Origin: Aminobacter ciceronei
Lineage (GTDB): Bacteria; Pseudomonadota; Alphaproteobacteria; Rhizobiales; Rhizobiaceae
Direction: 5' to 3'
DNA: 59,920 nucleotides
Assembly (NCBI RefSeq): GCF_014138625.1
Contig: NZ_JACJHY010000037.1
Span: forward strand, 1 to 59,920
Below the pieces are notes generated by a model that saw only the letters and a list, made by a program, of their open reading frames with translations, was not told where the DNA came from and did not search any database. The translations under genes were made by a program, and so were the position numbers. This document shows, in pieces, positions 1 through 59,920 of this stretch; within the stretch, counting starts at the first letter, position 1, and the number at the start of each line of letters is the position of its first letter.

Positions 1-356
1 CCGGACCCAAAATTGCCTTCACTGGCGGGGTCGACTTCAACGACCACCGCTTGATCTGGGCCAAGCTTGACCAGGTCCATGCCAAACACCCTGACATGGT
101 GCTATTGCACGGCGGCAGCCCTAAAGGCGCCGAGCTCATTGCCGCCAAATGGGCAAGCCATCGCAAGGTTCCGCAGATCGCCTTCAAGCCCGACTGGACC
201 AAACATGCCAAGGCCGCGCCGTTTAGACGCAACGACGCAATGCTCGAGCCGATGCCGATCGGCGTGATCTGGTTCCCCGGCACGGGAATTCAGGACAATC
301 TCGCTGACAAGGCGCGCAAGCTCGGCATCCCGGTCATGAGATCCGGCGGCACATGA
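1..356 (+). CDS. DUF2493 / SLOG-superfamily protein (5' partial)
   Basis: The reading frame is open from base 3, so the gene starts before the window and only its C-terminal ~117 residues are seen. The visible part begins with a beta-strand and glycine loop (IAFTGGVDF), followed by an LLHGGSPKGAE segment. It resembles the nucleotide-binding loops of DUF2493 (YspA, cpYpsA-related SLOG) proteins, which are Rossmann-like and suspected to bind nucleotides or their derivatives. Homologues are common in rhizobial ICE and plasmid backbones, which fits the DUF736 gene downstream. No biochemical role can be given. The gene ends normally at TGA, 24 bases before the stop of the convergent SGNH gene. Confidence 0.7.
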   Translation, partial: GPKIAFTGGVDFNDHRLIWAKLDQVHAKHPDMVLLHGGSPKGAELIAAKWASHRKVPQIAFKPDWTKHAKAAPFRRNDAMLEPMPIGVIWFPGTGIQDNLADKARKLGIPVMRSGGT

Positions 357-379
357 GCCGCCGGGTCTTGGCTTCCCGG

Positions 380-1267
380 CTACAAGACAAGTCCCATCTT
401 TTTAGCCGCTTGCGTGGCCAGCTTCTTGGCGCCGCCATCATTTGGATGAATCTCATCATGCCAAAGTCGGCCGATGGTGTTGCGGAAATCCACGACCAGC
501 GCGCGCCCTCCACTGCCTTTGGCGACGCTTAGTAGCGCATCGTAGAAGCGGTCAACGAGGACTTTGACTATTTCGCGGGGCAAACGAGTGCCGGTGTCAA
601 ACCCCAACTGTTCAAACCTTCGCCCCAGATACTGCCCCCCAGGTTTTGGGATGGAGTAATCGTATCCATGCATGACAAGCTTGGTACGCTTCGGCGCACT
701 CCACGTTATCGTCTCGCGAAGAACGGTGCGATAATCGCGGGCTACTCCTCGGAGAAAGTAATCGAACTCATCCTTCACATACGTCTTGGCGTCCTTTGAG
801 CCGTCTCCTTCGTTAAACGGGCGCACAAAATTCTTCATGGCGTCACCGCCGAAGAAGTCGACACCGCCACCCGAAAAGACAAAGAAATCGAACGTTCCCG
901 CGCTCAACGGCTGCTTGTACTGCTTAGCCCCAAACGTCTCGCGGAACGTGTCTCCAGGCCAGCCAATATTGTTCACATAGTACTTTTTGGCGATCACATC
1001 GACGAAAGTGTCAGGCTGCCCTGGGATATCTGTGAATATGTTCACCCATGAATCTCCCTCAGCCAAGATCTTCTTCTTGGTCGAATACGCGCGATCAGGT
1101 TTTTCGCTGAACGCCCGTTCGAAAATGGCTTGATCAGAGGCGTCTTGATGCTCTTTTCTAACATCCTTCTTGCGTCGGATGGTCAACATGAATGCGCGAT
1201 CTGGATCTGGAACTACCTCGATCCCTGATGCGATTATCTTCGCACGCTCTTCGTCGTAAGCAGCCAT
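380..1267 (-). CDS. SGNH/GDSL-type hydrolase-like protein
   Basis: This 295-residue protein has no obvious signal peptide. It contains a GDSW block (residues 71-74, candidate nucleophile Ser73), a glycine-rich SGGGVD block (132-137) where block III normally lies, and a C-terminal D-E-I-H-P-N-D motif (Asp271, His274) matching block V of SGNH hydrolases. The family cleaves esters of lipids, sugars or peptidoglycan substituents. The substrate here cannot be inferred. The first ~65 residues are charged, have no recognised domain and may be a separate module. It lies convergent to the DUF2493 gene and divergent from the DUF736 gene, with no operon partner. Family assignment is fairly secure because blocks I and V are in order and suitably spaced; function is open. 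Confidence 0.6.
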   Translation of the reverse strand: MAAYDEERAKIIASGIEVVPDPDRAFMLTIRRKKDVRKEHQDASDQAIFERAFSEKPDRAYSTKKKILAEGDSWVNIFTDIPGQPDTFVDVIAKKYYVNNIGWPGDTFRETFGAKQYKQPLSAGTFDFFVFSGGGVDFFGGDAMKNFVRPFNEGDGSKDAKTYVKDEFDYFLRGVARDYRTVLRETITWSAPKRTKLVMHGYDYSIPKPGGQYLGRRFEQLGFDTGTRLPREIVKVLVDRFYDALLSVAKGSGGRALVVDFRNTIGRLWHDEIHPNDGGAKKLATQAAKKMGLVL

Positions 1268-1976
1268 TGTGTATCCCCCAAATTGTGAAATTCACGGCAA
1301 GTATATTGTCTCCAAATATTTGAGATGTGAAGCACCCACCAGGAGCCAGACTGCACGTTGCTGAGCAGCATCACCGGTTCATCGGCACGAAGTCCAAAAC
1401 GCTCTCGATGAGAAGTCACATCCTTCATCGTCACCGGTTTACGCAAGGAGCAACACAGAATTCCTGCCATCAGCAACGGCTCCAGGCGGGGTCGCATCCC
1501 ACCAGGCGTTATCGGCCATTTTCGAGCGATGAAGCAGCGGCAGGCACAATTCCCGCAGACTCTAGTAATGTTGGCACGTGGCGCGAAAGCGTTTGACGAG
1601 GTTTGATACGGCCAGACTTGCAGAATTTCGGGCGATGCGCACGGCGCGCAGTGTTGGCGGCGAGAGATCAGGATGGCACGAGGCTTCCAGAGGTACCCTC
1701 TTGATCCGTCACACTGACGCACACCAAAGCGGTCTCATCGATGAGTGCTTTTTGCCTGGGGTCGGCTTCGCCTGATCGCCTTCGGCGCAATGGCTTATCG
1801 CCACTTTCTTCCCCTACCGCTGCGCGCCATTCCTCGCGGGCAACAAAGTCGCGCCAGCGCCATCCTCCGCTTACGCTTCAGCCCATGGGTGCGCCGTCGA
1901 TCACCTCCAGACTGTCGATCACCATCGAGACCGCAATGGTGCGGGCTCGAGACAGACTGGATCAAGGAGAACTACC
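1268..1976. other. Long intergenic stretch, no recognisable gene
   Basis: About 700 bases separate the SGNH gene from the DUF736 gene. Short open frames occur on both strands, but none has a family-like sequence, a good ribosome-binding site or consistent coding character. The stretch must hold the divergent promoters of both neighbours. A decayed gene beyond recognition is possible. Confidence 0.4.
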
Positions 1977-2303
1977 ATGGCTACCATCGGCACCTTCAAG
2001 AAGTCCGCCAACAACGAGTTCACCGGCGAAATCGTCACCCTCAGCGTTCAGGCCCGTAGCGTCCGTATCGTCCCCGAAACCCGCGCCACCGGCGACAACG
2101 CTCCCAGCCACCGGGTCTTCGTCGGCCGCGCCGACATCGGCGCCGCCTGGACCAAGCGCTCCAATGAGGGTCGCGACTACCTGAGCCTCAAGCTCGATGA
2201 CCCGAGCTTCAATGCTCCCATCTTCGCCAACCTCTTCGACGATGAGGACGGTGACGGATACAGCCTCATCTGGTCTCGCCCAGGTCGCCGTAAAGGCGAA
2301 TAA
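1977..2303 (+). CDS. DUF736 family protein (copy 1)
   Basis: A 108-residue protein beginning [10 protein letters not shown] and containing the hallmarks of DUF736: an N-terminal IGTFKK segment, a central [13 protein letters not shown] block, a [11 protein letters not shown] block and a C-terminal [11 protein letters not shown]736 genes are found almost only on alphaproteobacterial conjugative plasmids and ICEs, usually near transfer genes; their function is unknown. The start is fixed by a good AAGGAG ribosome-binding site about eight bases upstream. A strong hairpin follows the stop codon, so the gene is probably monocistronic. A second, divergent paralogue lies at 58477. Here it is separated from the transfer genes, suggesting that cargo was inserted between backbone segments or that the backbone is split. 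Confidence 0.85.
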
Positions 2304-2317
2304 CGCCCCCTCTCAAG

Positions 2318-2340
2318 CCCGCCCGGATAATCCGGGCGGG
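2318..2340 (+). terminator. Hairpin terminator after DUF736
   Basis: A perfect 10-bp inverted repeat (CCCGCCCGGA / TCCGGGCGGG) with a three-base TAA loop lies 14 bases after the DUF736 stop codon. The trailing sequence is only modestly T-rich (TACTTTCC), so intrinsic termination is likely but not certain. Confidence 0.7.
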
Positions 2341-2414
2341 TACTTTCCGCTTAAAACAGCCAATGGCCAAACATTCGCCTGGCCTCGAAGAAGCGAGTGC
2401 CGGCAAATTCCCCG

Positions 2415-2930
2415 CTACGGATCAGCAACATACTTTTTCAGAAGTTCGGACACGCCACAGGATAGGACGATTTCCGCCCCCAACCGCCCGGCGAAAGAGC
2501 AACCAGAACTTTGAAAACCGCAGCGGCGGTAAAGCCGGAGCGCGCTGGAATTTTCCTCGTTTACGCTCAACGTCAAGGCGGAGCTCCCTGGACGATGCAC
2601 AGCGATCCAAACCGCCGCTAGCGCCAGAGCCGCGGTGCCAAAGCCCCTCCCCTGTGCCTTTCGGCTGATGCGGAAGTTGTGCAGGCTGATTGAACCAGGG
2701 TTTGCCCAGTACGGCAGCGCTGATCCCTCTCGCAGCATCAGGAACCCCACTGTCGCGCAGTCCACCGTCACGAGGAATGGATGGCACAAACTTGGTTCGG
2801 GCCGCCGCCTCAGCCTCTTGTAGATCGTTGCCATGCTGCCGCCAGCGAGATCTTCGTCGTGCTCATCCAGTTCGATGCCCGTCACCGAAGCAACCTCATC
2901 GATCTGGAGCAGTTTGAGAGCGATCTTCAT
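2415..2930 (-). CDS. GNAT-family N-acetyltransferase in the AHL synthase operon
   Basis: The 171-residue protein has the GNAT acetyl-CoA motif A pattern R-K-A-Q-G-R-G-F-G-T-A-A (about residues 89-100), followed by a helix and an N-E-E-N-S-S-A-L-R-L-Y-R-R-C-G-F block, the typical C-terminal part of the fold (motif B). GNAT enzymes transfer an acyl group from acyl-CoA to an amine. Its ATG overlaps the stop codon of the upstream luxI-type gene in an ATGA arrangement, so the two are translationally coupled. It may therefore act on the signal, on a precursor or on a product made under quorum control; this is inference. The substrate is unknown. Confidence 0.75.
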   Translation of the reverse strand: MKIALKLLQIDEVASVTGIELDEHDEDLAGGSMATIYKRLRRRPEPSLCHPFLVTVDCATVGFLMLREGSALPYWANPGSISLHNFRISRKAQGRGFGTAALALAAVWIAVHRPGSSALTLSVNEENSSALRLYRRCGFQSSGCSFAGRLGAEIVLSCGVSELLKKYVADP

Positions 2931-3556
2931 GCGCCTGCACCGGCCAGCGCGCTCGTGTTCCCAAGCCCGTAGGCAACGCGAGTGGACTGCAGTGCGCCTC
3001 CGTCGACATCGATCAGAAGAGCAACGATCCTGCCGTGAGGATGATCAAGGACCTCGCCAAGGCGGGTAACCGACCAGCCAAGCTGCTCCAGTCGTGCCGG
3101 CCAAAAGTCCTCACACACGACACTCAGCTTGCCTATCCCTAACCTCAGGCATGCTTCGAGAAGCCCGCACAATACGAGGCCAGCTGCTTGTGACGATCCA
3201 CCCGTCATTCGCAAGGATGGAACGACAAAAAATCTAGTCCACTCATAGAGATCGGCGTCTCTCGGCGGCGCACCTCTGGCAAGCATTGGGAAAACATCCG
3301 AAAGCAAATGCGGTTTCGTCGTCGGCACCAGACGAGACCCAGCGACTATGTTTCCACTGCCGGCAATTCCAAGCAGATAGATCGCGTCCCTGGTATCGAA
3401 CGCGTCGATCTCCAATGGAACCGGCCTGTCGATTTCCTGCCAGTTTCGGCCAATGACGTAGATTTCATATCGAATGCGAAAATAGCGTTCGAGATGATCT
3501 TGATACGTCTGACGGTTTGACCAATCGACGATATGCAGTTTGAACGGGGTACGCAC
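2927..3556 (-). CDS. LuxI-family acyl-homoserine-lactone synthase
   Basis: LuxI-type enzymes make N-acyl-homoserine-lactone signals from S-adenosylmethionine and an acyl carrier protein or acyl-CoA. The 209-residue product shows the family signature in order: R-Y-E-I-Y near residue 29, an aromatic N-W, E-I-D-A-F-D with the conserved acidic pair, A-G-S-R-L-V-P-T-T with the conserved Arg, an F-P-M-L segment, and E-W-T-R-F-F-V. The start is GTG at 3556; no in-frame ATG lies before the conserved core and no strong ribosome-binding site is visible. It sits between a LuxR-type regulator and a GNAT gene, all in one direction, so it is probably auto-induced. Acyl-chain preference cannot be read from the sequence. 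Confidence 0.9.
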   Translation of the reverse strand: MRTPFKLHIVDWSNRQTYQDHLERYFRIRYEIYVIGRNWQEIDRPVPLEIDAFDTRDAIYLLGIAGSGNIVAGSRLVPTTKPHLLSDVFPMLARGAPPRDADLYEWTRFFVVPSLRMTGGSSQAAGLVLCGLLEACLRLGIGKLSVVCEDFWPARLEQLGWSVTRLGEVLDHPHGRIVALLIDVDGGALQSTRVAYGLGNTSALAGAGA

Positions 3557-3612
3557 ATGACGACGCGTAGCCTAGGCTGGCAAGGCCCGACTATTCCGGT
3601 TTTCTGGTATTG

Positions 3613-4341
3613 TCAGGGATAGATTTCCCCTCGCCGCACGGCTTCCATTGCCGCCTGGATCGTATTCACCGCGTCGCACTTATCTCTGACGTTGCTCAGA
3701 TGTCGCTCGACCGTGAACCGCGAAATCCCAAGAATGCAAGCTACGTCCTCAGCTGCCTTGCCGGCTGCGATCCATGTCAGAACTTCTCGCTCTCGATCGG
3801 TCAGGGTGATCTGACGTGATTGCTCAACTTGGTCACGCAGCCGGCGAAGCGCTCGGTAGGCATGCACGCACACCGTTTCAAGGATTGGAATGTCTTCGGG
3901 CAAAACCTCGATATGTTCGCCCGCAGCGGTCACGACCGAAGGAGCTCTTCGAGGCTCATGGACAGGAACACACAAGCCATTCCTCAGTCCGAATTCTGCG
4001 GCCTCGCCCATGACCCGCAGTTGTCCAGCGGTCATCTCTTTGGGCAACAGGTCATGCCAGACAAAGGGCTGGCCGACCAAGCGGCTGCGTGAGGCGCACG
4101 GATCCTGGGTGAAATGCTCGCTGGCAAGGTAATGCTTGAGCCATTCTATTGGCCAGCCGTCATAGAGGATTTCGCGCTGCCACGGCCCACGCTGCGGCGG
4201 AGGCAGGCCTGTTATGAGCAGATGACGAAAGCCGAAAGGCCGCAAGATGCTGAGCAGTTCTTTCAAAACGTCCGCTGGCGTAACTGCGGCATCAATTCTC
4301 GCGAGCGCGCCTGTAAGCATTGCGAACATACTGGGGTTCAT
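3613..4341 (-). CDS. LuxR-family autoinducer-binding regulator
   Basis: The N-terminal ~160 residues form an autoinducer-binding-type domain, including the W-P-x-x-W-L-K-H-Y motif used to hold acyl-homoserine lactones. The C-terminal ~65 residues are a LuxR-type (GerE) helix-turn-helix: L-T-D-R-E-R-E-V-L-x-W-I-A-A-G-K, then I-S-x-x-T-V-E-R-H-L-S-N-V. The frame extends to an ATG at 4383, but the ATG at 4341 is preferred because a GGAG lies upstream and domain similarity begins just after it. It precedes the luxI-type gene by 56 bases, so it is the likely cognate receptor. It resembles TraR-type regulators of rhizobial elements, though whether it controls the ICE genes at 55 kb is unknown. Confidence 0.88.
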   Translation of the reverse strand: MNPSMFAMLTGALARIDAAVTPADVLKELLSILRPFGFRHLLITGLPPPQRGPWQREILYDGWPIEWLKHYLASEHFTQDPCASRSRLVGQPFVWHDLLPKEMTAGQLRVMGEAAEFGLRNGLCVPVHEPRRAPSVVTAAGEHIEVLPEDIPILETVCVHAYRALRRLRDQVEQSRQITLTDREREVLTWIAAGKAAEDVACILGISRFTVERHLSNVRDKCDAVNTIQAAMEAVRRGEIYP

Positions 4342-4509
4342 CACCCGCGCTCCAAAACCGCCGACTATGCGACCAGCCCGCATCGATGATGGCAGGGCCG
4401 GTCAGCCTAGTCAGGCGGATTCGGCGTTTCGCATGCAGATTGCTAACTGTAGTTTTCATTTGTCAGCGCTTTGAAAGCATTTCGCCTAAATGCCCGCCTG
4501 AGGACCGCG

Positions 4510-4740
4510 CTATCTCGGTTCCGACCTGGTTTCCGGATCCTTCAGAAGCTCCGCAGGCTCCACCTCCAGCACCGTGGCCAGCGCCTCCAACATGTCGAGC
4601 GTCGCATTGCGGCGCCCCGCTTCAGCACCGCTGAGGTAGGCACGGGCGCATCCGGCGAGGTGAGCCAGTTGCTCTTGCGACAACCGCCGTTCCCGGCGTA
4701 GCCGTTGCAGATTCAGACCGAATATCTTGCGAAGGTTCAT
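4510..4740 (-). CDS. Small XRE-family repressor (paralogue 1)
   Basis: A 76-residue protein starting MNLRKIFGLN that is essentially one XRE/Cro helix-turn-helix: L-S-Q-E-Q-L-A-H-L-A-G-C followed by Y-L-S-G-A-E-A-G-R-R-N-A, then the usual L-x-x-L-A-x-x-L dimer helix. A longer frame exists upstream, but the ATG at 4740 matches the start of the paralogue at 6617. The gene is divergent from the threonine-synthase-like gene, and a 13-bp-armed palindrome lies in the shared interval, so autorepression plus control of that enzyme is likely. The paralogue is about 80% identical, suggesting a local duplication around the enzyme gene. Confidence 0.85.
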   Translation of the reverse strand: MNLRKIFGLNLQRLRRERRLSQEQLAHLAGCARAYLSGAEAGRRNATLDMLEALATVLEVEPAELLKDPETRSEPR

Positions 4741-4755
4741 CGCGTGATCTTGCCG

Positions 4756-4792
4756 AATGTGCACTATAATGCAACGCAGTATAGTGCACATT
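4756..4792. promoter_or_regulatory. Large palindromic operator upstream of XRE 1
   Basis: Two perfect 13-base inverted arms, AATGTGCACTATA (4756-4768) and TATAGTGCACATT (4780-4792), are separated by 11 bases. The site lies 16 bases upstream of the XRE start and on the 5' side of the divergent PLP-enzyme gene. Arm centres are 24 bases apart, suiting two repressor dimers or one large dimer. The upstream region of the second XRE gene keeps only a half-site-like GAACGTGCATT. Confidence 0.75.
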
Positions 4793-4971
4793 TTCATTGA
4801 CACGCGCGGTATATGCTGTTTGATCGGCTGCGGAAACCAGACCCGAGACAAGGACCCGAAGGCGTCCGGATAGTCGCTAGCAGCCTGATGCCACAAGCAG
4901 CATTCGGAAGGCCTTCTCTACAATCATGCCGTTCGACAGACCAATATTGCGTAGACGGAGCTTTCGACCAC

Positions 4972-6243
4972 ATGGCGACTATTTCCGGATACAGCTGCAT
5001 CCGATGTGGCTCCGAACATGCAAGCGACATCAGGATAGATTCCAGAGGCTGTCCCAGGTGCGTTGAACAAGCCCCGGCAAACCTCCAGCCGATCTATACG
5101 CGCGGTGCAGATGCGGTTGACGACCAGGCCGATGGGGGCGTTCTCCGCAGTTCCCTTTGGCGTTACGGATCATTTCTGCCGCGCCCGAGTGGTCCGGTGG
5201 TGTCCTTGGGAGAAGGTTTGACCCCACTGCTGCCAGCAGAGCGCCTTGGGGAAGTTTTGGGCGTCCCTCAGCTCTTTATCAAGGATGAGGGGCGCAATCC
5301 GACCGGATCTCACAAGGATCGATTTTCCACAGTCGCGGTGTCGATGGCGCGCGGTCAAGGGGGTCGGGTGCTGGCGACAGCGTCATCAGGCAATGCAGGC
5401 GCATCGCTGGCAGCCTACGCGGCCAAGTCTGGGCTCGGCTGTGTAGTCGCGACATTTGCCGGAGCCGCTGGTCCGATGTTGTCGCAGATTCATGCCTATG
5501 GGGCTTCCGTTATCCCGATGGCCGACAAGAGCGACAGGTGGAAACTTCTTGAGAAGGCTGCCGATCGTCTCGGTTGGTTTGTTACCTCCCCCTATCAGCA
5601 CCCCGTCGTCGGCAGTCACCCGCTTGGCATCGAAGGTTACAAAACGATCGCCTATGAGATTGCGGAGCAGGCGGACGGTCATCTGCCTGACTGGTGTGTG
5701 CTTCCAGTCTGCTATGGGGACGCCCTCGCAGGAGTAGCGGCAGGCTTCCACGACCTGCATAGGAGGGGAACGATCGCACGAGTACCAAGGCTGGTTGCTG
5801 CCGAAGTGCATGGCTCGCTTTCAAAAGCCCTCGAGAATGGCTTTGACCGTATCGAGGAGCAGGAACCTTCCTTCGAAACAATTGCTCTCTCGATCGGCAC
5901 GACGCGCAGCACATACCAGGCGGTGAAGGCACTGCGCGACACCGGGGGCCATGCTGTCTGCGTATCCAACGAGAAGCTCATCCGCATGCAAAAGGCGTTG
6001 GCTGCCAGAGAAGGTCTCTTCGTAGAACTGGCTTCGGTCGCGCCTCTGGTCGCAATCCAGGATTTGCGCGATCGGCAGATCATAGCGCCGGGGGATCGGG
6101 TGGTGGCAGTTGTGACTGCCACCGGCCTGAAGGACCTCGACATTTCAGCAAATCCGACCGCCACCCCAGCTCCATTTGAGAGTGTCGAGGCCGCGTGGCA
6201 ATGGGCAACCGGGAGACACGGTGCAGAACCGGCTGCTGCCTGA
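4972..6243 (+). CDS. Threonine-synthase-like fold-type II PLP enzyme
   Basis: Fold-type II PLP enzymes of this group act on O-phosphorylated hydroxy amino acids; threonine synthase turns O-phosphohomoserine into threonine. From the chosen ATG the protein is 423 residues. It has an N-terminal Cys4 zinc-ribbon-like pair (C9, C12, C27, C30), the PLP-lysine motif N-P-T-G-S-H-K-D-R-F (Lys115), and the phosphate/substrate loop S-S-G-N-A-G-A-S (138-145). The frame extends to 4813, but those residues look non-conserved. It is isolated between two XRE genes and faces the cysteine-synthase/GHMP-kinase pair. A housekeeping thrC would normally lie elsewhere, so this accessory copy probably serves a specialised pathway. 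Substrate is unproven; diaminopropionate-lyase-like or other beta/gamma replacement is possible. Confidence 0.8.
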   Translation: MATISGYSCIRCGSEHASDIRIDSRGCPRCVEQAPANLQPIYTRGADAVDDQADGGVLRSSLWRYGSFLPRPSGPVVSLGEGLTPLLPAERLGEVLGVPQLFIKDEGRNPTGSHKDRFSTVAVSMARGQGGRVLATASSGNAGASLAAYAAKSGLGCVVATFAGAAGPMLSQIHAYGASVIPMADKSDRWKLLEKAADRLGWFVTSPYQHPVVGSHPLGIEGYKTIAYEIAEQADGHLPDWCVLPVCYGDALAGVAAGFHDLHRRGTIARVPRLVAAEVHGSLSKALENGFDRIEEQEPSFETIALSIGTTRSTYQAVKALRDTGGHAVCVSNEKLIRMQKALAAREGLFVELASVAPLVAIQDLRDRQIIAPGDRVVAVVTATGLKDLDISANPTATPAPFESVEAAWQWATGRHGAEPAAA

Positions 6244-6383
6244 GACTTGATGGACTTCCGATTTCAAATGTTCAGGCGCACCTGAGTGGCGGTGGCGCCA
6301 CGTCGCCCAGCAATTTCCTGGACCAGTCGAACCGCGTCCGTTTCCATTCCGCAGAAGGATGGATCATGACATCGGCGCAACAA

Positions 6384-6617
6384 CTATCTCGTTTCCCGTC
6401 CAGGTGTTGTGGGATCCTTCAGCAAGTCCGCAGGTACGACCTCGAGCACCGTTGCCAGCGCCTCCACCATGTCGAGAGTTGCATTGCGGCGCCCAGCTTC
6501 TGCGCCGCTGAGATAGGCCCGAGCACAACCGGCAAGACGAGCCAGCTGCTCTTGAGACAATCCGCGTTTGCGACGCAGTCGCTGCAGGTTCAAACCAAAT
6601 GCATTACGAAGGTTCAT
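6384..6617 (-). CDS. Small XRE-family repressor (paralogue 2)
   Basis: A 77-residue XRE/Cro-type protein starting MNLRNAFGLN, nearly collinear with the 4510-4740 protein; the recognition-helix segment G-C-A-R-A-Y-L-S-G-A-E-A-G-R-R is identical. It should therefore recognise the same or a very similar operator, but its own upstream region has only a half-site. It is convergent with the PLP-enzyme gene just to its left. It may cross-regulate the first copy's promoter, or be a duplicate losing its own control. No further gene follows it within the interval up to the enzyme stop codon. Confidence 0.82.
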   Translation of the reverse strand: MNLRNAFGLNLQRLRRKRGLSQEQLARLAGCARAYLSGAEAGRRNATLDMVEALATVLEVVPADLLKDPTTPGRETR

Positions 6618-6855
6618 CGCGGGAATTTGCCGAACGTGCATTGAGTGGGGATGGCAACAGATAGCTCGCCGGCAATATTCTTCAGTCCACTACATACGGC
6701 TTCCGGAGGACTTCAACTGCGCCCTCGGCGATTGCTTCATCCAGCAAGACTGCCACCAAGCTCCAGTTGTTGGCGTAGAAGCTGGATGGCAGTGGCTAAC
6801 TGGAACTGCCGTGCAGAGCACGGCCTGGGACTTGCCCGCTTTCAGTTGCCCTGAT

Positions 6856-7890
6856 TTAGCTTATCCCTACCGGCCGCGGAACATCTTCCAGCAACCTCCT
6901 CGACCACTCAAACCTCGTCCATTCCCATTCGTCGCGCGGCTCGATCGCAACAAGAATTTCGGGTTCGCAAACGGGGGCACAGGGCCAACCTGGGAGCGCG
7001 GCCAACCATCTGTCGTCGTAAACCGTGTTGGCATGACGATGTCCTTCGTCGGGCATGATGACCGCGACGACTGAACCTGGGTTGGTTCGGCCGATCCATT
7101 CGCCGACGAGAGCCGCAGCCCCGCTCGTCGGCCCCATGAAAATCCCCTGATTGCGAAAGAGCGAATGGGCCGAATGATAGGCGGCATAGGCACCGACCCA
7201 GTGCACTTCGTCGACCAGATGATGCCGGACATTTGCTGGAAGGACGCTATTGCCCAGCCCGCGCAGCATTCGCTTGCCCAAGGGCTGCCCGAACAGCACG
7301 CTGCGATGTGTGTCGACAGCGGCAATCTGCAGATGCGGATAAACCTGGCGCAGGAAAGTGCCGGTCCCGCAAAGCGAGCCACCGGTGCCAATGCAACCGA
7401 CAAGCCAATCAACCTGGCCCATCGACCGAACGAACAGTTCGGCAAGGCGGGCATAAGATTGCCAGTTGCCCGGACTGTCGTACTGGCGTGTCCAGAAAGC
7501 GTCCGGCTCATTCTCCATGACCGCCCTGAGGTGTGCCAATCTGCCAGTCTGGTTCCCATCGCCACGCTTGTCCGCAAGTGCGACGACCTTCGCGCCCAAT
7601 CGTTCCAGCCTTTCCTGATACGTCTGATCGATCAGGCTCGCCGCGGTCACCAGCGTCAGCCGAAAACCTCGGGCTGCCGCTAGGAGGGCTACGGCCATGC
7701 CGAACGTGCCCGAAGTTGTCTCGACAATGTGGGCGCCGACCTTCAGCTCTCCCGACTTCTCGGCCTGATCGAGGATGAAGCGAGCTGGCATCAGTTTCAT
7801 CAAGGGGAACGCCGCCGCAACGACGTTTGGGCCAAGCCGGGCAAGACGCGGTGTTTCCAGCGCCCTGAAATAATCGACGTCAAAGGACAT
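6856..7890 (-). CDS. Cysteine-synthase-like fold-type II PLP enzyme
   Basis: The 344-residue protein aligns by eye with the cysteine synthase / SbnA group. Catalytic Lys32 sits in F-P-L-M-K-L-M-P-A ahead of the I-L-D-Q-A-E-K helix, T-T-S-G-T-F-G-M forms the substrate loop, and G-T-G-G-S is the PLP-phosphate loop. The loop before the lysine differs from the usual N-P-x-x-S-x-K-D, so the substrate is probably not plain O-acetylserine. The ATG at 7890 is chosen because GGAGGAG lies just upstream. Its start overlaps the end of the GHMP kinase gene by 11 bases, so the two are co-translated. The kinase would supply a phosphorylated amino acid for beta-replacement; this is inference. Confidence 0.8.
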   Translation of the reverse strand: MSFDVDYFRALETPRLARLGPNVVAAAFPLMKLMPARFILDQAEKSGELKVGAHIVETTSGTFGMAVALLAAARGFRLTLVTAASLIDQTYQERLERLGAKVVALADKRGDGNQTGRLAHLRAVMENEPDAFWTRQYDSPGNWQSYARLAELFVRSMGQVDWLVGCIGTGGSLCGTGTFLRQVYPHLQIAAVDTHRSVLFGQPLGKRMLRGLGNSVLPANVRHHLVDEVHWVGAYAAYHSAHSLFRNQGIFMGPTSGAAALVGEWIGRTNPGSVVAVIMPDEGHRHANTVYDDRWLAALPGWPCAPVCEPEILVAIEPRDEWEWTRFEWSRRLLEDVPRPVGIS

Positions 7891-8821
7891 GAGTTCGCTC
7901 CTCCACGTTGATTGGGAAGATGCCGATGTCATGAAACCTTCGGCCCTCCAATGCAGCGATGATTGGATGAATTTTCTCGCGACTGGCTGACTGGGCATCC
8001 AGCATAAGCCCGAAAAGGGATCCGCTATGCGCCACCTGGATCCCAAGGGCTTGATAGTGAGATGCGATATCGACGACGACATCGAAATATGGCTTGGGGA
8101 GGTGTCGCTGGCTAATACGGGCGCTCATTGTCGCCGCTTGACCAAGCAAACGTGTATCCTGGTAGCGCACGGCGCGTGCAACCATTCCTCGAAGAACGCG
8201 GAAGAGCTGGATTTCCTCGCTGCTGTACCTTGCCGGAACCAGTTCCAGCGTATCGATCCCTGCAGCAGCCTCGCCTTTGAAACCCACAAGGACAAATGGC
8301 GGCAACGAACCGCCGAAATGTTCAAGCACCACCCCTTCCCGCTGAGCGAACAGCAACGCCTCAGTTTCAAACGCGATAGCATCTGAAGCGACTTCCGCAG
8401 CAACCGCCAACCGACTACTCGTCGAAGGCAGCAACCTCGCGCCCAGGGCGGCTGCCACCGCCCGCATCGAGGCAACGACGTCGGCCGTGGACGAGCCGTA
8501 GCCATGCCCCACCGGAATATCACTCTCGACCTTGAGACGCCCCCCGAGGGAAGGATAACCGAGATGAGCCAGCGCTAGCTGCGCAGCACGTAATGCCTTG
8601 TCTCGGCCGCGCGGCTCGACGTCGATATCGCCGCTCTCGTCGACTGCGAACCATGCCGTGGACCGAAGGCTATCAATTGGGAGGGTGACCAGGCCCCGAT
8701 GCAAGTGTCCATGTTCGTCCTCAAATACGCCCTGAACGAGCTCGCCGTGGTGGCCAAATGCCTGACCTCTAGCGGGCTTGGCCAGCATCGTACGCTTTAG
8801 ATCGTTGGCGATAAGGGGCAT
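7880..8821 (-). CDS. PduX-like GHMP kinase (probable L-threonine kinase)
   Basis: GHMP kinases phosphorylate small hydroxylated metabolites with ATP. PduX is the L-threonine kinase of cobalamin side-chain assembly. This 313-residue protein opens with the PduX-like G-H-H-G-E-L-V-Q-G segment (residues 23-31), has the ATP-binding glycine motif I-P-V-G-H-G-Y-G-S-S (102-111) and a C-terminal H-S-G-S-L-F-G-L motif equivalent to GHMP motif 3. No cobalamin genes are nearby; its partner is a cysteine-synthase-like enzyme that it overlaps. That context suggests O-phosphothreonine or a similar compound made as a substrate for the PLP enzyme rather than for cobalamin. The ATG at 8821 lies 9 bases from an inverted repeat that may be its operator. 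Confidence 0.8.
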   Translation of the reverse strand: MPLIANDLKRTMLAKPARGQAFGHHGELVQGVFEDEHGHLHRGLVTLPIDSLRSTAWFAVDESGDIDVEPRGRDKALRAAQLALAHLGYPSLGGRLKVESDIPVGHGYGSSTADVVASMRAVAAALGARLLPSTSSRLAVAAEVASDAIAFETEALLFAQREGVVLEHFGGSLPPFVLVGFKGEAAAGIDTLELVPARYSSEEIQLFRVLRGMVARAVRYQDTRLLGQAATMSARISQRHLPKPYFDVVVDIASHYQALGIQVAHSGSLFGLMLDAQSASREKIHPIIAALEGRRFHDIGIFPINVEERTHVL

Positions 8822-8830
8822 GGACCCAAC

Positions 8831-8855
8831 TCCGAACGACTTGGTGCGGTTCGGA
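8831..8855. promoter_or_regulatory. Inverted repeat upstream of the GHMP kinase gene
   Basis: Seven-base perfect arms TCCGAAC (8831-8837) and GTTCGGA (8849-8855) flank an 11-base spacer just upstream of the kinase ATG. It could be an operator or a 5' leader hairpin. The 11-base spacer equals that of the palindrome at 4756, but the arm sequences differ, so it is probably a different factor's site. Confidence 0.4.
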
Positions 8856-9503
8856 TGATGGGGCTATGCTGTCGGGACGTCACTTCCTAGAAACAGGTAT
8901 TGACCTTACAGGCGGCCGCTTTCCGCCCAAGGGAATAGGCCGCCATAGTGGGGACACGGACAGCAGTGCGCCCTCATGCAGCGCCTTGAATTCGGACGTT
9001 CAGGCGAACTTTGCATTCCCGGAATAGCGGACGTTGCGGACGAGCCGCCACGACCCCTGCCATGCACTCTATTCTGGTCTTGTTTGCCTCCGAAACTATC
9101 CGCAAATGAACGTCACCAGGATTGCCACAGCCTGCTATCGCGTCACTTTGGCTATGGATTGCCTAGCGCGTGGCTGGGCGCCGCGGTCCGGCGAAACGCT
9201 AACTTAACTGACGTGAGCCGCGGACACCTGTGGTCCCGAATCTCTCCAGTCCCATGCGGCAAGGCTCCGCGGCTCCGTCCATCACGCGTCATCGAATAGC
9301 AGGTCTCGGTGTAATCCCGTTACGCCTTTCGGCGCTTCACGATCTTCCTTTTCCAGCTCGTCTCTTCGTAACGGCACATAAATTTTGCGCCGGCAGCGGG
9401 CGCTCGGCATTGACGTGCGTCAATGGCGGCAGCGGGCATGGCATGGTGAAGCGTTCATGCCCATCAAAGCTCTCGGACTACCTTTAGACTAGCCTGCACA
9501 TTC
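8856..9503. other. Intergenic stretch without a recognisable gene
   Basis: About 650 bases between the GHMP kinase and the SPW-repeat relic. The open frames present have no family-like character. The only clear element is the FixK/FNR-type box at 9410-9423. Confidence 0.4.
9410..9423. promoter_or_regulatory. FixK/FNR-type box
   Basis: TTGACGTGCGTCAA matches the rhizobial FixK-type consensus TTGA(T/C)-N4-(G/A)TCAA exactly, and lies inside a longer perfect dyad (CATTGACG / CGTCAATG). It is about 80 bases upstream of the SPW-repeat reading frame at 9504, a normal distance for a class II activator site plus leader. It suggests that the gene was induced by low oxygen before it decayed. Confidence 0.6.
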
Positions 9504-9871
9504 ATGTTTCAGCAGGGAACGCACATTAATGAGCAGCATTGGCAAGACTGGCTGATCGCCGTCGTTGGCGCCTGGCTCGTCGCTTCAAACTGAGCGCTGA
9601 GCTACGCTCTTCCTGAAGCAGCGCCGGGCGCCCTCGACGCGACCACCTTCTGGAACACATTGCTAACCGGTGCCGCCGCAATTCTTCTTGGCGCATGGCT
9701 ATCGCGGCGTTCACGCTCTGGCAAGAATGGGCGGACATCGCGATAGGTTGTGGCTTGGTGTCGCCCTGGATCCTGGGCTTCTTCGATCTCAGCTGGCGTC
9801 CTCAGCGGCGTGGTGATCATCCTTTCGGCAGCGTGGACCTGTACGACGCCCGCGAGAGCGGCCACGCATAG
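9504..9871 (+). pseudogene. Broken SPW-repeat membrane protein gene
   Basis: The frame starting at 9504 reads HWQDWLIAVVGAWLVAS and then meets a stop. It resumes as A-L-P-E-A-A-P-G-A-L-D-A and T-F-W-N-T-L-L-T-G-A-A-A-I-L-L-G-A-W, shifts frame, and continues as F-T-L-W-Q-E-W-A-D-I-A-I and S-P-W-I-L-G-F-F up to a stop at 9871. This is the layout of two SPW-repeat units of small four-helix membrane proteins common in rhizobia. One nonsense change and at least one or two frameshifts break it, so no functional product is expected. An intact FixK-type box upstream remains as a fossil promoter. Confidence 0.7.
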
Positions 9872-10127
9872 TCGTCTCATCGACTTGCCCGGGCTGATGA
9901 AACGCCGCTCGGGCGTTAAGATGACGAGCAGTCTGGCGGCGCAGAAGCGAGCGAGGACATCATGCAGAAGGGCGAGCGGGGCAATCGCCGGATCGTGAAA
10001 TCAGTTGCCTGAACCGCCATACTTGGCAGATTGCACGGGTCTCACTGCGAACGCGTGGTTGGCGCGTCAGGCGCGACCTCACGATCGCTATGGCCACGAA
10101 TCCAGATCAACGGTATAATTATATTGT

Positions 10128-10828
10128 ATGGATCCCCCCACGCGGCGAGAGCGGATTGGCTGGTGGCTGATGGACCAGCGTGTCTTCATTGCGCAGCTCA
10201 ACATCGAGCACTATCGTCGGCGACTTGATGGTAATCAGGACGATGGGCAGCGACGCATAGTCGAACAGTTGCTCGCCGAGGAAGAAGCGAAGCTGTCGTC
10301 GCTGAGAGCTGCGAGCGCGGAGGGTATCCTCTCCGATCTGCTCGATCTATTGGCCTCTTGGGCATCCCGTTTCCTGGATGGCCGGGACCATCTTACTCTG
10401 AACCTGCGGTGGGCCGAGCTGGCTGCCATTTTCGACCAGATGCCTTGCGCCATGTCCCTGATCGATGGCTCCGGGAAAATTGTGCTGGCCAACACCGCAA
10501 TGCGCGGTTTCATTGGCGATGGCGGCTGTTCGGCCCAGATGGCGGCGTCCTTGATCCGACGCAGTGGCCCGGGGCACAGGCGTTGCTCGGCAAGTCCACA
10601 AATCCCGGCCTCACGGCATTCCATGTTGGCGACGATGGCCAGGAAACGGCACTGTGCATTGCCGCCGTGCCCATCACAAGACCCGACGGTTCGATCGAGG
10701 GCGCGATCGGAGCGGCATACGAGCTTTCGGCTCTGGAGCGTCAGGACGTCCACGACCTACTCCAACGTATGCTGCTCGACGAGCAGTTCAGTTCCCGACG
10801 CCGTGGTCGGGAACGCAGCAAGCGCTAG
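10128..10828 (+). pseudogene. Frameshifted PAS-domain sensor gene
   Basis: The first part (frame of 10128) has a charged helical N terminus and then a PAS-like segment, I-F-D-Q-M-P-C-A-M-S-L-I-D-G-S-G-K-I-V-L-A-N. Near 10535-10545 the meaningful frame changes, and the later PAS and linker sequence (G-A-Q-A-L-L-G-K-S-T, then I-T-R-P-D-G-S-I-E-G-A-I-G) continues in the next frame to a stop at 10828. Read together it is a ~230-residue PAS-domain protein without a kinase domain. As written, a frameshift separates the halves. An AT-rich promoter-like stretch precedes the start. A sequencing error cannot be excluded from the sequence alone. Confidence 0.6.
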
Positions 10829-11048
10829 TTCGCGCGCCATTCCCGCCAGTGGGAAGGCATAAGCCGCATCATTACTTCTTTGGTCAGTGCATTCATCCCC
10901 CCCCAAGAACTCGGCGGCACGGGAACACCAGGGCGTGGATTCCGTCGTCGTCGATGACCGCAAGCTCCAGATCGCGATCGAACGGCGCGGTGGACGCCAG
11001 CTCCCAGCTGCCATCGTCCTGAGGCGAAGAATGTAAAGACCGCGACAT
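10825..11048 (-). pseudogene. Small conserved-type ORF split at an 8-C run
   Basis: On the minus strand the frame MSRSLHSSPQ continues as W-E-L-A-S-T-A-P-F-D-R-D-L-E-L-A-V-I-D and H-A-L-V-F-P-C-R-R-V, the pattern of a small (~70 residue) hypothetical protein type common in rhizobia. At a run of eight C residues on the plus strand (10897-10904) the reading continues in another frame as N-A-L-T-K-E through H-W-R-E-W-R to a stop at 10825. The homopolymer makes indels likely, either true decay, phase variation or a read error. It is convergent with and overlaps the end of the PAS relic. Function unknown. Confidence 0.5.
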
Positions 11049-11268
11049 GAAGCGCTCCCTGCTGAGGCAAGAGCGCGATCGGTCTCCCAAGCGCCGGAGG
11101 CCAATGAATGAGCCGACGATGGGGTATTCTTTATCATCGGAGGCTTCTGCGCCAGCGAGAAGTCGAGTTGCCTCTTAAGCAGACGCGATCCTCGCTGCCA
11201 TCGCCAAAGAACGTCGGGGATGGGCGGACGATCCGTCCTCATTGCTGAAGTTCATTTCCTCCGATGCG

Positions 11269-11919
11269 TCAGCCGATCGCGATCCGATCCTCGACGGTGG
11301 TGACGCCCGGAGCCGACCACGCCGCGCGCTCGGCAGCGCTGCGTTCCGACCAGGCGTGAACCTTTCCTTGCAGCCTCACCTTGCCCCCGTCGAGCACGTC
11401 GACCCGGATTGCCTGCGCCTCTACCTCCGCGTTGCGTTTCAACGCGTCTTCGATCCGCTTCTTCACGTCGGTGGCGGATGCGTGCTGTCTGATCTCGATC
11501 TGGTTTGTGACACCGACCACGCCGGCCAGATCACGGACGGCGTTCGCGGCGGCGTTCCTCTGGTAGAACCATTCGACCTTGCCAGTCAGCGTCACCCAGC
11601 CCATCTGCACCTTCACCTGAACCGTGCCGGTGGGAATGGATGTGTTCCAGTTCAGCGTATTGACCGCGCGCTTGGCGATCTCGTCGTCGGCGGTACGATT
11701 GCTGCCGACCGGGCGTACCTCGATTTCCTCGGCTATGCCCTTAACGCCCTTCACCCTTCGCACGACATCCTCGACGGTCATCTTCTGCGAATAGGTCGGC
11801 ACATGGCCCGTGAGTGTGACAATACTTTTTTCGACAACGACGCCGATGTTCGCCGCCTCCATGCTCGGCTCGAAGTCGAGTTCGTCGATGATGTCCTGTC
11901 TCAATGAACTGTCGGTCAT
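11269..11919 (-). CDS. Triple BON-domain protein
   Basis: The 216-residue protein consists of three tandem BON domains (about residues 1-70, 75-145, 148-216). Each has the pattern of an amphipathic helix, a G-x-V-x-L-x-G-x-V strand pair and a following helix. BON domains occur in OsmY-like and membrane-associated stress proteins and bind phospholipid or anchor to membranes. There is no signal peptide, so it is probably cytoplasmic or membrane-peripheral. The ATG at 11919 is preferred over an upstream TTG/ATG because GGAGAAGGA precedes it. It lies 82 bases downstream of the CBS gene in the same direction and probably shares its transcript. Confidence 0.85.
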   Translation of the reverse strand: MTDSSLRQDIIDELDFEPSMEAANIGVVVEKSIVTLTGHVPTYSQKMTVEDVVRRVKGVKGIAEEIEVRPVGSNRTADDEIAKRAVNTLNWNTSIPTGTVQVKVQMGWVTLTGKVEWFYQRNAAANAVRDLAGVVGVTNQIEIRQHASATDVKKRIEDALKRNAEVEAQAIRVDVLDGGKVRLQGKVHAWSERSAAERAAWSAPGVTTVEDRIAIG

Positions 11920-12001
11920 AGTTCCTTCTCCACGTGATGGTTCGAGCCGAGCTCGTGGCGTCGCATTCAATCGCACCGTAAAGTCAGGGTACTGACCGCC
12001 G

Positions 12002-12445
12002 TCAAAGCTTTGCTTGAGCGCCGGCTCGTTCATGCGGCGACGCGACGGCGTGCATCAGCTCGCCCGAGAGCTTCCGGCTTGCATGATGCGACACGTCGCC
12101 CAGCGACAGCATGCCCACCAGCCGCTTCTTGTCGTTGATCACCGGCAACCGTCGGATCTTCCTGTCCTCCATAAGGTGGATGGCATCCTCGATGCTCTGG
12201 TCCGTGCGGCAGTAGACGATACCCCTCGTCATTACGTCACGCGCCTTCAACGCCTTTGGATCAGCTCCATCAGGCAGCGCACGCAGGACAAGATCCCGGT
12301 CGGTGATCATGCCGACGAGGCGGTCACCATCTCCCACCGGGACCGAGCCGATGTCGTCCTTCCTCATGAGTGCGGCGACTTCGCTAACCGGGGTGTCGGG
12401 CGAGACCCACTTCGCACCCTTGTGCATGGCTTTCTCGATGTTCAT
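12002..12445 (-). CDS. Paired CBS-domain protein
   Basis: A 147-residue protein made of two CBS domains (about residues 6-62 and 72-130). Both have the V-x-x-D-T/Q-S/P-V-x-x-A-x-x-L-M opening and end with G-M-I-T-D-R-D and G-M-L-S-L-G-D respectively. Stand-alone CBS pairs bind adenosyl ligands (AMP, ATP, SAM) and act as energy or stress sensors, often next to BON, PRC-barrel and SPW genes in rhizobia, as here. A good ribosome-binding site (AAAGGAG) precedes the ATG. The target it regulates is unknown. It heads the CBS-BON transcript and is divergent from the bactofilin-like gene. Confidence 0.88.
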   Translation of the reverse strand: MNIEKAMHKGAKWVSPDTPVSEVAALMRKDDIGSVPVGDGDRLVGMITDRDLVLRALPDGADPKALKARDVMTRGIVYCRTDQSIEDAIHLMEDRKIRRLPVINDKKRLVGMLSLGDVSHHASRKLSGELMHAVASPHERAGAQAKL

Positions 12446-12688
12446 GGCGCGCTCCTTTCAAAGCCAATGGAAGTACGGTCCAGACGCGGCCTGGCATGTC
12501 TCTTTCATATTCTCCGGACTACGGGATGACGATGAACAGCATCACGCATCAGCTGCAGTAGGAGGTTTCGTCCAAGCCGAGACGCTATGGACGAGCATTG
12601 ATCGCCGAGGAGGTCTGGGTCATTGACGCGCATCAAGGCGCGTTGAATTCCGCAGTGGAATGCTGTTGTCTCAATCCCGCTGACGAGG

Positions 12689-13906
12689 ATGGCCGTGAGA
12701 CCTTGTGCCCCGCGCTTGATGCTGTTGATGTCGATCTTGCTGTCCGGCCTCACCTTGGCTCCCGCACTGGCGCAGGACGGTGTCGTCAACCTGGGCGGAG
12801 ATACTTTTGCTTCGGGGTCCTCCCTCGATCTTTCCACGGCAAGCCCGCGTGACCTCTTTGCCGCAGCCTTTTCGGCAGAGCTGGGCGGGAGGGTCGAAGG
12901 AGACCTGCACGCCACGGGATTCGACGTCGAGATCGAAAGCCAGATCGGCGCCGATCTCTATGCTGCGGGTTTCTCCGTCCACGTCGACGGACCGGTGGGG
13001 TCCGACCTCAATGTTACGGCGGGCGATTTCAGCCTCAAGGAGGGTGCATCTGTGGCCGGCAATGCGAGGATTTTCGCTGGCGCCGCCACTTTGGATGCTC
13101 CCATCGCGGGCGCCCTCATGGCAAAGGCCGGCTCGCTGAAACTGAACGGGACTGTCGCCGGCGACGCGGAACTGACAGCCGGGCATATCACCTTCGGCCC
13201 CGATGCCCGGATCGGCGGGACGCTGACCTATCTCGCGCGCGAACCCATCGACATTCCCTCGACCGTCGCGCCGGCGGAACGCATCCGCTTCCAGAAGGTT
13301 GAGCCGGGCCAAATGTTTGACGGCATCCGCAACCATTTGGAGCGACCGTTTCGGAGCTTCTGGCCGTCCGTCTTCGGGATACTCTCCTTCTTCGTAGTGA
13401 CGATCGCGTTCCTCGTCTTCGTTGCCGCTGTGGCGCACGCATTCGCGCCAATCACGACCCAACAGCTAAGGGCGCAAGCGGTCGAACACTCGTTTCGTTC
13501 GATCCTGCTCGGCGGACTGGGGCTGTCGATGCTTGTCGGCCTCGTTCCCGTGAGTGCTCTCACCCTTATCGGCATCCCGCTGATACCGATCGTCATCCTT
13601 CTGATCGTCGTCGTCTGGATTGCAGGCTACCTCATTGGCGTCTACGCGGTCGCCTGGCGGGTCAGCACCGCGTTCTCCTCGACACCCGCCGGCCTGACCG
13701 GCCAACTCGTGGTGCTGACCGTCGGGCTCATCCTGTTTGCGCTGCTCAATTTCATTCCCTTCCTGGGATGGCTAGCAAACCTAGTGGTAATCTTCCTCGG
13801 TCTCGGGGCACTCCTTCAGCGCGGGGCGACCCTCGTCAGCGATCGACCCGGGACGCGGGAACCACTCGCTGAGCCCCCATCGGCTGAACCTCGACCGGAT
13901 GCCTGA
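12689..13906 (+). CDS. Exported bactofilin-like membrane protein
   Basis: The 405-residue protein starts with a clear signal peptide (hydrophobic core about residues 9-27, ending A-L-A-Q). Next come ~170 residues of short V-x-G-D-L/A-x-x repeats typical of a right-handed beta-helix of the bactofilin / polymer-forming type. Then follow four or more hydrophobic helices (about 225-360) and a Pro-rich tail. Bactofilins polymerise into scaffolds; versions with a signal peptide and membrane helices probably present the helix at the membrane surface, on the periplasmic side if the signal is cleaved. It is followed after 33 bases by the VIT-family gene, likely on one transcript. Confidence 0.75.
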   Translation: MAVRPCAPRLMLLMSILLSGLTLAPALAQDGVVNLGGDTFASGSSLDLSTASPRDLFAAAFSAELGGRVEGDLHATGFDVEIESQIGADLYAAGFSVHVDGPVGSDLNVTAGDFSLKEGASVAGNARIFAGAATLDAPIAGALMAKAGSLKLNGTVAGDAELTAGHITFGPDARIGGTLTYLAREPIDIPSTVAPAERIRFQKVEPGQMFDGIRNHLERPFRSFWPSVFGILSFFVVTIAFLVFVAAVAHAFAPITTQQLRAQAVEHSFRSILLGGLGLSMLVGLVPVSALTLIGIPLIPIVILLIVVVWIAGYLIGVYAVAWRVSTAFSSTPAGLTGQLVVLTVGLILFALLNFIPFLGWLANLVVIFLGLGALLQRGATLVSDRPGTREPLAEPPSAEPRPDA

Positions 13907-13939
13907 TCGGCATCGATGACAGAGACTTCCGGATAGCTC

Positions 13940-14638
13940 ATGTCGCGTCTCCACCGGGAATCCCACCTCGTCCAGCGCATCGGCTGGCTCCGGGCAGCAG
14001 TGCTCGGCGCGAATGATGGCATCGTCTCGACTGCCAGCCTTATCATCGGCGTTGCTGCCGCGTCCGCCTCGTTTTCCGAGGTACTGGTCGCCGGCGTCGC
14101 AGGTCTCGTAGCGGGCGCGATGTCGATGGCAGCGGGGGAATACGTATCTGTCAGTTCGCAATCGGACACGGAACAGGCCGATCTCGCCCGCGAGCGGGCC
14201 GAGCTGGCAGCGCAGCCCGAATTGGAGCGTCTCGAGCTGGAGCAAATCTACGTCGATCGCGGGCTCACGCCCGATCTTGCGCGTCGGGTGGCCGAGCAAC
14301 TGCTGGCGAAGGACCCGCTTGGTGCCCACGCGCGCGACGAGCTCGGCCTTTCGGAAGTTACGACCGCAAGACCGATCCAGGCAGCCTTGACCTCGGCGGC
14401 CACCTTCGCTGGAGGTGCGGCATTGCCGCTTGCGATGGTGTGCCTGCTGCCGTCGTCGGCGCTGATCGCGGGCGTGTCGGCCGCGTCGCTGCTGTTTCTC
14501 GCCCTGCTCGGGGCCCTCGGCGCGCGCACCGGCGGAGCCAACCTCGCCAGAGCCACGTTGCGCGTCACGTTCTGGGGCGCGCTGGCGATGGTTTTAACGG
14601 CCGGGATCGGCGCCGCGTTCGGAACGGTCTCCCGATGA
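13940..14638 (+). CDS. VIT1/CCC1-family Fe2+/Mn2+ transporter
   Basis: The 232-residue protein shows the VIT1/CCC1 layout. An opening helix carries L-G-A-N-D-G-I-V-S-T-A-S-L-I-I-G-V and a second helix G-A-M-S-M-A-A-G-E-Y-V-S-V. A charged cytoplasmic Glu-rich helical region (about residues 75-130) binds metal in this family, and three C-terminal membrane helices follow. It should move Fe2+ or Mn2+ out of the cytoplasm. It sits 33 bases after the bactofilin-like gene. The P-type ATPase downstream also suits a metal or ion stress role for this block, though it is not in the same operon. Confidence 0.9.
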   Translation: MSRLHRESHLVQRIGWLRAAVLGANDGIVSTASLIIGVAAASASFSEVLVAGVAGLVAGAMSMAAGEYVSVSSQSDTEQADLARERAELAAQPELERLELEQIYVDRGLTPDLARRVAEQLLAKDPLGAHARDELGLSEVTTARPIQAALTSAATFAGGAALPLAMVCLLPSSALIAGVSAASLLFLALLGALGARTGGANLARATLRVTFWGALAMVLTAGIGAAFGTVSR

Positions 14639-15293
14639 CGTCGAGACATCTCATTCGTATGGGCGACCGGGCGACCAATGCAATGGTCGGCGTCGCGGCT
14701 GAAACAGTCCCAGCACGTTTCATAGGCACCCATCCCTCCGGTTTAAAATAGATTAAAAATAGAGAATATTAGATGGCTGTCGTCAAGACAACAGGCAGGC
14801 GTCGAAAGGCTACGCCAAACAGAGCCACAGCTGTTCGGGAAAATTAAATCGCCAAGGGTGGCGATACATCGCTGGACTACATGCTCAAGGTTATCTAATG
14901 GCTCACAAGGCAGGCGCAGTTGCTTTGACCAAGCCAACATATGTGGACCATTCTTCGGAGGTGATCACCCCGGTTCCCGCTGCGCGGCGCTATGCTGAAC
15001 CTCCTTAGGTCACCTTGTTAACCGAGCGAATGGACGCGAATTTGCTCCGACCTCGTCCCGGACGGTCCGGGGGTCTTTGCTTTATGCGCTGCTTTTTATG
15101 AGTCCGTTGTGAAGCAGGCGTATCCGGCCGCACCGCCGTCCATTCATTGGCTGCCATCCAGGAACGCCCAACCTCGGCCAGCCGTTTGTGAGCCGCGCGG
15201 CCTTGTCAGATCGGCCGCCTGGCCGCGCTCTGGTTGCCCCCTACCCTGCAAGAACTGGTCATAGTTCCTCGCCGGTTGTTTTGGGACATTTGT
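14639..15293. other. Intergenic stretch, no gene seen
   Basis: No coding frame is convincing. There is an AT-rich patch at about 14740-14775, a 10-bp perfect palindrome GGTGATCACC near 14956, and a short CCCGGA/TCCGGG hairpin at 15057-15071 followed by a T-containing tail that could be a weak terminator. AT-rich patches of this kind are typical targets of Ros/MucR proteins. Confidence 0.35.
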
Positions 15294-15321
15294 GTTTCGT
15301 TGCTGCCAAAAGTCCGCTACC
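15294..15321 (+). promoter_or_regulatory. Conserved upstream element of MucR copy 1
   Basis: This 28-base element starts GTTTCGTTG and ends AAAAGTCCGCTACC. It matches 23 of 28 bases, without gaps, in an element at 48774-48801 upstream of the second MucR gene. Both end exactly 37 bases before the ATG, while the sequence in between differs. It is probably a promoter or autoregulatory site. Confidence 0.55.
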
Positions 15322-15358
15322 TAAATGACATCGCTGTTTAGCCGCCGGAGATGATGTG

Positions 15359-15802
15359 ATGACTGAAGTATTGCTAAAGCCCAATAATCAGCTGATTGAG
15401 CTCACTGCCGATATCGTTGCGGCCTATGTTTCGAACAACCCCGTCCCGGCCGGAGAACTGCCTGGCTTGATTGCCCAAATCCATTCCAGCATCAGCAATC
15501 TTGGCGGACCGGCAGCGCCGGTGGAAGAAGCGTTGAAGCCGAGGATGCCGATCAAGAAAACGATAACCCCTGAATATTTGATCAGCCTCGAGGATGGCAA
15601 GCATTACAGAACGCTCAGGCGGCATCTTTCGATTCGTGGCCTTACGCCAGATGAGTATCGAGCCAAGTGGGGGCTGCCCAGTGACTATCCAATGGTCGCG
15701 CCCAGCTATTCGGCCCATCGATCGCAGATGGCCAAGAGCCTCGGTCTTGGCCGCAAGCCTGCCGAGAAAAAGCCTGCAAAGCGAGGAAAGACAAAGTCGT
15801 AG
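15359..15802 (+). CDS. Ros/MucR-family regulator, zinc-free type (copy 1)
   Basis: MucR proteins bind AT-rich DNA and silence many genes, in a manner compared with H-NS. The 147-residue product has the family's N-terminal oligomerisation part (L-I-E-L-T-A-D-I-V-A-A-Y-V-S-N-N), then the zinc-finger-like core Y-L-I-S-L-E-D-G-K-x-Y-R-T-L-R-R-H-L and L-T-P-D-E-Y-R-A-K-W. The canonical metal Cys is Ser76 and the second zinc His is Arg93, so it belongs to the zinc-free versions described for Mesorhizobium loti. The ATG at 15359 is preferred over the overlapping GTG, because the paralogue at 48839 has the same ATG with equal leader spacing. C-terminal tail is Lys-rich. Confidence 0.92.
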   Translation: MTEVLLKPNNQLIELTADIVAAYVSNNPVPAGELPGLIAQIHSSISNLGGPAAPVEEALKPRMPIKKTITPEYLISLEDGKHYRTLRRHLSIRGLTPDEYRAKWGLPSDYPMVAPSYSAHRSQMAKSLGLGRKPAEKKPAKRGKTKS

Positions 15803-16387
15803 CTGCGCCTGCCGCGTGGTGTGGCTTCGTCAGGCAGGTCAGTGTGGCCGTTGCCGAACTCAGGATCAGCTAGGAACTGCTCCTGCTTGGCGTGCTTTTG
15901 CATCCTATGGTTCTGGTCAAAAGGTAGAGTACCACAGGGGTTTGAACGACAGCTTCGCGCCTCCACGCCAGACGTTCCGAAGAGGTTTAAGGCTTCCCCG
16001 AAGCAGTCATTCGATAACGTTGCGAAGATCGGCTACTCCCGCCCCGAGCCATTCTCGGGCGGGATCAAGAGAGCCGGTCACCTCCAGCAAGATATGAGAG
16101 AACCTGAGCAGAAGCCGACTACGCTACGGCTTCGTTGGTCTAACGCTAGCGCGATGGGCAAAAGGCAATGATCGGAGCCTCGATCTGACGGTTTGCGGTG
16201 AATCAAAGCCTGGCCTGTCCATTGGGTTAAAAACGCTTGCGGCCATTTGGCCGCTGTTTGGACAGAAGCGAAATCCGATGAAACTCATGACACGTCGCTC
16301 GCTGACTACGCAGCCGAGGGTGTTCTCACGGATCTGCGGCTCCCTATCCTCCTGTCGCACTGAAATAGCGTCCTGTGAGAGCTGGCC
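15803..16387. other. Intergenic stretch, no gene seen
   Basis: About 580 bases between MucR copy 1 and the P-type ATPase gene. The open frames present are not family-like. No ribosome-binding site and start pair is convincing apart from that of the ATPase itself. Confidence 0.35.
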
Positions 16388-18991
16388 ATGACATTGGCTG
16401 ACAGTCCGCCAGAAAGAGTTGACATGCCCCCGCCTATCGCGACGGCCGATCCATTTCCCGGCCTTTCAGAGGCCGAGGCACAAGCCCGGCTCATTGCCGA
16501 AGGGTTCAACGAACTGCCGAGGTCCACCCAGCGCACACCGGTGCGGATTGCATTCGAGGTCATTCGCGAGCCGATGCTTGCGCTCCTGTTTGGCGGCGGC
16601 GTTGTCTATCTGCTTCTGGGCAATCTGGAGGAAGCGCTGATCCTGCTGGCCTTCGCCACGATGTCGATCGGCATAACCATAATACAGGAGACACGCACCG
16701 AGCGTGTCCTGGAGGCGCTGCGTGATCTCACCAGTCCTCGCGCCCTGGTCATACGCGCTGGTGAACGCAAGCGCATCGCGGGTCGAGAAGTTGTCCGGGG
16801 CGATGTCGTCGTGCTTGGCGAGGGCGACCGGGTGCCTGCCGATGCCACGCTACTGCAGAGCCAGGACCTTCAGAGCGACGAATCGCTTTTGACTGGTGAG
16901 TCCGTGCCGGTTCGGAAGATTGCCGTCGACAGCGCCTCACCATTGACCGAACGTCGTCCAGGCGGCGACGACCTGCCTTTCATATTCTCGGGTTCACTGA
17001 TCGTTCGCGGTTCGGGTATAGGAGAAGTCTCGGCGACGGGGCCACGAAGCGAGATCGGCAAGATCGGCCACTCGCTGAGTTCAATGGAGACAGAACCACC
17101 GCGATTGCAGGTACAAATGCGGCGCGTTGTCCGTATTTTCGCAATGGTCGGCGGCGCGGTCAGCGTCGTCGCGGTCCTGCTTTACGGGCTTCTGCGGGGC
17201 GGATGGCTTGACGCCGTGCTGGCAGGCATCGCGCTCGGCATGTCGATGCTGCCGGAAGAGTTTCCCGTCGTGCTGACGATCTTCATGGCCATGGGTGCGT
17301 GGCGCATATCGCAGGCGCGCGTCCTGACCCGCAGGGCCGCCGCGATCGAAACCCTTGGTTCGGCGACGATCCTTTGCACCGACAAGACAGGCACGCTCAC
17401 CGAGAACCGGATGACGATTGCCGAGCTTCGGACGGCGGATGGAAAGTCGTTTCGGATTGCGGACAAGCCGGTCGCCGATCTGCCGGCGGCATTCGCCGAT
17501 CTGGCAGAAACTGGTGTGCTTGCCAGTACCGAGATTCCTTTCGACCCCATGGAGATCGCATTTCACAAACTCGGCAAGGAACGACTGTCCAAACGCAAGA
17601 TTCTCGACAATCTGGATTGGCAACTGGTCTGCGCCTATCCGCTTCGACCCGGTCTACTGGCGATGTCCAATGTCTGGCAATCGACAGGCGGCAAGGACAA
17701 GTCGCTGATTGCGGCAAAAGGAGCGCCGGAGACGATCGGGGCGCTATGCCATCTGAACGCAAAGGATCTGAAGGCCTTGCAGGGTTCGGTCGAAGCCATG
17801 GCGGCCGAGGGGTTACGTGTGCTGGGCGTGGCCCGTGTGTTTCATCGCAGCGACGCCTTGCCAGAGACGCAACACGATTTCAAATTTGAGTTTCTCGGAC
17901 TGGTCGGCCTGACTGATCCACTGCGCGCGAGTGTCCCCGATGCCGTAAACGACTGCCGTTCGGCCGGCATCAGGGTGATGATGATCACCGGCGACTACCC
18001 GGCAACCGCCGAGGTGATCGCGCGCCAGGCCGGCCTCGACACCGAAAGCGTGGTGACCGGCAGCGAGATGCAGTCGCTCAACGACGAAGAGCTGGCGCTG
18101 CGTGTCAAAACCGCAACCGTGTTCGCGCGCATCATGCCCGAACAGAAGCTTCGTATCGTCACCGCGCTGAAGTCGAATGGTGATATCGTCGCCATGACTG
18201 GCGATGGGGTCAACGACGCGCCGTCGCTGAAGGCAGCCAATATCGGCATTGCCATGGGTGGCCGTGGTACCGACGTTGCGCGCGAAGCGTCGGCGATCGT
18301 CCTGCTCGACGACGATTTCGGTTCGATCGTCAAAGCCGTTCGGCTTGGCCGCCGTATATTCGACAATCTGCGCAAGGCCATGGGGTTCATCATCGCCGTC
18401 CACGTGCCGATTGCCGGTCTCTCGCTGCTGCCATTGCTGTTTGGCCTGCCAATCCTGTTCGGGCCGATACATATCGCCTTTCTGGAGATGGTGATCGATC
18501 CGGTGTGCTCGCTGGTCTTCGAGGCCGAAACCGAGGAAGACGATGTGATGCGCCGTCCGCCTCGCAACCCGGACGCTCCATTGTTTTCCGGCGCCTTGAT
18601 CGGATGGGGACTTGTTCAGGGGACGCTGGCCTTCGCATTTCTCGCGGGCATATATCTTGTCGCCCTGAAGCAGGGCATGGCCGAGAACGAAATCCGGGCG
18701 CTTACGTTTTTCTCGCTGGTGCTGACAATCGTGGGGCTGATTTTTGTCAACCGCTCCTTCAGCGCATCCCTTATGACCGCGATCATCAGGCCCAATCGAT
18801 CGCTCATTTTTGTTGTCGTGGTCGTCGCTTCAACGCTGGGCGGCACACTTCTGTGGCCGTTCGCCACCAGTCTCTTTCGCTTCGGGCCGCTGCATCTCAA
18901 CGATCTGGCGGTGACGTTTGCAGCGGGATTTGCCGTGTTGGCATGCCTGGAGTTGCTGAAGCCACTCTGGCGCAGGCACCTGAAGGCCTAG
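16388..18991 (+). CDS. P-type cation-transporting ATPase (P2-like)
   Basis: P-type ATPases pump cations across the inner membrane through a phospho-aspartate intermediate. The 867-residue protein has all core motifs: T-G-E-S in the actuator domain (~residue 169), P-E-E-F-P in transmembrane helix 4 (~289), the phosphorylation loop D-K-T-G-T-L-T with Asp332, a K-G-A-P-E nucleotide-binding motif, and M-T-G-D-G-V-N-D-A-P-S. Ten membrane helices fit the hydrophobic profile. There are no N-terminal metal-binding Cys motifs, so it is not a P1B Cu/Zn pump. The helix 4 motif and N-terminal cation-ATPase segment favour P2-type Ca2+/Mn2+-like transport. The nucleotide-binding domain is short for the class. 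It is monocistronic. Confidence 0.9.
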   Translation: MTLADSPPERVDMPPPIATADPFPGLSEAEAQARLIAEGFNELPRSTQRTPVRIAFEVIREPMLALLFGGGVVYLLLGNLEEALILLAFATMSIGITIIQETRTERVLEALRDLTSPRALVIRAGERKRIAGREVVRGDVVVLGEGDRVPADATLLQSQDLQSDESLLTGESVPVRKIAVDSASPLTERRPGGDDLPFIFSGSLIVRGSGIGEVSATGPRSEIGKIGHSLSSMETEPPRLQVQMRRVVRIFAMVGGAVSVVAVLLYGLLRGGWLDAVLAGIALGMSMLPEEFPVVLTIFMAMGAWRISQARVLTRRAAAIETLGSATILCTDKTGTLTENRMTIAELRTADGKSFRIADKPVADLPAAFADLAETGVLASTEIPFDPMEIAFHKLGKERLSKRKILDNLDWQLVCAYPLRPGLLAMSNVWQSTGGKDKSLIAAKGAPETIGALCHLNAKDLKALQGSVEAMAAEGLRVLGVARVFHRSDALPETQHDFKFEFLGLVGLTDPLRASVPDAVNDCRSAGIRVMMITGDYPATAEVIARQAGLDTESVVTGSEMQSLNDEELALRVKTATVFARIMPEQKLRIVTALKSNGDIVAMTGDGVNDAPSLKAANIGIAMGGRGTDVAREASAIVLLDDDFGSIVKAVRLGRRIFDNLRKAMGFIIAVHVPIAGLSLLPLLFGLPILFGPIHIAFLEMVIDPVCSLVFEAETEEDDVMRRPPRNPDAPLFSGALIGWGLVQGTLAFAFLAGIYLVALKQGMAENEIRALTFFSLVLTIVGLIFVNRSFSASLMTAIIRPNRSLIFVVVVVASTLGGTLLWPFATSLFRFGPLHLNDLAVTFAAGFAVLACLELLKPLWRRHLKA

Positions 18992-19181
18992 AAGCAGATT
19001 CCATCAGCCGACACCAGTAGCCCCCTTCCACCCTCATGGTCGTTGCGATAACAGCCATTACCTAACCTTCGGAGACGCTCTTTGGGCGAGCAGCGCGTCC
19101 TCCCGCCGCGATCTCGTGCGCGGATGCTCGGCGCTCCAGCAAGGTCAGCGACTGGAGCAATAGGCGGGCACCGACCCTGCT

Positions 19182-19646
19182 TTAACTAATCGTCCGCCGG
19201 GCCCAACATCTGATCGGAGGCTGCGGTGCCTTTTCCACCTGCCCCCTGATTTCCCCATCGGGGAACTTCTGGGTATGGATGTTCAGGTACCATTTGCCCG
19301 CCTGCAGATCGGCCAGTTGCTGATCCGTTATGTCCGCCGTCCCACTGGCAACGGCCGCTGAAATATCGACTACGGGATCCGCATTTTCACCCGCTGCCGC
19401 AGGGCCGTGGAAATGCGCAGCTGTTGCGTCCCCGGTCAAACCGCTCGAGGTAACCGTCAATGACAGTTTCTTGGTAGTTGTATCCACCGTGACGTCTGCC
19501 GAGCCAGTCCCACTGCTGTCGGCCGGCGGAACTTCGCTGGCGGCCTTCAGATCAGCCTTGAATTTCAATGTTTCCGCATACATAGGGCTGCTCAAGAATG
19601 CCGTTCCAAGCATCAATGCGACCGTGGTTGTCTTGAAAGGCGACAT
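19182..19646 (-). CDS. Secreted CHRD-domain protein
   Basis: The ~154-residue protein has a signal peptide (M-S-P-F-K-T-T-T-V-A-L-M-L-G, cleavage after M-Y-A). A single CHRD domain follows, recognised by A-S-E-V-P-P near the start, T-A-A-H-F-H-G-P-A in the middle and W-Y-L-N-I-H-T, F-P-D-G-E-I-R-G-Q-V at the end. CHRD is a beta-sandwich domain found in chordin and in many exported bacterial proteins, probably periplasmic here, with no known enzymatic activity. Two ATGs overlap; the second, at 19646, has better spacing to GGGAGG. The last ~15 residues after the domain (P-I-R-C-W-A-R-R-T-I-S) look atypical and may reflect a shifted C terminus. Confidence 0.85.
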   Translation of the reverse strand: MSPFKTTTVALMLGTAFLSSPMYAETLKFKADLKAASEVPPADSSGTGSADVTVDTTTKKLSLTVTSSGLTGDATAAHFHGPAAAGENADPVVDISAAVASGTADITDQQLADLQAGKWYLNIHTQKFPDGEIRGQVEKAPQPPIRCWARRTIS

Positions 19647-19761
19647 CATTTCCTCCCTAAGAGCGGCTCAACCTTAGAGCTCGCTTGTTCGGTAGAAACA
19701 CGAAGCGCGGCCGGCAGTTCCGGAGGTCTTATGCTTTGGCCCTCGTTGGTGAGCAGAACAT

Positions 19762-19929
19762 TTGAAGCAGAGCGATTCCGTCACGCCGAGACGGGTGGCA
19801 ACGCGCATATTTCACGTGCCCGGCCAAGAATACTACGACGAGAGTATCATCCGACCTGAGTTTGCCGAGCAATGGTTCTGCTCGGAAAGCGAAGCTCGCT
19901 CAGCTGGTTGGCGAAAATCCAAGTCTTGA
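19762..19929 (+). pseudogene. Orphan C-terminal 'YHVPG...GW' motif fragment
   Basis: A 55-codon open frame carries R-I-F-H-V-P-G-Q-E-Y-Y-D-E, then E-Q-W-F-C-S-E-S-E-A-R-S-A-G-W-R and a short basic end. This pattern (I-Y-H-V-P-G-x-x-Y-Y ... W-F-C-S-E-x-E-A-x-A-A-G-W-R) is the C-terminal module of many alphaproteobacterial secreted or nuclease-like proteins. The frame has no ATG and is closed by a TGA just upstream, so it is most likely the tail of a lost larger gene. A very small TTG- or GTG-started protein cannot be excluded. Confidence 0.45.
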
Positions 19930-20102
19930 GACCACTCACCCCGCCCGCTTCCTTTGATCCAGAAGTCCAGGAGGTGCCGGGGCTTGGCATCGGCGGCGGG
20001 CCAGCGATTGGCGTACGTCACCGAAGATATCTGTCCTGGGGCCGACAGGAGACCGACAGCTTCGGCGCTTAGATGTCAGATAGTGGGCCTTTCCGATGGG
20101 GT

Positions 20103-20201
20103 TCACACGAACATCATGATCACCGCATAGCCCACGGTCACCAGCACCAGGCCAGCGACCAGCATTGGCAAAAGAGTACTGCCAGAATCTTGATCGTTCA
20201 T
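20103..20201 (-). CDS. 32-residue single-helix membrane protein
   Basis: From the ATG at 20201 the product is only 32 residues: a polar N terminus (M-N-D-Q-D-S-G-S-T) and one hydrophobic helix (L-L-P-M-L-V-A-G-L-V-L-V-T-V-G-Y-A-V) that runs to the C terminus. An AGGAAA ribosome-binding-like sequence lies upstream. It is 61 bases after the DUF6522 gene in the same direction and so belongs to the nitric-oxide-linked transcript. Small single-pass proteins of this type often stabilise respiratory or NO-reducing complexes. No family is recognised, so that role is only a guess. Confidence 0.5.
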   Translation of the reverse strand: MNDQDSGSTLLPMLVAGLVLVTVGYAVIMMFV

Positions 20202-20262
20202 AACTTCATTTCCTGCTTCTAGGTGAACGGACTTTGATTGTCCGCGGATGAGATTGGTGGTG

Positions 20263-20535
20263 TCAGTTTGCCACCGCCGAAGCTTGTCCCAATTCGAAGG
20301 ACTCCTCACTGACGATGCGGTTGTCAGCATCGACGATTGCACGCCAGACCGAGTTTCGATTGCGCACGGTCAGGCGCTTTCGGCCCTTGTCGCCGTCGAT
20401 ACCGAATTCCACCCTGCTGGTTACGAGGCCGAGGCGCATTCGTCGTTGAAGTTCGTTCTCTTCAATGGAAAGCCGCTGCGCCAGGAACCTTGGCTCCAGG
20501 ACATAGTCTCCGCTCTGGTCAGGCTCGAGCTTCAT
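20263..20535 (-). CDS. DUF6522-like protein in the NO-response unit
   Basis: The 90-residue product starts M-K-L-E-P-D-Q-S-G-D-Y with AAGGAA upstream. It has V-L-E-P-R-F-L-A-Q-R-L, M-R-L-G-L-V-T-S-R-V-E-F-G and G-R-K-R-L-T-V-R, the pattern I associate with DUF6522, small proteins of unknown function often next to haemoglobin, NsrR or denitrification genes. The longer frame to 20706 overlaps the divergent haemoglobin gene and is rejected. The gene is divergent from the truncated haemoglobin gene, and a palindrome in between can serve both promoters. Family identification is by recall of pattern, so moderate. Confidence 0.6.
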   Translation of the reverse strand: MKLEPDQSGDYVLEPRFLAQRLSIEENELQRRMRLGLVTSRVEFGIDGDKGRKRLTVRNRNSVWRAIVDADNRIVSEESFELGQASAVAN

Positions 20536-20570
20536 CCGTTTTCCTTCATCGCGGCGACGCTGTGCGACAT

Positions 20571-20595
20571 AAACATACATTGACGATATATGTTT
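20571..20595. promoter_or_regulatory. Candidate NsrR operator
   Basis: Two 11-base arms, AAACATACATT (20571-20581) and GATATATGTTT (20585-20595), match as inverted repeats at 9 of 11 positions around a 3-base centre. The size and AT-rich 11-bp half-site layout suit Rrf2-family NsrR repressors. It lies between the divergent DUF6522 and haemoglobin genes, and an NsrR-like protein is encoded at 21190. Confidence 0.6.
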
Positions 20596-20678
20596 TAATC
20601 TGCATCGTGAAGCCTGAACGGACGTCAAAAACGAACGACAAAGGGCCGCACCAGGCTCGCTGACGGCGGGAGCCCGGC

Positions 20679-21143
20679 ATGAGCGAAGACACAAGACGTG
20701 AAACAACGATCGTCATCGACGGTCGCGTGCTGCCCAGACAGCTGGATGAGCAGATGATCCGCGACGTGGTTCATGGTTTCTACGCCAAGATCCAGAGGGA
20801 TGCCCTGCTCGCACCGCTGTTCAACAAGTCGATTGCGCCGCATGACTGGCCACCACACCTGACAAAAATGTGTGACTTCTGGTCATCCTTGATGCTTCGC
20901 ACCGGCCGTTACGACGGCCGCCCGCTCCCACCACACCTGACCCTTCCTGGCCTTGGCGAACAGCATTTCCGGCGATGGCTTTTTCTGTTTCGCGCAACCG
21001 TCAACAATCTGTGTCCGCCGGAGATCGCGGCGCTGTTCATGGAGCGGGCTTTGCGTATCGCGCATTCCTTCCGCCTTGCGCTGGCCCACAATCGCGGTGA
21101 AAGCACCTTGACCGTAGAGCCGATCACGGCCGAAAGCCTGTAA
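20679..21143 (+). CDS. Group III truncated haemoglobin
   Basis: The 154-residue protein is a 2-over-2 globin. The proximal haem ligand is His96 in G-E-Q-H-F-R-R-W, preceded by the family-typical F-W-S-S-L-M-L-R-T-G-R-Y-D-G-R-P and P-H-L. Group III (P-type) globins bind O2 and NO and take part in NO and nitrosative stress handling. The gene starts with ATG at 20679, 84 bases from a candidate NsrR palindrome, and is followed 46 bases later by the NsrR-like gene in the same direction. An autoregulated haemoglobin-NsrR transcript is therefore likely. The first ~20 residues are a non-conserved extension. Confidence 0.9.
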   Translation: MSEDTRRETTIVIDGRVLPRQLDEQMIRDVVHGFYAKIQRDALLAPLFNKSIAPHDWPPHLTKMCDFWSSLMLRTGRYDGRPLPPHLTLPGLGEQHFRRWLFLFRATVNNLCPPEIAALFMERALRIAHSFRLALAHNRGESTLTVEPITAESL

Positions 21144-21189
21144 GCTGCCGGACATCCGGCAAGCAGGCATGCGGTGAGATTGGATCGAA

Positions 21190-21621
21190 ATGCGACTGAC
21201 GAATTTTTCCGACTACACGCTCAGAATGCTTATGTTTGCGGCGTCCGCGGGGCATCAGCTGTTCACCATCGAAGAGACAGCGCGCGCCTTCGGTGTGTCG
21301 AAAGCGCATCTCAACAAGGTGGCCAACACGCTGACCCGCGCTGGCTATCTTGTCGCGGTTCGCGGCCGGTCTGGTGGGTTGAAACTCGGTCGCCGGCCAG
21401 AAGACATCCGGATCGGCGACGTCATCCGGTTGACCGAGCCGGATTTCGCACTGGTCGAGTGCTTCGCTACCGGGAACCAGTGCACAATCACACGGTGCTG
21501 CAAACTTTCCACCATGCTGCACGACGCGCTGTTGTCGTTCCAGAGCACCCTTGATCGATACACGCTCGCCGACATCGCGCTGAAGCCCACCGATTTCCTG
21601 GGGGACACATCCCGCGCCTAG
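21190..21621 (+). CDS. nsrR: NsrR-like Rrf2-family nitric-oxide sensor
   Basis: Rrf2-family NsrR holds an NO-sensitive iron-sulfur cluster and releases DNA when nitrosylated. The 143-residue protein begins M-R-L-T-N-F-S-D-Y-T-L-R with a winged helix-turn-helix (I-E-E-T-A-R-A-F-G-V-S-K-A-H-L-N-K-V) and R-G-R-S-G-G-L-x-L in the wing. The three cluster cysteines are Cys91, Cys98 and Cys103, with an extra Cys104, spaced much like those of enteric NsrR. It lies downstream of the haemoglobin gene; a palindrome upstream of that gene is its probable operator. The extra adjacent Cys is unusual but may be incidental. Confidence 0.88.
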   Translation: MRLTNFSDYTLRMLMFAASAGHQLFTIEETARAFGVSKAHLNKVANTLTRAGYLVAVRGRSGGLKLGRRPEDIRIGDVIRLTEPDFALVECFATGNQCTITRCCKLSTMLHDALLSFQSTLDRYTLADIALKPTDFLGDTSRA

Positions 21622-21862
21622 CGACGTGCCGACATGGGCAGTGCCAGTGATGGCGGAGCCCGGTGTTGGCCGTTGCGACCGGCGGCGGTACGCCCGATTT
21701 TTCGCTGCACGCCGAGCACGAGACCGACGGCGACCCTGCCCCTCACTGCGTTTGGCCCGAGGAGGACCCGTGACCGGGCGGTCTCTGCGTGAGGCTCAGC
21801 CCTGCAGGAGGCCATTTGTCCCTAGACTTTCGGGCGCCACCCGGCTGGTCGCGCTGCACGAA

Positions 21863-22372
21863 GCCGGACGGCTCGCCTTCTTCGGATCGCCGGCGCACCT
21901 AGCCGAGCGGCGAGCATTCCTGCGCCACCTGTCGCCGGTCCGGAAGAAGCCATGGGTGGTCTACGCCAAGGCGCCCTTCGCCGGGCCGGAGGCGGTGCTC
22001 GCCTATCTCTCCCGCTACACCCACCAGGTCGCCATCTCGAACCGCCGGCTGATCGCCTTCGACGAGGCCAACGTCACCTTCCGCTACAAGGACTATCGCC
22101 GTGATAGCGCCGAGCGGCAGCAGATGATGACGCTCGCCATCGACGAGTTCATCCGTCGCTTCCTGCGCCATGTCCTGCCGCGTGGCTTCCACCGCATCCG
22201 CCATTACGGTCTGCTCGCCGGCTCCTCGCGCAAGGCCAATCGTGTCGGCTTGGCTGTGGTGTTCGCGCTCGCCAAGCGCATCAACAAGGAGTGGGATGAG
22301 GAGGCTATGGGTAAGGCACTTCAGCCCGAGAGCCTTAGCCTGGCAGCGGACAACTACTTCAAGTCCCTGTAA
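21863..22372 (+). pseudogene. Truncated IS91-family transposase
   Basis: About 170 C-terminal codons of an IS91-type rolling-circle transposase remain. They include V-Y-A-K-A-P-F-A-G-P-E-A-V-L-A-Y-L-S-R-Y-T-H, V-A-I-S-N-R-R-L-I, and F-I-R-R-F-L-R-H-V-L-P-x-G-F-H-R-I-R-H-Y-G. The sequence before ~21860 does not look like the N-terminal zinc-finger and HUH part, so the 5' half has been lost. The frame runs through unrelated sequence upstream. This scar lies at the boundary between the NO unit and the next transporter block, and may have carried or captured neighbouring DNA. It should not be mobile. Confidence 0.8.
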
Positions 22373-22588
22373 GATGCGCGGCGAATGCTCGGCAAGAAGC
22401 TCAAACTGAAGCGAACGGACGGTGAGGAGGAAGATCAGGAGAATGCAATGGCCTAATATGGGATGGCTGAAGGGCGGGACCACAACCCGCTCCAATCCGA
22501 CGCTTCATACAAAGCTATCTGATGACCGCTGCGTTATCCTTCAAGAGTTCCGCTTTGGAGCGAACCCAATTCGCGCCGGAGCCGCCGC

Positions 22589-24238
22589 CTATGCGTCGAG
22601 CCAGACCTTTTCCAGGAACATGCAGAATGTCGGGTGCATGGCCATGCCTTTCACCTGCGGCGCCGTGTGGTGGTAGAGCTTGCGCCAGAACGGCTGGATG
22701 ATGATGCCTGAAGACTGGAGGATCGCTTCGATCTCCGCCATCAGGACGCGGCGCTTGTCCGGATCGGGAATTGCCAGTGCTTCGGCGAGCCTGTCGTCGA
22801 ATGTCTTGTCGGCGAAAGCCGTCTCGTTCCACGTTCCATCCGACTTGTAGGCCAGGCTCAACACCTGAACCGCCAGCGGCCGCATCGCCCAGTTGGTCAG
22901 GGAGTAGGGGTATTTTGTCCAGTCGTTCCAGAAGGTCGACCCGGGCAGGACGGTCCGGTTCACCTTGAAGCCGGCCTCGCGAAGCTGCGCGGCTATCGCA
23001 TCGCCGGTGTTCTTCTCCCACTCTTCGTCGACGGTGATGAGCTCGTGCTCGAAATCGAGATGGCCGGCCTCCGCCATCAGCGCCTTCGCCTTTGCGACGT
23101 CCCGACCGATCGCCGGCAGCTTGGCATATTCCGGATGGATCGGGCAGACATGGTGGTTCTCCGCCGGCGTGCCGAGGTCGCCATAGCCGAGTTTGAGCAC
23201 TGCCGCGTTGTCGACCGCAAGCTGGAGCGCGTTGCGCACACGCCTGTCGTCATAAGGCTTGGTCGACAGATTGGTGCGGGCAACGATCGTGCCGGCGGTG
23301 ACGACCTCGGATCTGACCAGCTGCAGTTGATCCAGGATCGCGACGTAGTCTCCCGAGGTCTCGTAGTTGGCATGCACTTCGCCCGCCTCGAAGGCACTGG
23401 CCGTGGCTGCCGGATCGGTGCCGTAGTCGATGAACTCGACGCCGTCGAGCAATGCCTCGCCGCCCCACCAGCTGCCGTTGGCGCGCCGCCGCAACACGGC
23501 GCGCTCGCCGACAGCGTAGGAGACGAGCTCGAAAGCGCCGGTGCCGATGGGGTTTGCGGTGAGGTCGCCGCCGGATTCGTCGAATGTGCGATGAACCAGA
23601 AGCGCGGAATACTCGGCCAGCCCCGCCACGATGGAGATGTCCGGCCTGGCCAGCACAAGCCGGACCGTGTGGTCGTCCACCTTCACGATCGATCCGGCCC
23701 GCGCCTTGCGGGTGGCAGGGTCGATCAGCGACGCCATGTGCGTGGCCATCGAGTTGCCTTCGACACTGCCGTCGCACCAGCGGCCGAGATTGAAGATCAC
23801 GTCATCCGCATCGAAAGCGTCGCCATTGTTCCAGGTCACGCCTTTGCGGACATGAAGCACATATTCGGTTGCGTCGTCATTGGCCTCCCAGCCATCGAGC
23901 AGCACGGGCTCGAAGGTGAAGTCGTGCGTGTAGCGCACCAGTGGTTCGATGACCTGCCGGGCGACATTCGACATTTCGGACCAGTCGAAAAGCCGTGGAT
24001 CCTTCAGCGGCTTGACGAACATCGCGACCTTCAGCGTTCCGCCCTTCTTCGGCGCAGGCTGCCCGGCGCGTGCCGGCGCGGGCAGGCCGAGCATCGCGTA
24101 GGCAACCGCCGTGGAGGCACCGACAGCGCTTGCGATGGCGAGGAATTCCCGCCGGTCATACAGCCCCGAGCGGACCGCCACGGCGAGCCTGTCGATCGAA
24201 GCCGGCACCGGCGTGCCGTTGCGTTTGAAAAATGTCAT
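22589..24238 (-). CDS. ABC transporter family 5 (peptide-type) binding protein
   Basis: The 549-residue protein is a periplasmic binding protein of the DppA/OppA family 5. It has a twin-arginine signal (D-R-R-E-F-L-A at 28-34 and a hydrophobic core), then [10 protein letters not shown] and [14 protein letters not shown], the family signature near the N terminus, and [10 protein letters not shown] later. It should bind peptides or similar nitrogenous solutes. No permease or ATPase genes accompany it; only the oxygenase gene lies upstream, 58 bases away in the same direction. It either borrows another transporter or was separated from its own by the IS91-type event just downstream. Confidence 0.88.
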
Positions 24239-24296
24239 GCTCGTCTCCCCGGATTCACCTGGCTATGCAATGGCAGTGGACGCCGCAGGCGGCCCG

Positions 24297-25085
24297 TCAG
24301 GCAGCCCGCCCGTAGAAGCCGAGCCGCTCTTCGGCACTGAAAACGACGCCTGGCCGCTCGTAATAGGAGAAGACGGCGACCATGCGCTCGCGGCTGCCGG
24401 CGACGGGCGTGACCCGGTGGGCGGTGTTCTTGCCCCTGAAGACATTCAGTGTTCCCGGCTTGAGGCGCTTTGCCTGCACCTGCGGATCGTTGCCCTCGAG
24501 CAGCCGCGAGACGCCATCGTAGTTGGGATTGTCGTCGGATCGCAGGTCGGTGCGATACTCGAACACGCCGCCCTGGTCCGGAGCCTGAAGCAGCAGGGTG
24601 GTGGTGAATTCGGACCTGTCGAAATGCCAGTTGAGTGCCTCTCCGCTGCGGTAGGCCATCACATTGGTCCGCGCCAGCGGGTCTGCCATCATATGAAGAT
24701 CCGGCTTGCCCATCGTCGCTGCGAGGAACCGTGCCAGTGGCGCATATTCGTAGATCGAGAGCAGGATGCTGTCGGGTATCTGGTCCGCGCAGATCGTGTG
24801 GCCGATCGTCTCGACTTTCCGCAGCGCCGGATGCTCGGCCGGAAGCTCGGGGATCTCAGGCTTGAAGTAGATGTTGTGAACGCGCCGATGCTCATGCGAG
24901 CGGCTGTCCATGACCGGCTTGATTTCGGCGGTCGCGCGCTCGGCGACACCGGGCAGCAGAAAGCCCTCGAGGTCGTACATGCCGTCGGCCGCAAGGGCTG
25001 CCCGCGATCGTTCGACAAGTGCCGTCCAATCGGCACTTCCCTCGCGATCGAGCGGGAAACGGTCGAAATCGATGATGTTTTTCAC
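24297..25085 (-). CDS. HalD/BesD-like Fe(II)/2-oxoglutarate oxygenase
   Basis: The 262-residue enzyme resembles the HalD/BesD group of non-haem iron, 2-oxoglutarate-dependent enzymes that act on free amino acids. N-terminal I-I-D-F-D-R-F-P-L-D-R and A-A-D-G-M-Y-D-L-E-G-F, and later N-V-F-R-G-K-N-T-A-H-R-V-T-P-V, are typical of the group. The iron site is H154-F-D156 with distal His223. Because the Asp ligand is present, hydroxylation or desaturation is expected; true halogenases of this type have Gly or Ala there. It is transcribed with the peptide-type binding protein and divergently from a LysR regulator, suggesting inducible modification of an imported amino-acid-like compound. Substrate unknown. 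Confidence 0.78.
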   Translation of the reverse strand: MKNIIDFDRFPLDREGSADWTALVERSRAALAADGMYDLEGFLLPGVAERATAEIKPVMDSRSHEHRRVHNIYFKPEIPELPAEHPALRKVETIGHTICADQIPDSILLSIYEYAPLARFLAATMGKPDLHMMADPLARTNVMAYRSGEALNWHFDRSEFTTTLLLQAPDQGGVFEYRTDLRSDDNPNYDGVSRLLEGNDPQVQAKRLKPGTLNVFRGKNTAHRVTPVAGSRERMVAVFSYYERPGVVFSAEERLGFYGRAA

Positions 25086-25187
25086 GTGCTGTCCTCCTGG
25101 GTTGCGGTCTCATGTGGCGGCAAAAAAACCTTTCGCTCAACGTGGAAAATTGTTATTTGCCCGAAAGAAAAACTTCTGGAGGCTGTG

Positions 25188-26105
25188 ATGGAAAGGCTTC
25201 CGCCGCTCAATGCGCTCAAGGCATTCGAGGTCGCCGCACGCACCGGCAACTTCACGCTGGCGGCGCGTGAACTGGGGGTCTCGTCTGCTGCGGTCAGCCA
25301 GCAGGTGCGCAATCTTGAAGCCTATTTCGGCAAGCAACTGTTTTTGCGCATAGGCAATCGCATCACGCTCACCGATGCCGGCCATGCCATCTATCCGCAG
25401 ACGGCACGCGCCCTAGGAGACATCGCCACGGTGACGTCCCGCATCCTTGAAGGCGAAGTGCGCACGCGGCTGGTGGTCAGCGTTCCTTTCTCCCTGGCCG
25501 AGCACTGGCTGACGCCCCGTCTCGGCATGCTGCTTGCGGAGCAGCCGCGCATGGCGATCGACATTCGTGTCGAGGACGACCCGATCGACATGGCGCGCCA
25601 TGGCACGGATGTGCGCATCAGCTATGGCGACTATCACTATCCCGAACTGGTCAGGGTGAGCCTGCTGCACGACGACGTCCTGCCGGTCTGTTCACCGGAG
25701 TTCCGGCGCCGTCTTGATATCGACACCGGCGATATCGCCGAAGTGCACGACAGCGTCTTCATCCACACCAATTGGGGACCCAATTACGCTTCCCATCCGA
25801 CCTGGTCGGAGTGGTTTGCGGCACAGGGAAGCGCGCTGCGCCCCGACCCGTCGCGGGGACGGCGTGTCGGCCTGTCCAGCCTCGCCATCTCGGCGGCGCG
25901 TCTTGGCCTGGGCATCGCGCTCGGCCAGCGCGTTCTTGCCCGCGCCGACATCGAGGCCGGACGCCTCATGGCGCTGTCTTCCGCCTCGATCAGGCTCGGG
26001 CAGCCCTATTGCGCCTTCGTACCACCGGCCAAAAGACAACGCAGCGATGTCGTCGGCCTGATCGAGCTGTTGAAAGCGGATACTCCGGACACGCCCTTTG
26101 GGTGA
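25188..26105 (+). CDS. LysR-family (GcvA-like) transcriptional regulator
   Basis: The ATG at 25188 with TGGAGG upstream gives a 305-residue LysR protein; the much longer open frame upstream is antisense to other genes. The N-terminal helix-turn-helix reads L-N-A-L-K-A-F-E-V-A-A-R-T-G-N-F-T-L-A-A, then V-S-S-A-A-V-S-Q-Q-V-R-N-L-E, as in the GcvA/AmpR subgroup. The C-terminal ~210 residues form the effector-binding domain. It is divergent from the oxygenase/binding-protein pair with a 102-base gap, the usual arrangement for a regulator and its target. The effector is probably the transported compound. A strong hairpin follows the stop codon. Confidence 0.9.
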   Translation: MERLPPLNALKAFEVAARTGNFTLAARELGVSSAAVSQQVRNLEAYFGKQLFLRIGNRITLTDAGHAIYPQTARALGDIATVTSRILEGEVRTRLVVSVPFSLAEHWLTPRLGMLLAEQPRMAIDIRVEDDPIDMARHGTDVRISYGDYHYPELVRVSLLHDDVLPVCSPEFRRRLDIDTGDIAEVHDSVFIHTNWGPNYASHPTWSEWFAAQGSALRPDPSRGRRVGLSSLAISAARLGLGIALGQRVLARADIEAGRLMALSSASIRLGQPYCAFVPPAKRQRSDVVGLIELLKADTPDTPFG

Positions 26106-26120
26106 TGTTCCGAGACGTCA

Positions 26121-26159
26121 GCTGCCGGCGACCGCGACGTGCGGAAGCTCGCCGGCAGC
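26121..26159 (+). terminator. Nested hairpin after the LysR gene
   Basis: Perfect 11-base arms GCTGCCGGCGA (26121-26131) and TCGCCGGCAGC (26149-26159) enclose a smaller CCGC/GCGG stem. It begins 15 bases after the LysR stop codon. There is no U-tract, so it may act with Rho or simply protect the 3' end. Confidence 0.55.
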
Positions 26160-26189
26160 GTCTGCTTTCAGGCGGTGGCAACCTCCATG

Positions 26190-26544
26190 GCCGGCGCGCG
26201 GGCGCGAAGCTGTCCCTCGGTGTCGTACACAAACGGCAACGGCGAATCCAAGGACATCGAAGCTGTCTTGATGTGGTGGCGCAAGGCAGCGGATCAGGGC
26301 CATGCTGTCGCCCCTTACAATCTCGGTACGGTTTTTTTACAACGGCATTGATTTGGCAAGGGACTACGAAGAGGCGGCGCGCTGGTTCAGCAAGGCTGCG
26401 GCCCAAGGTGATGCGGACGCCCAGGCACGTTTGAATTCGATGAGGGAGCTGATCCGTCGCAGGATACGCTGTAGTTTTTGTTGCGTGTTTTCCATTCGGG
26501 CCGATCCGGCGGCTTTGGGGCCGGTTGCGGTCTGGCAGCTTTAG
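26190..26544 (+). pseudogene. Frameshifted Sel1-repeat protein fragment
   Basis: Three frames carry successive pieces of Sel1-like repeats. G-A-K-L-S-L-G-V comes first, then Y-T-N-G-N-G-E-S-K-D-I-E and W-W-R-K-A-A-D-Q-G-H-A-V, then Y-N-G-I-D-L-A-R-D-Y-E-E-A-A-R-W-F-S-K-A-A-A-Q-G. The first shift is near 26226. The second is at a run of seven T (26332-26338), where one base fewer restores the frame. Sel1 proteins are solenoid adaptors. No start is visible and the 5' part is missing, so this is a decayed remnant. After the last repeat the frame runs on to a stop at 26544. Confidence 0.65.
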
Positions 26545-26709
26545 GCGTCCAAAATGCGAAAACGGACATTCAGCCCCGAGTGACTCATAGGCTCCCAACC
26601 TGGACATCCCGCTTTGCCGCGCCGGTTTGAAAGCTAAGCGACATCGGCCTACTGATGAGGTTTTCGCAAACCTTTGCACGGTGCGACTAGCCCGTCGCGG
26701 GAGTAGATC

Positions 26710-28197
26710 ATGTTGAAAGCTACCGAAGAGGAAGTCGAGGAAGTCCGGGAATATTTTGAATGGCAGGCGCCCGACCTCGAAGTGACTTTCATGCAGAAGG
26801 TTTACTCGGAAACCGTTCTCAACACCTGCCACGACGTGTGGGACATCCACACCAACAAGGATCGCTGGTGGGTCATCACGGGCGGCACAAACCTCTACTC
26901 TCAGGAGCAATTCCCCAATATGGACCTTGCTCTGACCTTCCATATTGGCCTGATGTTCCGCATCCCGCGTACGGAAAAACAACAGGAAGGCGATCTTCGA
27001 ATCCTTCCGTTCGGTCCTGTCTTCGAGAAGATAGAAGAAGCTGGCACCGCCGTGACACAAGCGCGAAACCTCTCGGACTATCAGGCCGTCGGCGTTCGCT
27101 GCCGCGAGGCGCTACTCGAGCTGATCGGCGTCGCGCAGGACGCGGCAATGTGGTCAGACACACCGCCACAGCGTGCGAACTTCCGAGCGTGGACGGAGAT
27201 CATCTGCAACGGTCTTTTGCCGGGCGACACCAATAAAGAGCGTCGCGGGGCCCTCAAGAGCGCGCTCGAGTCTGCATGGACGGTTTCAAACTGGCTGACG
27301 CATTCAAAGTCGGCCACGTGGATTGATGCCGACATGGCGCAATCGCTGATCCAACACGCCATCGGCATGGCGACATCATTGATCATTCGCGAGTTGCGCG
27401 GGGTGCCTTCCGAATGCCCGAACTGCGGCTCGCCCCATCTCGAACCCGACCACGGCGAAAATACTGAGGCACCGGGCATACTTTGGGAACGGCCACTCTG
27501 CGCCGATTGCGGATGGGCCGGCAGGCCCGTTCCAATCCTCGACCTTGAGGATGGGCAGCCCATCATCACACGCGAAGGCAAAGAAACCGTCGAGTGCAGC
27601 ATAATGACAGTACCGCTGCGCACGATTCTGAAGCCGGGAAATCCCACCATCGAGCCGCTGAAGACAGAAACCGGACCACCGGAGCACGTCGTCTATTTTG
27701 CCTATGGGTCCAATATGTCGACCGCCCGGCTGCGCGAGCGCATGCCGAGTTGCAAACCACTCGGCATCGCTACCTTGCCGGGTCATGCGCTCCGTTTTCA
27801 TAAGCGCAGCACGGATAAGTCCGGGAAGTGCAACGCATTTGCCAGTGAAGGCGATAGGAGTGTGATCGGGGTCCTATTCAGCTTCGATCCTGCCGAGCGT
27901 GCCAAACTGGACAAGGCCGAAGGCGTTGGTAACGGCTACGAGCACGCGACGGTCACGGTCATTAATGAAAAGGGTCGCAGGCAAAAGGTCCTTACCTATC
28001 TCGCCACCCCCGACTACATCGACGACAACCTCAAACCCTATGGCTGGTACAAGGATTTTGTGCTTGCAGGTGGCAAGGAACACGGTTTGCCCTCGGAGTA
28101 TATTACTGAATACATTCAGTCGGTTGAGGCGATCGAAGATCCAAACAAGAGCCGGGACAATCGGCAGCGGACCACGCTCCGAAGTCCCGGGCAGTGA
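26710..28197 (+). CDS. Fusion: helical domain, Zn ribbon, gamma-glutamylcyclotransferase
   Basis: The 495-residue protein has at least three parts. Residues 1-230 are mostly helical, with V-R-C-R-E-A-L-L-E-L and S-N-W-L-T-H-S (193-199), a layout like HEPN-type helices but lacking the usual Arg of R-x4-6-H. A zinc ribbon follows (C236-P-N-C239 and C264-A-D-C267). Residues 327-470 are a gamma-glutamylcyclotransferase-like domain with Y-G-S-N (332-335) and the catalytic-type Glu404 in L-D-K-A-E-G-V. That fold releases 5-oxoproline from gamma-glutamyl compounds. The gene stands alone, with an ATG at 26710. The mixed architecture suggests a toxin, defence or modification role, but no function is assigned. 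Confidence 0.65.
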   Translation: MLKATEEEVEEVREYFEWQAPDLEVTFMQKVYSETVLNTCHDVWDIHTNKDRWWVITGGTNLYSQEQFPNMDLALTFHIGLMFRIPRTEKQQEGDLRILPFGPVFEKIEEAGTAVTQARNLSDYQAVGVRCREALLELIGVAQDAAMWSDTPPQRANFRAWTEIICNGLLPGDTNKERRGALKSALESAWTVSNWLTHSKSATWIDADMAQSLIQHAIGMATSLIIRELRGVPSECPNCGSPHLEPDHGENTEAPGILWERPLCADCGWAGRPVPILDLEDGQPIITREGKETVECSIMTVPLRTILKPGNPTIEPLKTETGPPEHVVYFAYGSNMSTARLRERMPSCKPLGIATLPGHALRFHKRSTDKSGKCNAFASEGDRSVIGVLFSFDPAERAKLDKAEGVGNGYEHATVTVINEKGRRQKVLTYLATPDYIDDNLKPYGWYKDFVLAGGKEHGLPSEYITEYIQSVEAIEDPNKSRDNRQRTTLRSPGQ

Positions 28198-28419
28198 GAC
28201 TGCGGTGTCGGAGTAGTCTGCGGACACTTCTGGGGCGAGGAAGGGGCCGGGAGCAGTCGGTCCGCTGTCGGGGCGAGCTCGGCGGATAGCTGACATTCGC
28301 CAACGCCTCGGCGGCCGGGACATGGCCGCGCTCAACCTAGACGTCCGACCTGACTTGTCAGCCAAAAGAAGAAGTGCTGGTTTGTGGTGGAGGGCGTACT
28401 CACTTCCGGTAGCACGATG

Positions 28420-28557
28420 TCATCCGAGGTTGATAACGACCCGAAGCTCGCCGGATTTCAACTCCTGCTCGATCAGGTGCCGTGAGAGCAGTGTATTACC
28501 CATGCTGGCAAGCGCCGCCTCGATGATTATCGAGATTGATCGAAGCGGTGCGCCAAT
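28420..28557 (-). pseudogene. C-terminal fragment of a LysR-type regulator
   Basis: On the minus strand about 45 codons read A-A-L-A-S-M-G-N-T-L-L-S-R-H-L-I-E-Q-E-L, then K-S-G-E-L-R-V-V and a stop. This is the end of a LysR effector-binding domain (typically A-x-x-G-x-G-x-A-L-L-P-R-x-L-I-x-x-E-L-x-x-G-x-L). No upstream part or DNA-binding domain is present, so it is a relic. It lies in the ~390-base gap between the fusion gene and the RidA gene, otherwise without visible genes. Confidence 0.5.
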
Positions 28558-28591
28558 CCCTGCGGGCCAGCTAGGTTGCAGACCTCGGTCG

Positions 28592-28993
28592 TTAGTCGTC
28601 GATCACCGCCATGGCGTCCAGTTCGACTAGGCAACGAGGATCGTGCAGCACTGCTTGCACGCGTGAGCGCACCGGCCAATTCGCCTTGAAATGCCGGGCA
28701 TAGACCTCGTTGAATACGTTGCCGTGGCGGCAGTCGGCGTCGCCGTTGCGGGCATCCGACAGAAATGCCGTCAACTGTACGACATCGTCGAGGCTCGCAC
28801 CGCCTGCCTCCAGCGTCCGGCGCAGGTTGGCAATGGCTCTGTCGAGCTGTTCGGCGAAACTTCCGCTCCAGTTGCCGTCGTCGCCGCGCCCCGCCTGCGC
28901 CGACACGAAGACGAACGTGCCTTCCGTTTTGACGATGTCGGAAAAGTAGGGATATTTGGCCGGATGATCGGGAAGAGTGATCGCTTGTTTCAT
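28592..28993 (-). CDS. RidA-family enamine/imine deaminase (copy 1)
   Basis: RidA proteins hydrolyse reactive enamines and imines released by PLP enzymes and amino-acid oxidising enzymes, giving ketoacids and ammonia. The 133-residue product has the family core, including A-I-A-N-L-R-R-T-L-E-A-G-G-A-S-L-D-D-V, F-N-E-V-Y-A-R-H-F, and the P-V-R-S-R-V segment with the substrate-carboxylate Arg. Compared with copy 2 at 35182 it has about eight extra residues (G-D-A-D-C-R-H-G) between D-A-R and V-F-N-E. It is the last gene of the nine-gene operon, 99 bases after the proline-racemase-family gene. Confidence 0.88.
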   Translation of the reverse strand: MKQAITLPDHPAKYPYFSDIVKTEGTFVFVSAQAGRGDDGNWSGSFAEQLDRAIANLRRTLEAGGASLDDVVQLTAFLSDARNGDADCRHGNVFNEVYARHFKANWPVRSRVQAVLHDPRCLVELDAMAVIDD

Positions 28994-29092
28994 GTATATG
29001 TCCCCGAATAATGCCTTTGCGAGCGAATGCTCTGTTTGGCGATAAAGCGTTGCTGCGTTGCGCGTGATGAAGGCGGCCGTGATCTCACGCCT

Positions 29093-30127
29093 TCAGAAGC
29101 TTTTCGTTACCGGCCACGTGTCGGAGAGCCGGTATCCGGTGGGAAACGGATCGCACGGGTCGAGCATGTGCTGGTGCGTGCCGGTTATCCAAGCGCGGCC
29201 TGAGATGATCGGAGAGATTGCAGGCCGGCCGGCGAGATCAACTTCGCGGTCGATGACACAATCGAACTCCGTGCCGACGATCGAAATGCCCCTAAATCGG
29301 TCGCCGACCTGCATTTCTCCCCTGGCGTGCATCACCGCCATGCGAGCCGAACAACCGGTGCCGCAAGGCGAGCGATCGATCTTTCCCGGCTGGATTGCAA
29401 CGGCACTGGCACCGCTGAGCACGCCCTCTCGGTAATGGACGGGCTCCGTTACCTGGCAGAACGATATGTGGTTCCACCCGTTAACCGGATGCGAGAAGCC
29501 GATTTGCTCGTTCGCGGCGTTCGTCAGACGAACCCCCACTTCGGCGATGTCGCGCGCCTGGTTGGGCTTGATCTCAAGCCCAAGAAGGGATGCATCGACG
29601 ATAACGAAGCTGTCGCCGCCCCAGGCGGTGTCAACCTTGATGGTGCCAATACCAGCAACTTCCAGCATAACGTCCAGCCTGTCGGCGAACGACGGGTGGT
29701 TGCGGACACGGATGCGCTCGGCCTTGCCATTGCGGCAGTCTGCCTCCACTTCGATCAGGCCGCCGGGGGGCTCGAGTACCAGCCGCGTGATCGGCTCCTG
29801 CATCGGAACGATGCCGCATTCCAGCAGCACTGTCGAAACGCACATTGAATTCGAGCCGGACATCGGCGGCGTGTCGGCCGGCTCCATGATGATCCATCCC
29901 ATGTGCGCACGCGGATCTTTCGGCGGCACCAGCAGATTCACGTGACGAAAAACACCACCCCTCGGCTCGTTCAGGACGAAATTGCGAAGGCTCTCGTCTT
30001 TCGCAATGAACTGCGCCTGTTCCCAGATTGAAGCTCCAGGCGGCGGCGCCACGCCACCGATGATAACGTCTCCTGCCTCGCCCTCGGCATGGCTGCTGAC
30101 GATCTGAACAAGCCGATCGGAACGCAT
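29093..30127 (-). CDS. Proline-racemase-family enzyme (hydroxyproline epimerase/dehydratase type)
   Basis: This superfamily includes proline racemase, 4-hydroxyproline 2-epimerase and trans-3-hydroxyproline dehydratase, which use a pair of residues across the substrate. The 344-residue protein has P-M-S-G-S-N-S-M-C, where the first catalytic position is Ser90 instead of Cys, and D-R-S-P-C-G-T-G with Cys255 in the second. A Ser/Cys pair is known in the hydroxyproline epimerase/dehydratase branch, not in true proline racemases. Its ATG overlaps the stop of the upstream ornithine-cyclodeaminase-family gene (TGATG). A dehydratase product (pyrroline-2-carboxylate) would be the substrate of that neighbour; this is inference. 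Confidence 0.82.
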
Positions 30128-31158
30128 CAAGTCACCTCATCAATAGCTGGCCTGTCCGCACACAATCCGTGCGTTGGCGACACGACCGGAGTTTCATATG
30201 GCAATGAATGATAGATCAGCCGCGCAGTGATCAGATCGGCGAGCGAACTCCCGACCGCCTTGAAGAGCGTTATGTCCCGGTCATTGCTTCGGCCGACGAC
30301 CGTACCGCGGCACAGGTCGGCAATGGTGCCCCTTATGTGATTGGCATCGATTGCTCCCGCCTCGATTGGCTGGATCAAGTCGCCGGTTTCATGAAGGGCG
30401 TCGAGCGTGTCGACATATAGGGCTGCCTTGGCGATGAGCCTATCGTCGGCCTCTCGCATCTTCGGCGTGAATGAGCCGATGAGATCGACATGCGTCCCAG
30501 GTCGAACCCAATCCCCGTCGAACAGCGGCTCGGTAGCGAGCGTGGCCGCCGAAACAATGTCTGCGGACGCCACGGCTGCTTGGACGTCGTCGACAATCGA
30601 TGTCTCGAAACCCTGGCGCTTGAGTTCGCCAGCGAGGCTCGCCGCGCTATCGCGCCGGATATCCCAGATCATCACCCGCTCGATCGGACGGACGGTCCGC
30701 ATTGCCTCGGGCACAAGGCTGGCGACCCTTCCGGCACCAAATAGGAGCAGCGTGCCCGCATCGACCCGCGATAGGAAACGCGCACCCAATGCGGCCGTCG
30801 CCGCGGTGCGCCTGGCGGTAATCACATTGCCGTCGATCAGCGCGACCTCTTGCCCGGTATCGGCATCGAAGAGCAGGTAGGTGGATGCCAAGCCGGGAAG
30901 TCTTTTGGCAGTGTTGCCGGGATAAACGGTCACCAGCTTGACACCGAGCAGCCGGCCAGGTCCCGCGACGCTGTCCCAGGCTGGCATGAGCAGCAACGTT
31001 GAGTCCGGCTGCCCCGGACTTGCAATGACGTGGTGGTGTCTAAGCGGCGCCTCGCAGCCGACGGGGAAGCCAGCCGCCAAAGCGTCGACCAGTTCGCGGA
31101 AGCCGAGGCCCGCTTTCGACTGAGCTTCGTCGATGAACCGTATGTTCTTCACATTCAC
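30127..31158 (-). CDS. Ornithine cyclodeaminase / mu-crystallin family reductase
   Basis: The family covers ornithine cyclodeaminase, alanine dehydrogenase and NAD(P)H-dependent pyrroline-2-carboxylate (ketimine) reductases. The 343-residue protein has the family's N-terminal substrate region, with L-L-L-M-P-A-W and [11 protein letters not shown], and an NAD-binding fold beginning [10 protein letters not shown]. It is coupled to the proline-racemase-family gene, which favours pyrroline-2-carboxylate reduction to L-proline rather than ornithine cyclisation. The EutC protein of ectoine breakdown also belongs here, so an ectoine-like substrate remains possible. It follows the ABC ATPase gene by 39 bases. 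Confidence 0.83.
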
Positions 31159-31197
31159 TACCTGAGTTTCAAGATAATCGGATCAGCGGCCGCGACA

Positions 31198-32019
31198 TCA
31201 ACGTTTGACGGCGTTGAGGAAGGCTTTCGTGCGCACATTGTCCGGCGAGGCGAATAGCTTGGCCGGCTTGCCCTCCTCCACGATCCTTCCCTTCTCCATG
31301 AAGATCACACGGTCGGCGATATCGCGGGCAAAACCCATCTCGTGGGTGACGACCAGCATGGCCATCTTTGTCTCGTGCGCCAGGCTGTGGACCACATCGA
31401 GCACTTCTCCGATAACTTCCGGATCGAGCGCCGACGTGATCTCGTCAAAAAGCATGATCTGCGGCTTCATCGCCAGCGCCCTGGCGATGGCCACGCGCTG
31501 CTGTTGGCCGCCCGACAGCTCTGAAGGGTAGGATGCGCCCTTTTCCTTCAACCCAACCCGTTCGAGTAGGCTTTCGGCCAGCGCCTTGGCGTCGGGCTTC
31601 GGCATCCGCAAGACCTGGACCGGCGCCTCCATGACGTTGGCAAGCGCTGTCATGTGCGGGAAAAGATTGAACTGCTGGAAAACCATGCCGATTTTGGCGC
31701 GCAGCGGTGCGACATCGCTTTCGCGCAATCCGCGCCCGCCGGCACTGAGAGCGCCGCCGAAAACCTTGATTGTCCCTTCGCTGGGCTTCTCCAGCGTCAT
31801 CAGAAGCCGCAGGATGGTTGTCTTGCCAGATCCGCTCGGACCGATCAGCGACACCCGTTCCGAACGCCCTATCCTCAGGCTTAGATTGTCAATGACGCGC
31901 AGCGCGCCGAACGATTTGGATACCTCTACGAATTCGACCGCAGGCAGCTCGGATGCAGGGCTTTCAAGCTTGTCCAACACATGACCTCCCTTGGGGATGA
32001 CGGCAATGCCCATGACCAT
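31198..32019 (-). CDS. Polar amino acid ABC transporter ATPase (GlnQ-like)
   Basis: The 273-residue ATPase has Walker [10 protein letters not shown], the Q-loop in [10 protein letters not shown], the ABC signature [10 protein letters not shown] and Walker [12 protein letters not shown]. The Walker B context E-I-T-S-A-L-D, rather than the common E-P-T-S-A-L-D, and an H-loop T-H-E-M-G place it in the polar amino acid subfamily. It powers import by the two permeases encoded just upstream. Two ATGs (32019, 32013) are possible; the second is better spaced from the AGGAAAGG. The first ~25 residues are non-conserved. Confidence 0.92.
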
Positions 32020-32027
32020 ACCTTTCC

Positions 32028-32678
32028 TCAGTACGCCAGTTTAAGTTCGATATATTTGATTAGTCTTGAGAAGATATAGCCAATTATGAAATATATAACG
32101 CCTACAATTGTGAGAACCTCAAGATACCTGAATGTCTCCCCTGCATAGTTTAAAGCAGCGCCAAGCAATTCTACAACTGTGATCGTCGCAAGCAGCGATG
32201 CGTGCTTGTACATTGAGATCATATAATTTCCGATCTGTGGAAGAACGATCCGGAACGCCTGCGGAAGTATGATCCGGTACCAGGTTTTTGCTCGGGGCAT
32301 CTGAAGGGCAACGGACGCCTCCCACTGGCCCTTCGGAACGGCGTCGATACCGGCCCTGAAAACTTCCGAGAGGTAGCTGCTGTAGTGGACGCCGAGTCCC
32401 AAGACGCCGGTGACGAGCGGGCTCAGGGAAGGTCCGTAGAGCGGCAGCACGTAAAACAGCAGATAAAGCTGGATCAGCAGCGGCGTGCTGCGGATCACGG
32501 TAACGAACAGGTCGATGACCATGACGATCGCGCGGTTGCTGCCGCGCCGCGCGATCGCAAGGACAAGACCGAGTGCGAGCGCCAGCAGGAATCCGGCCGC
32601 GGTGGCCTGCAGCGTGACCACGGTTCCCCGCAGCAAGGCTGGAAGCACGTCCAACATGGTTTGCAGACTGAAGGTCAT
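32028..32678 (-). CDS. Polar amino acid ABC permease (with AT-rich 3' part)
   Basis: The 216-residue inner-membrane permease belongs to the HisMQ/GlnP type, with about five helices and the [22 protein letters not shown] coupling loop that contacts the ATPase. The ATG at 32678 overlaps the stop of the other permease gene (ATGA). The last ~45 codons (32030-32170) are strikingly AT-rich and use codons unlike the rest of the gene and its neighbours, while still encoding a sensible C-terminal helix. This points to a recombination junction inside the gene. Confidence 0.9.
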
Positions 32679-33340
32679 GTCGTTGGCACCCTTGTCTTCC
32701 ATTTGCCACCCGCCCGCTTTTCGAGATTGCGGTTGAGGACAATGAAGGGGATGGCGAGGATCAGGTAGATGACGAAGATCGACAGGTAGATTTCCGTCGG
32801 GTGACCGTAGAACTGTACGAGCTGGGCTCCGGAGAAAGTGAGTTCAGTAATGGTAATCAGGGATACCAGCGACGTCGCCTTCAGCATTTCCAGGGCGTAG
32901 TTGCCAAACGCGGGAAGCATCACCGGAATTGCCTGCGGAATGATGATGCGGCGATAGCGAAGCAGAACCGGCATATTGAGAGCGACCGCCGCGTGGTACT
33001 GACCCTTGTCAACCGACAGGATCGCAGAGCGGACAACTTCGGAGAGATAAGCTCCGAAGTTCAGCGCGAGCACGGCGCAACCTGTCGTGAATGCCTCAAA
33101 CCTTATCCCTACCAGTGGCAGCACGAAGAAAAAGTAGAAGATCTGCACTAGCGAGGAGGTGTTTCTGAACACCTCGACGTAAATCGTGAGCGGGACGGAC
33201 ACCCAACGCGACGGAATAAGCCGGGCGAGTCCGACGGCGAAGCCCACCGCCAGCGCGGCGGCGCCTGACATCACCGTGAGCAGCACGGTGACGAGCGCGC
33301 CGCGCAGCAACGCGGGATAGATCTGGAGCACGAAATCCAT
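32675..33340 (-). CDS. Polar amino acid ABC permease
   Basis: A 221-residue HisMQ-type permease with five hydrophobic helices. The ATPase-contacting loop is Y-H-A-A-V-A-L-N-M-P-V-L-L-R-Y-R-R-I-I-I-P-Q-A. It pairs with the 32028 permease to form the membrane channel fed by the binding proteins at 33358, 34275 and possibly 39179. It starts at ATG 33340, 17 bases after the binding-protein gene, and its stop overlaps the next start. The C terminus is basic, as is usual on the cytoplasmic side. Confidence 0.92.
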   Translation of the reverse strand: MDFVLQIYPALLRGALVTVLLTVMSGAAALAVGFAVGLARLIPSRWVSVPLTIYVEVFRNTSSLVQIFYFFFVLPLVGIRFEAFTTGCAVLALNFGAYLSEVVRSAILSVDKGQYHAAVALNMPVLLRYRRIIIPQAIPVMLPAFGNYALEMLKATSLVSLITITELTFSGAQLVQFYGHPTEIYLSIFVIYLILAIPFIVLNRNLEKRAGGKWKTRVPTT

Positions 33341-33357
33341 GTTGATACGGACCTCGC

Positions 33358-34245
33358 CTATTTCGGTTCACAAAGTTCGGCGGTTGTAACGTCTTCGGTC
33401 GCAAGGTCGTCCTTGGTGAAGCCGAAAGGCTCGAGCAGCTTTAGCAATTCGCCTGATTGCTTCGCCTGCTTCAACCATCCGTTCCACGCGGCAAGGAGTT
33501 CGGGATCCGACTTGCGAAAACCGATCGCCCCGTATCCGACGACAGGTGCCCCGTTCTTGTCTACCGGCGGCTTGGACATAGCGACATATTGTAGTTCGGG
33601 ATGCTCTCCATTCGCCAGCAATCCGCGCCCCGTGATCGACGTAAACATCAGGACGTCGACGCGTTCCGCCTTGAGCCCGGCGGTTGCTGTCGGCAGGTCA
33701 GGGAAGATGACCGTTTGCGCATCAGGAACTCCGTTGATGCTTGCATATTCCCTTTCAGTGCCGCCACCGACAACGCCAAGGCGCATCTTGGGATCGGCGA
33801 TTATGTCGTCGAGGCTCTTGAGGTTCGAAGGATTGCCGGCGCGCGTCAGGAATGCCTGAGTGCTTTTCCACTCCGGTTCGCCGAACGCGATCTGTTCGCA
33901 GCGTGCCGGTCTGATCTGCATTCCCGCAGCGATGAAGTCGAACCGCTCGGCCTCCAGCGCCGGGATCATGGATACGAACTGGGTCAACACGCCGTCCATC
34001 CCCTCGACGCCAACAGAATTCAGAAAGGCCCTTACGACGGCGGGTTCAACTCCGGATAGCTCGCCAGCATCCGACACGTAGCCCCACGGCTTGAAGTTCG
34101 AGAACCCCACCCGCGCGAAGCCATTTTGTTTGATCTTGGTGAGCGTGGTGATGCTTTCAGACTGCGCGAGTGACAAGCCAGGCGAGAAGACTGTTGTCGT
34201 CGCGACGATCGCAGCGAGTATGCTGCGGCGTGAGATGCCTTTCAT
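33358..34245 (-). CDS. EhuB-like family 3 solute-binding protein (A)
   Basis: The 295-residue periplasmic protein starts at ATG 34245 (AAGGAG upstream) with a signal peptide containing two Arg (S-R-R-S-I-L) and cleavage near L-A-Q. Family 3 binding-protein features follow: F-K-P-W-G-Y-V-S-D-A-G-E-L-S-G-V-E and M-Q-I-R-P-A-R-C-E-Q-I-A-F-G. The P-x-R-C motif is typical of EhuB-type ectoine/hydroxyectoine and related amino-acid-derivative binders. It is the second of two adjacent binding-protein genes and the last before the permeases. Two binders for one channel suggest uptake of more than one related compound. Confidence 0.88.
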   Translation of the reverse strand: MKGISRRSILAAIVATTTVFSPGLSLAQSESITTLTKIKQNGFARVGFSNFKPWGYVSDAGELSGVEPAVVRAFLNSVGVEGMDGVLTQFVSMIPALEAERFDFIAAGMQIRPARCEQIAFGEPEWKSTQAFLTRAGNPSNLKSLDDIIADPKMRLGVVGGGTEREYASINGVPDAQTVIFPDLPTATAGLKAERVDVLMFTSITGRGLLANGEHPELQYVAMSKPPVDKNGAPVVGYGAIGFRKSDPELLAAWNGWLKQAKQSGELLKLLEPFGFTKDDLATEDVTTAELCEPK

Positions 34246-34274
34246 AACGTCGCTCCTTCTAGCTTTGTTTCTTG

Positions 34275-35168
34275 TCATTTCTCGGCGCAGGCGTCGTCAG
34301 CGGTGATGCCTTCGGGCGGAAGTGTCTCGGCACCGAAACCGAAGGGCTCGATGATCTTCGCGACCCTGCCGGTCTTGAGGTTTTCCGCTAGCCAGGCGTT
34401 CCATGCCTCTCGCAGCGCCTTGTCCTCCTTGCGGAAGGCCATTCCTCCGTATCCGACGACGGGTTTGCCTGTTTCGTCAGCTGGCTGCTCGGTCAGCGTT
34501 GCGAATTCCAACTGTGCGTCGTTCGCGCGCGCCAGTGCCTGGCGGATCGTCACTGTGGATGCGACCACCGCATCAACCCGGTCAGCCTGCAATCCGGCAA
34601 CTGCTGCAGACAGGTCCGGGAATAGAACCTGCCTGTCCTTGGGAATACCAACGAGTTCCGCCAGGTGCAGTTCGCCTGCGCCGGTTAGCATACCCAGCTT
34701 GGCGGCCGGGTTCTTGGCGAGCGCGACGAAGCTGGTAAGCCCCTTCGGGTTGCCAGCTCTCACAGCGAAGGCCCGATTCATCTGGTATTCCGGATTGCCG
34801 AAAGCGACGATCTTGCAACGCTCCGGCTGGATGAGCATGCCGGTGCTGACGATATCGAAACGTTGAGCGACAAGTCCGCCGATCAACGTGCCAAAGTCGG
34901 TGATGACCGGCTCTATGTCGGCGATGCCCATGTCCGCGAAGAAAGCCTTGGTCAGTTCGGGAGACTGGCCGGTAATCTTGCCATCTGGCCCGACGTAGCC
35001 GTAGGGGTTGATGTTGGCGAAGCCGATCTTGACCTTCCCGGCTGCCTGGATTCTGGCGAGGCTGTCGTCCTGGGCCAGAGATGTGCCGATCGACAGGGAA
35101 ATCGCGCCCAGAAAGCAACCACTAATGAGCACTCGCCGCGATATGCGGGATAGCGAATTCGGGCTCAT
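34275..35168 (-). CDS. EhuB-like family 3 solute-binding protein (B)
   Basis: A 297-residue binding protein starting at ATG 35168 with GGAGG upstream. The signal peptide includes S-R-R-V-L-I-S-G and ends near S-L-A-Q. It shares the family-3 layout with its neighbour (I-N-P-Y-G-Y-V-G-P-D-G-K-I-T-G; M-L-I-Q-P-E-R-C-K-I-V-A-F-G), but the two are only moderately similar, so they probably bind different ligands. It lies 13 bases downstream of RidA copy 2 and 29 bases upstream of the next binder, inside the nine-gene operon. Confidence 0.88.
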   Translation of the reverse strand: MSPNSLSRISRRVLISGCFLGAISLSIGTSLAQDDSLARIQAAGKVKIGFANINPYGYVGPDGKITGQSPELTKAFFADMGIADIEPVITDFGTLIGGLVAQRFDIVSTGMLIQPERCKIVAFGNPEYQMNRAFAVRAGNPKGLTSFVALAKNPAAKLGMLTGAGELHLAELVGIPKDRQVLFPDLSAAVAGLQADRVDAVVASTVTIRQALARANDAQLEFATLTEQPADETGKPVVGYGGMAFRKEDKALREAWNAWLAENLKTGRVAKIIEPFGFGAETLPPEGITADDACAEK

Positions 35169-35181
35169 ACCCACCTCCATC

Positions 35182-35565
35182 TTATGCGTTCGATGACGCA
35201 ACCACTGCGATGACATCTATCTCGACCAAACATTCGCGAGCCAGCAAGCCTGTCTGGATGCGCGTCCGTACAGGGCGATCAGAACGGAAATATCGTGCGT
35301 AGATTTCATTGAAGACATCGCCGTATCGGGCGTCTGCCAGATAAACGGTGACCTTCGCCACTTGCTCGAGTGATGCGCCAGCAGCCGCGAGTGCCACCTT
35401 CATGTTGTCGAGAGCAAGCTCGGTCTGGATTTCGAAGCTCTCCCCCCAGGAGCCGTCGCTTCTCCACCCCACCTGCCCGGCGAGAAACACGAGCGTCCCC
35501 TTCGCTTTGACAACATCCGAATAAAGCTTCGCCGGCTGTCCCGGCAACGTTATCGCTTGGCGCAT
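35182..35565 (-). CDS. RidA-family enamine/imine deaminase (copy 2)
   Basis: The 127-residue RidA protein starts M-R-Q-A-I-T-L-P-G-Q-P-A and has the usual core: K-V-T-V-Y-L-A-D-A-R-Y-G-D-V-F-N-E-I-Y, and P-V-R-T-R-I with the conserved Arg. It is the first gene of the operon and is preceded by a GTAAYATRTTAC dyad. Having a RidA at both the head and the tail of one operon implies that the pathway produces an imine or enamine. The two copies are about 60% identical and likely arose by duplication within the pathway. Confidence 0.9.
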   Translation of the reverse strand: MRQAITLPGQPAKLYSDVVKAKGTLVFLAGQVGWRSDGSWGESFEIQTELALDNMKVALAAAGASLEQVAKVTVYLADARYGDVFNEIYARYFRSDRPVRTRIQTGLLARECLVEIDVIAVVASSNA

Positions 35566-35593
35566 TGAACTCTCCTCCGTTGATATATTATAT

Positions 35594-35605
35594 GTAACAT
35601 ATTAC
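35594..35605. promoter_or_regulatory. GTAACATATTAC operator-like dyad (promoter 1)
   Basis: The 12-base near-palindrome GTAACATATTAC lies 28 bases upstream of RidA copy 2 and 83 bases upstream of the divergent GntR gene. Its reverse complement GTAATATGTTAC occurs exactly at 40094-40105, upstream of the other operon. The GT-N8-AC half-site layout fits FCD-type GntR operators. It is the best candidate for the site of the GntR protein at 35689 or that at 38466. Confidence 0.6.
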
Positions 35606-35688
35606 GTGTTCCCGTCAACGCTTTTCTCTCGACCGCTAATCCGCTACCCTTTAAGAAGCTGCCGACAAATACGTTGAAGGGGAGCCAC

Positions 35689-36339
35689 ATGGACAACATC
35701 GCGATCACCCAAGCGCCGAGCTTGCGCGAACGTGTCAGGCAAATCCTGCTTGCTCAGATCATGTCGGGTGAACTGATGCCCGGAGAGGTATATTCGGTGG
35801 GTCAGTTTGCGGCGATGCTTAAGGTCTCGCCAACCCCTATCAGGGAGGCGGTGCTCGATCTCGCACGGAGTAACTATCTCGAGATCCACAAGAACGTGGG
35901 CTTTTCCATCCCTGAGGTCACGCCGGAGGAACTCGAGGAACTGCATAAGATTCGCATGCTGCTCGAGGTACCAGCGACCGTCGAAGCCGGCATGCTGATG
36001 GACCAAGGGCACATAAAGCATTTGACAGCCATTGCCGAAGCAACAGTCGAAGCAGCGCACTCGAGCGACGTGGTTGCCTACATTGACGTCGACCGCAGGT
36101 TTCACTCGACCTTTCTGGAGCCATTGAGGATGCCGCACCTCAGCGAACTCATTATCAATTACAAAGACCGCGCGCGACTGCGCGGGCTCCGCGCGAAGCT
36201 CGGCTCGCGTGAGATCGTCGCAGCGGCAACTCAGCATCTCGAGCTGGTTACCGCCGCGTCGCGCAGGGACGAGAATGCGTTGAAGAGAATAATCACCGAT
36301 CATATCGAATCGACGCGCTCCAGATGGCAGGGCGCTTGA
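35689..36339 (+). CDS. GntR-family (FCD/FadR-type) regulator 1
   Basis: The 216-residue regulator starts at ATG 35689 behind GGGGAG. An N-terminal winged helix follows, with S-L-R-E-R-V-R-Q-I-L-L-A-Q-I-M-S-G-E-L and K-V-S-P-T-P-I-R-E-A-V-L-D-L. The rest is an all-helical FCD ligand domain with E-L-H-K-I-R-M-L-L-E-V-P-A-T and the metal-binding-type D-x-x-F-H-S-T-F and H-L-E-L-V residues. FCD regulators usually sense carboxylic acids, amino acids or their breakdown products and repress in their absence. It is divergent from the nine-gene operon, which it likely controls. Confidence 0.9.
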   Translation: MDNIAITQAPSLRERVRQILLAQIMSGELMPGEVYSVGQFAAMLKVSPTPIREAVLDLARSNYLEIHKNVGFSIPEVTPEELEELHKIRMLLEVPATVEAGMLMDQGHIKHLTAIAEATVEAAHSSDVVAYIDVDRRFHSTFLEPLRMPHLSELIINYKDRARLRGLRAKLGSREIVAAATQHLELVTAASRRDENALKRIITDHIESTRSRWQGA

Positions 36340-36366
36340 GGCTCTAAAGTTGCCAGGCGAGAAGTT

Positions 36367-37119
36367 TTATCCTCGCCCCACGAACGGCATCTTCGTTGCC
36401 ATTACGGTCATGAACAGCACGTTGGAATCCAGCGGCAAACTTGCCATGTGGATGATCGAGCTTGCGACGTGCTCGACGTCCATAACCGGCTCTTCGCTCG
36501 CATAGGCGCCCCCTACCCTCGAACGCTTGATCATTTCACGCGCTATTTCGGTGAGCGCATTGCCGACGTCGATCTGTCCGCAGGCGATATCGTATTTGCG
36601 ACCATCGATGGAGGTCGTTTTCGTCAACCCCGTGATGGCATGCTTTGTTGCCGTATATGGAGCTGATTCCGGACGCGGCACTTGCGCCGACAATGACCCG
36701 TTGTTGATTATCCTGCCGCCACGCGGCACCTGGCTCTTCATCAGGCGAAACGCCGCCTGCGTGCACAGGAAAGGACCTGTCAGATTCGTCGCCACTGTGG
36801 CGGTCCAGTCATCGAAAGAAATTTCTTCTATCGATCCTCCGCGCGTGACACCTGCATTGTTGAAAAGGACATCGAGCCGTCCGAACCGTTCTCGGCAGCG
36901 CTCAAAGAGCCTGCCGACCGATTCAGGACTGGTGACATCGCAGGAGACCACCAATACCTGGGCGGACTTCGCCCCGGAAATCGCCGCAGTCTCCTCCAAC
37001 GGTTCGATCCGGCGGCCGGCCAAAACGACTTTGTAGCCAGCCTTCAGGAACGCAATCGCCGTAGCGCGACCGATACCCGAACCCGCTCCTGTTACCAATG
37101 CAACATTTGACTTCGGCAT
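36367..37119 (-). CDS. Short-chain dehydrogenase/reductase
   Basis: The 250-residue protein is a classical [11 protein letters not shown] cofactor loop (residues 10-17), N-N-A-G, a catalytic Ser in N-N-G-S-L-S-A and Y-T-A-T-K with the catalytic Tyr and Lys. The A-G-R-R after the second strand favours NADP(H). It oxidises or reduces a hydroxyl/keto group of a small metabolite. It lies 2 bases after the M20-family gene and ends the four-gene operon that starts at 40057, so its substrate is probably an intermediate of the same pathway. It is convergent with GntR 1. Confidence 0.9.
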
Positions 37120-37121
37120 GA

Positions 37122-38390
37122 CTATTCCCCCTGCGGGGACGACGCGTTCGCCGTCGAGGAGCGATTGACATAGTCATGAATCGTCAACGCCAAGATTCCG
37201 ATCGTAGCTGCGAGCTCGTCGTCGGTGACCGTGCGTTCGCTTCCGGTTACATGGACGTTTCCATGGTCAACTGTACCGGGTGCATAGGCAATTGCAGCGC
37301 TGTCCCAGGCGGCCGAAAAATAATGTAGACCTAGATAGTGCGACCATATGAGTGATCGGGGCTCGCGCCCAATGGTGGCCCTGAGGTTTCGCCGCAACGT
37401 GGCATGGAGCGGATCTTCTGGCGGCGTGTAGGTGGGCTCCACCTTATGCGGAAAATGAATATTGATCGAGCAGCCCGCCTCACGGGCCGCCTCGGCGACA
37501 AGATTCTCAAGATCTCGCATCGTCCGGCTCAGCGTCTCACCCGGGTTTAGCCGGCGGTCGATGCCGAGCGAGCATCTGTCCGGGATGAAGGTCGCCTCGA
37601 GGTTGGCCTCGATGCGGCACATGGCAATGGTAGGAGCATTGGCATGTTCGGGGACTATGGGAAGAGGCGTGACGTTTGTCGCGAGCTCTGCCGCCAGGCG
37701 TTTGATCTTCTCCTGGACCACCATCATGGCGTCGATGGCATTCTTCCCCTCCATCGGACGGGAGCCGTGTGTTGATTTCCCGTGGGTTGTGATTTTCGCC
37801 CAAAAATGACCCTTGTAGCCCGCCGTAATTATGTCGGGTCCCCCGAGGCTGCCTGCCAGAACCGCCTTTGCGCGGCCGATGTCATGCGCCACGAGGTAGC
37901 CTGCACCGCTTTCCCCGCCAATGTAGGCATCCGGCGTTGCCGACAAGAAGACCGATCGGTTTAGGCTAACCCCGCTCAATGTCAGGGCCTTGAGCGCCAG
38001 AATTTGTGCGACGGTTGCAGCACGTTCCTTACGCGCGCCCCAGTAAAGGTCGTAATTGTTGGTCAGGTGGAGGCCGATCTCGTTGCTCGCGCCGGCTGCC
38101 GTTGCAGTCACGATCGTTCTTGGGGCAAATTGCGAGACGGGAAGGTACTCCCGGGCCAAAGCCAGATCTTTCCCCCATAACGCTTCCAGATAGCTTTCTG
38201 GGACATCGATCTTCTCGGCGCGCGTAAATTTTGAAAGCGCCGTCGCAATGTAATCGACCGTTTCGGGGTAGCCTTCGCCAGTCGTTCCGTCTGCCGGAAT
38301 GGCTGTCATCTCGGCAAGCATCCTCAGGGCTTCCCCGCGCAAGGACATTGCCGCCTCTGCGACTTTAGCGCGATTTCGGTCATTCGACAT
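37122..38390 (-). CDS. M20-family protein with degenerate metal site
   Basis: The 422-residue protein has the overall M20 (ArgE/DapE/carboxypeptidase) fold pattern, including the dimerisation segment [14 protein letters not shown] and D-R-R. The metal centre is altered. Where G-H-x-D is expected it has T-N-N-Y-D, and where D-E-E is expected (catalytic base and zinc ligand) it has T-P-D-A-Y-I-G-G. The C-terminal His is retained (V-D-H-G-N-V-H). Normal dizinc hydrolysis is therefore doubtful; it may be a binding protein, an altered-metal enzyme or a new activity. It is co-transcribed with the SDR and GntR 2. Confidence 0.8.
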
Positions 38391-38465
38391 AGCTGCTTAC
38401 CTTGTTCACTGTGTTGGAATGCGTTGAAGTGGGCCTGAGCTCAGTCAGCCCGCCATTGGGAGGCA

Positions 38466-39146
38466 CTAGGATTGAAGAGTTGGATTGCTCTTCGCTCCGA
38501 CCGACCAGATGCCGCGAGTGTGAAGCAAGTGCTTTCGCATCAAGCGCTTAGCGCCGAACACTTGCCCTTCTTCAATCAGATCTAGCAGCTGACGATGCTC
38601 TCTGGCGGTCGCCAGCAGATCGCGGGAACCACGAAGATGGACAAGGCCGTAGAGACGCGTCTGGTCCCTCAGCGCTCCGACCATTCTGACCAACCGCTGG
38701 TTCCCCAAATTTGACAAAAGCAGCGCGTGAAACTCCCTGTCGGAAGCCAGGAAATCGGCCATGTCGCCAGCTTCGGCCGCAACCTCCGTCCGCCCGGCCA
38801 GCGACCTGAGCTCTTCGAGATTCTTCAGCCTGCCGCCGCGCGCAAGCTTTCCCGCCATCGGCACCTCAAGCATAAGGCGGCATTCAACCAGCTCGTCGAG
38901 ATCGTGAGCGTCAAACTCGCGTACCGAGAACCCTCGATTGCGTACCATCCGGACCAACCCCTCGTCGGCGAGATGCAGCAGCGCCTCGCGCACGGGGGTC
39001 GGTGAGACCTTCAACCAATCAGCAACTTCGCCGATCGAATAGAGCCGACCTGCCACGAGGGCTCCGATCAGGATTTGCGCCCGCAACACACTTATAGCCT
39101 GGTTGCGCAAGCTGATCGGAGACAGACTTTCGATGTGGCTACCCAT
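38466..39146 (-). CDS. GntR-family (FCD-type) regulator 2
   Basis: The 226-residue regulator is paralogous in layout to GntR 1. A winged helix with K-V-S-P-T-P-V-R-E-A-L-L-H-L is followed by an FCD ligand domain with E-C-R-L-M-L-E-V-P and D-x-E-F-H-A-L-L-L. The ATG at 39146 is preferred to an upstream TTG. It lies within the operon of the 39179 binding protein, M20 and SDR genes, so it probably autoregulates them. The two regulators share the same S-P-T-P-x-R-E-A recognition helix, consistent with binding the same dyad found at both promoters. Confidence 0.88.
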   Translation of the reverse strand: MGSHIESLSPISLRNQAISVLRAQILIGALVAGRLYSIGEVADWLKVSPTPVREALLHLADEGLVRMVRNRGFSVREFDAHDLDELVECRLMLEVPMAGKLARGGRLKNLEELRSLAGRTEVAAEAGDMADFLASDREFHALLLSNLGNQRLVRMVGALRDQTRLYGLVHLRGSRDLLATAREHRQLLDLIEEGQVFGAKRLMRKHLLHTRGIWSVGAKSNPTLQS

Positions 39147-39178
39147 TGTAAGCAAAAGCTGTGGCGATCGTGATGGGT

Positions 39179-40057
39179 TCAGGGGCAGATCGAGGCTGCG
39201 GTGACGTCAAGGCCGGGAATATCACTTTCTGCTATTCCAAATGGGGTCACGATCTTCAGCGCCTCTCCGCTCTGCCGAGCCTGATGGAACCAGGCGTTCC
39301 AAGCTTCGCGCAGGTCATTGTCGGCTTTGCGGAAACCCATTCCTGCAACGGCGATTACCGGCTTGCCGTTCTCGTCCGACGGCTGCACCTCGAGCTCAAC
39401 GAATTCGACATCCGGCTGGCCGAGCGTCTGGACAATATGTTTCAACGCGATGCCGGCCCCCGTCACCGCTTCAACCCTTCCAGCCTGAAGGCCGGCCACC
39501 GCCTTCTCGAAATCGGGAAATAAAACCTGTTGGTCTTTGCCAATCCCCGCGAGGTCCGCGAACCGGATTTGCCCGGCCCCGGTAAGCAGCCCCAGGCGTG
39601 CGTCCGGGTTGGCCGCGATATCCTTGAAACTCCGCAGATCGAACGGATTGCCTGTTTTCACGACAAAACCCTGCAGAAACTGCAGCTCGGGATTGCCAAA
39701 CGCGATCTGTTCGCAGCGCTTGGGCTGAATCTGCATTGCGACGGCGATCAAATCGAACCGTCCCGCCTCGAGCCCTCCAATAAGCGAGCCAAATTCGCCG
39801 ACAACGCCTTCGACGTTGTCCGCGCCAAGGCTTTTGAGAAACGCCTTCGCGAGTTCAGGGGACACGCCTGTAACCTCTCCGTCAGCGCCAACAAATGACG
39901 TCGGCGCGAAATTCGACAGTCCAATTCGCGCCGTTTTCTGAGCCTTGATCCGCTCAAGGGTTTCTTGCGCACGAGTGGGACTTACGGCGGCGCCTGAAAC
40001 CAGCGCGACCAATCCCCCAACCAGCAACGATTTCCAGGCACTCCGAAGCCGAGTCAC
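39179..40057 (-). CDS. EhuB-like family 3 solute-binding protein (C)
   Basis: A 292-residue periplasmic binding protein starting with GTG at 40057 behind a strong GGAGG. It has a signal peptide ending near T-R-A-Q and the family motif M-Q-I-Q-P-K-R-C-E-Q-I-A-F-G. It is closest by eye to proteins A and B. No permease accompanies it, so it presumably delivers ligand to the channel at 32028-33340. It heads the GntR2-M20-SDR operon, and the GTAATATGTTAC dyad lies 36 bases upstream. Three binders around one channel is notable. Confidence 0.88.
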   Translation of the reverse strand: MTRLRSAWKSLLVGGLVALVSGAAVSPTRAQETLERIKAQKTARIGLSNFAPTSFVGADGEVTGVSPELAKAFLKSLGADNVEGVVGEFGSLIGGLEAGRFDLIAVAMQIQPKRCEQIAFGNPELQFLQGFVVKTGNPFDLRSFKDIAANPDARLGLLTGAGQIRFADLAGIGKDQQVLFPDFEKAVAGLQAGRVEAVTGAGIALKHIVQTLGQPDVEFVELEVQPSDENGKPVIAVAGMGFRKADNDLREAWNAWFHQARQSGEALKIVTPFGIAESDIPGLDVTAASICP

Positions 40058-40093
40058 AACATTCCTCCATGCCGAAGCAAAACGCTAAGCGCA

Positions 40094-40105
40094 GTAATAT
40101 GTTAC
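40094..40105. promoter_or_regulatory. GTAATATGTTAC operator-like dyad (promoter 2)
   Basis: Exact reverse complement of the site at 35594-35605, located 36 bases upstream of the GTG start of binding protein C and directly followed by a second dyad (GTTACGCGTAAC, 40101-40112) that overlaps it. The overlapping pair could give two adjacent repressor sites. Confidence 0.6.
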
Positions 40106-40142
40106 GCGTAACGCAAAATGGGCGCATTGGTCAAGATATTGT

Positions 40143-40403
40143 TTTGCAGCTCACCGCAAGCGCGATCCCAGGGGCGACGCTGCGTCTCTTGATGCCATAT
40201 GGCAGAAGCAGGGGCTGTCATCCCAGCTTTCGGGGTATGTTAGCAAGCTGGCCGTGCGGGTGAATGATGTTCTCAGGGACGATGCGGGCGCCCGTCAGGT
40301 ATCGGAATGGGCCAAGAAGGACGAATGCTGGGACAGCCTGAAAGCATCGTCATTACCGCCCCTTCCCGCAGACGTGCCGGAAATCTTGCGTAGTCACCTA
40401 TGA
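40143..40403 (+). pseudogene. C-terminal fragment of an unidentified protein
   Basis: An open frame without a start codon reads D-A-I-W-Q-K-Q-G-L-S-S-Q-L-S-G-Y-V-S-K-L, then E-W-A-K-K-D-E-C-W-D-S-L and a Pro-rich end, stopping at 40403. The composition is that of a real protein end, similar in style to AIPR-type abortive-infection proteins, but I cannot assign the family firmly. Its stop codon overlaps the ATG of the EcoRII-like gene (ATGA), so the two once formed a coupled operon whose upstream part was lost at about 40100-40140. Confidence 0.5.
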
Positions 40404-41131
40404 CAGGTGGTGTGCTCTCACCTTTGTTCAGTGGTGCTGTGTTCAAGCGATTGAGTGCAGTCGAGACGGACATCACGCGCTCTAACCAGCACGAGTTCAA
40501 CGGGTCAAAGCCACTGATCGGATTGTTCGGGAAGGACCACCCGCAAAAGATACCGACAGACTTTATCCGGATGTCAGACGACGGCGGCGTCTTGGCCGAT
40601 ACCGGGATGCTTACCTGGTACGACGCCCGGGCGCGGCATCCGACACGATCTGAGTATAGGCTCTACTATTACGACAACGCAGTCACCGCGAAGGCACGTG
40701 AAAACGATATTCTCCTTATCGGTAAGAGGCACGATGGTTCAACGCTGGTCCTGATGGCTCCGGGTTCGGGATTAGCTGCTGCCAGAGTTGCCTGGTTGTT
40801 CGGGATCGAAGTTGAGCCAGGAGCTGCGTTTGCAGCTCTGGACCTCGATGATGACGAGCGCTCGGCGCTTAGTCATGGGTTTAGAATTACGCTTGATACA
40901 GGATCGTTCTGGGAAAGCGAGACCGATCCAGTCCTGGCGAATGATGGAAAAGACGGGTTACCGGCGGTCCGGGCAGTACAACAGCTTGTCGGCAAGGAAA
41001 GAGAATGGAAAAGTGACGGTGACTGGCCGCCCGCGATGAATATTTCGGGCACCGAAGATGGCTCGTCGTCATCGCTCAATAAGGTTGCACGTCTGCTGGG
41101 CGGATCCGGCTTGGTGAAGTCGTCAAGCTAG
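40400..41131 (+). CDS. EcoRII N-terminal-domain protein, nuclease domain missing
   Basis: The 243-residue product matches the EcoRII-N (B3-like DNA-binding effector) region: K-P-L-I-G-L-F-G-K-D-H-P, H-P-T-R-S-E-Y-R-L-Y-Y, A-R-E-N-D-I-L-L-I-G-K, L-V-L-M-A-P, and V-A-W-L-F-G-I-E. Full EcoRII enzymes are about 400 residues and carry a C-terminal PD-(D/E)xK nuclease; here the frame ends just after the linker, and no nuclease-like sequence is seen downstream. It may be a dead restriction gene, or it may still bind methyl-sensitive sites as a regulator. No cognate cytosine methyltransferase is within the window. Confidence 0.72.
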   Translation: MTGGVLSPLFSGAVFKRLSAVETDITRSNQHEFNGSKPLIGLFGKDHPQKIPTDFIRMSDDGGVLADTGMLTWYDARARHPTRSEYRLYYYDNAVTAKARENDILLIGKRHDGSTLVLMAPGSGLAAARVAWLFGIEVEPGAAFAALDLDDDERSALSHGFRITLDTGSFWESETDPVLANDGKDGLPAVRAVQQLVGKEREWKSDGDWPPAMNISGTEDGSSSSLNKVARLLGGSGLVKSSS

Positions 41132-41448
41132 CGCAATTCCGGACGCCTCACCGCCCTACAGGGGGCCGAAAGCGGAATGGCAGCTTCCAGTGTGACATGT
41201 AAGTGAGCGGACATTCAGCTCGGCGCAGGGCCTGTCCTCACCTGACCGGTTCAAGACCTCCCCACGACGAGGCGCAAAAGGCGGGCCTAACCCAACCCCG
41301 AACACGGTTTCCTTGCCCACGGTGAGGCCACCAAAGGACGCGACGAGAACCAAAGCCTCTTGCTACGAGTAAGGAGTCCTTGCACGTTCCGAACCGGCAG
41401 AGGGTCAAGTAGAAACATCCGCGCGAACGAGCAGCTTATGGAAGTGTG
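41132..41448. other. Gap between the EcoRII-like and HEPN genes
   Basis: About 315 bases with no credible gene on either strand, where the lost nuclease half of the EcoRII-like gene would be expected. It presumably contains the HEPN gene promoter. Confidence 0.35.
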
Positions 41449-42768
41449 ATGAACTCGGCACAGATGCGTGAAATTATACTGGGGCTGCTTGCCGCAACCT
41501 ACAACACCGTTGGCGAAGACGGCCTTGCCAGCGCATTCATCCTTGGCCGACGCGATAGGCATCCCGCCTTGGGCGGCATTTCTGTCACGCTTTTCTTCCG
41601 TCGAAAGAAGCTGATGCCTGCGGTGATGAAGCTGAGATCCCTCGGGCCACCACATCTCCGTTATCTTCCATTGGGCCATTCCTTTGAAAAGCTGCGGTCT
41701 TTCCTCACGGACCGGTACCACCTAGTCGCGGGTAACAACATTTTCAGCCGCGCTGAAACCTCACTATTGGAGCGGCTTTCGAAGGAGCAAGTTGACTTGC
41801 TTGTTGACCAGTTCGCAACGAGCGATATCCTCATTCCGCCTCAAGAAACTTGCCTCTTTCCGCTGGTCACAATCCAGATGAAAGATGTGTTTGAGGGGGC
41901 GGTATTCTCGCTCTCGACAGCGTCTGGTCTTGCCGCACAGATGCCACTGGCGAACCTGCCACGGGGCTACGTCAATGGTCAGCAATTCCCGCCATTCAGC
42001 GACTGGAAGCACAAGACCCAATCCCCGACGAGCTGGCTCCTTGTCACCGCGCCATCGCCTGAGGTTGCAAAGAAGTATCGAGCATCGATCTTGGGGGCGA
42101 TCTCCCTCACCGTCATGCATCGCTACCGACACCAGTTTACTGGCAGGAAGGTTTTCGGCGGAGTAGTGAGCGTTCGCGATGGCTGGTCCCTTTCCGACAG
42201 TTCGCCGCATACGCCGGCACTCGGGGAGGACGTTGTGCTGGGGAGCGAGGATGGTGCCTGGCTTGATGTGATCGACAGAGCTCTCGCTTCCAGCAGCGAG
42301 GCCGATATCAAGCAGCTGAAATCGCTGCAGTACTTCTACAGAGCTTGGTTTTTACCGGACAGCGAGCGGTTTCCAATAGACTGCATCACGATCGACTCGA
42401 TGTTTGGGGATGCAAATGGCGCAACGGAGGCTGTTGCGCGAGGGGTGGATGACCTGTTCGGGGGAAAGCTCGATCGTGCTCGTGTGCTTCTGTTGATGCG
42501 ATTGCGTAACTCGGTAATCCACGGCGGAGCGCCGGATGTCTACGATTCATCGAAATACGCGAGGTACTACCGAGACTATGGCGACGATCCGATCGCTGAC
42601 ATGAGCTCCCTTGTCGCCGAGTGCCTCCGACGAAAGGTTTTCGACGGGCAGCTTCGAGAGCAACCTGACCCGTACGCTGAAGTGATCGGGCAGGCTGTCG
42701 CAGCGGGTAGGTTTCCTGCGAGACAGCCAGCGGGAATTCTTGCTCCCTTGGCCCCGGCAGCGACGTGA
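41449..42768 (+). CDS. HEPN-motif protein, candidate defence RNase
   Basis: The 439-residue protein has a long N-terminal region (1-270) of no recognised family, rich in strands. A helical C-terminal domain contains R354-N-S-V-I-H359 in this frame's numbering from the GTG at 41446, followed by G-G-A-P-D-V-Y. R-N-x3-H within a helix pair is the HEPN RNase motif found in abortive-infection, ApeA-like and toxin proteins. The layout (unknown sensor-like N terminus, HEPN C terminus) fits an abortive-infection effector. It stands alone, convergent with the giant STAND gene, downstream of restriction relics. Function is inferred from motif and neighbourhood only. Confidence 0.65.
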   Translation: MNSAQMREIILGLLAATYNTVGEDGLASAFILGRRDRHPALGGISVTLFFRRKKLMPAVMKLRSLGPPHLRYLPLGHSFEKLRSFLTDRYHLVAGNNIFSRAETSLLERLSKEQVDLLVDQFATSDILIPPQETCLFPLVTIQMKDVFEGAVFSLSTASGLAAQMPLANLPRGYVNGQQFPPFSDWKHKTQSPTSWLLVTAPSPEVAKKYRASILGAISLTVMHRYRHQFTGRKVFGGVVSVRDGWSLSDSSPHTPALGEDVVLGSEDGAWLDVIDRALASSSEADIKQLKSLQYFYRAWFLPDSERFPIDCITIDSMFGDANGATEAVARGVDDLFGGKLDRARVLLLMRLRNSVIHGGAPDVYDSSKYARYYRDYGDDPIADMSSLVAECLRRKVFDGQLREQPDPYAEVIGQAVAAGRFPARQPAGILAPLAPAAT

Positions 42769-43219
42769 CCACTTGCGCAGTCCACAACAGAATTAGTGGC
42801 GATCGGATGCAGCTCTGCGTGCTTTCCCGGTGCTTCCCGAGGGTTTCAAGGGAATCTTCCGGAGAGACGAATGCTTGTTAAGCCATTGAAATCGTTGGTG
42901 CTGTTTTAGGTTGCAGCAAAGGCATCCTCAACGGCCAACATGAGGCGCTTGCATGTCGAAGGTCGTTCATCAGGTGAAGGGCAGCTTTCCCGAAGTCGTC
43001 CGTTCCCACTTTCTTTCCAGCGTTCCAGGCTGCACGCTGGCGGCTGGCATCATCGAATTGAGATGGCCCATGTGAGTTCTCCTCGGCCTTGATTGGCCAC
43101 CGGAGATACGGGATCGACAGCATCACAGCTTCGGGGCCGCAAGGAGACTTTCTGCTGACGGGTCGACTTGCCGGAGGGGACCTTCGCACGCCACCTTCGT
43201 TCATGCAGGCTAGCGCGTC
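42769..43219. other. Convergent intergenic region with a possible integrase scrap
   Basis: About 450 bases between the converging HEPN and STAND genes. The only family-like sequence is a short minus-strand segment at 43001-43072, described separately. No other gene is visible. Confidence 0.35.
43001..43072 (-). pseudogene. N-terminal scrap of a tyrosine-integrase-like gene
   Basis: The minus strand reads G-P-S-Q-F-D-D-A-S-R-Q-R-A-A-W-N-A-G-K-K-V-G-T. P-S-Q-F-D-x-x-x-R-Q-R-x-x-W-N-A-G-x-x-V-G is the opening of a tyrosine-recombinase-like protein common on rhizobial elements. The following frame loses resemblance and no catalytic part is present. The match is only ~24 residues, so this is tentative. 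Confidence 0.35.
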
Positions 43220-46200
43220 CTAAAGTAAGCTCTTCAGCCGATCCTGAATGGCCAAGGCCGCCGACAATTGTTTCGACACCGCCAAGCCAACGAGGTCAAT
43301 CAGCGCCTGCCTAGTTTCGGGCTGTGCAACAGTGGTCGGCCCGTTTTCGGTGATCACAGTGGTCAAGAATTCGACAAACGCTGCGGAGGTTCGGTCGCGA
43401 TACAAAGGCCGATCCGCAACAGGGCCCTGGCCGGCGAGCCGTGCGAGCGCGGAAGCGCCCTGAATGGAGTTGGCGATCCACACGAGCCCCTCCAGACGGA
43501 GCGACTGACCTGCTTTCGTAGACAAAAATCCGCAAAGCCCAGCGAGGTTGTCTTCATCGTTTGGCAACCGCTTAAGGGCCCACGCGCGATATAGATCGCG
43601 CATCGGTTCGATCAACCTTGATGAAGTCGAAGGCCGAGCTAGCGCGTCCGACCGTGCAAAGCCTAACGCGTGCCTTTCCAGACTTTGCTGGTGATACCAT
43701 GGCCCGCCTTCCCACCCTCGCCCTACCATGATGGCCTCGATCATGGGTCGCCAGCGCGCAGCGAAAAGTGCCTGATCGGTGTCCTCCTCGAGGTGGCTGA
43801 AGAAGCACGTGAAGAAGTGAGCGATGGCGTAGTGCCCCTTGGGGCCAATATCGAAAATCGGTTGCCACAGCAAGGATGACTCGGCAGCGTCGGTCACCAG
43901 GACCATGCCCGCCATGGCTTCCAGCAATTTGTAACCGAACTGGCTCATCGGGGCGTAGTCACCGGACGTTTCGCTCTCGCTCCCGACCAGCAGCCACCCG
44001 GTGTGAGCCCAGAAGGCATTGAGCAACTGCCGCCGCTGGTTCAGCTCCGTCACCCCCGCAGACAAATTCTTGTCGATCAGCAGCCACGCAAACGCAACTT
44101 GGAGGAAATGCGTCTCCAATGCGCCAGACATCCGGCGCGATCGATCTCGGGTGAAGGTTCGGCCGTCATGGCGATATTCTTCCTCCCATTGGCGAGCCTC
44201 AAACTCCTCGATCCGCTTAGCCACATCGAGGGGACGGATGTCATCGACGGTGCATGGTACACCCGATACTCGACGCGTGAGCAACCAACGCGCACGCCGC
44301 AGCCAACGGCTCTGATCAGGTCCATCTTCCTGACCGAAGCGTGGCTTGAGGATGATCAAGCCCGACCAAAGAAGCGCCAAGTACTGAAGCCGCCACCATC
44401 TGTCGCCCAAGGCAGCACTGTGAGCGTACGCCATATCGGCAATTACGCCGGCGGCGCGGTCGTCGCCGCTCGTCAGGATGCGGAGGAGCGCACTATCGGT
44501 GTCCCGCGATGGGGCCGCGAGCCATTCGTGAAAGACTAGATAAGCGACGAACTCCAGGTAGCTCGGTGTCATGGAATAGTGAAAGCGGGAACGGTCCTTA
44601 TCGAGAGCGGTTTCCTCCATCGCAGCGTGCACGATCGCTTGCGCGCGATCATGCACACTTTCGTTCGAGGCCAGCCATTCCTTGGCACCCAAGAGAAGCA
44701 CGACCGCCGCCGTGACGCGCGCAGGCCGAAGCATCTCCTCCTCAAGCCCCACATCCTCGTCGCCATCTGCCGCCCCCATTAGGTCGGCGATGGCCGTGAT
44801 CTGATCGACCGGCAACGGCGCAGGCGCGGCAAGAAACCGCCGGCAATTCTCGGGGAAAGCAAGTATCTGCCGCGCCCGACCCCTGCTCTGCTCAAATCCG
44901 GAAATTACAGCAGCAAGCTCGGCAGGCCATACGAATTCCGCCTGGTGTTCCTCCCCCGCGCCAACGGCTCGGTAATTGCGGTAGTCGAGTTCCGCGACCC
45001 TGATCTGAAATTCCATCCGCTCCTTGTCGCCATCTGGCGGCGTCCACTGGGCTGCGGCAGCGTTGACGAAGTCGCCGAGCGCATGGTCCTTGCGGCACAG
45101 CTCACTGACGATGGCTGTGAGCTTCCTATGACGGTAAGGCGCAGCGTACCAGTCGCGCGCCATTTCGAAGACCATCTCGCCGCTTCGGACCCATGTCATG
45201 GCGTCGAAGCTATACTCGCTGTCCCGGATGCGTCTTTCGTCCCACTCGTAGAATGGCGCGACCGTGAGCAATGGCTTTAGCACGGCGCTAAAAAGCTCCG
45301 GCAACCGCTTGCCGACATTGATAATTACGCCGAGTATGGCGACGCTATCCGCATGCCGCATCAACGTATTGATGTGGCTGCTGACATCGGCCCCCTGGTC
45401 AACAAGGCCACACAGCCATTTCTCCAACGCCGCAAGCGATGAATAAAGCTGCCCGTTGGAATGATCGCTTGTCTGCGACCACGCGAAGGCGTTGTAGCGC
45501 CCTCGAAACTGCCGCTCGGTGCCGTCGTTCAAGCGTACTGGTATCGGCGCGGGCGAGCGGCCCCCATGACTCGTAACGTCATGTTCCCAACGGTCCATGC
45601 AAAAGGAGAGAAGCCGCAGAAGTGTATCGATTGCCGTGGCCGGGTCGACATGCAGAAATGAGAAAAACGGACTCTTCCAGTAGGCCGTGGGGTAGCCTTC
45701 GTTGTCATAGGCAAGCCCCAATTCCTCGCGGTAGCGCCCGCGCGAGCCGTAGCTCTCTTCCGGGGAGTCTTCGATCAAGACAGCCATCAGCACTTCGGCT
45801 GCCTCCGCAGGCCGAGCGCGCATGAGGCTTTGAAACGTTCGCGACCGAACCGCCTTTTCAAACGCCCTGTCCACTCGACCTTGAGGACCTAGCGGCCAAG
45901 GTGGCAGCTTCCTCCCCGACGACATCACGGAAATGCTCCGCTTCCGGCCGTGACGCTCGCGGTACTCGGCATCGCTCTCCATTCGGCGGCTGTGCTCGGC
46001 AGCCTTTTCCCTATGATGCTGGTTCAACTGCGCCTGAAGGTCGGCACGCATCGGACGACGGTGCGCCATCTCCAGCGCCCAGGTTGCCACGTCATCGGGG
46101 AGATCTTGCGCACCGGCGAAGGCCGCCTCGAAGAGGCTGTCGTCGTCGCCGAGGTACATGACTCCTTTCGCGACATCGAGTTGACGGGCGCGCGCGGTGG

Positions 46201-48541
46201 CAAGCGCCAACTCCGCAAACTCCTGCCGATAGGGAACCAGCGTTCCGTCCGATAATGTGAGCGGCATGCTGGTGAGCCAGCGCTCGCAAAGAATAGAAAC
46301 GCGCGGAAGGACAAGGTCTGCTACGCGCTGGTGATGATGGCCGAGAAACACTGCGAGGGCGGGCCATCTCCCGACAATCGGCGTGCGGAATTTCGCCTCA
46401 AGATATACGCCATAGTCCTTCAGCGGCCCCGCGTTAACAAGTGAAACGCCGGACACGCTTCCGACATGCTCGAACCTCGCCAGCAAGCGCTGGAGATGCT
46501 TCGCGTTGTTTGCGAAGAGCATATCGGCGCGCGCTTCCAAGAAGGTGATCGCCTCAGGGTCGAGGAACAGCGCATCAAGCAAGATATCATCAGCGAGCGG
46601 AAGGGTACCTTGCGCCGCCTGCACTTGATCAAAGGCGTCGTCCCATGCCGTTCGCGAGCCTGACGGCTGGCGCAAAAGTAACTGGCCCAGCATGCGCAGC
46701 GCGCCATTCCAAAGCGGATTTTCCGCGTAAGCCGCCCACTGCGCCGTGTCGGAAGCGATCTCTTTCAGCCTCTGGAAGCGCGCCCAGTCAGCCGCGAGAT
46801 CATGCTCAAATTGCACGTGATTGTTGGCGGGATTTCGCCTAACCGGGCACTGCGGCGGCCGGCCGTCGAACGCAGTCGCGTCCGCCGCTTCGAGGGTGCT
46901 GACAGGAACGCTATGCTCGAAGGCCGCATCGCGCAGGGCCAGCCGTATCAAGAATCCTTCGAGTGCCGTACGACCTAACGTCCAGTGCGCCCAAAGCTTC
47001 TCGGCAATAGCCACCATAGACGTGGGGGCCGCACCGCTGTCATCCTGAAACACCCCTGCCGCTTGAACGACCCATGCGAGCGTTCTCAGGTTTGTCAGGG
47101 CCATGAGGGCGTCGTGGTGAGATGCAAGCCACTCAAGCCCGGTGCTGGCACGCAGTACGGCCGCGACATCGCCTGCGGATCGGGCCCGAACCTCCCATCG
47201 CGCCAAGGACGGAGTGCCTGCAATCTTCGACAGCTCGCCGCTTGCCCAAAACTCGGTTTGCCCAATGAGGATCACGCGCCACGCAAGCGGAGGTTCTGAG
47301 CCAGTCACTTCGAGCAGTTGTTTGACCAACTGTTGGGCCTTGAGCCGTGACGCAGGCGAAAGGCGTTCCGCTGAATCGATGATAAGAAAATTCTCAGCCG
47401 TTACGGCAGCGTCGAGGACGCTGATAAGGGGATGGGCGAGTCCGAAGCGCGCGCGCTCTGCTTCGTTCAGAGCTAGCTCAAGATGTTCCGGTGCAAGCCA
47501 TACCCGCGTTGCACTAGGAAAGTGCGTATCGAGGAAAGCCTTTACCAATGCGGACTTACCGGTCCCCGACTCTCCATAGACCGCAACGCACGGCTTTTCT
47601 CCGAGCTGCGTCAGAAGCAGGTCGCATTCGGACCTGAAGTCGAGGCGTGCCCCTGAAGGTAAAGCCGTTTGGACGAGGCTCTCTGTCTCCGCGCTCAGCG
47701 CCCGAAGGCGAGCCCAGCTCGGCTCGTAGTCCGGAAAATCCCGTAGCGCGAAGCGGGGCCGCAGCCACCGCCTCAAAGCCGCCATATCCAGCGTGCCGCT
47801 TCCCAAGCGCGTTTCTTTCGCGCGGCCGACGATCTCACCCCAAAGGTCGGTGGCGTCCTGCGCAGTACCACCCGCCAGAAGCGAGCGCGCAACGGCGATG
47901 GCGTCGGCTTCGTCCTTCGAAGGCAACCGCTGGAAATCGAACGGCAAAACATCAAGGCAGCCGATGAGGCCAAGAACGTCGGCGTTCGTGACGGCCGTTG
48001 CCGCCGCCTTTAGACTGTCGAAAATTCTCTTGTAGCGTGGATTGGCCTCGATCTGCGCCAAAGCCAGGGCCGCATCGGCACCAGCCGCAAACTTCTTGAT
48101 GTCGCTCCATGCACTCTGGAAATCGTCGTGCGTCCCTTGGGTGGCAAGCGCCAGGCGGTCCGTCGACCTATCGAACGGGCTGTCCGTCTTGGTCCAGAGT
48201 CGCCAAGCCAGGTCAGCAAACGATGCCGGCAGGCCATTTGCCGAAACCTGCACATTGCCCTTGCACGAGACGGCTAGTCGCCGCGCCACCGCCTTGTCCT
48301 GCGCAACTACGAGCAGGTCATCGATATCCCATTGCAGCGTGCCAGTCTGCATCTGGAGACTCTGTACATCGCCCTCGACCGGGAGGCTGCGCCCAGCAAG
48401 CGACGACAATACAAAGTGCGCGGCTACGCGATCCTCGAAGTCAAAACCCGTTCCGCCGGTCGACCGTCTGGTAGGGGACACTTCTTTTTTCTTGGCCGTT
48501 CGTTTCTCTGCCGAGGATTTCGCCTTCTGCCTTGCTGTCAC
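43220..48541 (-). CDS. Giant STAND-type NTPase with nuclease-like N terminus (Avs-like)
   Basis: The 1773-residue protein opens with a Lys-rich tail, then a nuclease-like domain (about residues 30-200). The pattern is G-F-D-F-E-D-R-V-A (Glu36), W-D-I-D-D (Asp72-Asp75) and L-A-V-S-C-K-G (Lys94), the PD-(D/E)xK layout seen in Cap4/DUF4297-type DNA endonucleases. A P-loop NTPase follows, with Walker A G-E-S-G-T-G-K-S (323-330) and Walker B F-L-I-I-D-S-A-E-R (Asp389). The remaining ~1300 residues are helical and repeat-like without a known family. This effector-STAND-sensor order and size match Avs antiphage proteins, in which the long C terminus recognises a viral protein. GTG start; single gene. 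Confidence 0.72.
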   Translation of the reverse strand: MTARQKAKSSAEKRTAKKKEVSPTRRSTGGTGFDFEDRVAAHFVLSSLAGRSLPVEGDVQSLQMQTGTLQWDIDDLLVVAQDKAVARRLAVSCKGNVQVSANGLPASFADLAWRLWTKTDSPFDRSTDRLALATQGTHDDFQSAWSDIKKFAAGADAALALAQIEANPRYKRIFDSLKAAATAVTNADVLGLIGCLDVLPFDFQRLPSKDEADAIAVARSLLAGGTAQDATDLWGEIVGRAKETRLGSGTLDMAALRRWLRPRFALRDFPDYEPSWARLRALSAETESLVQTALPSGARLDFRSECDLLLTQLGEKPCVAVYGESGTGKSALVKAFLDTHFPSATRVWLAPEHLELALNEAERARFGLAHPLISVLDAAVTAENFLIIDSAERLSPASRLKAQQLVKQLLEVTGSEPPLAWRVILIGQTEFWASGELSKIAGTPSLARWEVRARSAGDVAAVLRASTGLEWLASHHDALMALTNLRTLAWVVQAAGVFQDDSGAAPTSMVAIAEKLWAHWTLGRTALEGFLIRLALRDAAFEHSVPVSTLEAADATAFDGRPPQCPVRRNPANNHVQFEHDLAADWARFQRLKEIASDTAQWAAYAENPLWNGALRMLGQLLLRQPSGSRTAWDDAFDQVQAAQGTLPLADDILLDALFLDPEAITFLEARADMLFANNAKHLQRLLARFEHVGSVSGVSLVNAGPLKDYGVYLEAKFRTPIVGRWPALAVFLGHHHQRVADLVLPRVSILCERWLTSMPLTLSDGTLVPYRQEFAELALATARARQLDVAKGVMYLGDDDSLFEAAFAGAQDLPDDVATWALEMAHRRPMRADLQAQLNQHHREKAAEHSRRMESDAEYRERHGRKRSISVMSSGRKLPPWPLGPQGRVDRAFEKAVRSRTFQSLMRARPAEAAEVLMAVLIEDSPEESYGSRGRYREELGLAYDNEGYPTAYWKSPFFSFLHVDPATAIDTLLRLLSFCMDRWEHDVTSHGGRSPAPIPVRLNDGTERQFRGRYNAFAWSQTSDHSNGQLYSSLAALEKWLCGLVDQGADVSSHINTLMRHADSVAILGVIINVGKRLPELFSAVLKPLLTVAPFYEWDERRIRDSEYSFDAMTWVRSGEMVFEMARDWYAAPYRHRKLTAIVSELCRKDHALGDFVNAAAAQWTPPDGDKERMEFQIRVAELDYRNYRAVGAGEEHQAEFVWPAELAAVISGFEQSRGRARQILAFPENCRRFLAAPAPLPVDQITAIADLMGAADGDEDVGLEEEMLRPARVTAAVVLLLGAKEWLASNESVHDRAQAIVHAAMEETALDKDRSRFHYSMTPSYLEFVAYLVFHEWLAAPSRDTDSALLRILTSGDDRAAGVIADMAYAHSAALGDRWWRLQYLALLWSGLIILKPRFGQEDGPDQSRWLRRARWLLTRRVSGVPCTVDDIRPLDVAKRIEEFEARQWEEEYRHDGRTFTRDRSRRMSGALETHFLQVAFAWLLIDKNLSAGVTELNQRRQLLNAFWAHTGWLLVGSESETSGDYAPMSQFGYKLLEAMAGMVLVTDAAESSLLWQPIFDIGPKGHYAIAHFFTCFFSHLEEDTDQALFAARWRPMIEAIMVGRGWEGGPWYHQQSLERHALGFARSDALARPSTSSRLIEPMRDLYRAWALKRLPNDEDNLAGLCGFLSTKAGQSLRLEGLVWIANSIQGASALARLAGQGPVADRPLYRDRTSAAFVEFLTTVITENGPTTVAQPETRQALIDLVGLAVSKQLSAALAIQDRLKSLL

Positions 48542-48773
48542 CGTACCCGGCCCCGTGGAAACCCAATGTGAAAATCTGCCTTACCACAAAATCGACAAAT
48601 GAATCCCCTGGGCGAGCGAGAGCGGCACGACAACGCCAGTACGATCAACAACGAGTGCAGGAAAGCCGCGTGTCTGTTTCCAGGATGCCACACGTAGAAC
48701 ACGAACGGCTGGTATGAGGGCGCAAAGCGGACGTCCAACGGCGGTTGAACTCGTACCTTTTGGGAACCCCCGG
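48542..48773. other. Intergenic region upstream of the STAND gene and MucR copy 2
   Basis: Divergent spacer of about 300 bases between the STAND gene start and MucR copy 2. No gene is seen. The MucR-proximal part carries the conserved element at 48774. Confidence 0.35.
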
Positions 48774-48801
48774 GTTTCGTTGTGAGCAAAATTCCGCTAC
48801 C
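48774..48801 (+). promoter_or_regulatory. Conserved upstream element of MucR copy 2
   Basis: Begins GTTTCGTTG and ends AAAATTCCGCTACC; 23 of 28 bases match the element at 15294-15321. The distance to the ATG (37 bases) is the same, although the intervening leader is unrelated in sequence. Confidence 0.55.
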
Positions 48802-48838
48802 GGAGCTTGGTAGCCGAGTACTCTCCAGAGGTATTGTG

Positions 48839-49288
48839 ATGACTGAAGTATTGCTAAACTCCAATAGTCAGCTGATTGAGCTCACTGCCGATATCGTGGC
48901 CGCCTATGTTTCGAACAATCCAGTCCCGGCCGGAGATCTGCCTGGCTTGATTTCCCAAATCCATTCCAGCATCAGCATGCTCGGCACTCCGGCGACGCCG
49001 GTGGAAGAGCGGCCAACACCCCGGATGCCTATTAAGAAGACTGTCACGGACGGTTACATCATCAGCCTGGAAGACGGGAAGAAGTATCAAACCCTGAAGC
49101 GGCATCTTGGTATTTTGGGGCTCACTCCTGAAGAATATCGTTCCAAGTGGTCCCTGCCCTCTGACTACCCCATTGTAGCTCCTGGGTATTCGGCAAGGCG
49201 CTCAGCACTGGCGAAGCAGCTCGGCCTCGGTCGAAAGCCTGGCGACAAGAAGCCTGTGAAAAAAGCTGGAAGGAAGACCAAGGCGTAG
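48839..49288 (+). CDS. Ros/MucR-family regulator, zinc-free type (copy 2)
   Basis: The 149-residue protein is highly similar to copy 1 at 15359 over its whole length; the first ~50 codons are nearly identical even at DNA level. It has Y-I-I-S-L-E-D-G-K-K-Y-Q-T-L-K-R-H-L, with Ser in place of the zinc Cys, and G-I-L-G-L-T-P where the second zinc His would be Leu, so it too is a zinc-free type. The C-terminal tail is Lys-rich. The ATG at 48839 is used. It lies beside, and divergent from, the giant STAND gene, and may keep foreign AT-rich genes silent. Paralogy suggests carriage on mobile DNA. Confidence 0.92.
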   Translation: MTEVLLNSNSQLIELTADIVAAYVSNNPVPAGDLPGLISQIHSSISMLGTPATPVEERPTPRMPIKKTVTDGYIISLEDGKKYQTLKRHLGILGLTPEEYRSKWSLPSDYPIVAPGYSARRSALAKQLGLGRKPGDKKPVKKAGRKTKA

Positions 49289-49672
49289 TCAGACCGCCAA
49301 GATACCACTCTGGTTCCAGTGGCGGTACCAGCCGGAAATTTACGACCGAAAGTTTGGTTCGAGTACAGATTTGCGAGCAGCGGCCGGTCAAGATTTAGCA
49401 GGGCTGAAAGACCAGGCAATTCGCAAGTTGCGCTAACTGCTTCCCGGACACGCTAGCGTTGCTTGACGTTGCGTTAGCTGCGTCTAACCTGCGGTCAGGC
49501 TCCTGCCGCCTCCCCAAGGCAACACATGAGCTTAGCGCCAGCTGCAGCTCAACCCCACTCCCACCCGCCCGGCTTCAGTTGGCGCGCTCTCCTGACGAAG
49601 TTCACCCGTAACATGACACAACCCTGTGCTCGGACTAATCCGATTATAGGTAACTTGCTGTCACCTTGGCCT
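49289..49672. other. Intergenic stretch, no gene seen
   Basis: About 380 bases between MucR copy 2 and the convergent XRE gene. A short frame ending L-A-G-L-K-D-Q-A-I-R-K-L-R before a stop at about 49434 looks like a protein C terminus, but is too short to assign. Confidence 0.3.
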
Positions 49673-49936
49673 TCAGACCGTCGACCGGCGGAGAAGACGT
49701 ACGCCAGCTCCACCGCCGTTCTCGGGAATGAATTTGATGCCGGCTTTCACGAGAGCATTGATTATCTTTGAGATGGTCTCAGGGCGACCACCAAAAACAC
49801 CATCCTCTGCCTCCAAACGCGCAATAGTCGGCTCGGAAACCGCAGAATGGTAGGCAAGATCTGTCTGAGACCATCCGAGGAGTGCCCTCGCCGCCTTCAC
49901 CTGCCGAGTAGTGATTGATAGATTTTCTATTGACAT
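49673..49936 (-). CDS. XRE-family repressor with twin operators
   Basis: An 87-residue protein with an XRE helix-turn-helix (V-K-A-A-R-A-L-L-G-W-S-Q-T-D-L-A, then V-S-E-P-T-I-A-R-L-E) and the C-terminal segment A-L-V-K-A-G-I-K-F-I-P-E-N-G-G-G-A-G-V-R. This type is very common on rhizobial plasmids and ICEs; one XRE-type regulator (QseC) controls quorum-sensing antiactivation in ICEMlSymR7A, but identity with it cannot be claimed. Two 19-base palindromic sites overlap and precede its start codon, implying tight autorepression. The gene is divergent from the hypothetical gene at 50076. Confidence 0.82.
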   Translation of the reverse strand: MSIENLSITTRQVKAARALLGWSQTDLAYHSAVSEPTIARLEAEDGVFGGRPETISKIINALVKAGIKFIPENGGGAGVRLLRRSTV

Positions 49937-49968
49937 TCAAATGGGCTTGTTGATATTTTTTCTATCAA
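49915..49968. promoter_or_regulatory. Twin 19-bp operator-like sites at the XRE start
   Basis: TTGATAGATTTTCTATTGA (49915-49933) and TTGATATTTTTTCTATCAA (49950-49968) share the pattern TTGATA-N-N-TTTTCTAT, with centres 35 bases apart. The second is a clean TTGATA/TATCAA dyad. The first covers codons 2-8 of the XRE gene, so a bound repressor would block both initiation and the divergent side. Confidence 0.65.
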
Positions 49969-50075
49969 TTCTCTGAGGCCGAGTCGGTGTCGAACCGGCT
50001 ACTCAGAGCGGCTGACCGTGATGCGCGAACATCTTGGTCAGCCTGACCAAACCCAAGCTGGTTGGAGCTCGGATC

Positions 50076-50726
50076 ATGGCTGATTCCGACAATACCACAG
50101 CTTTGCCTTTCGTCACCCAAGGGGGACGAAGGAAGAGCTGTGCTGTGGATGACGACGCGGAAGGTGACATCTCGGTTGGCGTAAGACCGGCCGAGAAGAT
50201 CGCCGCGCGTTTGCTTGCGCCCGTCGACCCATGCGTGGTCCTGCTGCAGGAGTGGGAGCAGGCACATCACATGGCCGTGGTTTTGTGCCGGCTGCAGCAG
50301 CGTCTGGAGATAAGGATCAGGAATGCCCTGAGGGCTTCTGAACCGAGCGGTGGAGCTGAGAACGACCAGCAGAGCGCACCGCAGCCAGCAGATCAGCAGA
50401 CACGTTGGGACGAGCTCGACCAGAAGGTTGGATACTCACGAGCCCGTGCCGCCGAGGCACAGGCCATCGAGGCTGAAGAAGAGATCCTCGATGCTATTGC
50501 CACCACTCGCGCTCAATCACTCGCCGGGGTGATCGCCAAGCTGAAGATCATTGCTGCCGGTGGCGAGGCCATGGGCGACACATCGGCATTCCCCTGGCCG
50601 CAAATTCAGTCGGTCCTGGCGGACCTCCAGGCATTGGGCGAAAGCGGCCTGAACGCTGGAACCAATAGCCGCCCAACCGCATCGGACAGCAACACAGCAT
50701 CCGAAAACTATCTCAGGCGTAGCTGA
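50076..50726 (+). CDS. Hypothetical helical protein
   Basis: The 216-residue product (ATG at 50076) has a polar N terminus, then mostly helical sequence, including V-L-L-Q-E-W-E-Q-A-H-H-M-A-V-V-L, a long acidic/Ala-rich coiled-coil-like helix (S-R-A-R-A-A-E-A-Q-A-I-E-A-E-E-E-I-L) and Q-S-L-A-G-V-I-A-K-L-K-I-I-A-A-G-G-E. Small helical proteins ending in A-G-V-x-A-K-L-x are frequent as unannotated genes in Mesorhizobium genomes. No domain or catalytic motif is recognised and there is no signal peptide. It lies divergent from the XRE gene and 108 bases upstream of the transporter operon, with no clear link to either. Confidence 0.6.
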   Translation: MADSDNTTALPFVTQGGRRKSCAVDDDAEGDISVGVRPAEKIAARLLAPVDPCVVLLQEWEQAHHMAVVLCRLQQRLEIRIRNALRASEPSGGAENDQQSAPQPADQQTRWDELDQKVGYSRARAAEAQAIEAEEEILDAIATTRAQSLAGVIAKLKIIAAGGEAMGDTSAFPWPQIQSVLADLQALGESGLNAGTNSRPTASDSNTASENYLRRS

Positions 50727-50834
50727 ACTAGGGCCTTTGCCGGATCGCGGGAGGCGAGACTGCGCGGTCCCGCACGTCCAGACATCCGTCCATCGGCCGC
50801 GGAGCCAACCTTTTACAACAATGGGAGAGAGAGA

Positions 50835-51722
50835 ATGACCTTCAGAAGTTCTGTACGCCTGCGGCTTGCAGTCATGTGGTGCGTTTTGCTCGCGCTGATC
50901 GTTGCCTTGCCAGGTGGTCCGGCCTTTGCCGAGACGGCCAAGGAGCGCATCCTGCGCGAAGGCAAGATCGTCATCGGCATTCACAACCGGACGCCATGGG
51001 GCTTTCGTGACGAAGCCACCGGCGAGGCCAAGGGATGGCATCCGGACCTGTTGCGGGCTGCCTTTGCCGAACTTGGCGTCAAGGAGATCGACATCAGGGT
51101 CACCGAGTTCGGGGCGCTCATCCCGGGGCTGCTGGCCGGCCGCTTCGATGCGGTGGCCTCTGGTCTGTCCATCACGCCGGAGCGCTGCCGGCAGGTTGCC
51201 TTCGGAACACCCGATCTCAAGGTCCATGACGCGGCAATCGTGCTCACTGGTAATCCAAAACAGATCCATGGCTTTGAGGATATCGTCAGCCAGAAGATCA
51301 TCATGGGTGCCGGCCGCGGCAGCGTGTCGGTCAGGAATGCGACTGTCGCCGGCGTGCCGGAAGGTAACATGCTGCTGTTTCCCGACATCGAGGCAAACAT
51401 CTCGGCCCTGCGCTCTGGCCGCATCGATGTGACGGTACTGTCATCGCCGACCGTGATCGGGCTGCTTGCCAGCGGCAAGCTGAAGGGACTGGAAAGTGCC
51501 GACCCCTTCGTGACGACAGACGAACAGGCAACTTATGCGGCTGTCGCCTTCCGCAGCGAAGACGGGGATTTGCGGGCACTGTGGGATGAACGGCTTCTGG
51601 CGCTGACCAAGGACGGCACGGTTGGCAAGGTCATGGCCAGATATGGCTTTGGCGAGACCGAGGTCGTGCCTGATACCGTCACCGTCGAGAAGCTCTGTGG
51701 CACGGCTGGTGCCGACAAATGA
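50835..51722 (+). CDS. EhuB-like family 3 solute-binding protein (D)
   Basis: The 295-residue protein has a signal peptide (V-M-W-C-V-L-L-A-L-I-V-A-L, ending F-A-E) and the family-3 layout: I-H-N-R-T-P-W-G-F-R-D-E-A-T-G-E-A-K-G and L-S-I-T-P-E-R-C-R-Q-V-A-F-G. It starts at ATG 50835 behind GGGAGAGAGA. It begins an operon of one binder, two permeases, an ATPase and a deacylase; its stop overlaps the first permease start by four bases. The ligand is probably an amino-acid derivative, perhaps an N-acyl or ectoine-like compound, judging from the terminal enzyme. Confidence 0.9.
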   Translation: MTFRSSVRLRLAVMWCVLLALIVALPGGPAFAETAKERILREGKIVIGIHNRTPWGFRDEATGEAKGWHPDLLRAAFAELGVKEIDIRVTEFGALIPGLLAGRFDAVASGLSITPERCRQVAFGTPDLKVHDAAIVLTGNPKQIHGFEDIVSQKIIMGAGRGSVSVRNATVAGVPEGNMLLFPDIEANISALRSGRIDVTVLSSPTVIGLLASGKLKGLESADPFVTTDEQATYAAVAFRSEDGDLRALWDERLLALTKDGTVGKVMARYGFGETEVVPDTVTVEKLCGTAGADK

Positions 51723-52378
51723 GCATGCTCGAGATCTGGCTCGGCATCCTGCAGGGCTTTCGCGTCACCGCTTTGGTGACGCTCTATGGCCTTGTCTTTG
51801 CCATCCCCTTCGGCCTCATCTTTGGCGTTGCCCAATACCTGACCACAGGCCCGGCGCGGTTCGTGGTGACGTCGGTCATCGAGTTCTGGCGCAGCTCCGC
51901 CGTCATCATCCTGCTGTTCGTGTTCTATTACGCCCTGCCCCTGGCCGGACTGGCGCTGTCGGCAATGACCGTCAGCGCCATGGTGCTTGGGCTCAACATT
52001 GGCGGCTATGCCAGCCAGGCCGTGAGAGCCGGCCTGCAGGCACTCGATCGTGGCCAGAAGGAAGCTGGCCACGCGCTTGGGCTGTCGCGTGCCACCATCC
52101 TGTTGCGCATCGAACTGCCGCAAGCACTCGTCGCCATGAGCCCGACCTTCATCAACCAGCTGATCCAGCTGGTGAAGGCGACATCGCTTGTCTCGCTGGT
52201 GACGCTGACCGACATGACCTTCCGCGCCAAGGAGATCTCCCAGATCGAATATGACCCGGTGCCGATCTACAGCTCGCTGCTGCTCGCCTATTTCATCGTC
52301 TGCTATCCGGTCGCACTGTTCGGCCGCTGGGTGGAACGACGCATCAACCCGGCAAGGGAGGCGCGTCGTGCAGTTTGA
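51719..52378 (+). CDS. Polar amino acid ABC permease (EhuC-like)
   Basis: A 219-residue HisMQ-type permease with about five membrane helices and the coupling loop K-E-A-G-H-A-L-G-L-S-R-A-T-I-L-L-R-I-E-L-P-Q-A. It begins ATGAGCATG, overlapping the binder's stop codon, and its own end overlaps the next gene by 11 bases. It forms the channel with the 52368 permease. The C-terminal tail is Arg-rich, as is usual on the cytoplasmic side. Confidence 0.92.
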   Translation: MSMLEIWLGILQGFRVTALVTLYGLVFAIPFGLIFGVAQYLTTGPARFVVTSVIEFWRSSAVIILLFVFYYALPLAGLALSAMTVSAMVLGLNIGGYASQAVRAGLQALDRGQKEAGHALGLSRATILLRIELPQALVAMSPTFINQLIQLVKATSLVSLVTLTDMTFRAKEISQIEYDPVPIYSSLLLAYFIVCYPVALFGRWVERRINPAREARRAV

Positions 52379-53027
52379 TGTGGCCTTTGCGCTGTCGACG
52401 GTGCCGACCATCCTTGGCGCCATCGGCATGACCTTGCTGGTGGCAGCAGTCAGCTGCGTTGGCGCCTCGGCAATAGGCTTCGGCCTCGAACTCATCCGCC
52501 GCTCCGGTGGGCTGGGCGGGCTGTTCGTCCGCTTCCTGATCGACTTCATCAGGGCAACGCCAGTGCTGGTCTGGCTCTACTGCCTGTATTTCATCCTGCC
52601 CTTTTACGGCATTCGCCTTGGCGCGCTTGCCACAGGCATGATCGGGCTCAGCCTCTATTACAGCGGTTATCTCGCCGAGGTGTTCAAGGCCGGCATCGAT
52701 GCCATCCCCAACGGTCAGGCGGAAGCCGCAAGGGCGCTTGGGATCGGTAGGATGGATATCACCATCTTTGTCATCGCGCCGCAGATGCTGCGCAACATCG
52801 CTGCACCCATGGGCAACTACTTCGTCTCGATCCTCAAGGCGACGCCCTATCTGGCGGTGCTTGCAGTGCCGGAAATGCTGGGACGCGCCTTCGATATTGC
52901 CTCCGAGACCTACCGCTATGCCGAGCCGCTGACGGTTGCCGGCCTCATCTTCCTCGGTCTCGCACTCCTCATTTCGCACGCCATCAAACGGCTCGAGATC
53001 CGACTGCTTGGGCCGACCGCCAGATAA
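52368..53027 (+). CDS. Polar amino acid ABC permease (EhuD-like)
   Basis: The 219-residue permease starts with GTG at 52368 behind AAGGGAGG; the open frame further upstream is only the shadow of the previous gene. It shows G-I-D-A-I-P-N-G-Q-A-E-A-A-R-A-L-G-I-G and I-F-V-I-A-P-Q in the ATPase-contact loop, and five hydrophobic helices. It overlaps the previous permease by 11 bases and is 89 bases from the ATPase gene, the only sizeable gap in the operon. Confidence 0.92.
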   Translation: MQFDVAFALSTVPTILGAIGMTLLVAAVSCVGASAIGFGLELIRRSGGLGGLFVRFLIDFIRATPVLVWLYCLYFILPFYGIRLGALATGMIGLSLYYSGYLAEVFKAGIDAIPNGQAEAARALGIGRMDITIFVIAPQMLRNIAAPMGNYFVSILKATPYLAVLAVPEMLGRAFDIASETYRYAEPLTVAGLIFLGLALLISHAIKRLEIRLLGPTAR

Positions 53028-53116
53028 CTGACCGGCCGGTAGCCCAGCGGCTGATCGCGTCCTTACAAAACCAGACACTGAGATCGCTGCCTTCAAGCGA
53101 ACTGTAGAGAGACTCC

Positions 53117-53866
53117 ATGACCCAGACAGACGACAAACCTGCCGTCCAGATCACCTCGCTCAACAAGTGGTATGGCGCCTTCCATGTGTTGAAGGAGGTC
53201 AACCTCACCATTCCAAGCGGATCCCGCTTTGTGATCTGCGGACCGTCCGGTTCGGGAAAATCCACTCTGATCCGCTGCCTGAACGGGCTTGAAGCCTACC
53301 AGCAGGGAACGGTCACACTTGGCACGATCAGGCTGGGCGACAATGCCAGGGAGACGGCACTGGCCCGCCGGCAGACCGGCATGGTGTTCCAGAGCTTCAA
53401 CCTGTTTCCACATCTGACTGTGTTGTCGAACTGCACGCTTGCGCTGCGCCGGGTTCCTTCCATGCCGCGCAAGGAGGCCGAGAGCCTGGCGCGGCATTTT
53501 CTGGAAAAGGTCCGCATTCCCGAACAGGCCGACAAATACCCTGCACAATTGTCAGGTGGACAGCAGCAGCGGGTGGCGATTGCGCGCGCGCTCTGCATGA
53601 ACCCGCGCCTGATGCTGTTTGACGAACCGACATCGGCCCTCGATCCGGAGATGGTCAAGGAGGTGCTCGATGTCATGACGGGACTTGCTCATGACGGCAT
53701 GACGATGATCTGCGTCACCCATGAGATGGGCTTTGCCCGCGAGGTCGCCGACCAGGTGGTGTTCATGGATCAGGGCAGCATTGTCGAACAGGCGTCGCCA
53801 TCGGCCTTCTTTGCTACTCCCAATCATCCCCGTGCGCGCTCGTTCCTCAACACGCTGCTGCACTGA
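53117..53866 (+). CDS. Polar amino acid ABC transporter ATPase (EhuA-like)
   Basis: The 249-residue ATPase has Walker [11 protein letters not shown]-loop [10 protein letters not shown], signature L-S-G-G-Q-Q-Q-R-V, Walker [13 protein letters not shown] and H-loop T-H-E-M-G. It energises the import system encoded by the three genes before it. One base separates its stop codon from the deacylase start, so the transport genes and the enzyme are translated as a unit. Confidence 0.93.
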
Positions 53867-53867
53867 C

Positions 53868-54893
53868 ATGAAGATGTCGCCGGCGGGCGAGACGCGCATC
53901 TGGACAACTCTTGACTTCGACCGGGACGGGAAGCAGCACGATTGGCTGCGACTACCCTTTTCGACCGACCAGTCCGCCTATGGCGTCATCCCGATCCCGA
54001 TCACCTGCATCAGGAATGGCGAGGGGCCGACGGCACTGCTGTTTGCCGGCAATCACGGCGATGAATATGAGGGCCAGGTCGTTTTGAGCAAACTGGCTCG
54101 TCAGCTCGAACCCCGCGATGTGCGGGGCCGTATCCTCATTCTGCCTGCGCTCAATTATCCCGCCGTGGTTGCGGGGCGACGCCTCTCCCCGCTCGACGAA
54201 GGCAATCTCAACCGGCTGTTCCCTGGCGAGGCAAACGGCACCCCGACCCAGATGATCGCCCATTTTGTCAGCTCGGTACTGCTTACGATGGCCGACATCG
54301 TCATTGACCTGCATTCAGGCGGCAGATCCCTGTCGTATCTTCCCTGCTGCCTGATACGCGTTGCTAACTCGGGAGCCGAAACCGCAAGGCTCATGGAACT
54401 CATGCAGGTCTTCGGCGCTCCCATCGGATCCATCAGCGACGGCACCGGTGGCGGAGGGGCAACCACTCTTTCTGCGGTAGCCCAGGCTCTTGGCGTTCCA
54501 ACCCTCACAACCGAGCTGGGCGGGGGCGGCACCTTCTCAACCACTGGCGAGGCCATCGCCAGGCAAGGTATCTGCCGCGTCCTCAACCACATCGGCGTAT
54601 TGCCCAATGCCGAAATCAATCCGCCGACGCCAGTCCGGCTGATGCGGGTCGACGGGAGGGGCGCGTTCGCATATGCCCCCATTCACGGCATCTTTGAACC
54701 TGCTGTCGAACTCGGCGACACTGTAGAAGCTGGCCAATCCGGAGGCTTCCTTTTTCCAGTCGAAGGTCCCCCCAAGCCGCCCGAAGAAATCCGTTTCGCG
54801 CAGTCCGGCCTCGTCGCCTGCCGCCGCGCACCGGCCCTCGCCGCTCCCGGTGACTGCCTGTTCAAGCTTGTGACCGATGTCGGGGCTATATGA
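53868..54893 (+). CDS. AstE/DoeB-like N-acyl amino acid deacylase
   Basis: The 341-residue protein belongs to the succinylglutamate desuccinylase / aspartoacylase zinc hydrolase family. Zinc ligands are in G-N-H-G-D-E-Y-E-G (His, Glu) and D-L-H-S-G-G (His), with a C-terminal beta-barrel-like region (G-V-F/E-P-A-V-E-L-G-D-x-V). The size and N-terminal T-T-L-D-F-D-R-D-G-K-Q match the DoeB/EutE group, which removes the acetyl group from N-alpha-acetyl-diaminobutyrate in ectoine breakdown. With an Ehu-like transporter next to it this is attractive, but no DoeA (ectoine hydrolase) gene is here, so other N-acyl amino acids are equally possible. Confidence 0.82.
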   Translation: MKMSPAGETRIWTTLDFDRDGKQHDWLRLPFSTDQSAYGVIPIPITCIRNGEGPTALLFAGNHGDEYEGQVVLSKLARQLEPRDVRGRILILPALNYPAVVAGRRLSPLDEGNLNRLFPGEANGTPTQMIAHFVSSVLLTMADIVIDLHSGGRSLSYLPCCLIRVANSGAETARLMELMQVFGAPIGSISDGTGGGGATTLSAVAQALGVPTLTTELGGGGTFSTTGEAIARQGICRVLNHIGVLPNAEINPPTPVRLMRVDGRGAFAYAPIHGIFEPAVELGDTVEAGQSGGFLFPVEGPPKPPEEIRFAQSGLVACRRAPALAAPGDCLFKLVTDVGAI

Positions 54894-55074
54894 TTGGCAG
54901 CACATGACAAAGCATCAATGAAGACACGGTAGTCGTGGTCGGGCGCCGCCCCCATTCCACGGCCTGAGTAAGCGCTCAGCCCATCAATCGCTTCCGGTCA
55001 ATCCCGGTTTTTTGGGATTCTGTCTGCTGTTCCACTGCATTACGGGAATGGTCCGCAAATTTGCAGGAGGATGC

Positions 55075-55287
55075 ATGAAGCCGGATTCGTCTGAGTGGCG
55101 CAGCTCGCAGGCCTACGATTTCATAAGCAACGTCACTCCGGATGCCCTCGCCTGGGAATTTCTGCGCCGCAATCCAACCTACCAGCGCGAATTTGCAGAC
55201 ATGCAGCAAATCAACTCCACGCCTGATGCCATGTCCCCGAACGCGCTGCGATCGCAGTGGGGGCTTCGATTTTCCAGCAAATCCTGA
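55075..55287 (+). CDS. Msi172-like protein (DUF6499), zero-frame part of FseA
   Basis: A 70-residue product starting at ATG 55075 behind a perfect AGGAGG. It has S-E-W-R-S-S-Q-A-Y-D-F, L-A-W-E-F-L-R-R-N-P-T-Y and, near the end, Q-W-G-L-R-F, the pattern of Msi172 of ICEMlSymR7A. In that element most ribosomes end here, and a minority shift +1 into the next frame to give the excision activator FseA. The zero frame stops at 55287, four codons after the conserved W-G-L-R-F, exactly as expected for a frameshift-controlled pair. A hairpin-like AATCCC/GGGATT repeat lies ~60 bases upstream of the ATG. Confidence 0.85.
   Translation: MKPDSSEWRSSQAYDFISNVTPDALAWEFLRRNPTYQREFADMQQINSTPDAMSPNALRSQWGLRFSSKS
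55267..55276 (+). promoter_or_regulatory. +1 programmed ribosomal frameshift site
   Basis: The codons CGA-TTT-TCC encode Arg-Phe-Ser of the zero frame; TTT is at 55270-55272. Slippage of tRNA-Phe by one base re-pairs with TTT at 55271-55273 and moves the ribosome to CCA (55274-55276) in the +1 frame. In ICEMlSymR7A, +1 slippage of tRNA-Phe within the same W-G-L-R-F motif was shown experimentally. Here the run of four T makes the slip perfectly matched. Confidence 0.75.
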
Positions 55288-55849
55288 TCGCCCGGCAACC
55301 AAGCAGCCGGTTTACTGGACACCCGAGGTGGATCCGGCTGTTATCCTGCTCATCAACACGCCGCCACTGCTGGCTGACGACGCGGACGTCGTCGCCGCTT
55401 TGCCGCCAGCTGTTTCAAAACGTGACGAGTTGGGTGAGCATTTGCGTGCCGTCTCGGCGGCAAATAGCTGCCAGATTGCTCTGCTTTACGGCACCGACTG
55501 CGCGCGTCCCCTGGCTGCCATAGTACCTCTCGACGCCAAGGCCCCCGAACGACTGTCATCCCTGGAAAGATATCTTAGATCGGCCAAGGGAAGCAGCGTA
55601 CCCGACAAACGCCTGACATCATCGCAACGCGTTCGCCTCGGCCACATGCTTCGCGCGCTAGACGGCCGCATCGAAGGGGCCTCCCATTTCGACATAGCCC
55701 ACGCTTTGTTCGGTCCCCGCTTCATCTTCGCTGAGGACTGGCAGGATTCGCCATTTCGTTACACAACGCTGCGCCTCATTCGCGATGGCTACAGAATGAT
55801 TGAAGGAGGCTACCGCCAACTCCTGCGGTTCCGGCGGCGCGACGCCTGA
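55274..55849 (+). CDS. fseA: Msi171-like DUF2285 domain, +1-frame part of FseA
   Basis: This frame has no start of its own at the right place and is read by +1 frameshifting from the 55075 frame, giving a predicted 257-residue fusion (66 residues from frame 0 plus 191). It includes Y-W-T-P-E-V-D-P-A-V, P-L-D-A-K-A-P-E-R-L, L-T-S-S-Q-R-V-R-L-G-H-M-L-R-A-L-D-G and F-R-Y-T-T-L-R-L-I-R-D-G, typical of DUF2285. FseA activates the excisionase gene rdfS in ICEMlSymR7A. Here the excisionase-like gene lies 150 bases downstream. The antiactivator QseM was not recognised in this window. Confidence 0.85.
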   Translation, partial: PANPDRPATKQPVYWTPEVDPAVILLINTPPLLADDADVVAALPPAVSKRDELGEHLRAVSAANSCQIALLYGTDCARPLAAIVPLDAKAPERLSSLERYLRSAKGSSVPDKRLTSSQRVRLGHMLRALDGRIEGASHFDIAHALFGPRFIFAEDWQDSPFRYTTLRLIRDGYRMIEGGYRQLLRFRRRDA

Positions 55850-55886
55850 CTGCCGATGCCAAAGTCCGGCGGCAATGTGCATGTCC

Positions 55887-55915
55887 GTGCGAAATAGGCT
55901 CCATCCATTTCGCAC
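55887..55915. promoter_or_regulatory. Inverted repeat upstream of the excisionase-like gene
   Basis: Perfect 9-base arms GTGCGAAAT (55887-55895) and ATTTCGCAC (55907-55915) with an 11-base spacer, 84 bases upstream of the HTH gene and 37 bases after the fseA stop. It is placed where an activator of the excision operon would bind; a hairpin at the end of fseA is the alternative. Confidence 0.5.
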
Positions 55916-55998
55916 CTGAACAACGCCGGAGCCCTTCTCCATCATCGCCCATGTCCGCCGCTTGTCAGCGGCTTTCAAAACGTGATGGAGATGCCCCG

Positions 55999-56280
55999 AT
56001 GAACGGTCGAAACGCCGGCTTGCCGCCACGCTTTCTGCGCACCAAGGAAGCGGCTACGTTTCTGAGCCTGTCGGCCAGGACGCTCGAAAAGCACCGCACC
56101 TACGGGACAGGCCCCGACTATCGCAAGCTCGGCGGCAGGGTCGTCTATGCCATCGACGATCTCCAGGCCTGGGCCAATCGCGGAGCCATGACCTCGACAT
56201 CCGACCCACGGGGCACCGTGCTTCCGGCCAAACGCCATTCCCTTATGGCTGTAGCACATGCCGACCGCTTGGCCCGCTGA
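55999..56280 (+). CDS. Excisionase-like HTH protein (RdfS candidate)
   Basis: The 93-residue protein (ATG 55999, GGAG eight bases upstream) has the AlpA/MerR-like winged-helix pattern of recombination directionality factors: R-T-K-E-A-A-T-F-L-S-L-S-A-R-T-L-E-K-H-R, then G-P-D-Y-R-K-L-G-G-R-V-V-Y-A-I-D-D-L-Q-A-W. Such proteins bend DNA to bias the integrase towards excision. It lies directly after fseA and before repA and the transfer genes, in keeping with the RdfS role in ICEMlSymR7A, though other small HTH genes in these clusters have no proven function. No cognate integrase gene is intact in this window. Confidence 0.68.
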   Translation: MNGRNAGLPPRFLRTKEAATFLSLSARTLEKHRTYGTGPDYRKLGGRVVYAIDDLQAWANRGAMTSTSDPRGTVLPAKRHSLMAVAHADRLAR

Positions 56281-56297
56281 TCGCTCGGCTGCTCCCC

Positions 56298-57185
56298 TTG
56301 TCGGCGCGAACTTGCCTACCTTCGGAGCGCGGACAGCTTGATCTGTTCCATGCGCTCCCCGGCGACTTCGCTCCTCGCGATGCACAGGACCTCATGGCCT
56401 ATCCATTGTTTTCCCTCGCAAAATCCAGACGCACGGCACCCATCGATTTTAAAGCCGGTGGCGTAACCATCCGGGTTGAAGCCGTACCGGATCACGGCAT
56501 GGCAACGATCTGGGACGCAGACATCCTCATCTGGGCCGCCAGCCAGATCGTCAACGCCCGCGATGCCGGACTGCGGACATCACGACTGATGGCTACGACG
56601 CCCTATGAGATCCTGACCTTTACCGGGCGCGGCGTCAGCTCACGCGACTATCAGCGCCTGAAAGCCGCGCTTGATCGTCTCCAGTCGACCACGATCGCGA
56701 CCTCCATCCGCCAGCCGGCCGAGGGCCGGCGCCATCGCTTCTCCTGGCTCAACGAATGGCAAGAACGGACCGACCGGGATGGACGGCCAGTCGGCATCGA
56801 ACTGATCCTGCCGGATTGGTTCTATCGCGCGGTCCTCGATGACGCGCTCGTGCTGACCATCGACCGGACATATTTCGACCTGACCGGGGGCCTCGAGCGT
56901 TGGCTTTACCGCATCGTGCGCAAGCATGGCGGACACCAGCAATACGGCTGGAGGTTCGACTTCGCCCATCTGCACCACAAGTCCGGCAGCCTCTCGCCCC
57001 TCAAGCACTTTGCATACGACCTGCGCGACATCGCCCGACGACAACCCCTGCCTGGCTACCGCCTCGGCATCGAACACCAGGTCGACGGTCCTGATGTCCT
57101 CACCTTCGTCGCCACCAATCCGGCCGCGTTCACCTCGCCGCGCCCGGCTCGGAAACCATCCTCGCGCTTCGGGGGCAAGCTGTGA
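56298..57185 (+). CDS. Replication initiator RepA (RPA family)
   Basis: The 295-residue protein matches the RPA-type replication initiators of rhizobial plasmids and ICEs: G-Q-L-D-L-F-x-A-L-P-G-D at the start, then Y-P-L-F-S-L-A-K-S-R-R, W-D-A-D-I-L-I-W-A-A-S-Q-I, P-Y-E-I-L-T-F-T-G-R-G, and L-E-R-W-L-Y-R-I-V-R-K-H-G-G. The start is TTG at 56298, which keeps the conserved N terminus; the first ATG (56394) would remove it. Iteron-like repeats lie immediately after the stop codon. It probably supports transient plasmid-like replication of the excised element. The parA gene that usually follows in such clusters is absent. Confidence 0.88.
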   Translation: MSARTCLPSERGQLDLFHALPGDFAPRDAQDLMAYPLFSLAKSRRTAPIDFKAGGVTIRVEAVPDHGMATIWDADILIWAASQIVNARDAGLRTSRLMATTPYEILTFTGRGVSSRDYQRLKAALDRLQSTTIATSIRQPAEGRRHRFSWLNEWQERTDRDGRPVGIELILPDWFYRAVLDDALVLTIDRTYFDLTGGLERWLYRIVRKHGGHQQYGWRFDFAHLHHKSGSLSPLKHFAYDLRDIARRQPLPGYRLGIEHQVDGPDVLTFVATNPAAFTSPRPARKPSSRFGGKL

Positions 57186-57191
57186 ATACGC

Positions 57192-57254
57192 TCGTGCTAT
57201 CGGGGACCACCCCTGTCGTGCCATCGGGGACCCGACCTTCGTGCTATCGGGGAC
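57192..57254 (+). repeat. Three iteron-like direct repeats after repA
   Basis: The 16-base unit TCGTGCTATCGGGGAC occurs at 57192-57207 and 57239-57254, with a one-base variant (TCGTGCCATCGGGGAC) at 57216-57231. Starts are 24 and 23 bases apart, about two helical turns, as for replication-initiator iterons. They begin 7 bases after the repA stop codon. The rest of the interval up to 57396 shows no gene. Confidence 0.75.
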
Positions 57255-57396
57255 CGGAATTGACGATTCCTCGTCGGATTCCAGTGCCTTGCGGCCACCG
57301 TAACGTCTCTAACCCAGATTCTTTCAGAATCTTTCTAACGCACCCCTGCCTTCGCCGGCATGAGGATGACTGCCCCACAACTGCGGGGAGCTCGTC

Positions 57397-57867
57397 ATGA
57401 ACGCAGCACTCCTCACCCATGTCGAACTGACCTTTGTCGAAAAGAAAATCGAGCACTGGATCCGCTTCGGTCGGGCAGCGCACGAACAACGTATCGATCG
57501 CCGCCGTCGCATCCTCTACTTCCAGCCCGGCACGATCTTCGCCTTTGTCCGCTGGGCCTCCAATGACTTCGGCACGGTGATCTCACGGATCGACATTGTG
57601 CGTGCGGTCGCCCGCGGCGAAGCCTATCAGACGCTGCCATTCGTGCGTCCAGGCGGCGACATCCTGCTCAAGATCGATAGCTGGCCCAAAGTCGAGCGCG
57701 TGCTTCAGGTGATCGATGCGATTGAACGTCTCGGCATCGATCCCGAAGCCGTATCGCCCGATCACTGGCGACACGTTCACAACCGAATGACCGCCGGCCA
57801 CGAGCCAAGGGCACACACGCTCGACCAGCATCGTGCCTTCCTTCTGCGCCAGAGGACGAAGTCATGA
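57397..57867 (+). CDS. DUF2840 family protein
   Basis: A 156-residue protein with the DUF2840 pattern: T-H-V-E-L-T-F-V-E-K-K-I-E-H-W-I-R-F-G, I-L-Y-F-Q-P-G-T-I-F-A-F-V-R-W-A-S-N-D-F-G-T near the middle, and a conserved W-P-K-V-E-R-V-L. These genes occur just before the TraF-type peptidase in alphaproteobacterial ICE and plasmid transfer clusters, as here, with an overlapping ATGA junction. Function is unknown; a link to conjugative transfer or its regulation is inferred from constant linkage. Confidence 0.88.
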   Translation: MNAALLTHVELTFVEKKIEHWIRFGRAAHEQRIDRRRRILYFQPGTIFAFVRWASNDFGTVISRIDIVRAVARGEAYQTLPFVRPGGDILLKIDSWPKVERVLQVIDAIERLGIDPEAVSPDHWRHVHNRMTAGHEPRAHTLDQHRAFLLRQRTKS

Positions 57868-58409
57868 GCCGCCTCTCCATCGTGCTTATGACTGCATTTG
57901 CTGTAACTGGCGTCGGCTATCCGGGGCTCACGCCGATGCCGATCAGGCTGATGTGGAACGCTTCGGCCAGCGCGCCGATCGGCCTTTATTGGATTAACTT
58001 CGACAGTCCTTTCGAAGTCACTGATCTTGTCGCCGTCGACGCGCCGGAGCCGCTCGCGATCTTCTTCGCCGCGCGCAACTATCTGCCGAAAGGTGTCCCG
58101 CTCGTGAAGCGCGTTCGCGCGGTCTCCGGGCAAACCGTCTGCCGTTCGAACGTTCTCATCACAGTCGACGGCATCGAGGCTGGCACCGCGCTCGAGCACG
58201 ATCGCGCGGGCCGTACACTGCCGACCTGGAGTGGATGCCTGCGCATCCCCGCTGACGAAATCTTCCTCATGAACTGGGAGGTCCGCGACAGCCTCGACGG
58301 TCGCTACTTCGGCCCGATGTCCATCGACCGCATCATCGGCCGCGCCATCCCGCTTTGGACCGAAGAGGAAGACGACGGCCACTTCGAATGGCGCGCGTCA
58401 ACGCGGTGA
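57864..58409 (+). CDS. TraF-type S26 signal peptidase
   Basis: The 181-residue protein is an S26-family peptidase of the conjugative TraF kind, which processes and cyclises pilin subunits in related systems. It has an N-terminal membrane anchor, the catalytic Ser in N-A-S-A-S-A-P-I-G-L-Y (Ser36) and the general-base Lys in V-P-L-V-K-R-V (Lys82). Its start overlaps the DUF2840 stop codon. The active site faces the periplasm. With DUF736 and the transglycosylase downstream it forms the start of the transfer operon. Confidence 0.9.
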   Translation: MSRLSIVLMTAFAVTGVGYPGLTPMPIRLMWNASASAPIGLYWINFDSPFEVTDLVAVDAPEPLAIFFAARNYLPKGVPLVKRVRAVSGQTVCRSNVLITVDGIEAGTALEHDRAGRTLPTWSGCLRIPADEIFLMNWEVRDSLDGRYFGPMSIDRIIGRAIPLWTEEEDDGHFEWRASTR

Positions 58410-58476
58410 GCGCGCCAGCTGCAGCGTAGGTCTCGCTGCCGCCCCCATCACTGCCGAACCAGAAAAGGAGTTAGCC

Positions 58477-58812
58477 ATGCCACAGATCGGACTGTTCACG
58501 CGCGAAGGAGACAGCTTCTCGGGCCGCATCCACACCTTCACGCTCGACCTCGAACTCACCATCGTACCGGTCGAACCAGGCGACGGTGACAACACACCCG
58601 ACTATCGCGTGCTGCACGGCATCGATGACGGACAGGAGGTCGGAGCAGGCTGGACACGCACCAGCGAGAAGGCCGGTGAGTATGTTTCGCTGCAGCTCGA
58701 CGACCCGACCTTCCACGAACCGATCCGCGCACGCCTGTTCCGGAATAGTGACGACGCGACCACATGGTCGTTGCATTGGAGCCGTCCACGCGACCGCAGC
58801 GAGACGGCTTGA
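58477..58812 (+). CDS. DUF736 family protein (copy 2)
   Basis: A 111-residue DUF736 protein starting M-P-Q-I-G-L-F-T-R-E-G and retaining Y-R-V-L-H, V-G-A-G-W, Y-V-S-L-Q-L-D-D-P-T-F and S-L-H-W-S-R-P. It is clearly divergent from copy 1 at 1977, so the two are not a recent duplication. An AAAGGAG site precedes the ATG. It lies in the conserved TraF-DUF736-transglycosylase order, four bases before the next start codon. Function unknown. Confidence 0.88.
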   Translation: MPQIGLFTREGDSFSGRIHTFTLDLELTIVPVEPGDGDNTPDYRVLHGIDDGQEVGAGWTRTSEKAGEYVSLQLDDPTFHEPIRARLFRNSDDATTWSLHWSRPRDRSETA

Positions 58813-58815
58813 GTC

Positions 58816-59610
58816 ATGCCCTGCCCCGACGTTCCCATCGCTTCTCGGCTGCGCCCAACGCGCAGCCGATCGGTCGCCGGACAGCGACAGCAGGTTCACT
58901 GGTTCGCGCTTCGTCTTCTTTCCGGCCTCCTATTGTCGGCCTGCTCGGTCGACCCATCCTTTGGGCAAGCCGACGCGGCACAGCAGTCGCTGCCCACTGA
59001 TCCTTATGCCGCCCACATCACTGAGGCTTCACGACGCTTTGCCGTTCCGGCCAGCTGGATACGTGCCGTCATACGCAAGGAAAGCACCGGTGACGCGCGC
59101 GCAGTGTCCGGCGCCGGAGCGCGTGGCCTGATGCAGATCATGCCGGGTACCTGGGAGGAGCTACGCAGTCGATGGCCGCTCGGACAGGACCCGTTCGATC
59201 CGCGCGACAACATCCTGGCGGGCACCGCCTATCTGCGTGAGATGCACGATCGCTTCGGATCGCCGGGTTTCCTCGCGGCGTATAATGCAGGCCCGGCCCG
59301 CTACGAAGCCTATCTCGCCGGTCACCCTTTGCCGGCCGAAACCCTTGCCTATGTCGCTACACTTTCCACGCTGATCGACGGCGGTCCGCTCGCGGGCTCG
59401 GCGTCGACGCCGTTGTCGCCTGGCGGTGCGGAAACGCTGTGGCCCAGCTCGCCGCTTTTCGTTCGAGCCGCCGTCGGCACTGAGCCGACGCCGTTCGAGC
59501 GCGAGAACAGTGCAGCCGCCGAGCGCTCCGTTATGCCCGATGCCATTGCCATCAAGCCGCGCTCGAACGGCCTCTTCGCCGCGCGCACCGGTGTGGGAGA
59601 CCCGTTTTGA
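58816..59610 (+). CDS. Conjugation-type lytic transglycosylase
   Basis: The 264-residue protein has an N-terminal hydrophobic segment (about residues 30-50; L-L-S-A-C could be a lipobox) and a goose-lysozyme-like SLT domain: W-I-R-A-V-I-R-K-E-S-T-G-D with the catalytic Glu, G-A-R-G-L-M-Q-I-M-P-G-T-W, and A-A-Y-N-A-G-P-A-R-Y. Such VirB1-like enzymes open peptidoglycan for the transfer apparatus. The C-terminal ~70 residues are low in conservation. It follows DUF736 after 3 bases. A relaxase gene would normally be expected next; instead an IS66-type remnant lies downstream on the other strand. Confidence 0.88.
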   Translation: MPCPDVPIASRLRPTRSRSVAGQRQQVHWFALRLLSGLLLSACSVDPSFGQADAAQQSLPTDPYAAHITEASRRFAVPASWIRAVIRKESTGDARAVSGAGARGLMQIMPGTWEELRSRWPLGQDPFDPRDNILAGTAYLREMHDRFGSPGFLAAYNAGPARYEAYLAGHPLPAETLAYVATLSTLIDGGPLAGSASTPLSPGGAETLWPSSPLFVRAAVGTEPTPFERENSAAAERSVMPDAIAIKPRSNGLFAARTGVGDPF

Positions 59611-59716
59611 CTGTCGTCGCGGAATGGCGATGTGTGGCGGGCATCCGGCAGCGCAGGGCAAAGTACGGCGTTGGTGCTGGAGAAACGACGTATGCGTCCG
59701 GGGGCTGCACGTGATG

Positions 59717-59854
59717 TCAGCTCTTGACGGGATTTTGCGCTTTCCACGCCCATGGCAGGAGTTCGTCGAGGCCGCTGACGGGATGCCCATCGAGCATGCG
59801 CTGCAGTACGTCGGCCAGATAGGCATAGGGCTCGACATCGTTGAGCTTGGCAGT
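59717..59854 (-). pseudogene. IS66-family transposase C-terminal fragment
   Basis: On the minus strand the frame reads A-K-L-N-D-V-E-P-Y-A-Y-L-A-D-V-L-Q-R, G-H-P-V-S-G-L-D-E-L-L-P-W-A-W and a stop at 59717, the C-terminal element of IS66-type transposases. An in-frame TAA lies directly upstream (59855-59857) and the conserved sequence does not continue, so only the tail is intact within the window. It interrupts the region where the ICE relaxase gene is expected. The element or its remnant may extend beyond the window. Confidence 0.7.
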
Positions 59855-59920
59855 TTATGCCGACCGTCGAACTATGCCGAGTGCCTCTTTGACCATGGCG
59901 GTTGGAGTGCGCTTCTCCCG

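Follow-up and report, generated by a model that had tools for sequence, protein, structure and literature searches.

The fseA homologue of Aminobacter ciceronei: comparative support for tRNA-Phe slipping at a TTT-T site and a conserved codon signature before it

The whole stretch of DNA analysed here (the window; 59,920 nucleotides of Aminobacter ciceronei) carries two overlapping reading frames on its forward strand, which correspond to the two parts of an fseA gene. The first of them, the zero frame (55075–55287, +), starts with the ATG at 55075, which is preceded by a ribosome-binding site, AGGAGG (55065–55070, +), and encodes a DUF6499 domain (PF20109; E 1.7e-21, 76.8 bits versus a cut-off of 23.8). 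It ends with CAG TGG GGG CTT CGA TTT TCC AGC AAA TCC TGA, its stop codon (55285–55287) lying four codons (S S K S) past W-G-L-R-F, and its unshifted product has 70 residues. The second, the +1 frame (55274–55849, +; stop codon at 55847–55849), encodes the middle part and the DUF2285 domain of an FseA homologue (PF10074, named RovC_DNA-bd, the DNA-binding domain of RovC; E 4.9e-27, 95.1 bits versus a cut-off of 26.4). When the T at 55273 is skipped after the TTT at 55270–55272, the +1 frame continues as CCA GCA AAT CCT GAT (P-A-N-P-D) from 55274, and when the slip tetramer TTT-T (55270–55273, +) is taken as a single Phe step, one open frame of 257 residues results, with its junction at Phe66-Pro67. 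A CGA codon (55267–55269, +) stands directly 5' of the slip codon. A Shine–Dalgarno-like G-run, TGG GGG (55258–55263, +; computed anti-SD duplex −8.4 kcal/mol), precedes CGA by 3 nt and the slip codon by 6 nt, and the A-site codon at the slip site is UCC. The N-terminal DUF6499 part contains AWEFLRRN, and a residue count gives the last 107 residues of the protein a net charge of +8. An earlier note on this DNA had described the two frames, their domains, the zero-frame end, the continuation from CCA and the 257-residue product of a single +1 event; its coordinates all hold base for base, both Pfam matches exceed the curated cut-offs, and the sequence and its translation over TTTT confirm the rest.

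A perfect 9-bp inverted repeat, GTGCGAAAT-N11-ATTTCGCAC (55887–55915, no strand assigned), containing the hexamers TGCGAA-N15-TTCGCA, is located 38 nt past the fseA stop codon and is the sole match to TGCGAA-N13..18-TTCGCA within the window. We regard it as a candidate FseA box, described as a pair of inverted hexamers ahead of rdfS, separated by 15 or 16 bp (PMC10359603). The gene that follows is rdfS-like (55999–56280, +), with an HTH_17 match (PF12728, E 2.9e-7, obtained on the longer ORF 55951–56280) and a start codon, chosen by eye, 149 bases past the fseA stop codon; it is the proposed target of the activator. The region further downstream (56298–58409, +) is operon-like and shows profile matches to a RepA-like protein (PF10134), DUF2840, and an S26 signal peptidase (TraF-like, below the NCBIfam cut-off). 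No integrase was found among the 30 window stretches scanned with Pfam.

The FseA family and its +1 frameshift are already published: PMC10359603, in the parts available to us, lists 4709 homologues, about 61% of them with the +1 site and about 39% fused without a shift. Our contribution is thus not the system itself but comparative support for the slip, together with a signature in the codons before it. As in FseA of ICEMlSymR7A (msi172-msi171) and the homologues of PMC10359603, DUF6499 and DUF2285 of the window gene lie in two frames, the predicted +1 shift lies beside a WGL motif coded by UGGGGG, and inverted hexamers stand ahead of rdfS. Clearly, the window fseA is a well-preserved member of this family, with the less common slip site UUU-U in place of the UUU-C of the majority. 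However, it lies directly upstream of the rdfS-like gene, in contrast to the R7A operon traI2-msi172-msi171 (PMC5882170, in part), and no QseM-like match lies alongside it. RovC (PDB 6xz5) was matched by a profile of seven read-through proteins with an E-value of 1.9e-15; the match has stretches before and after the slip, consistent with a single protein made from both frames. RovC, in contrast, is a single chain in its solved structure, and the name of the Pfam domain refers to the control of type VI secretion and not to element excision. A homologous pair, RihF1a/RihF1b, promotes transfer of an Azorhizobium ICE (PMC9601964, in part). For rihF1a/b of Azorhizobium caulinodans the authors report, in the same parts of that paper, that frameshifting is absent and that each gene has its own start and stop; the family pattern makes this statement worth checking against the sequence.

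Because deletion of one T from the slip site would turn the locus into an ordinary fused gene, we had to exclude a homopolymer error. A second copy of the locus, on contig C7 of the same genome, matches the window over 901 bases at 90% identity, and a third, in Aminobacter anthyllidis LMG 26462, shows 91% protein identity over 192 residues. Both carry TGGGGGCTTCGATTTTCCAGC, with four T as in the window. Since the slip site is shared by the 90% identical C7 copy and by A. anthyllidis, the T run is, as these copies indicate, no sequencing error. Moreover, the differences between the window and the C7 copy at codon positions 1/2/3 number 6/1/12 in the N part, read in the zero frame, and 15/6/36 in the C part, read in the +1 frame, and this bias indicates that both parts are translated in the claimed frames. 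The reading that an extra homopolymer T, as a mutation or an error, broke a formerly fused gene would account for the plain open frame that is restored on removing one T, and fused relatives without a shift do exist (34/185 hits, see below). Nevertheless, the identical four T in the other two copies, the codon-position bias retained in both parts, and the shift at the same codon in 140 of 141 split homologues speak against it, and the shared site makes such a pseudogene or error reading of the window fseA very unlikely, to the point that we give it hardly any weight.

To place the site among its homologues, PF20109 was searched in four overlapping genome sets, all of which include the genome of the window; 45 of 151 (family), 39 of 199 (order), 17 of 289 (class) and 43 of 398 (phylum) genomes were positive. 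Seventeen PF20109 matches, most of them weak, were left out of the locus set (2 from the family, 6 from the order and 9 from the phylum search). The 194 loci gave 185 distinct DUF6499 hits: DUF2285 lay in the +1 frame in 142 and in the −1 frame in 2, 34 were fused in a single frame (two of these from one gene, L105), and 7 had no partner. Because one gene (L140) contributed two of the 142 hits, 143 distinct split pairs remained; the sample was shaped by the search and is not intended as an estimate of the share of split genes. Cleaning with a W...F pattern kept 141 split homologues, two pairs without such a motif (L167 and L147) being dropped. The pattern demanded F or C after W, so that the amino acid was partly selected, but the codon and the base next to it were not.

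The codon at the shift was TTT in 140 of these 141 homologues and TGT in one. The base that follows TTT was C in 125 of the 140 and T in 15, and never A or G; at the level of 96 clusters at 70% identity, 87 representatives had TTTC, 8 TTTT and 1 TGTC. The +1 frame was open through to the DUF2285 domain in 139 of the 141, being broken further on in L044 and L092. Elsewhere in the same genes only 283 of 999 Phe codons were TTT, versus 140/140 at the slip, and the control Phe in AWEFLRRN was TTT in 15 of 46 cases. No codon of the shifted product includes the fourth base, and the zero frame places it in a tail whose length varies from 1 to 236 codons (median 17), so that the protein does not require a pyrimidine here. 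That it is always a pyrimidine strongly supports the re-pairing of tRNA-Phe from UUU to UUY, as far as can be judged from the homologues. As this base contributes to no codon of the product and yet is a purine in 0/140 homologues, both the skipped base and the slipping tRNA can be identified; natural variation alone confirms them in a widespread bacterial +1 frameshift. Together with the two domains and the presence of the same site in three close copies, TTT-Y at 140/141 sites supports the UUU-U slip reading of the earlier note: fseA of the window is very probably frameshift-encoded, with tRNA-Phe slipping at TTT-T to give the 257-residue activator.

The same comparison bears on the form of the tetramer. 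The earlier note had asked about conservation of UUU-U itself; what is kept is TTT-Y (140/141), whereas UUU-U accounts for only 15 of 140 sites and UUU-C for the majority. On a quick tree, in which 50 of 170 inner branches are open, U and C replaced each other at the fourth base at least 10 times. UUU-U therefore appears in these sequences as a minority form of repeated origin and not as a new type of slip. Relatives fused without a shift, which the earlier note had named as a ground for refutation, do exist, yet the five tree rows nearest to the window gene are all split. A match was also present in 167 plasmid records, and the four examined (M. japonicum pMLb, with a homologue at 50.8% identity, M. 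loti pML2037, S. medicae pMl1, and Bradyrhizobium CCBAU 53351) all have UUU-C. For annotators, TGG GGN NNN NNN TTT Y between DUF6499 and DUF2285 may serve as a signature of such genes.

Several homologues deviate from the common site. Three of the 143 split pairs lack it, namely the two without the W...F motif and L062 (G184:C1:1503061-1503249), in which TGG AGG TTG CGG TGT C replaces TTT-C while both domains and the +1 frame are intact; this is either a decayed site or another mechanism. In L171 and L172 (G314) and L082 (G481), an extra codon lies between W and Phe and TTT-C is kept, which offers a natural test of spacing. The fused relative L185 (G928) reads TGG GGG CTG CGG TTC GGC GCC GAC CCT in a single frame, and its lineage may have lost the frameshift.

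The two frames could also be decoded as two separate proteins, with the DUF2285 part started on its own by an internal start or by re-initiation, to act either as an inhibitor of the QseM type or, with the DUF6499 part, as a split activator. Two of the plasmid relatives named above are annotated with two genes in RefSeq, to which extent the expectation of the earlier note that a conventional annotation would call two proteins was borne out, and in the window the +1 frame is already open ahead of the slip (ATG at 55142) and contains a GTG at 55328. However, a +1-frame ATG, GTG or TTG between −15 and +20 codons is present in only 53 of the 96 representatives, or in 18 if ATG alone is counted, and no start position is common to more than 8 of them. 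An internal start for the DUF2285 part was thus rejected, as no start codon is conserved among the 96 representatives. Since separate translation would also leave the fixed slip tetramer unexplained, we consider it highly improbable.

Out-of-frame decoding is an alternative in which tRNA-Phe, with CGA in the P site, would bypass the first U and enter directly at UUY in the +1 frame. The resulting peptide would be identical to that produced by slipping, so that mass spectrometry should be blind to the difference, and CGA is indeed strongly conserved before the site. In this case, however, the first U would be free to vary, whereas all 141 cleaned sites have T there (140 TTT and the TGT of L062). 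We therefore regard out-of-frame decoding as unlikely and retain the slipping of tRNA-Phe.

The codons before the slip proved to be conserved as well. Arg preceding Phe was encoded by CGA in 78 of 89 cases, while in the rest of these genes CGA made up 380 of 3963 Arg codons; similarly, Gly before the slip was GGG in 95 of 136 (262 of 2113 elsewhere), and Leu was TTG in 73 of 119 (434 of 3922 elsewhere). The conserved AWEFLRRN motif, found in 121 of the 141 genes, was used as a matched control, and here CGA occurred at 5/121 and 10/121, and TTG at 15/121; GGG at a control C-terminal Gly was found in 5/107. Among 13 fused relatives whose W-G motif was located by pattern, 7 have Arg at the corresponding place, in no case encoded by CGA. 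GGG and CGA tended to co-occur (41/66 versus 8/29 representatives, p 0.003, with relatedness controlled by clustering alone). Thus, the synonymous choices before the slip (GGG, UUG, and above all CGA) seem, from these codon counts, to be conserved beyond the need of the protein. The window itself has GGG, CTT and CGA, without the favoured TTG. The Discussion of PMC10359603 describes UGGGGG as ribosome-binding-site-like, and neither it nor the other parts of that paper available to us mention CGA before the slip, which we do not claim to be unpublished. This conservation, CGA foremost, opens an easy direct test of E-site or P-site stimulation.

The site invites comparison with prfB, the release factor 2 gene, in which, as in the window, a G-rich SD-like run precedes a P-site tRNA that re-pairs one base forward on four pyrimidines (PMC12421855, in part). 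There, a Leu tRNA slips instead of tRNA-Phe, and the G-run lies 3 nt upstream of CTTT (same source, in part). The order in prfB is AGGGGG, 3 nt, CTTT, and then UGA, whereas in the window it is GGGGG, 6 nt, TTTT, and UCC, so that the window differs from the prfB-type arrangement. The A site of prfB holds UGA, but that of the window holds the sense codon UCC, and sense codons, mostly CCC (53) and CGC (52), occupy this place among the 141 homologues, indicating that no release-factor sensor is involved. The spacing between the W-G codons and the slip codon is constant in 138 of the 141 sites, the other three having one codon more; at this constant spacing, the G-run lies 3 nt ahead of the CGA position and 6 nt ahead of TTT. 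The conservation of the pre-slip codons, combined with a G-run at the prfB spacing from CGA and not from the slip codon, is perhaps new.

Other possible stimulators were also considered. Pairing of the G-run with the anti-SD averaged −7.94 kcal/mol, versus −5.59 kcal/mol predicted from synonymous choice (n = 94), and the mean probability of an equally strong synonymous site was 0.24; taken alone, the anti-SD strength is modest evidence. The G-run was the strongest anti-SD stretch of its gene in only 32 of 96 representatives, and this idea was rejected. Downstream RNA structure, tested in 60 nt from 4 nt past the slip codon in the 96 representatives, was no better than in shuffles (mean z −0.20; 2 below −2). 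Compensation for U as the fourth base was likewise rejected, both for CGA (2/8 UUU-U versus 47/87 UUU-C representatives, p 0.15) and for GGG (5/8 versus 61/87, p 0.70).

A joint reading of these observations, which we put forward tentatively as possible but rather doubtful, is a compound signal shifted upstream by one codon relative to release factor 2, combined with a decoy role of the unshifted DUF6499 protein. The G-run, as far from CGA (3 nt) as it is from CUU in prfB, would exert its strain with CGA in the P site, on a weak pair between CGA and its Arg tRNA, and the shift would occur as tRNA-Phe is translocated onto UUY. Weak E-site pairing was reported to increase +1 shifting at the prfB site (PMC6321510, in part). 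An abundant unshifted DUF6499 protein would, in turn, soak up the antiactivator. If true, one mRNA would set both the dose of the activator and its threshold.

The unshifted product holds the entire DUF6499 part, and in R7A this part binds QseM in two-hybrid tests (PMC10359603, in part), which suggests that the product may act as a QseM decoy. The only short DUF2285 (QseM-like) match found in the genome is on contig C20, and none was found near the window fseA. On C20, the stretch 87261-88379 (L010, G000:C20:80000-95000) holds this ORF and a third, divergent fseA of the UUU-C type, with the site TGGGGCGCGCGATTTCTC. The short DUF2285-only ORF (87261-87479), directly upstream of that fseA, is acidic, with 95 residues from the WWAV motif and a net charge of −8; FseA C parts have a median net charge of +8 over their last 100 residues. 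An rdfS-like gene (L003) follows the C20 fseA, and the order QseM-like ORF, fseA, rdfS-like gene is also annotated in Bradyrhizobium sp. CCBAU 53351.

An rdfS-like gene lay downstream of fseA on the same strand in 101 of the 141 loci, the distance from the fseA stop codon to the matched rdfS domain being 100–314 nt in 96 loci and about 790 nt in five. A position directly before an rdfS-like gene is the usual neighbourhood of fseA in this sample, unlike in the R7A operon. Inverted hexamers at a spacing of 15 or 16, within 75 nt past fseA, matched at 6/6 positions in 14 of 70 cluster representatives, versus 2.3% in base shuffles; weaker repeats (at least 5/6) were found in 52 of 70 representatives versus 37% in shuffles, and are thus common by chance. 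The C7 copy keeps the repeat at 5/6 only, and no 6-of-6 hexamer pair was found in the A. anthyllidis copy (L012). The inner hexamer of the window lies 85–90 nt before the ATG of the rdfS-like gene, compared with 62–67 in the published logo, this being a comparison of positions and not of letters. R7A-type quorum control was not found upstream of the window fseA, where the genes are an ectoine-like uptake set, and a crude test for a tra-box revealed no inverted repeat of at least 7 in 54880–55080.

The best explanation of the locus, by analogy with the known system, is that it represents fseA of a conjugative or integrative element. We infer that the shift would occur at a low rate, most ribosomes stopping at the 70-residue DUF6499 protein. 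In a minority of them, tRNA-Phe on UUU (55270–55272) would re-pair forward on UUU (55271–55273), and the 257-residue activator would be finished. By analogy with FseA of R7A, this protein may bind the candidate box at 55887–55915 and switch on the rdfS-like gene, upon which excision and transfer would begin. The site had earlier been taken as strong evidence for post-transcriptional gating of excision; the rdfS-like gene and the FseA-box-like repeat that follow fseA agree with such gating, but the strength of that statement derives from R7A.

Other features of the window may be mentioned. At 2930–4383 (−), near its left end, a LuxR-type regulator (PF03472/PF00196) and an autoinducer synthase (PF00765) are encoded. 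We make no claim for this TraR/TraI-like pair as the quorum system of the element, as its matches are below the NCBIfam cut-offs; its TraR-like protein scores best with the PA1136 and SdiA models. An ORF of 1773 residues at 43220–48541 (−) shows a partial PADLOC match to Avs4 (E 5.4e-9, residues 928–1123) and is possibly a defence gene near the element. The ectoine-like uptake genes, together with a DoeB/EutE-like deacetylase, occupy 50039–54893. Homology to C7 and to one A. anthyllidis contig starts at 50039 in both cases, and another A. anthyllidis copy covers about 50006–54871, ending before fseA.
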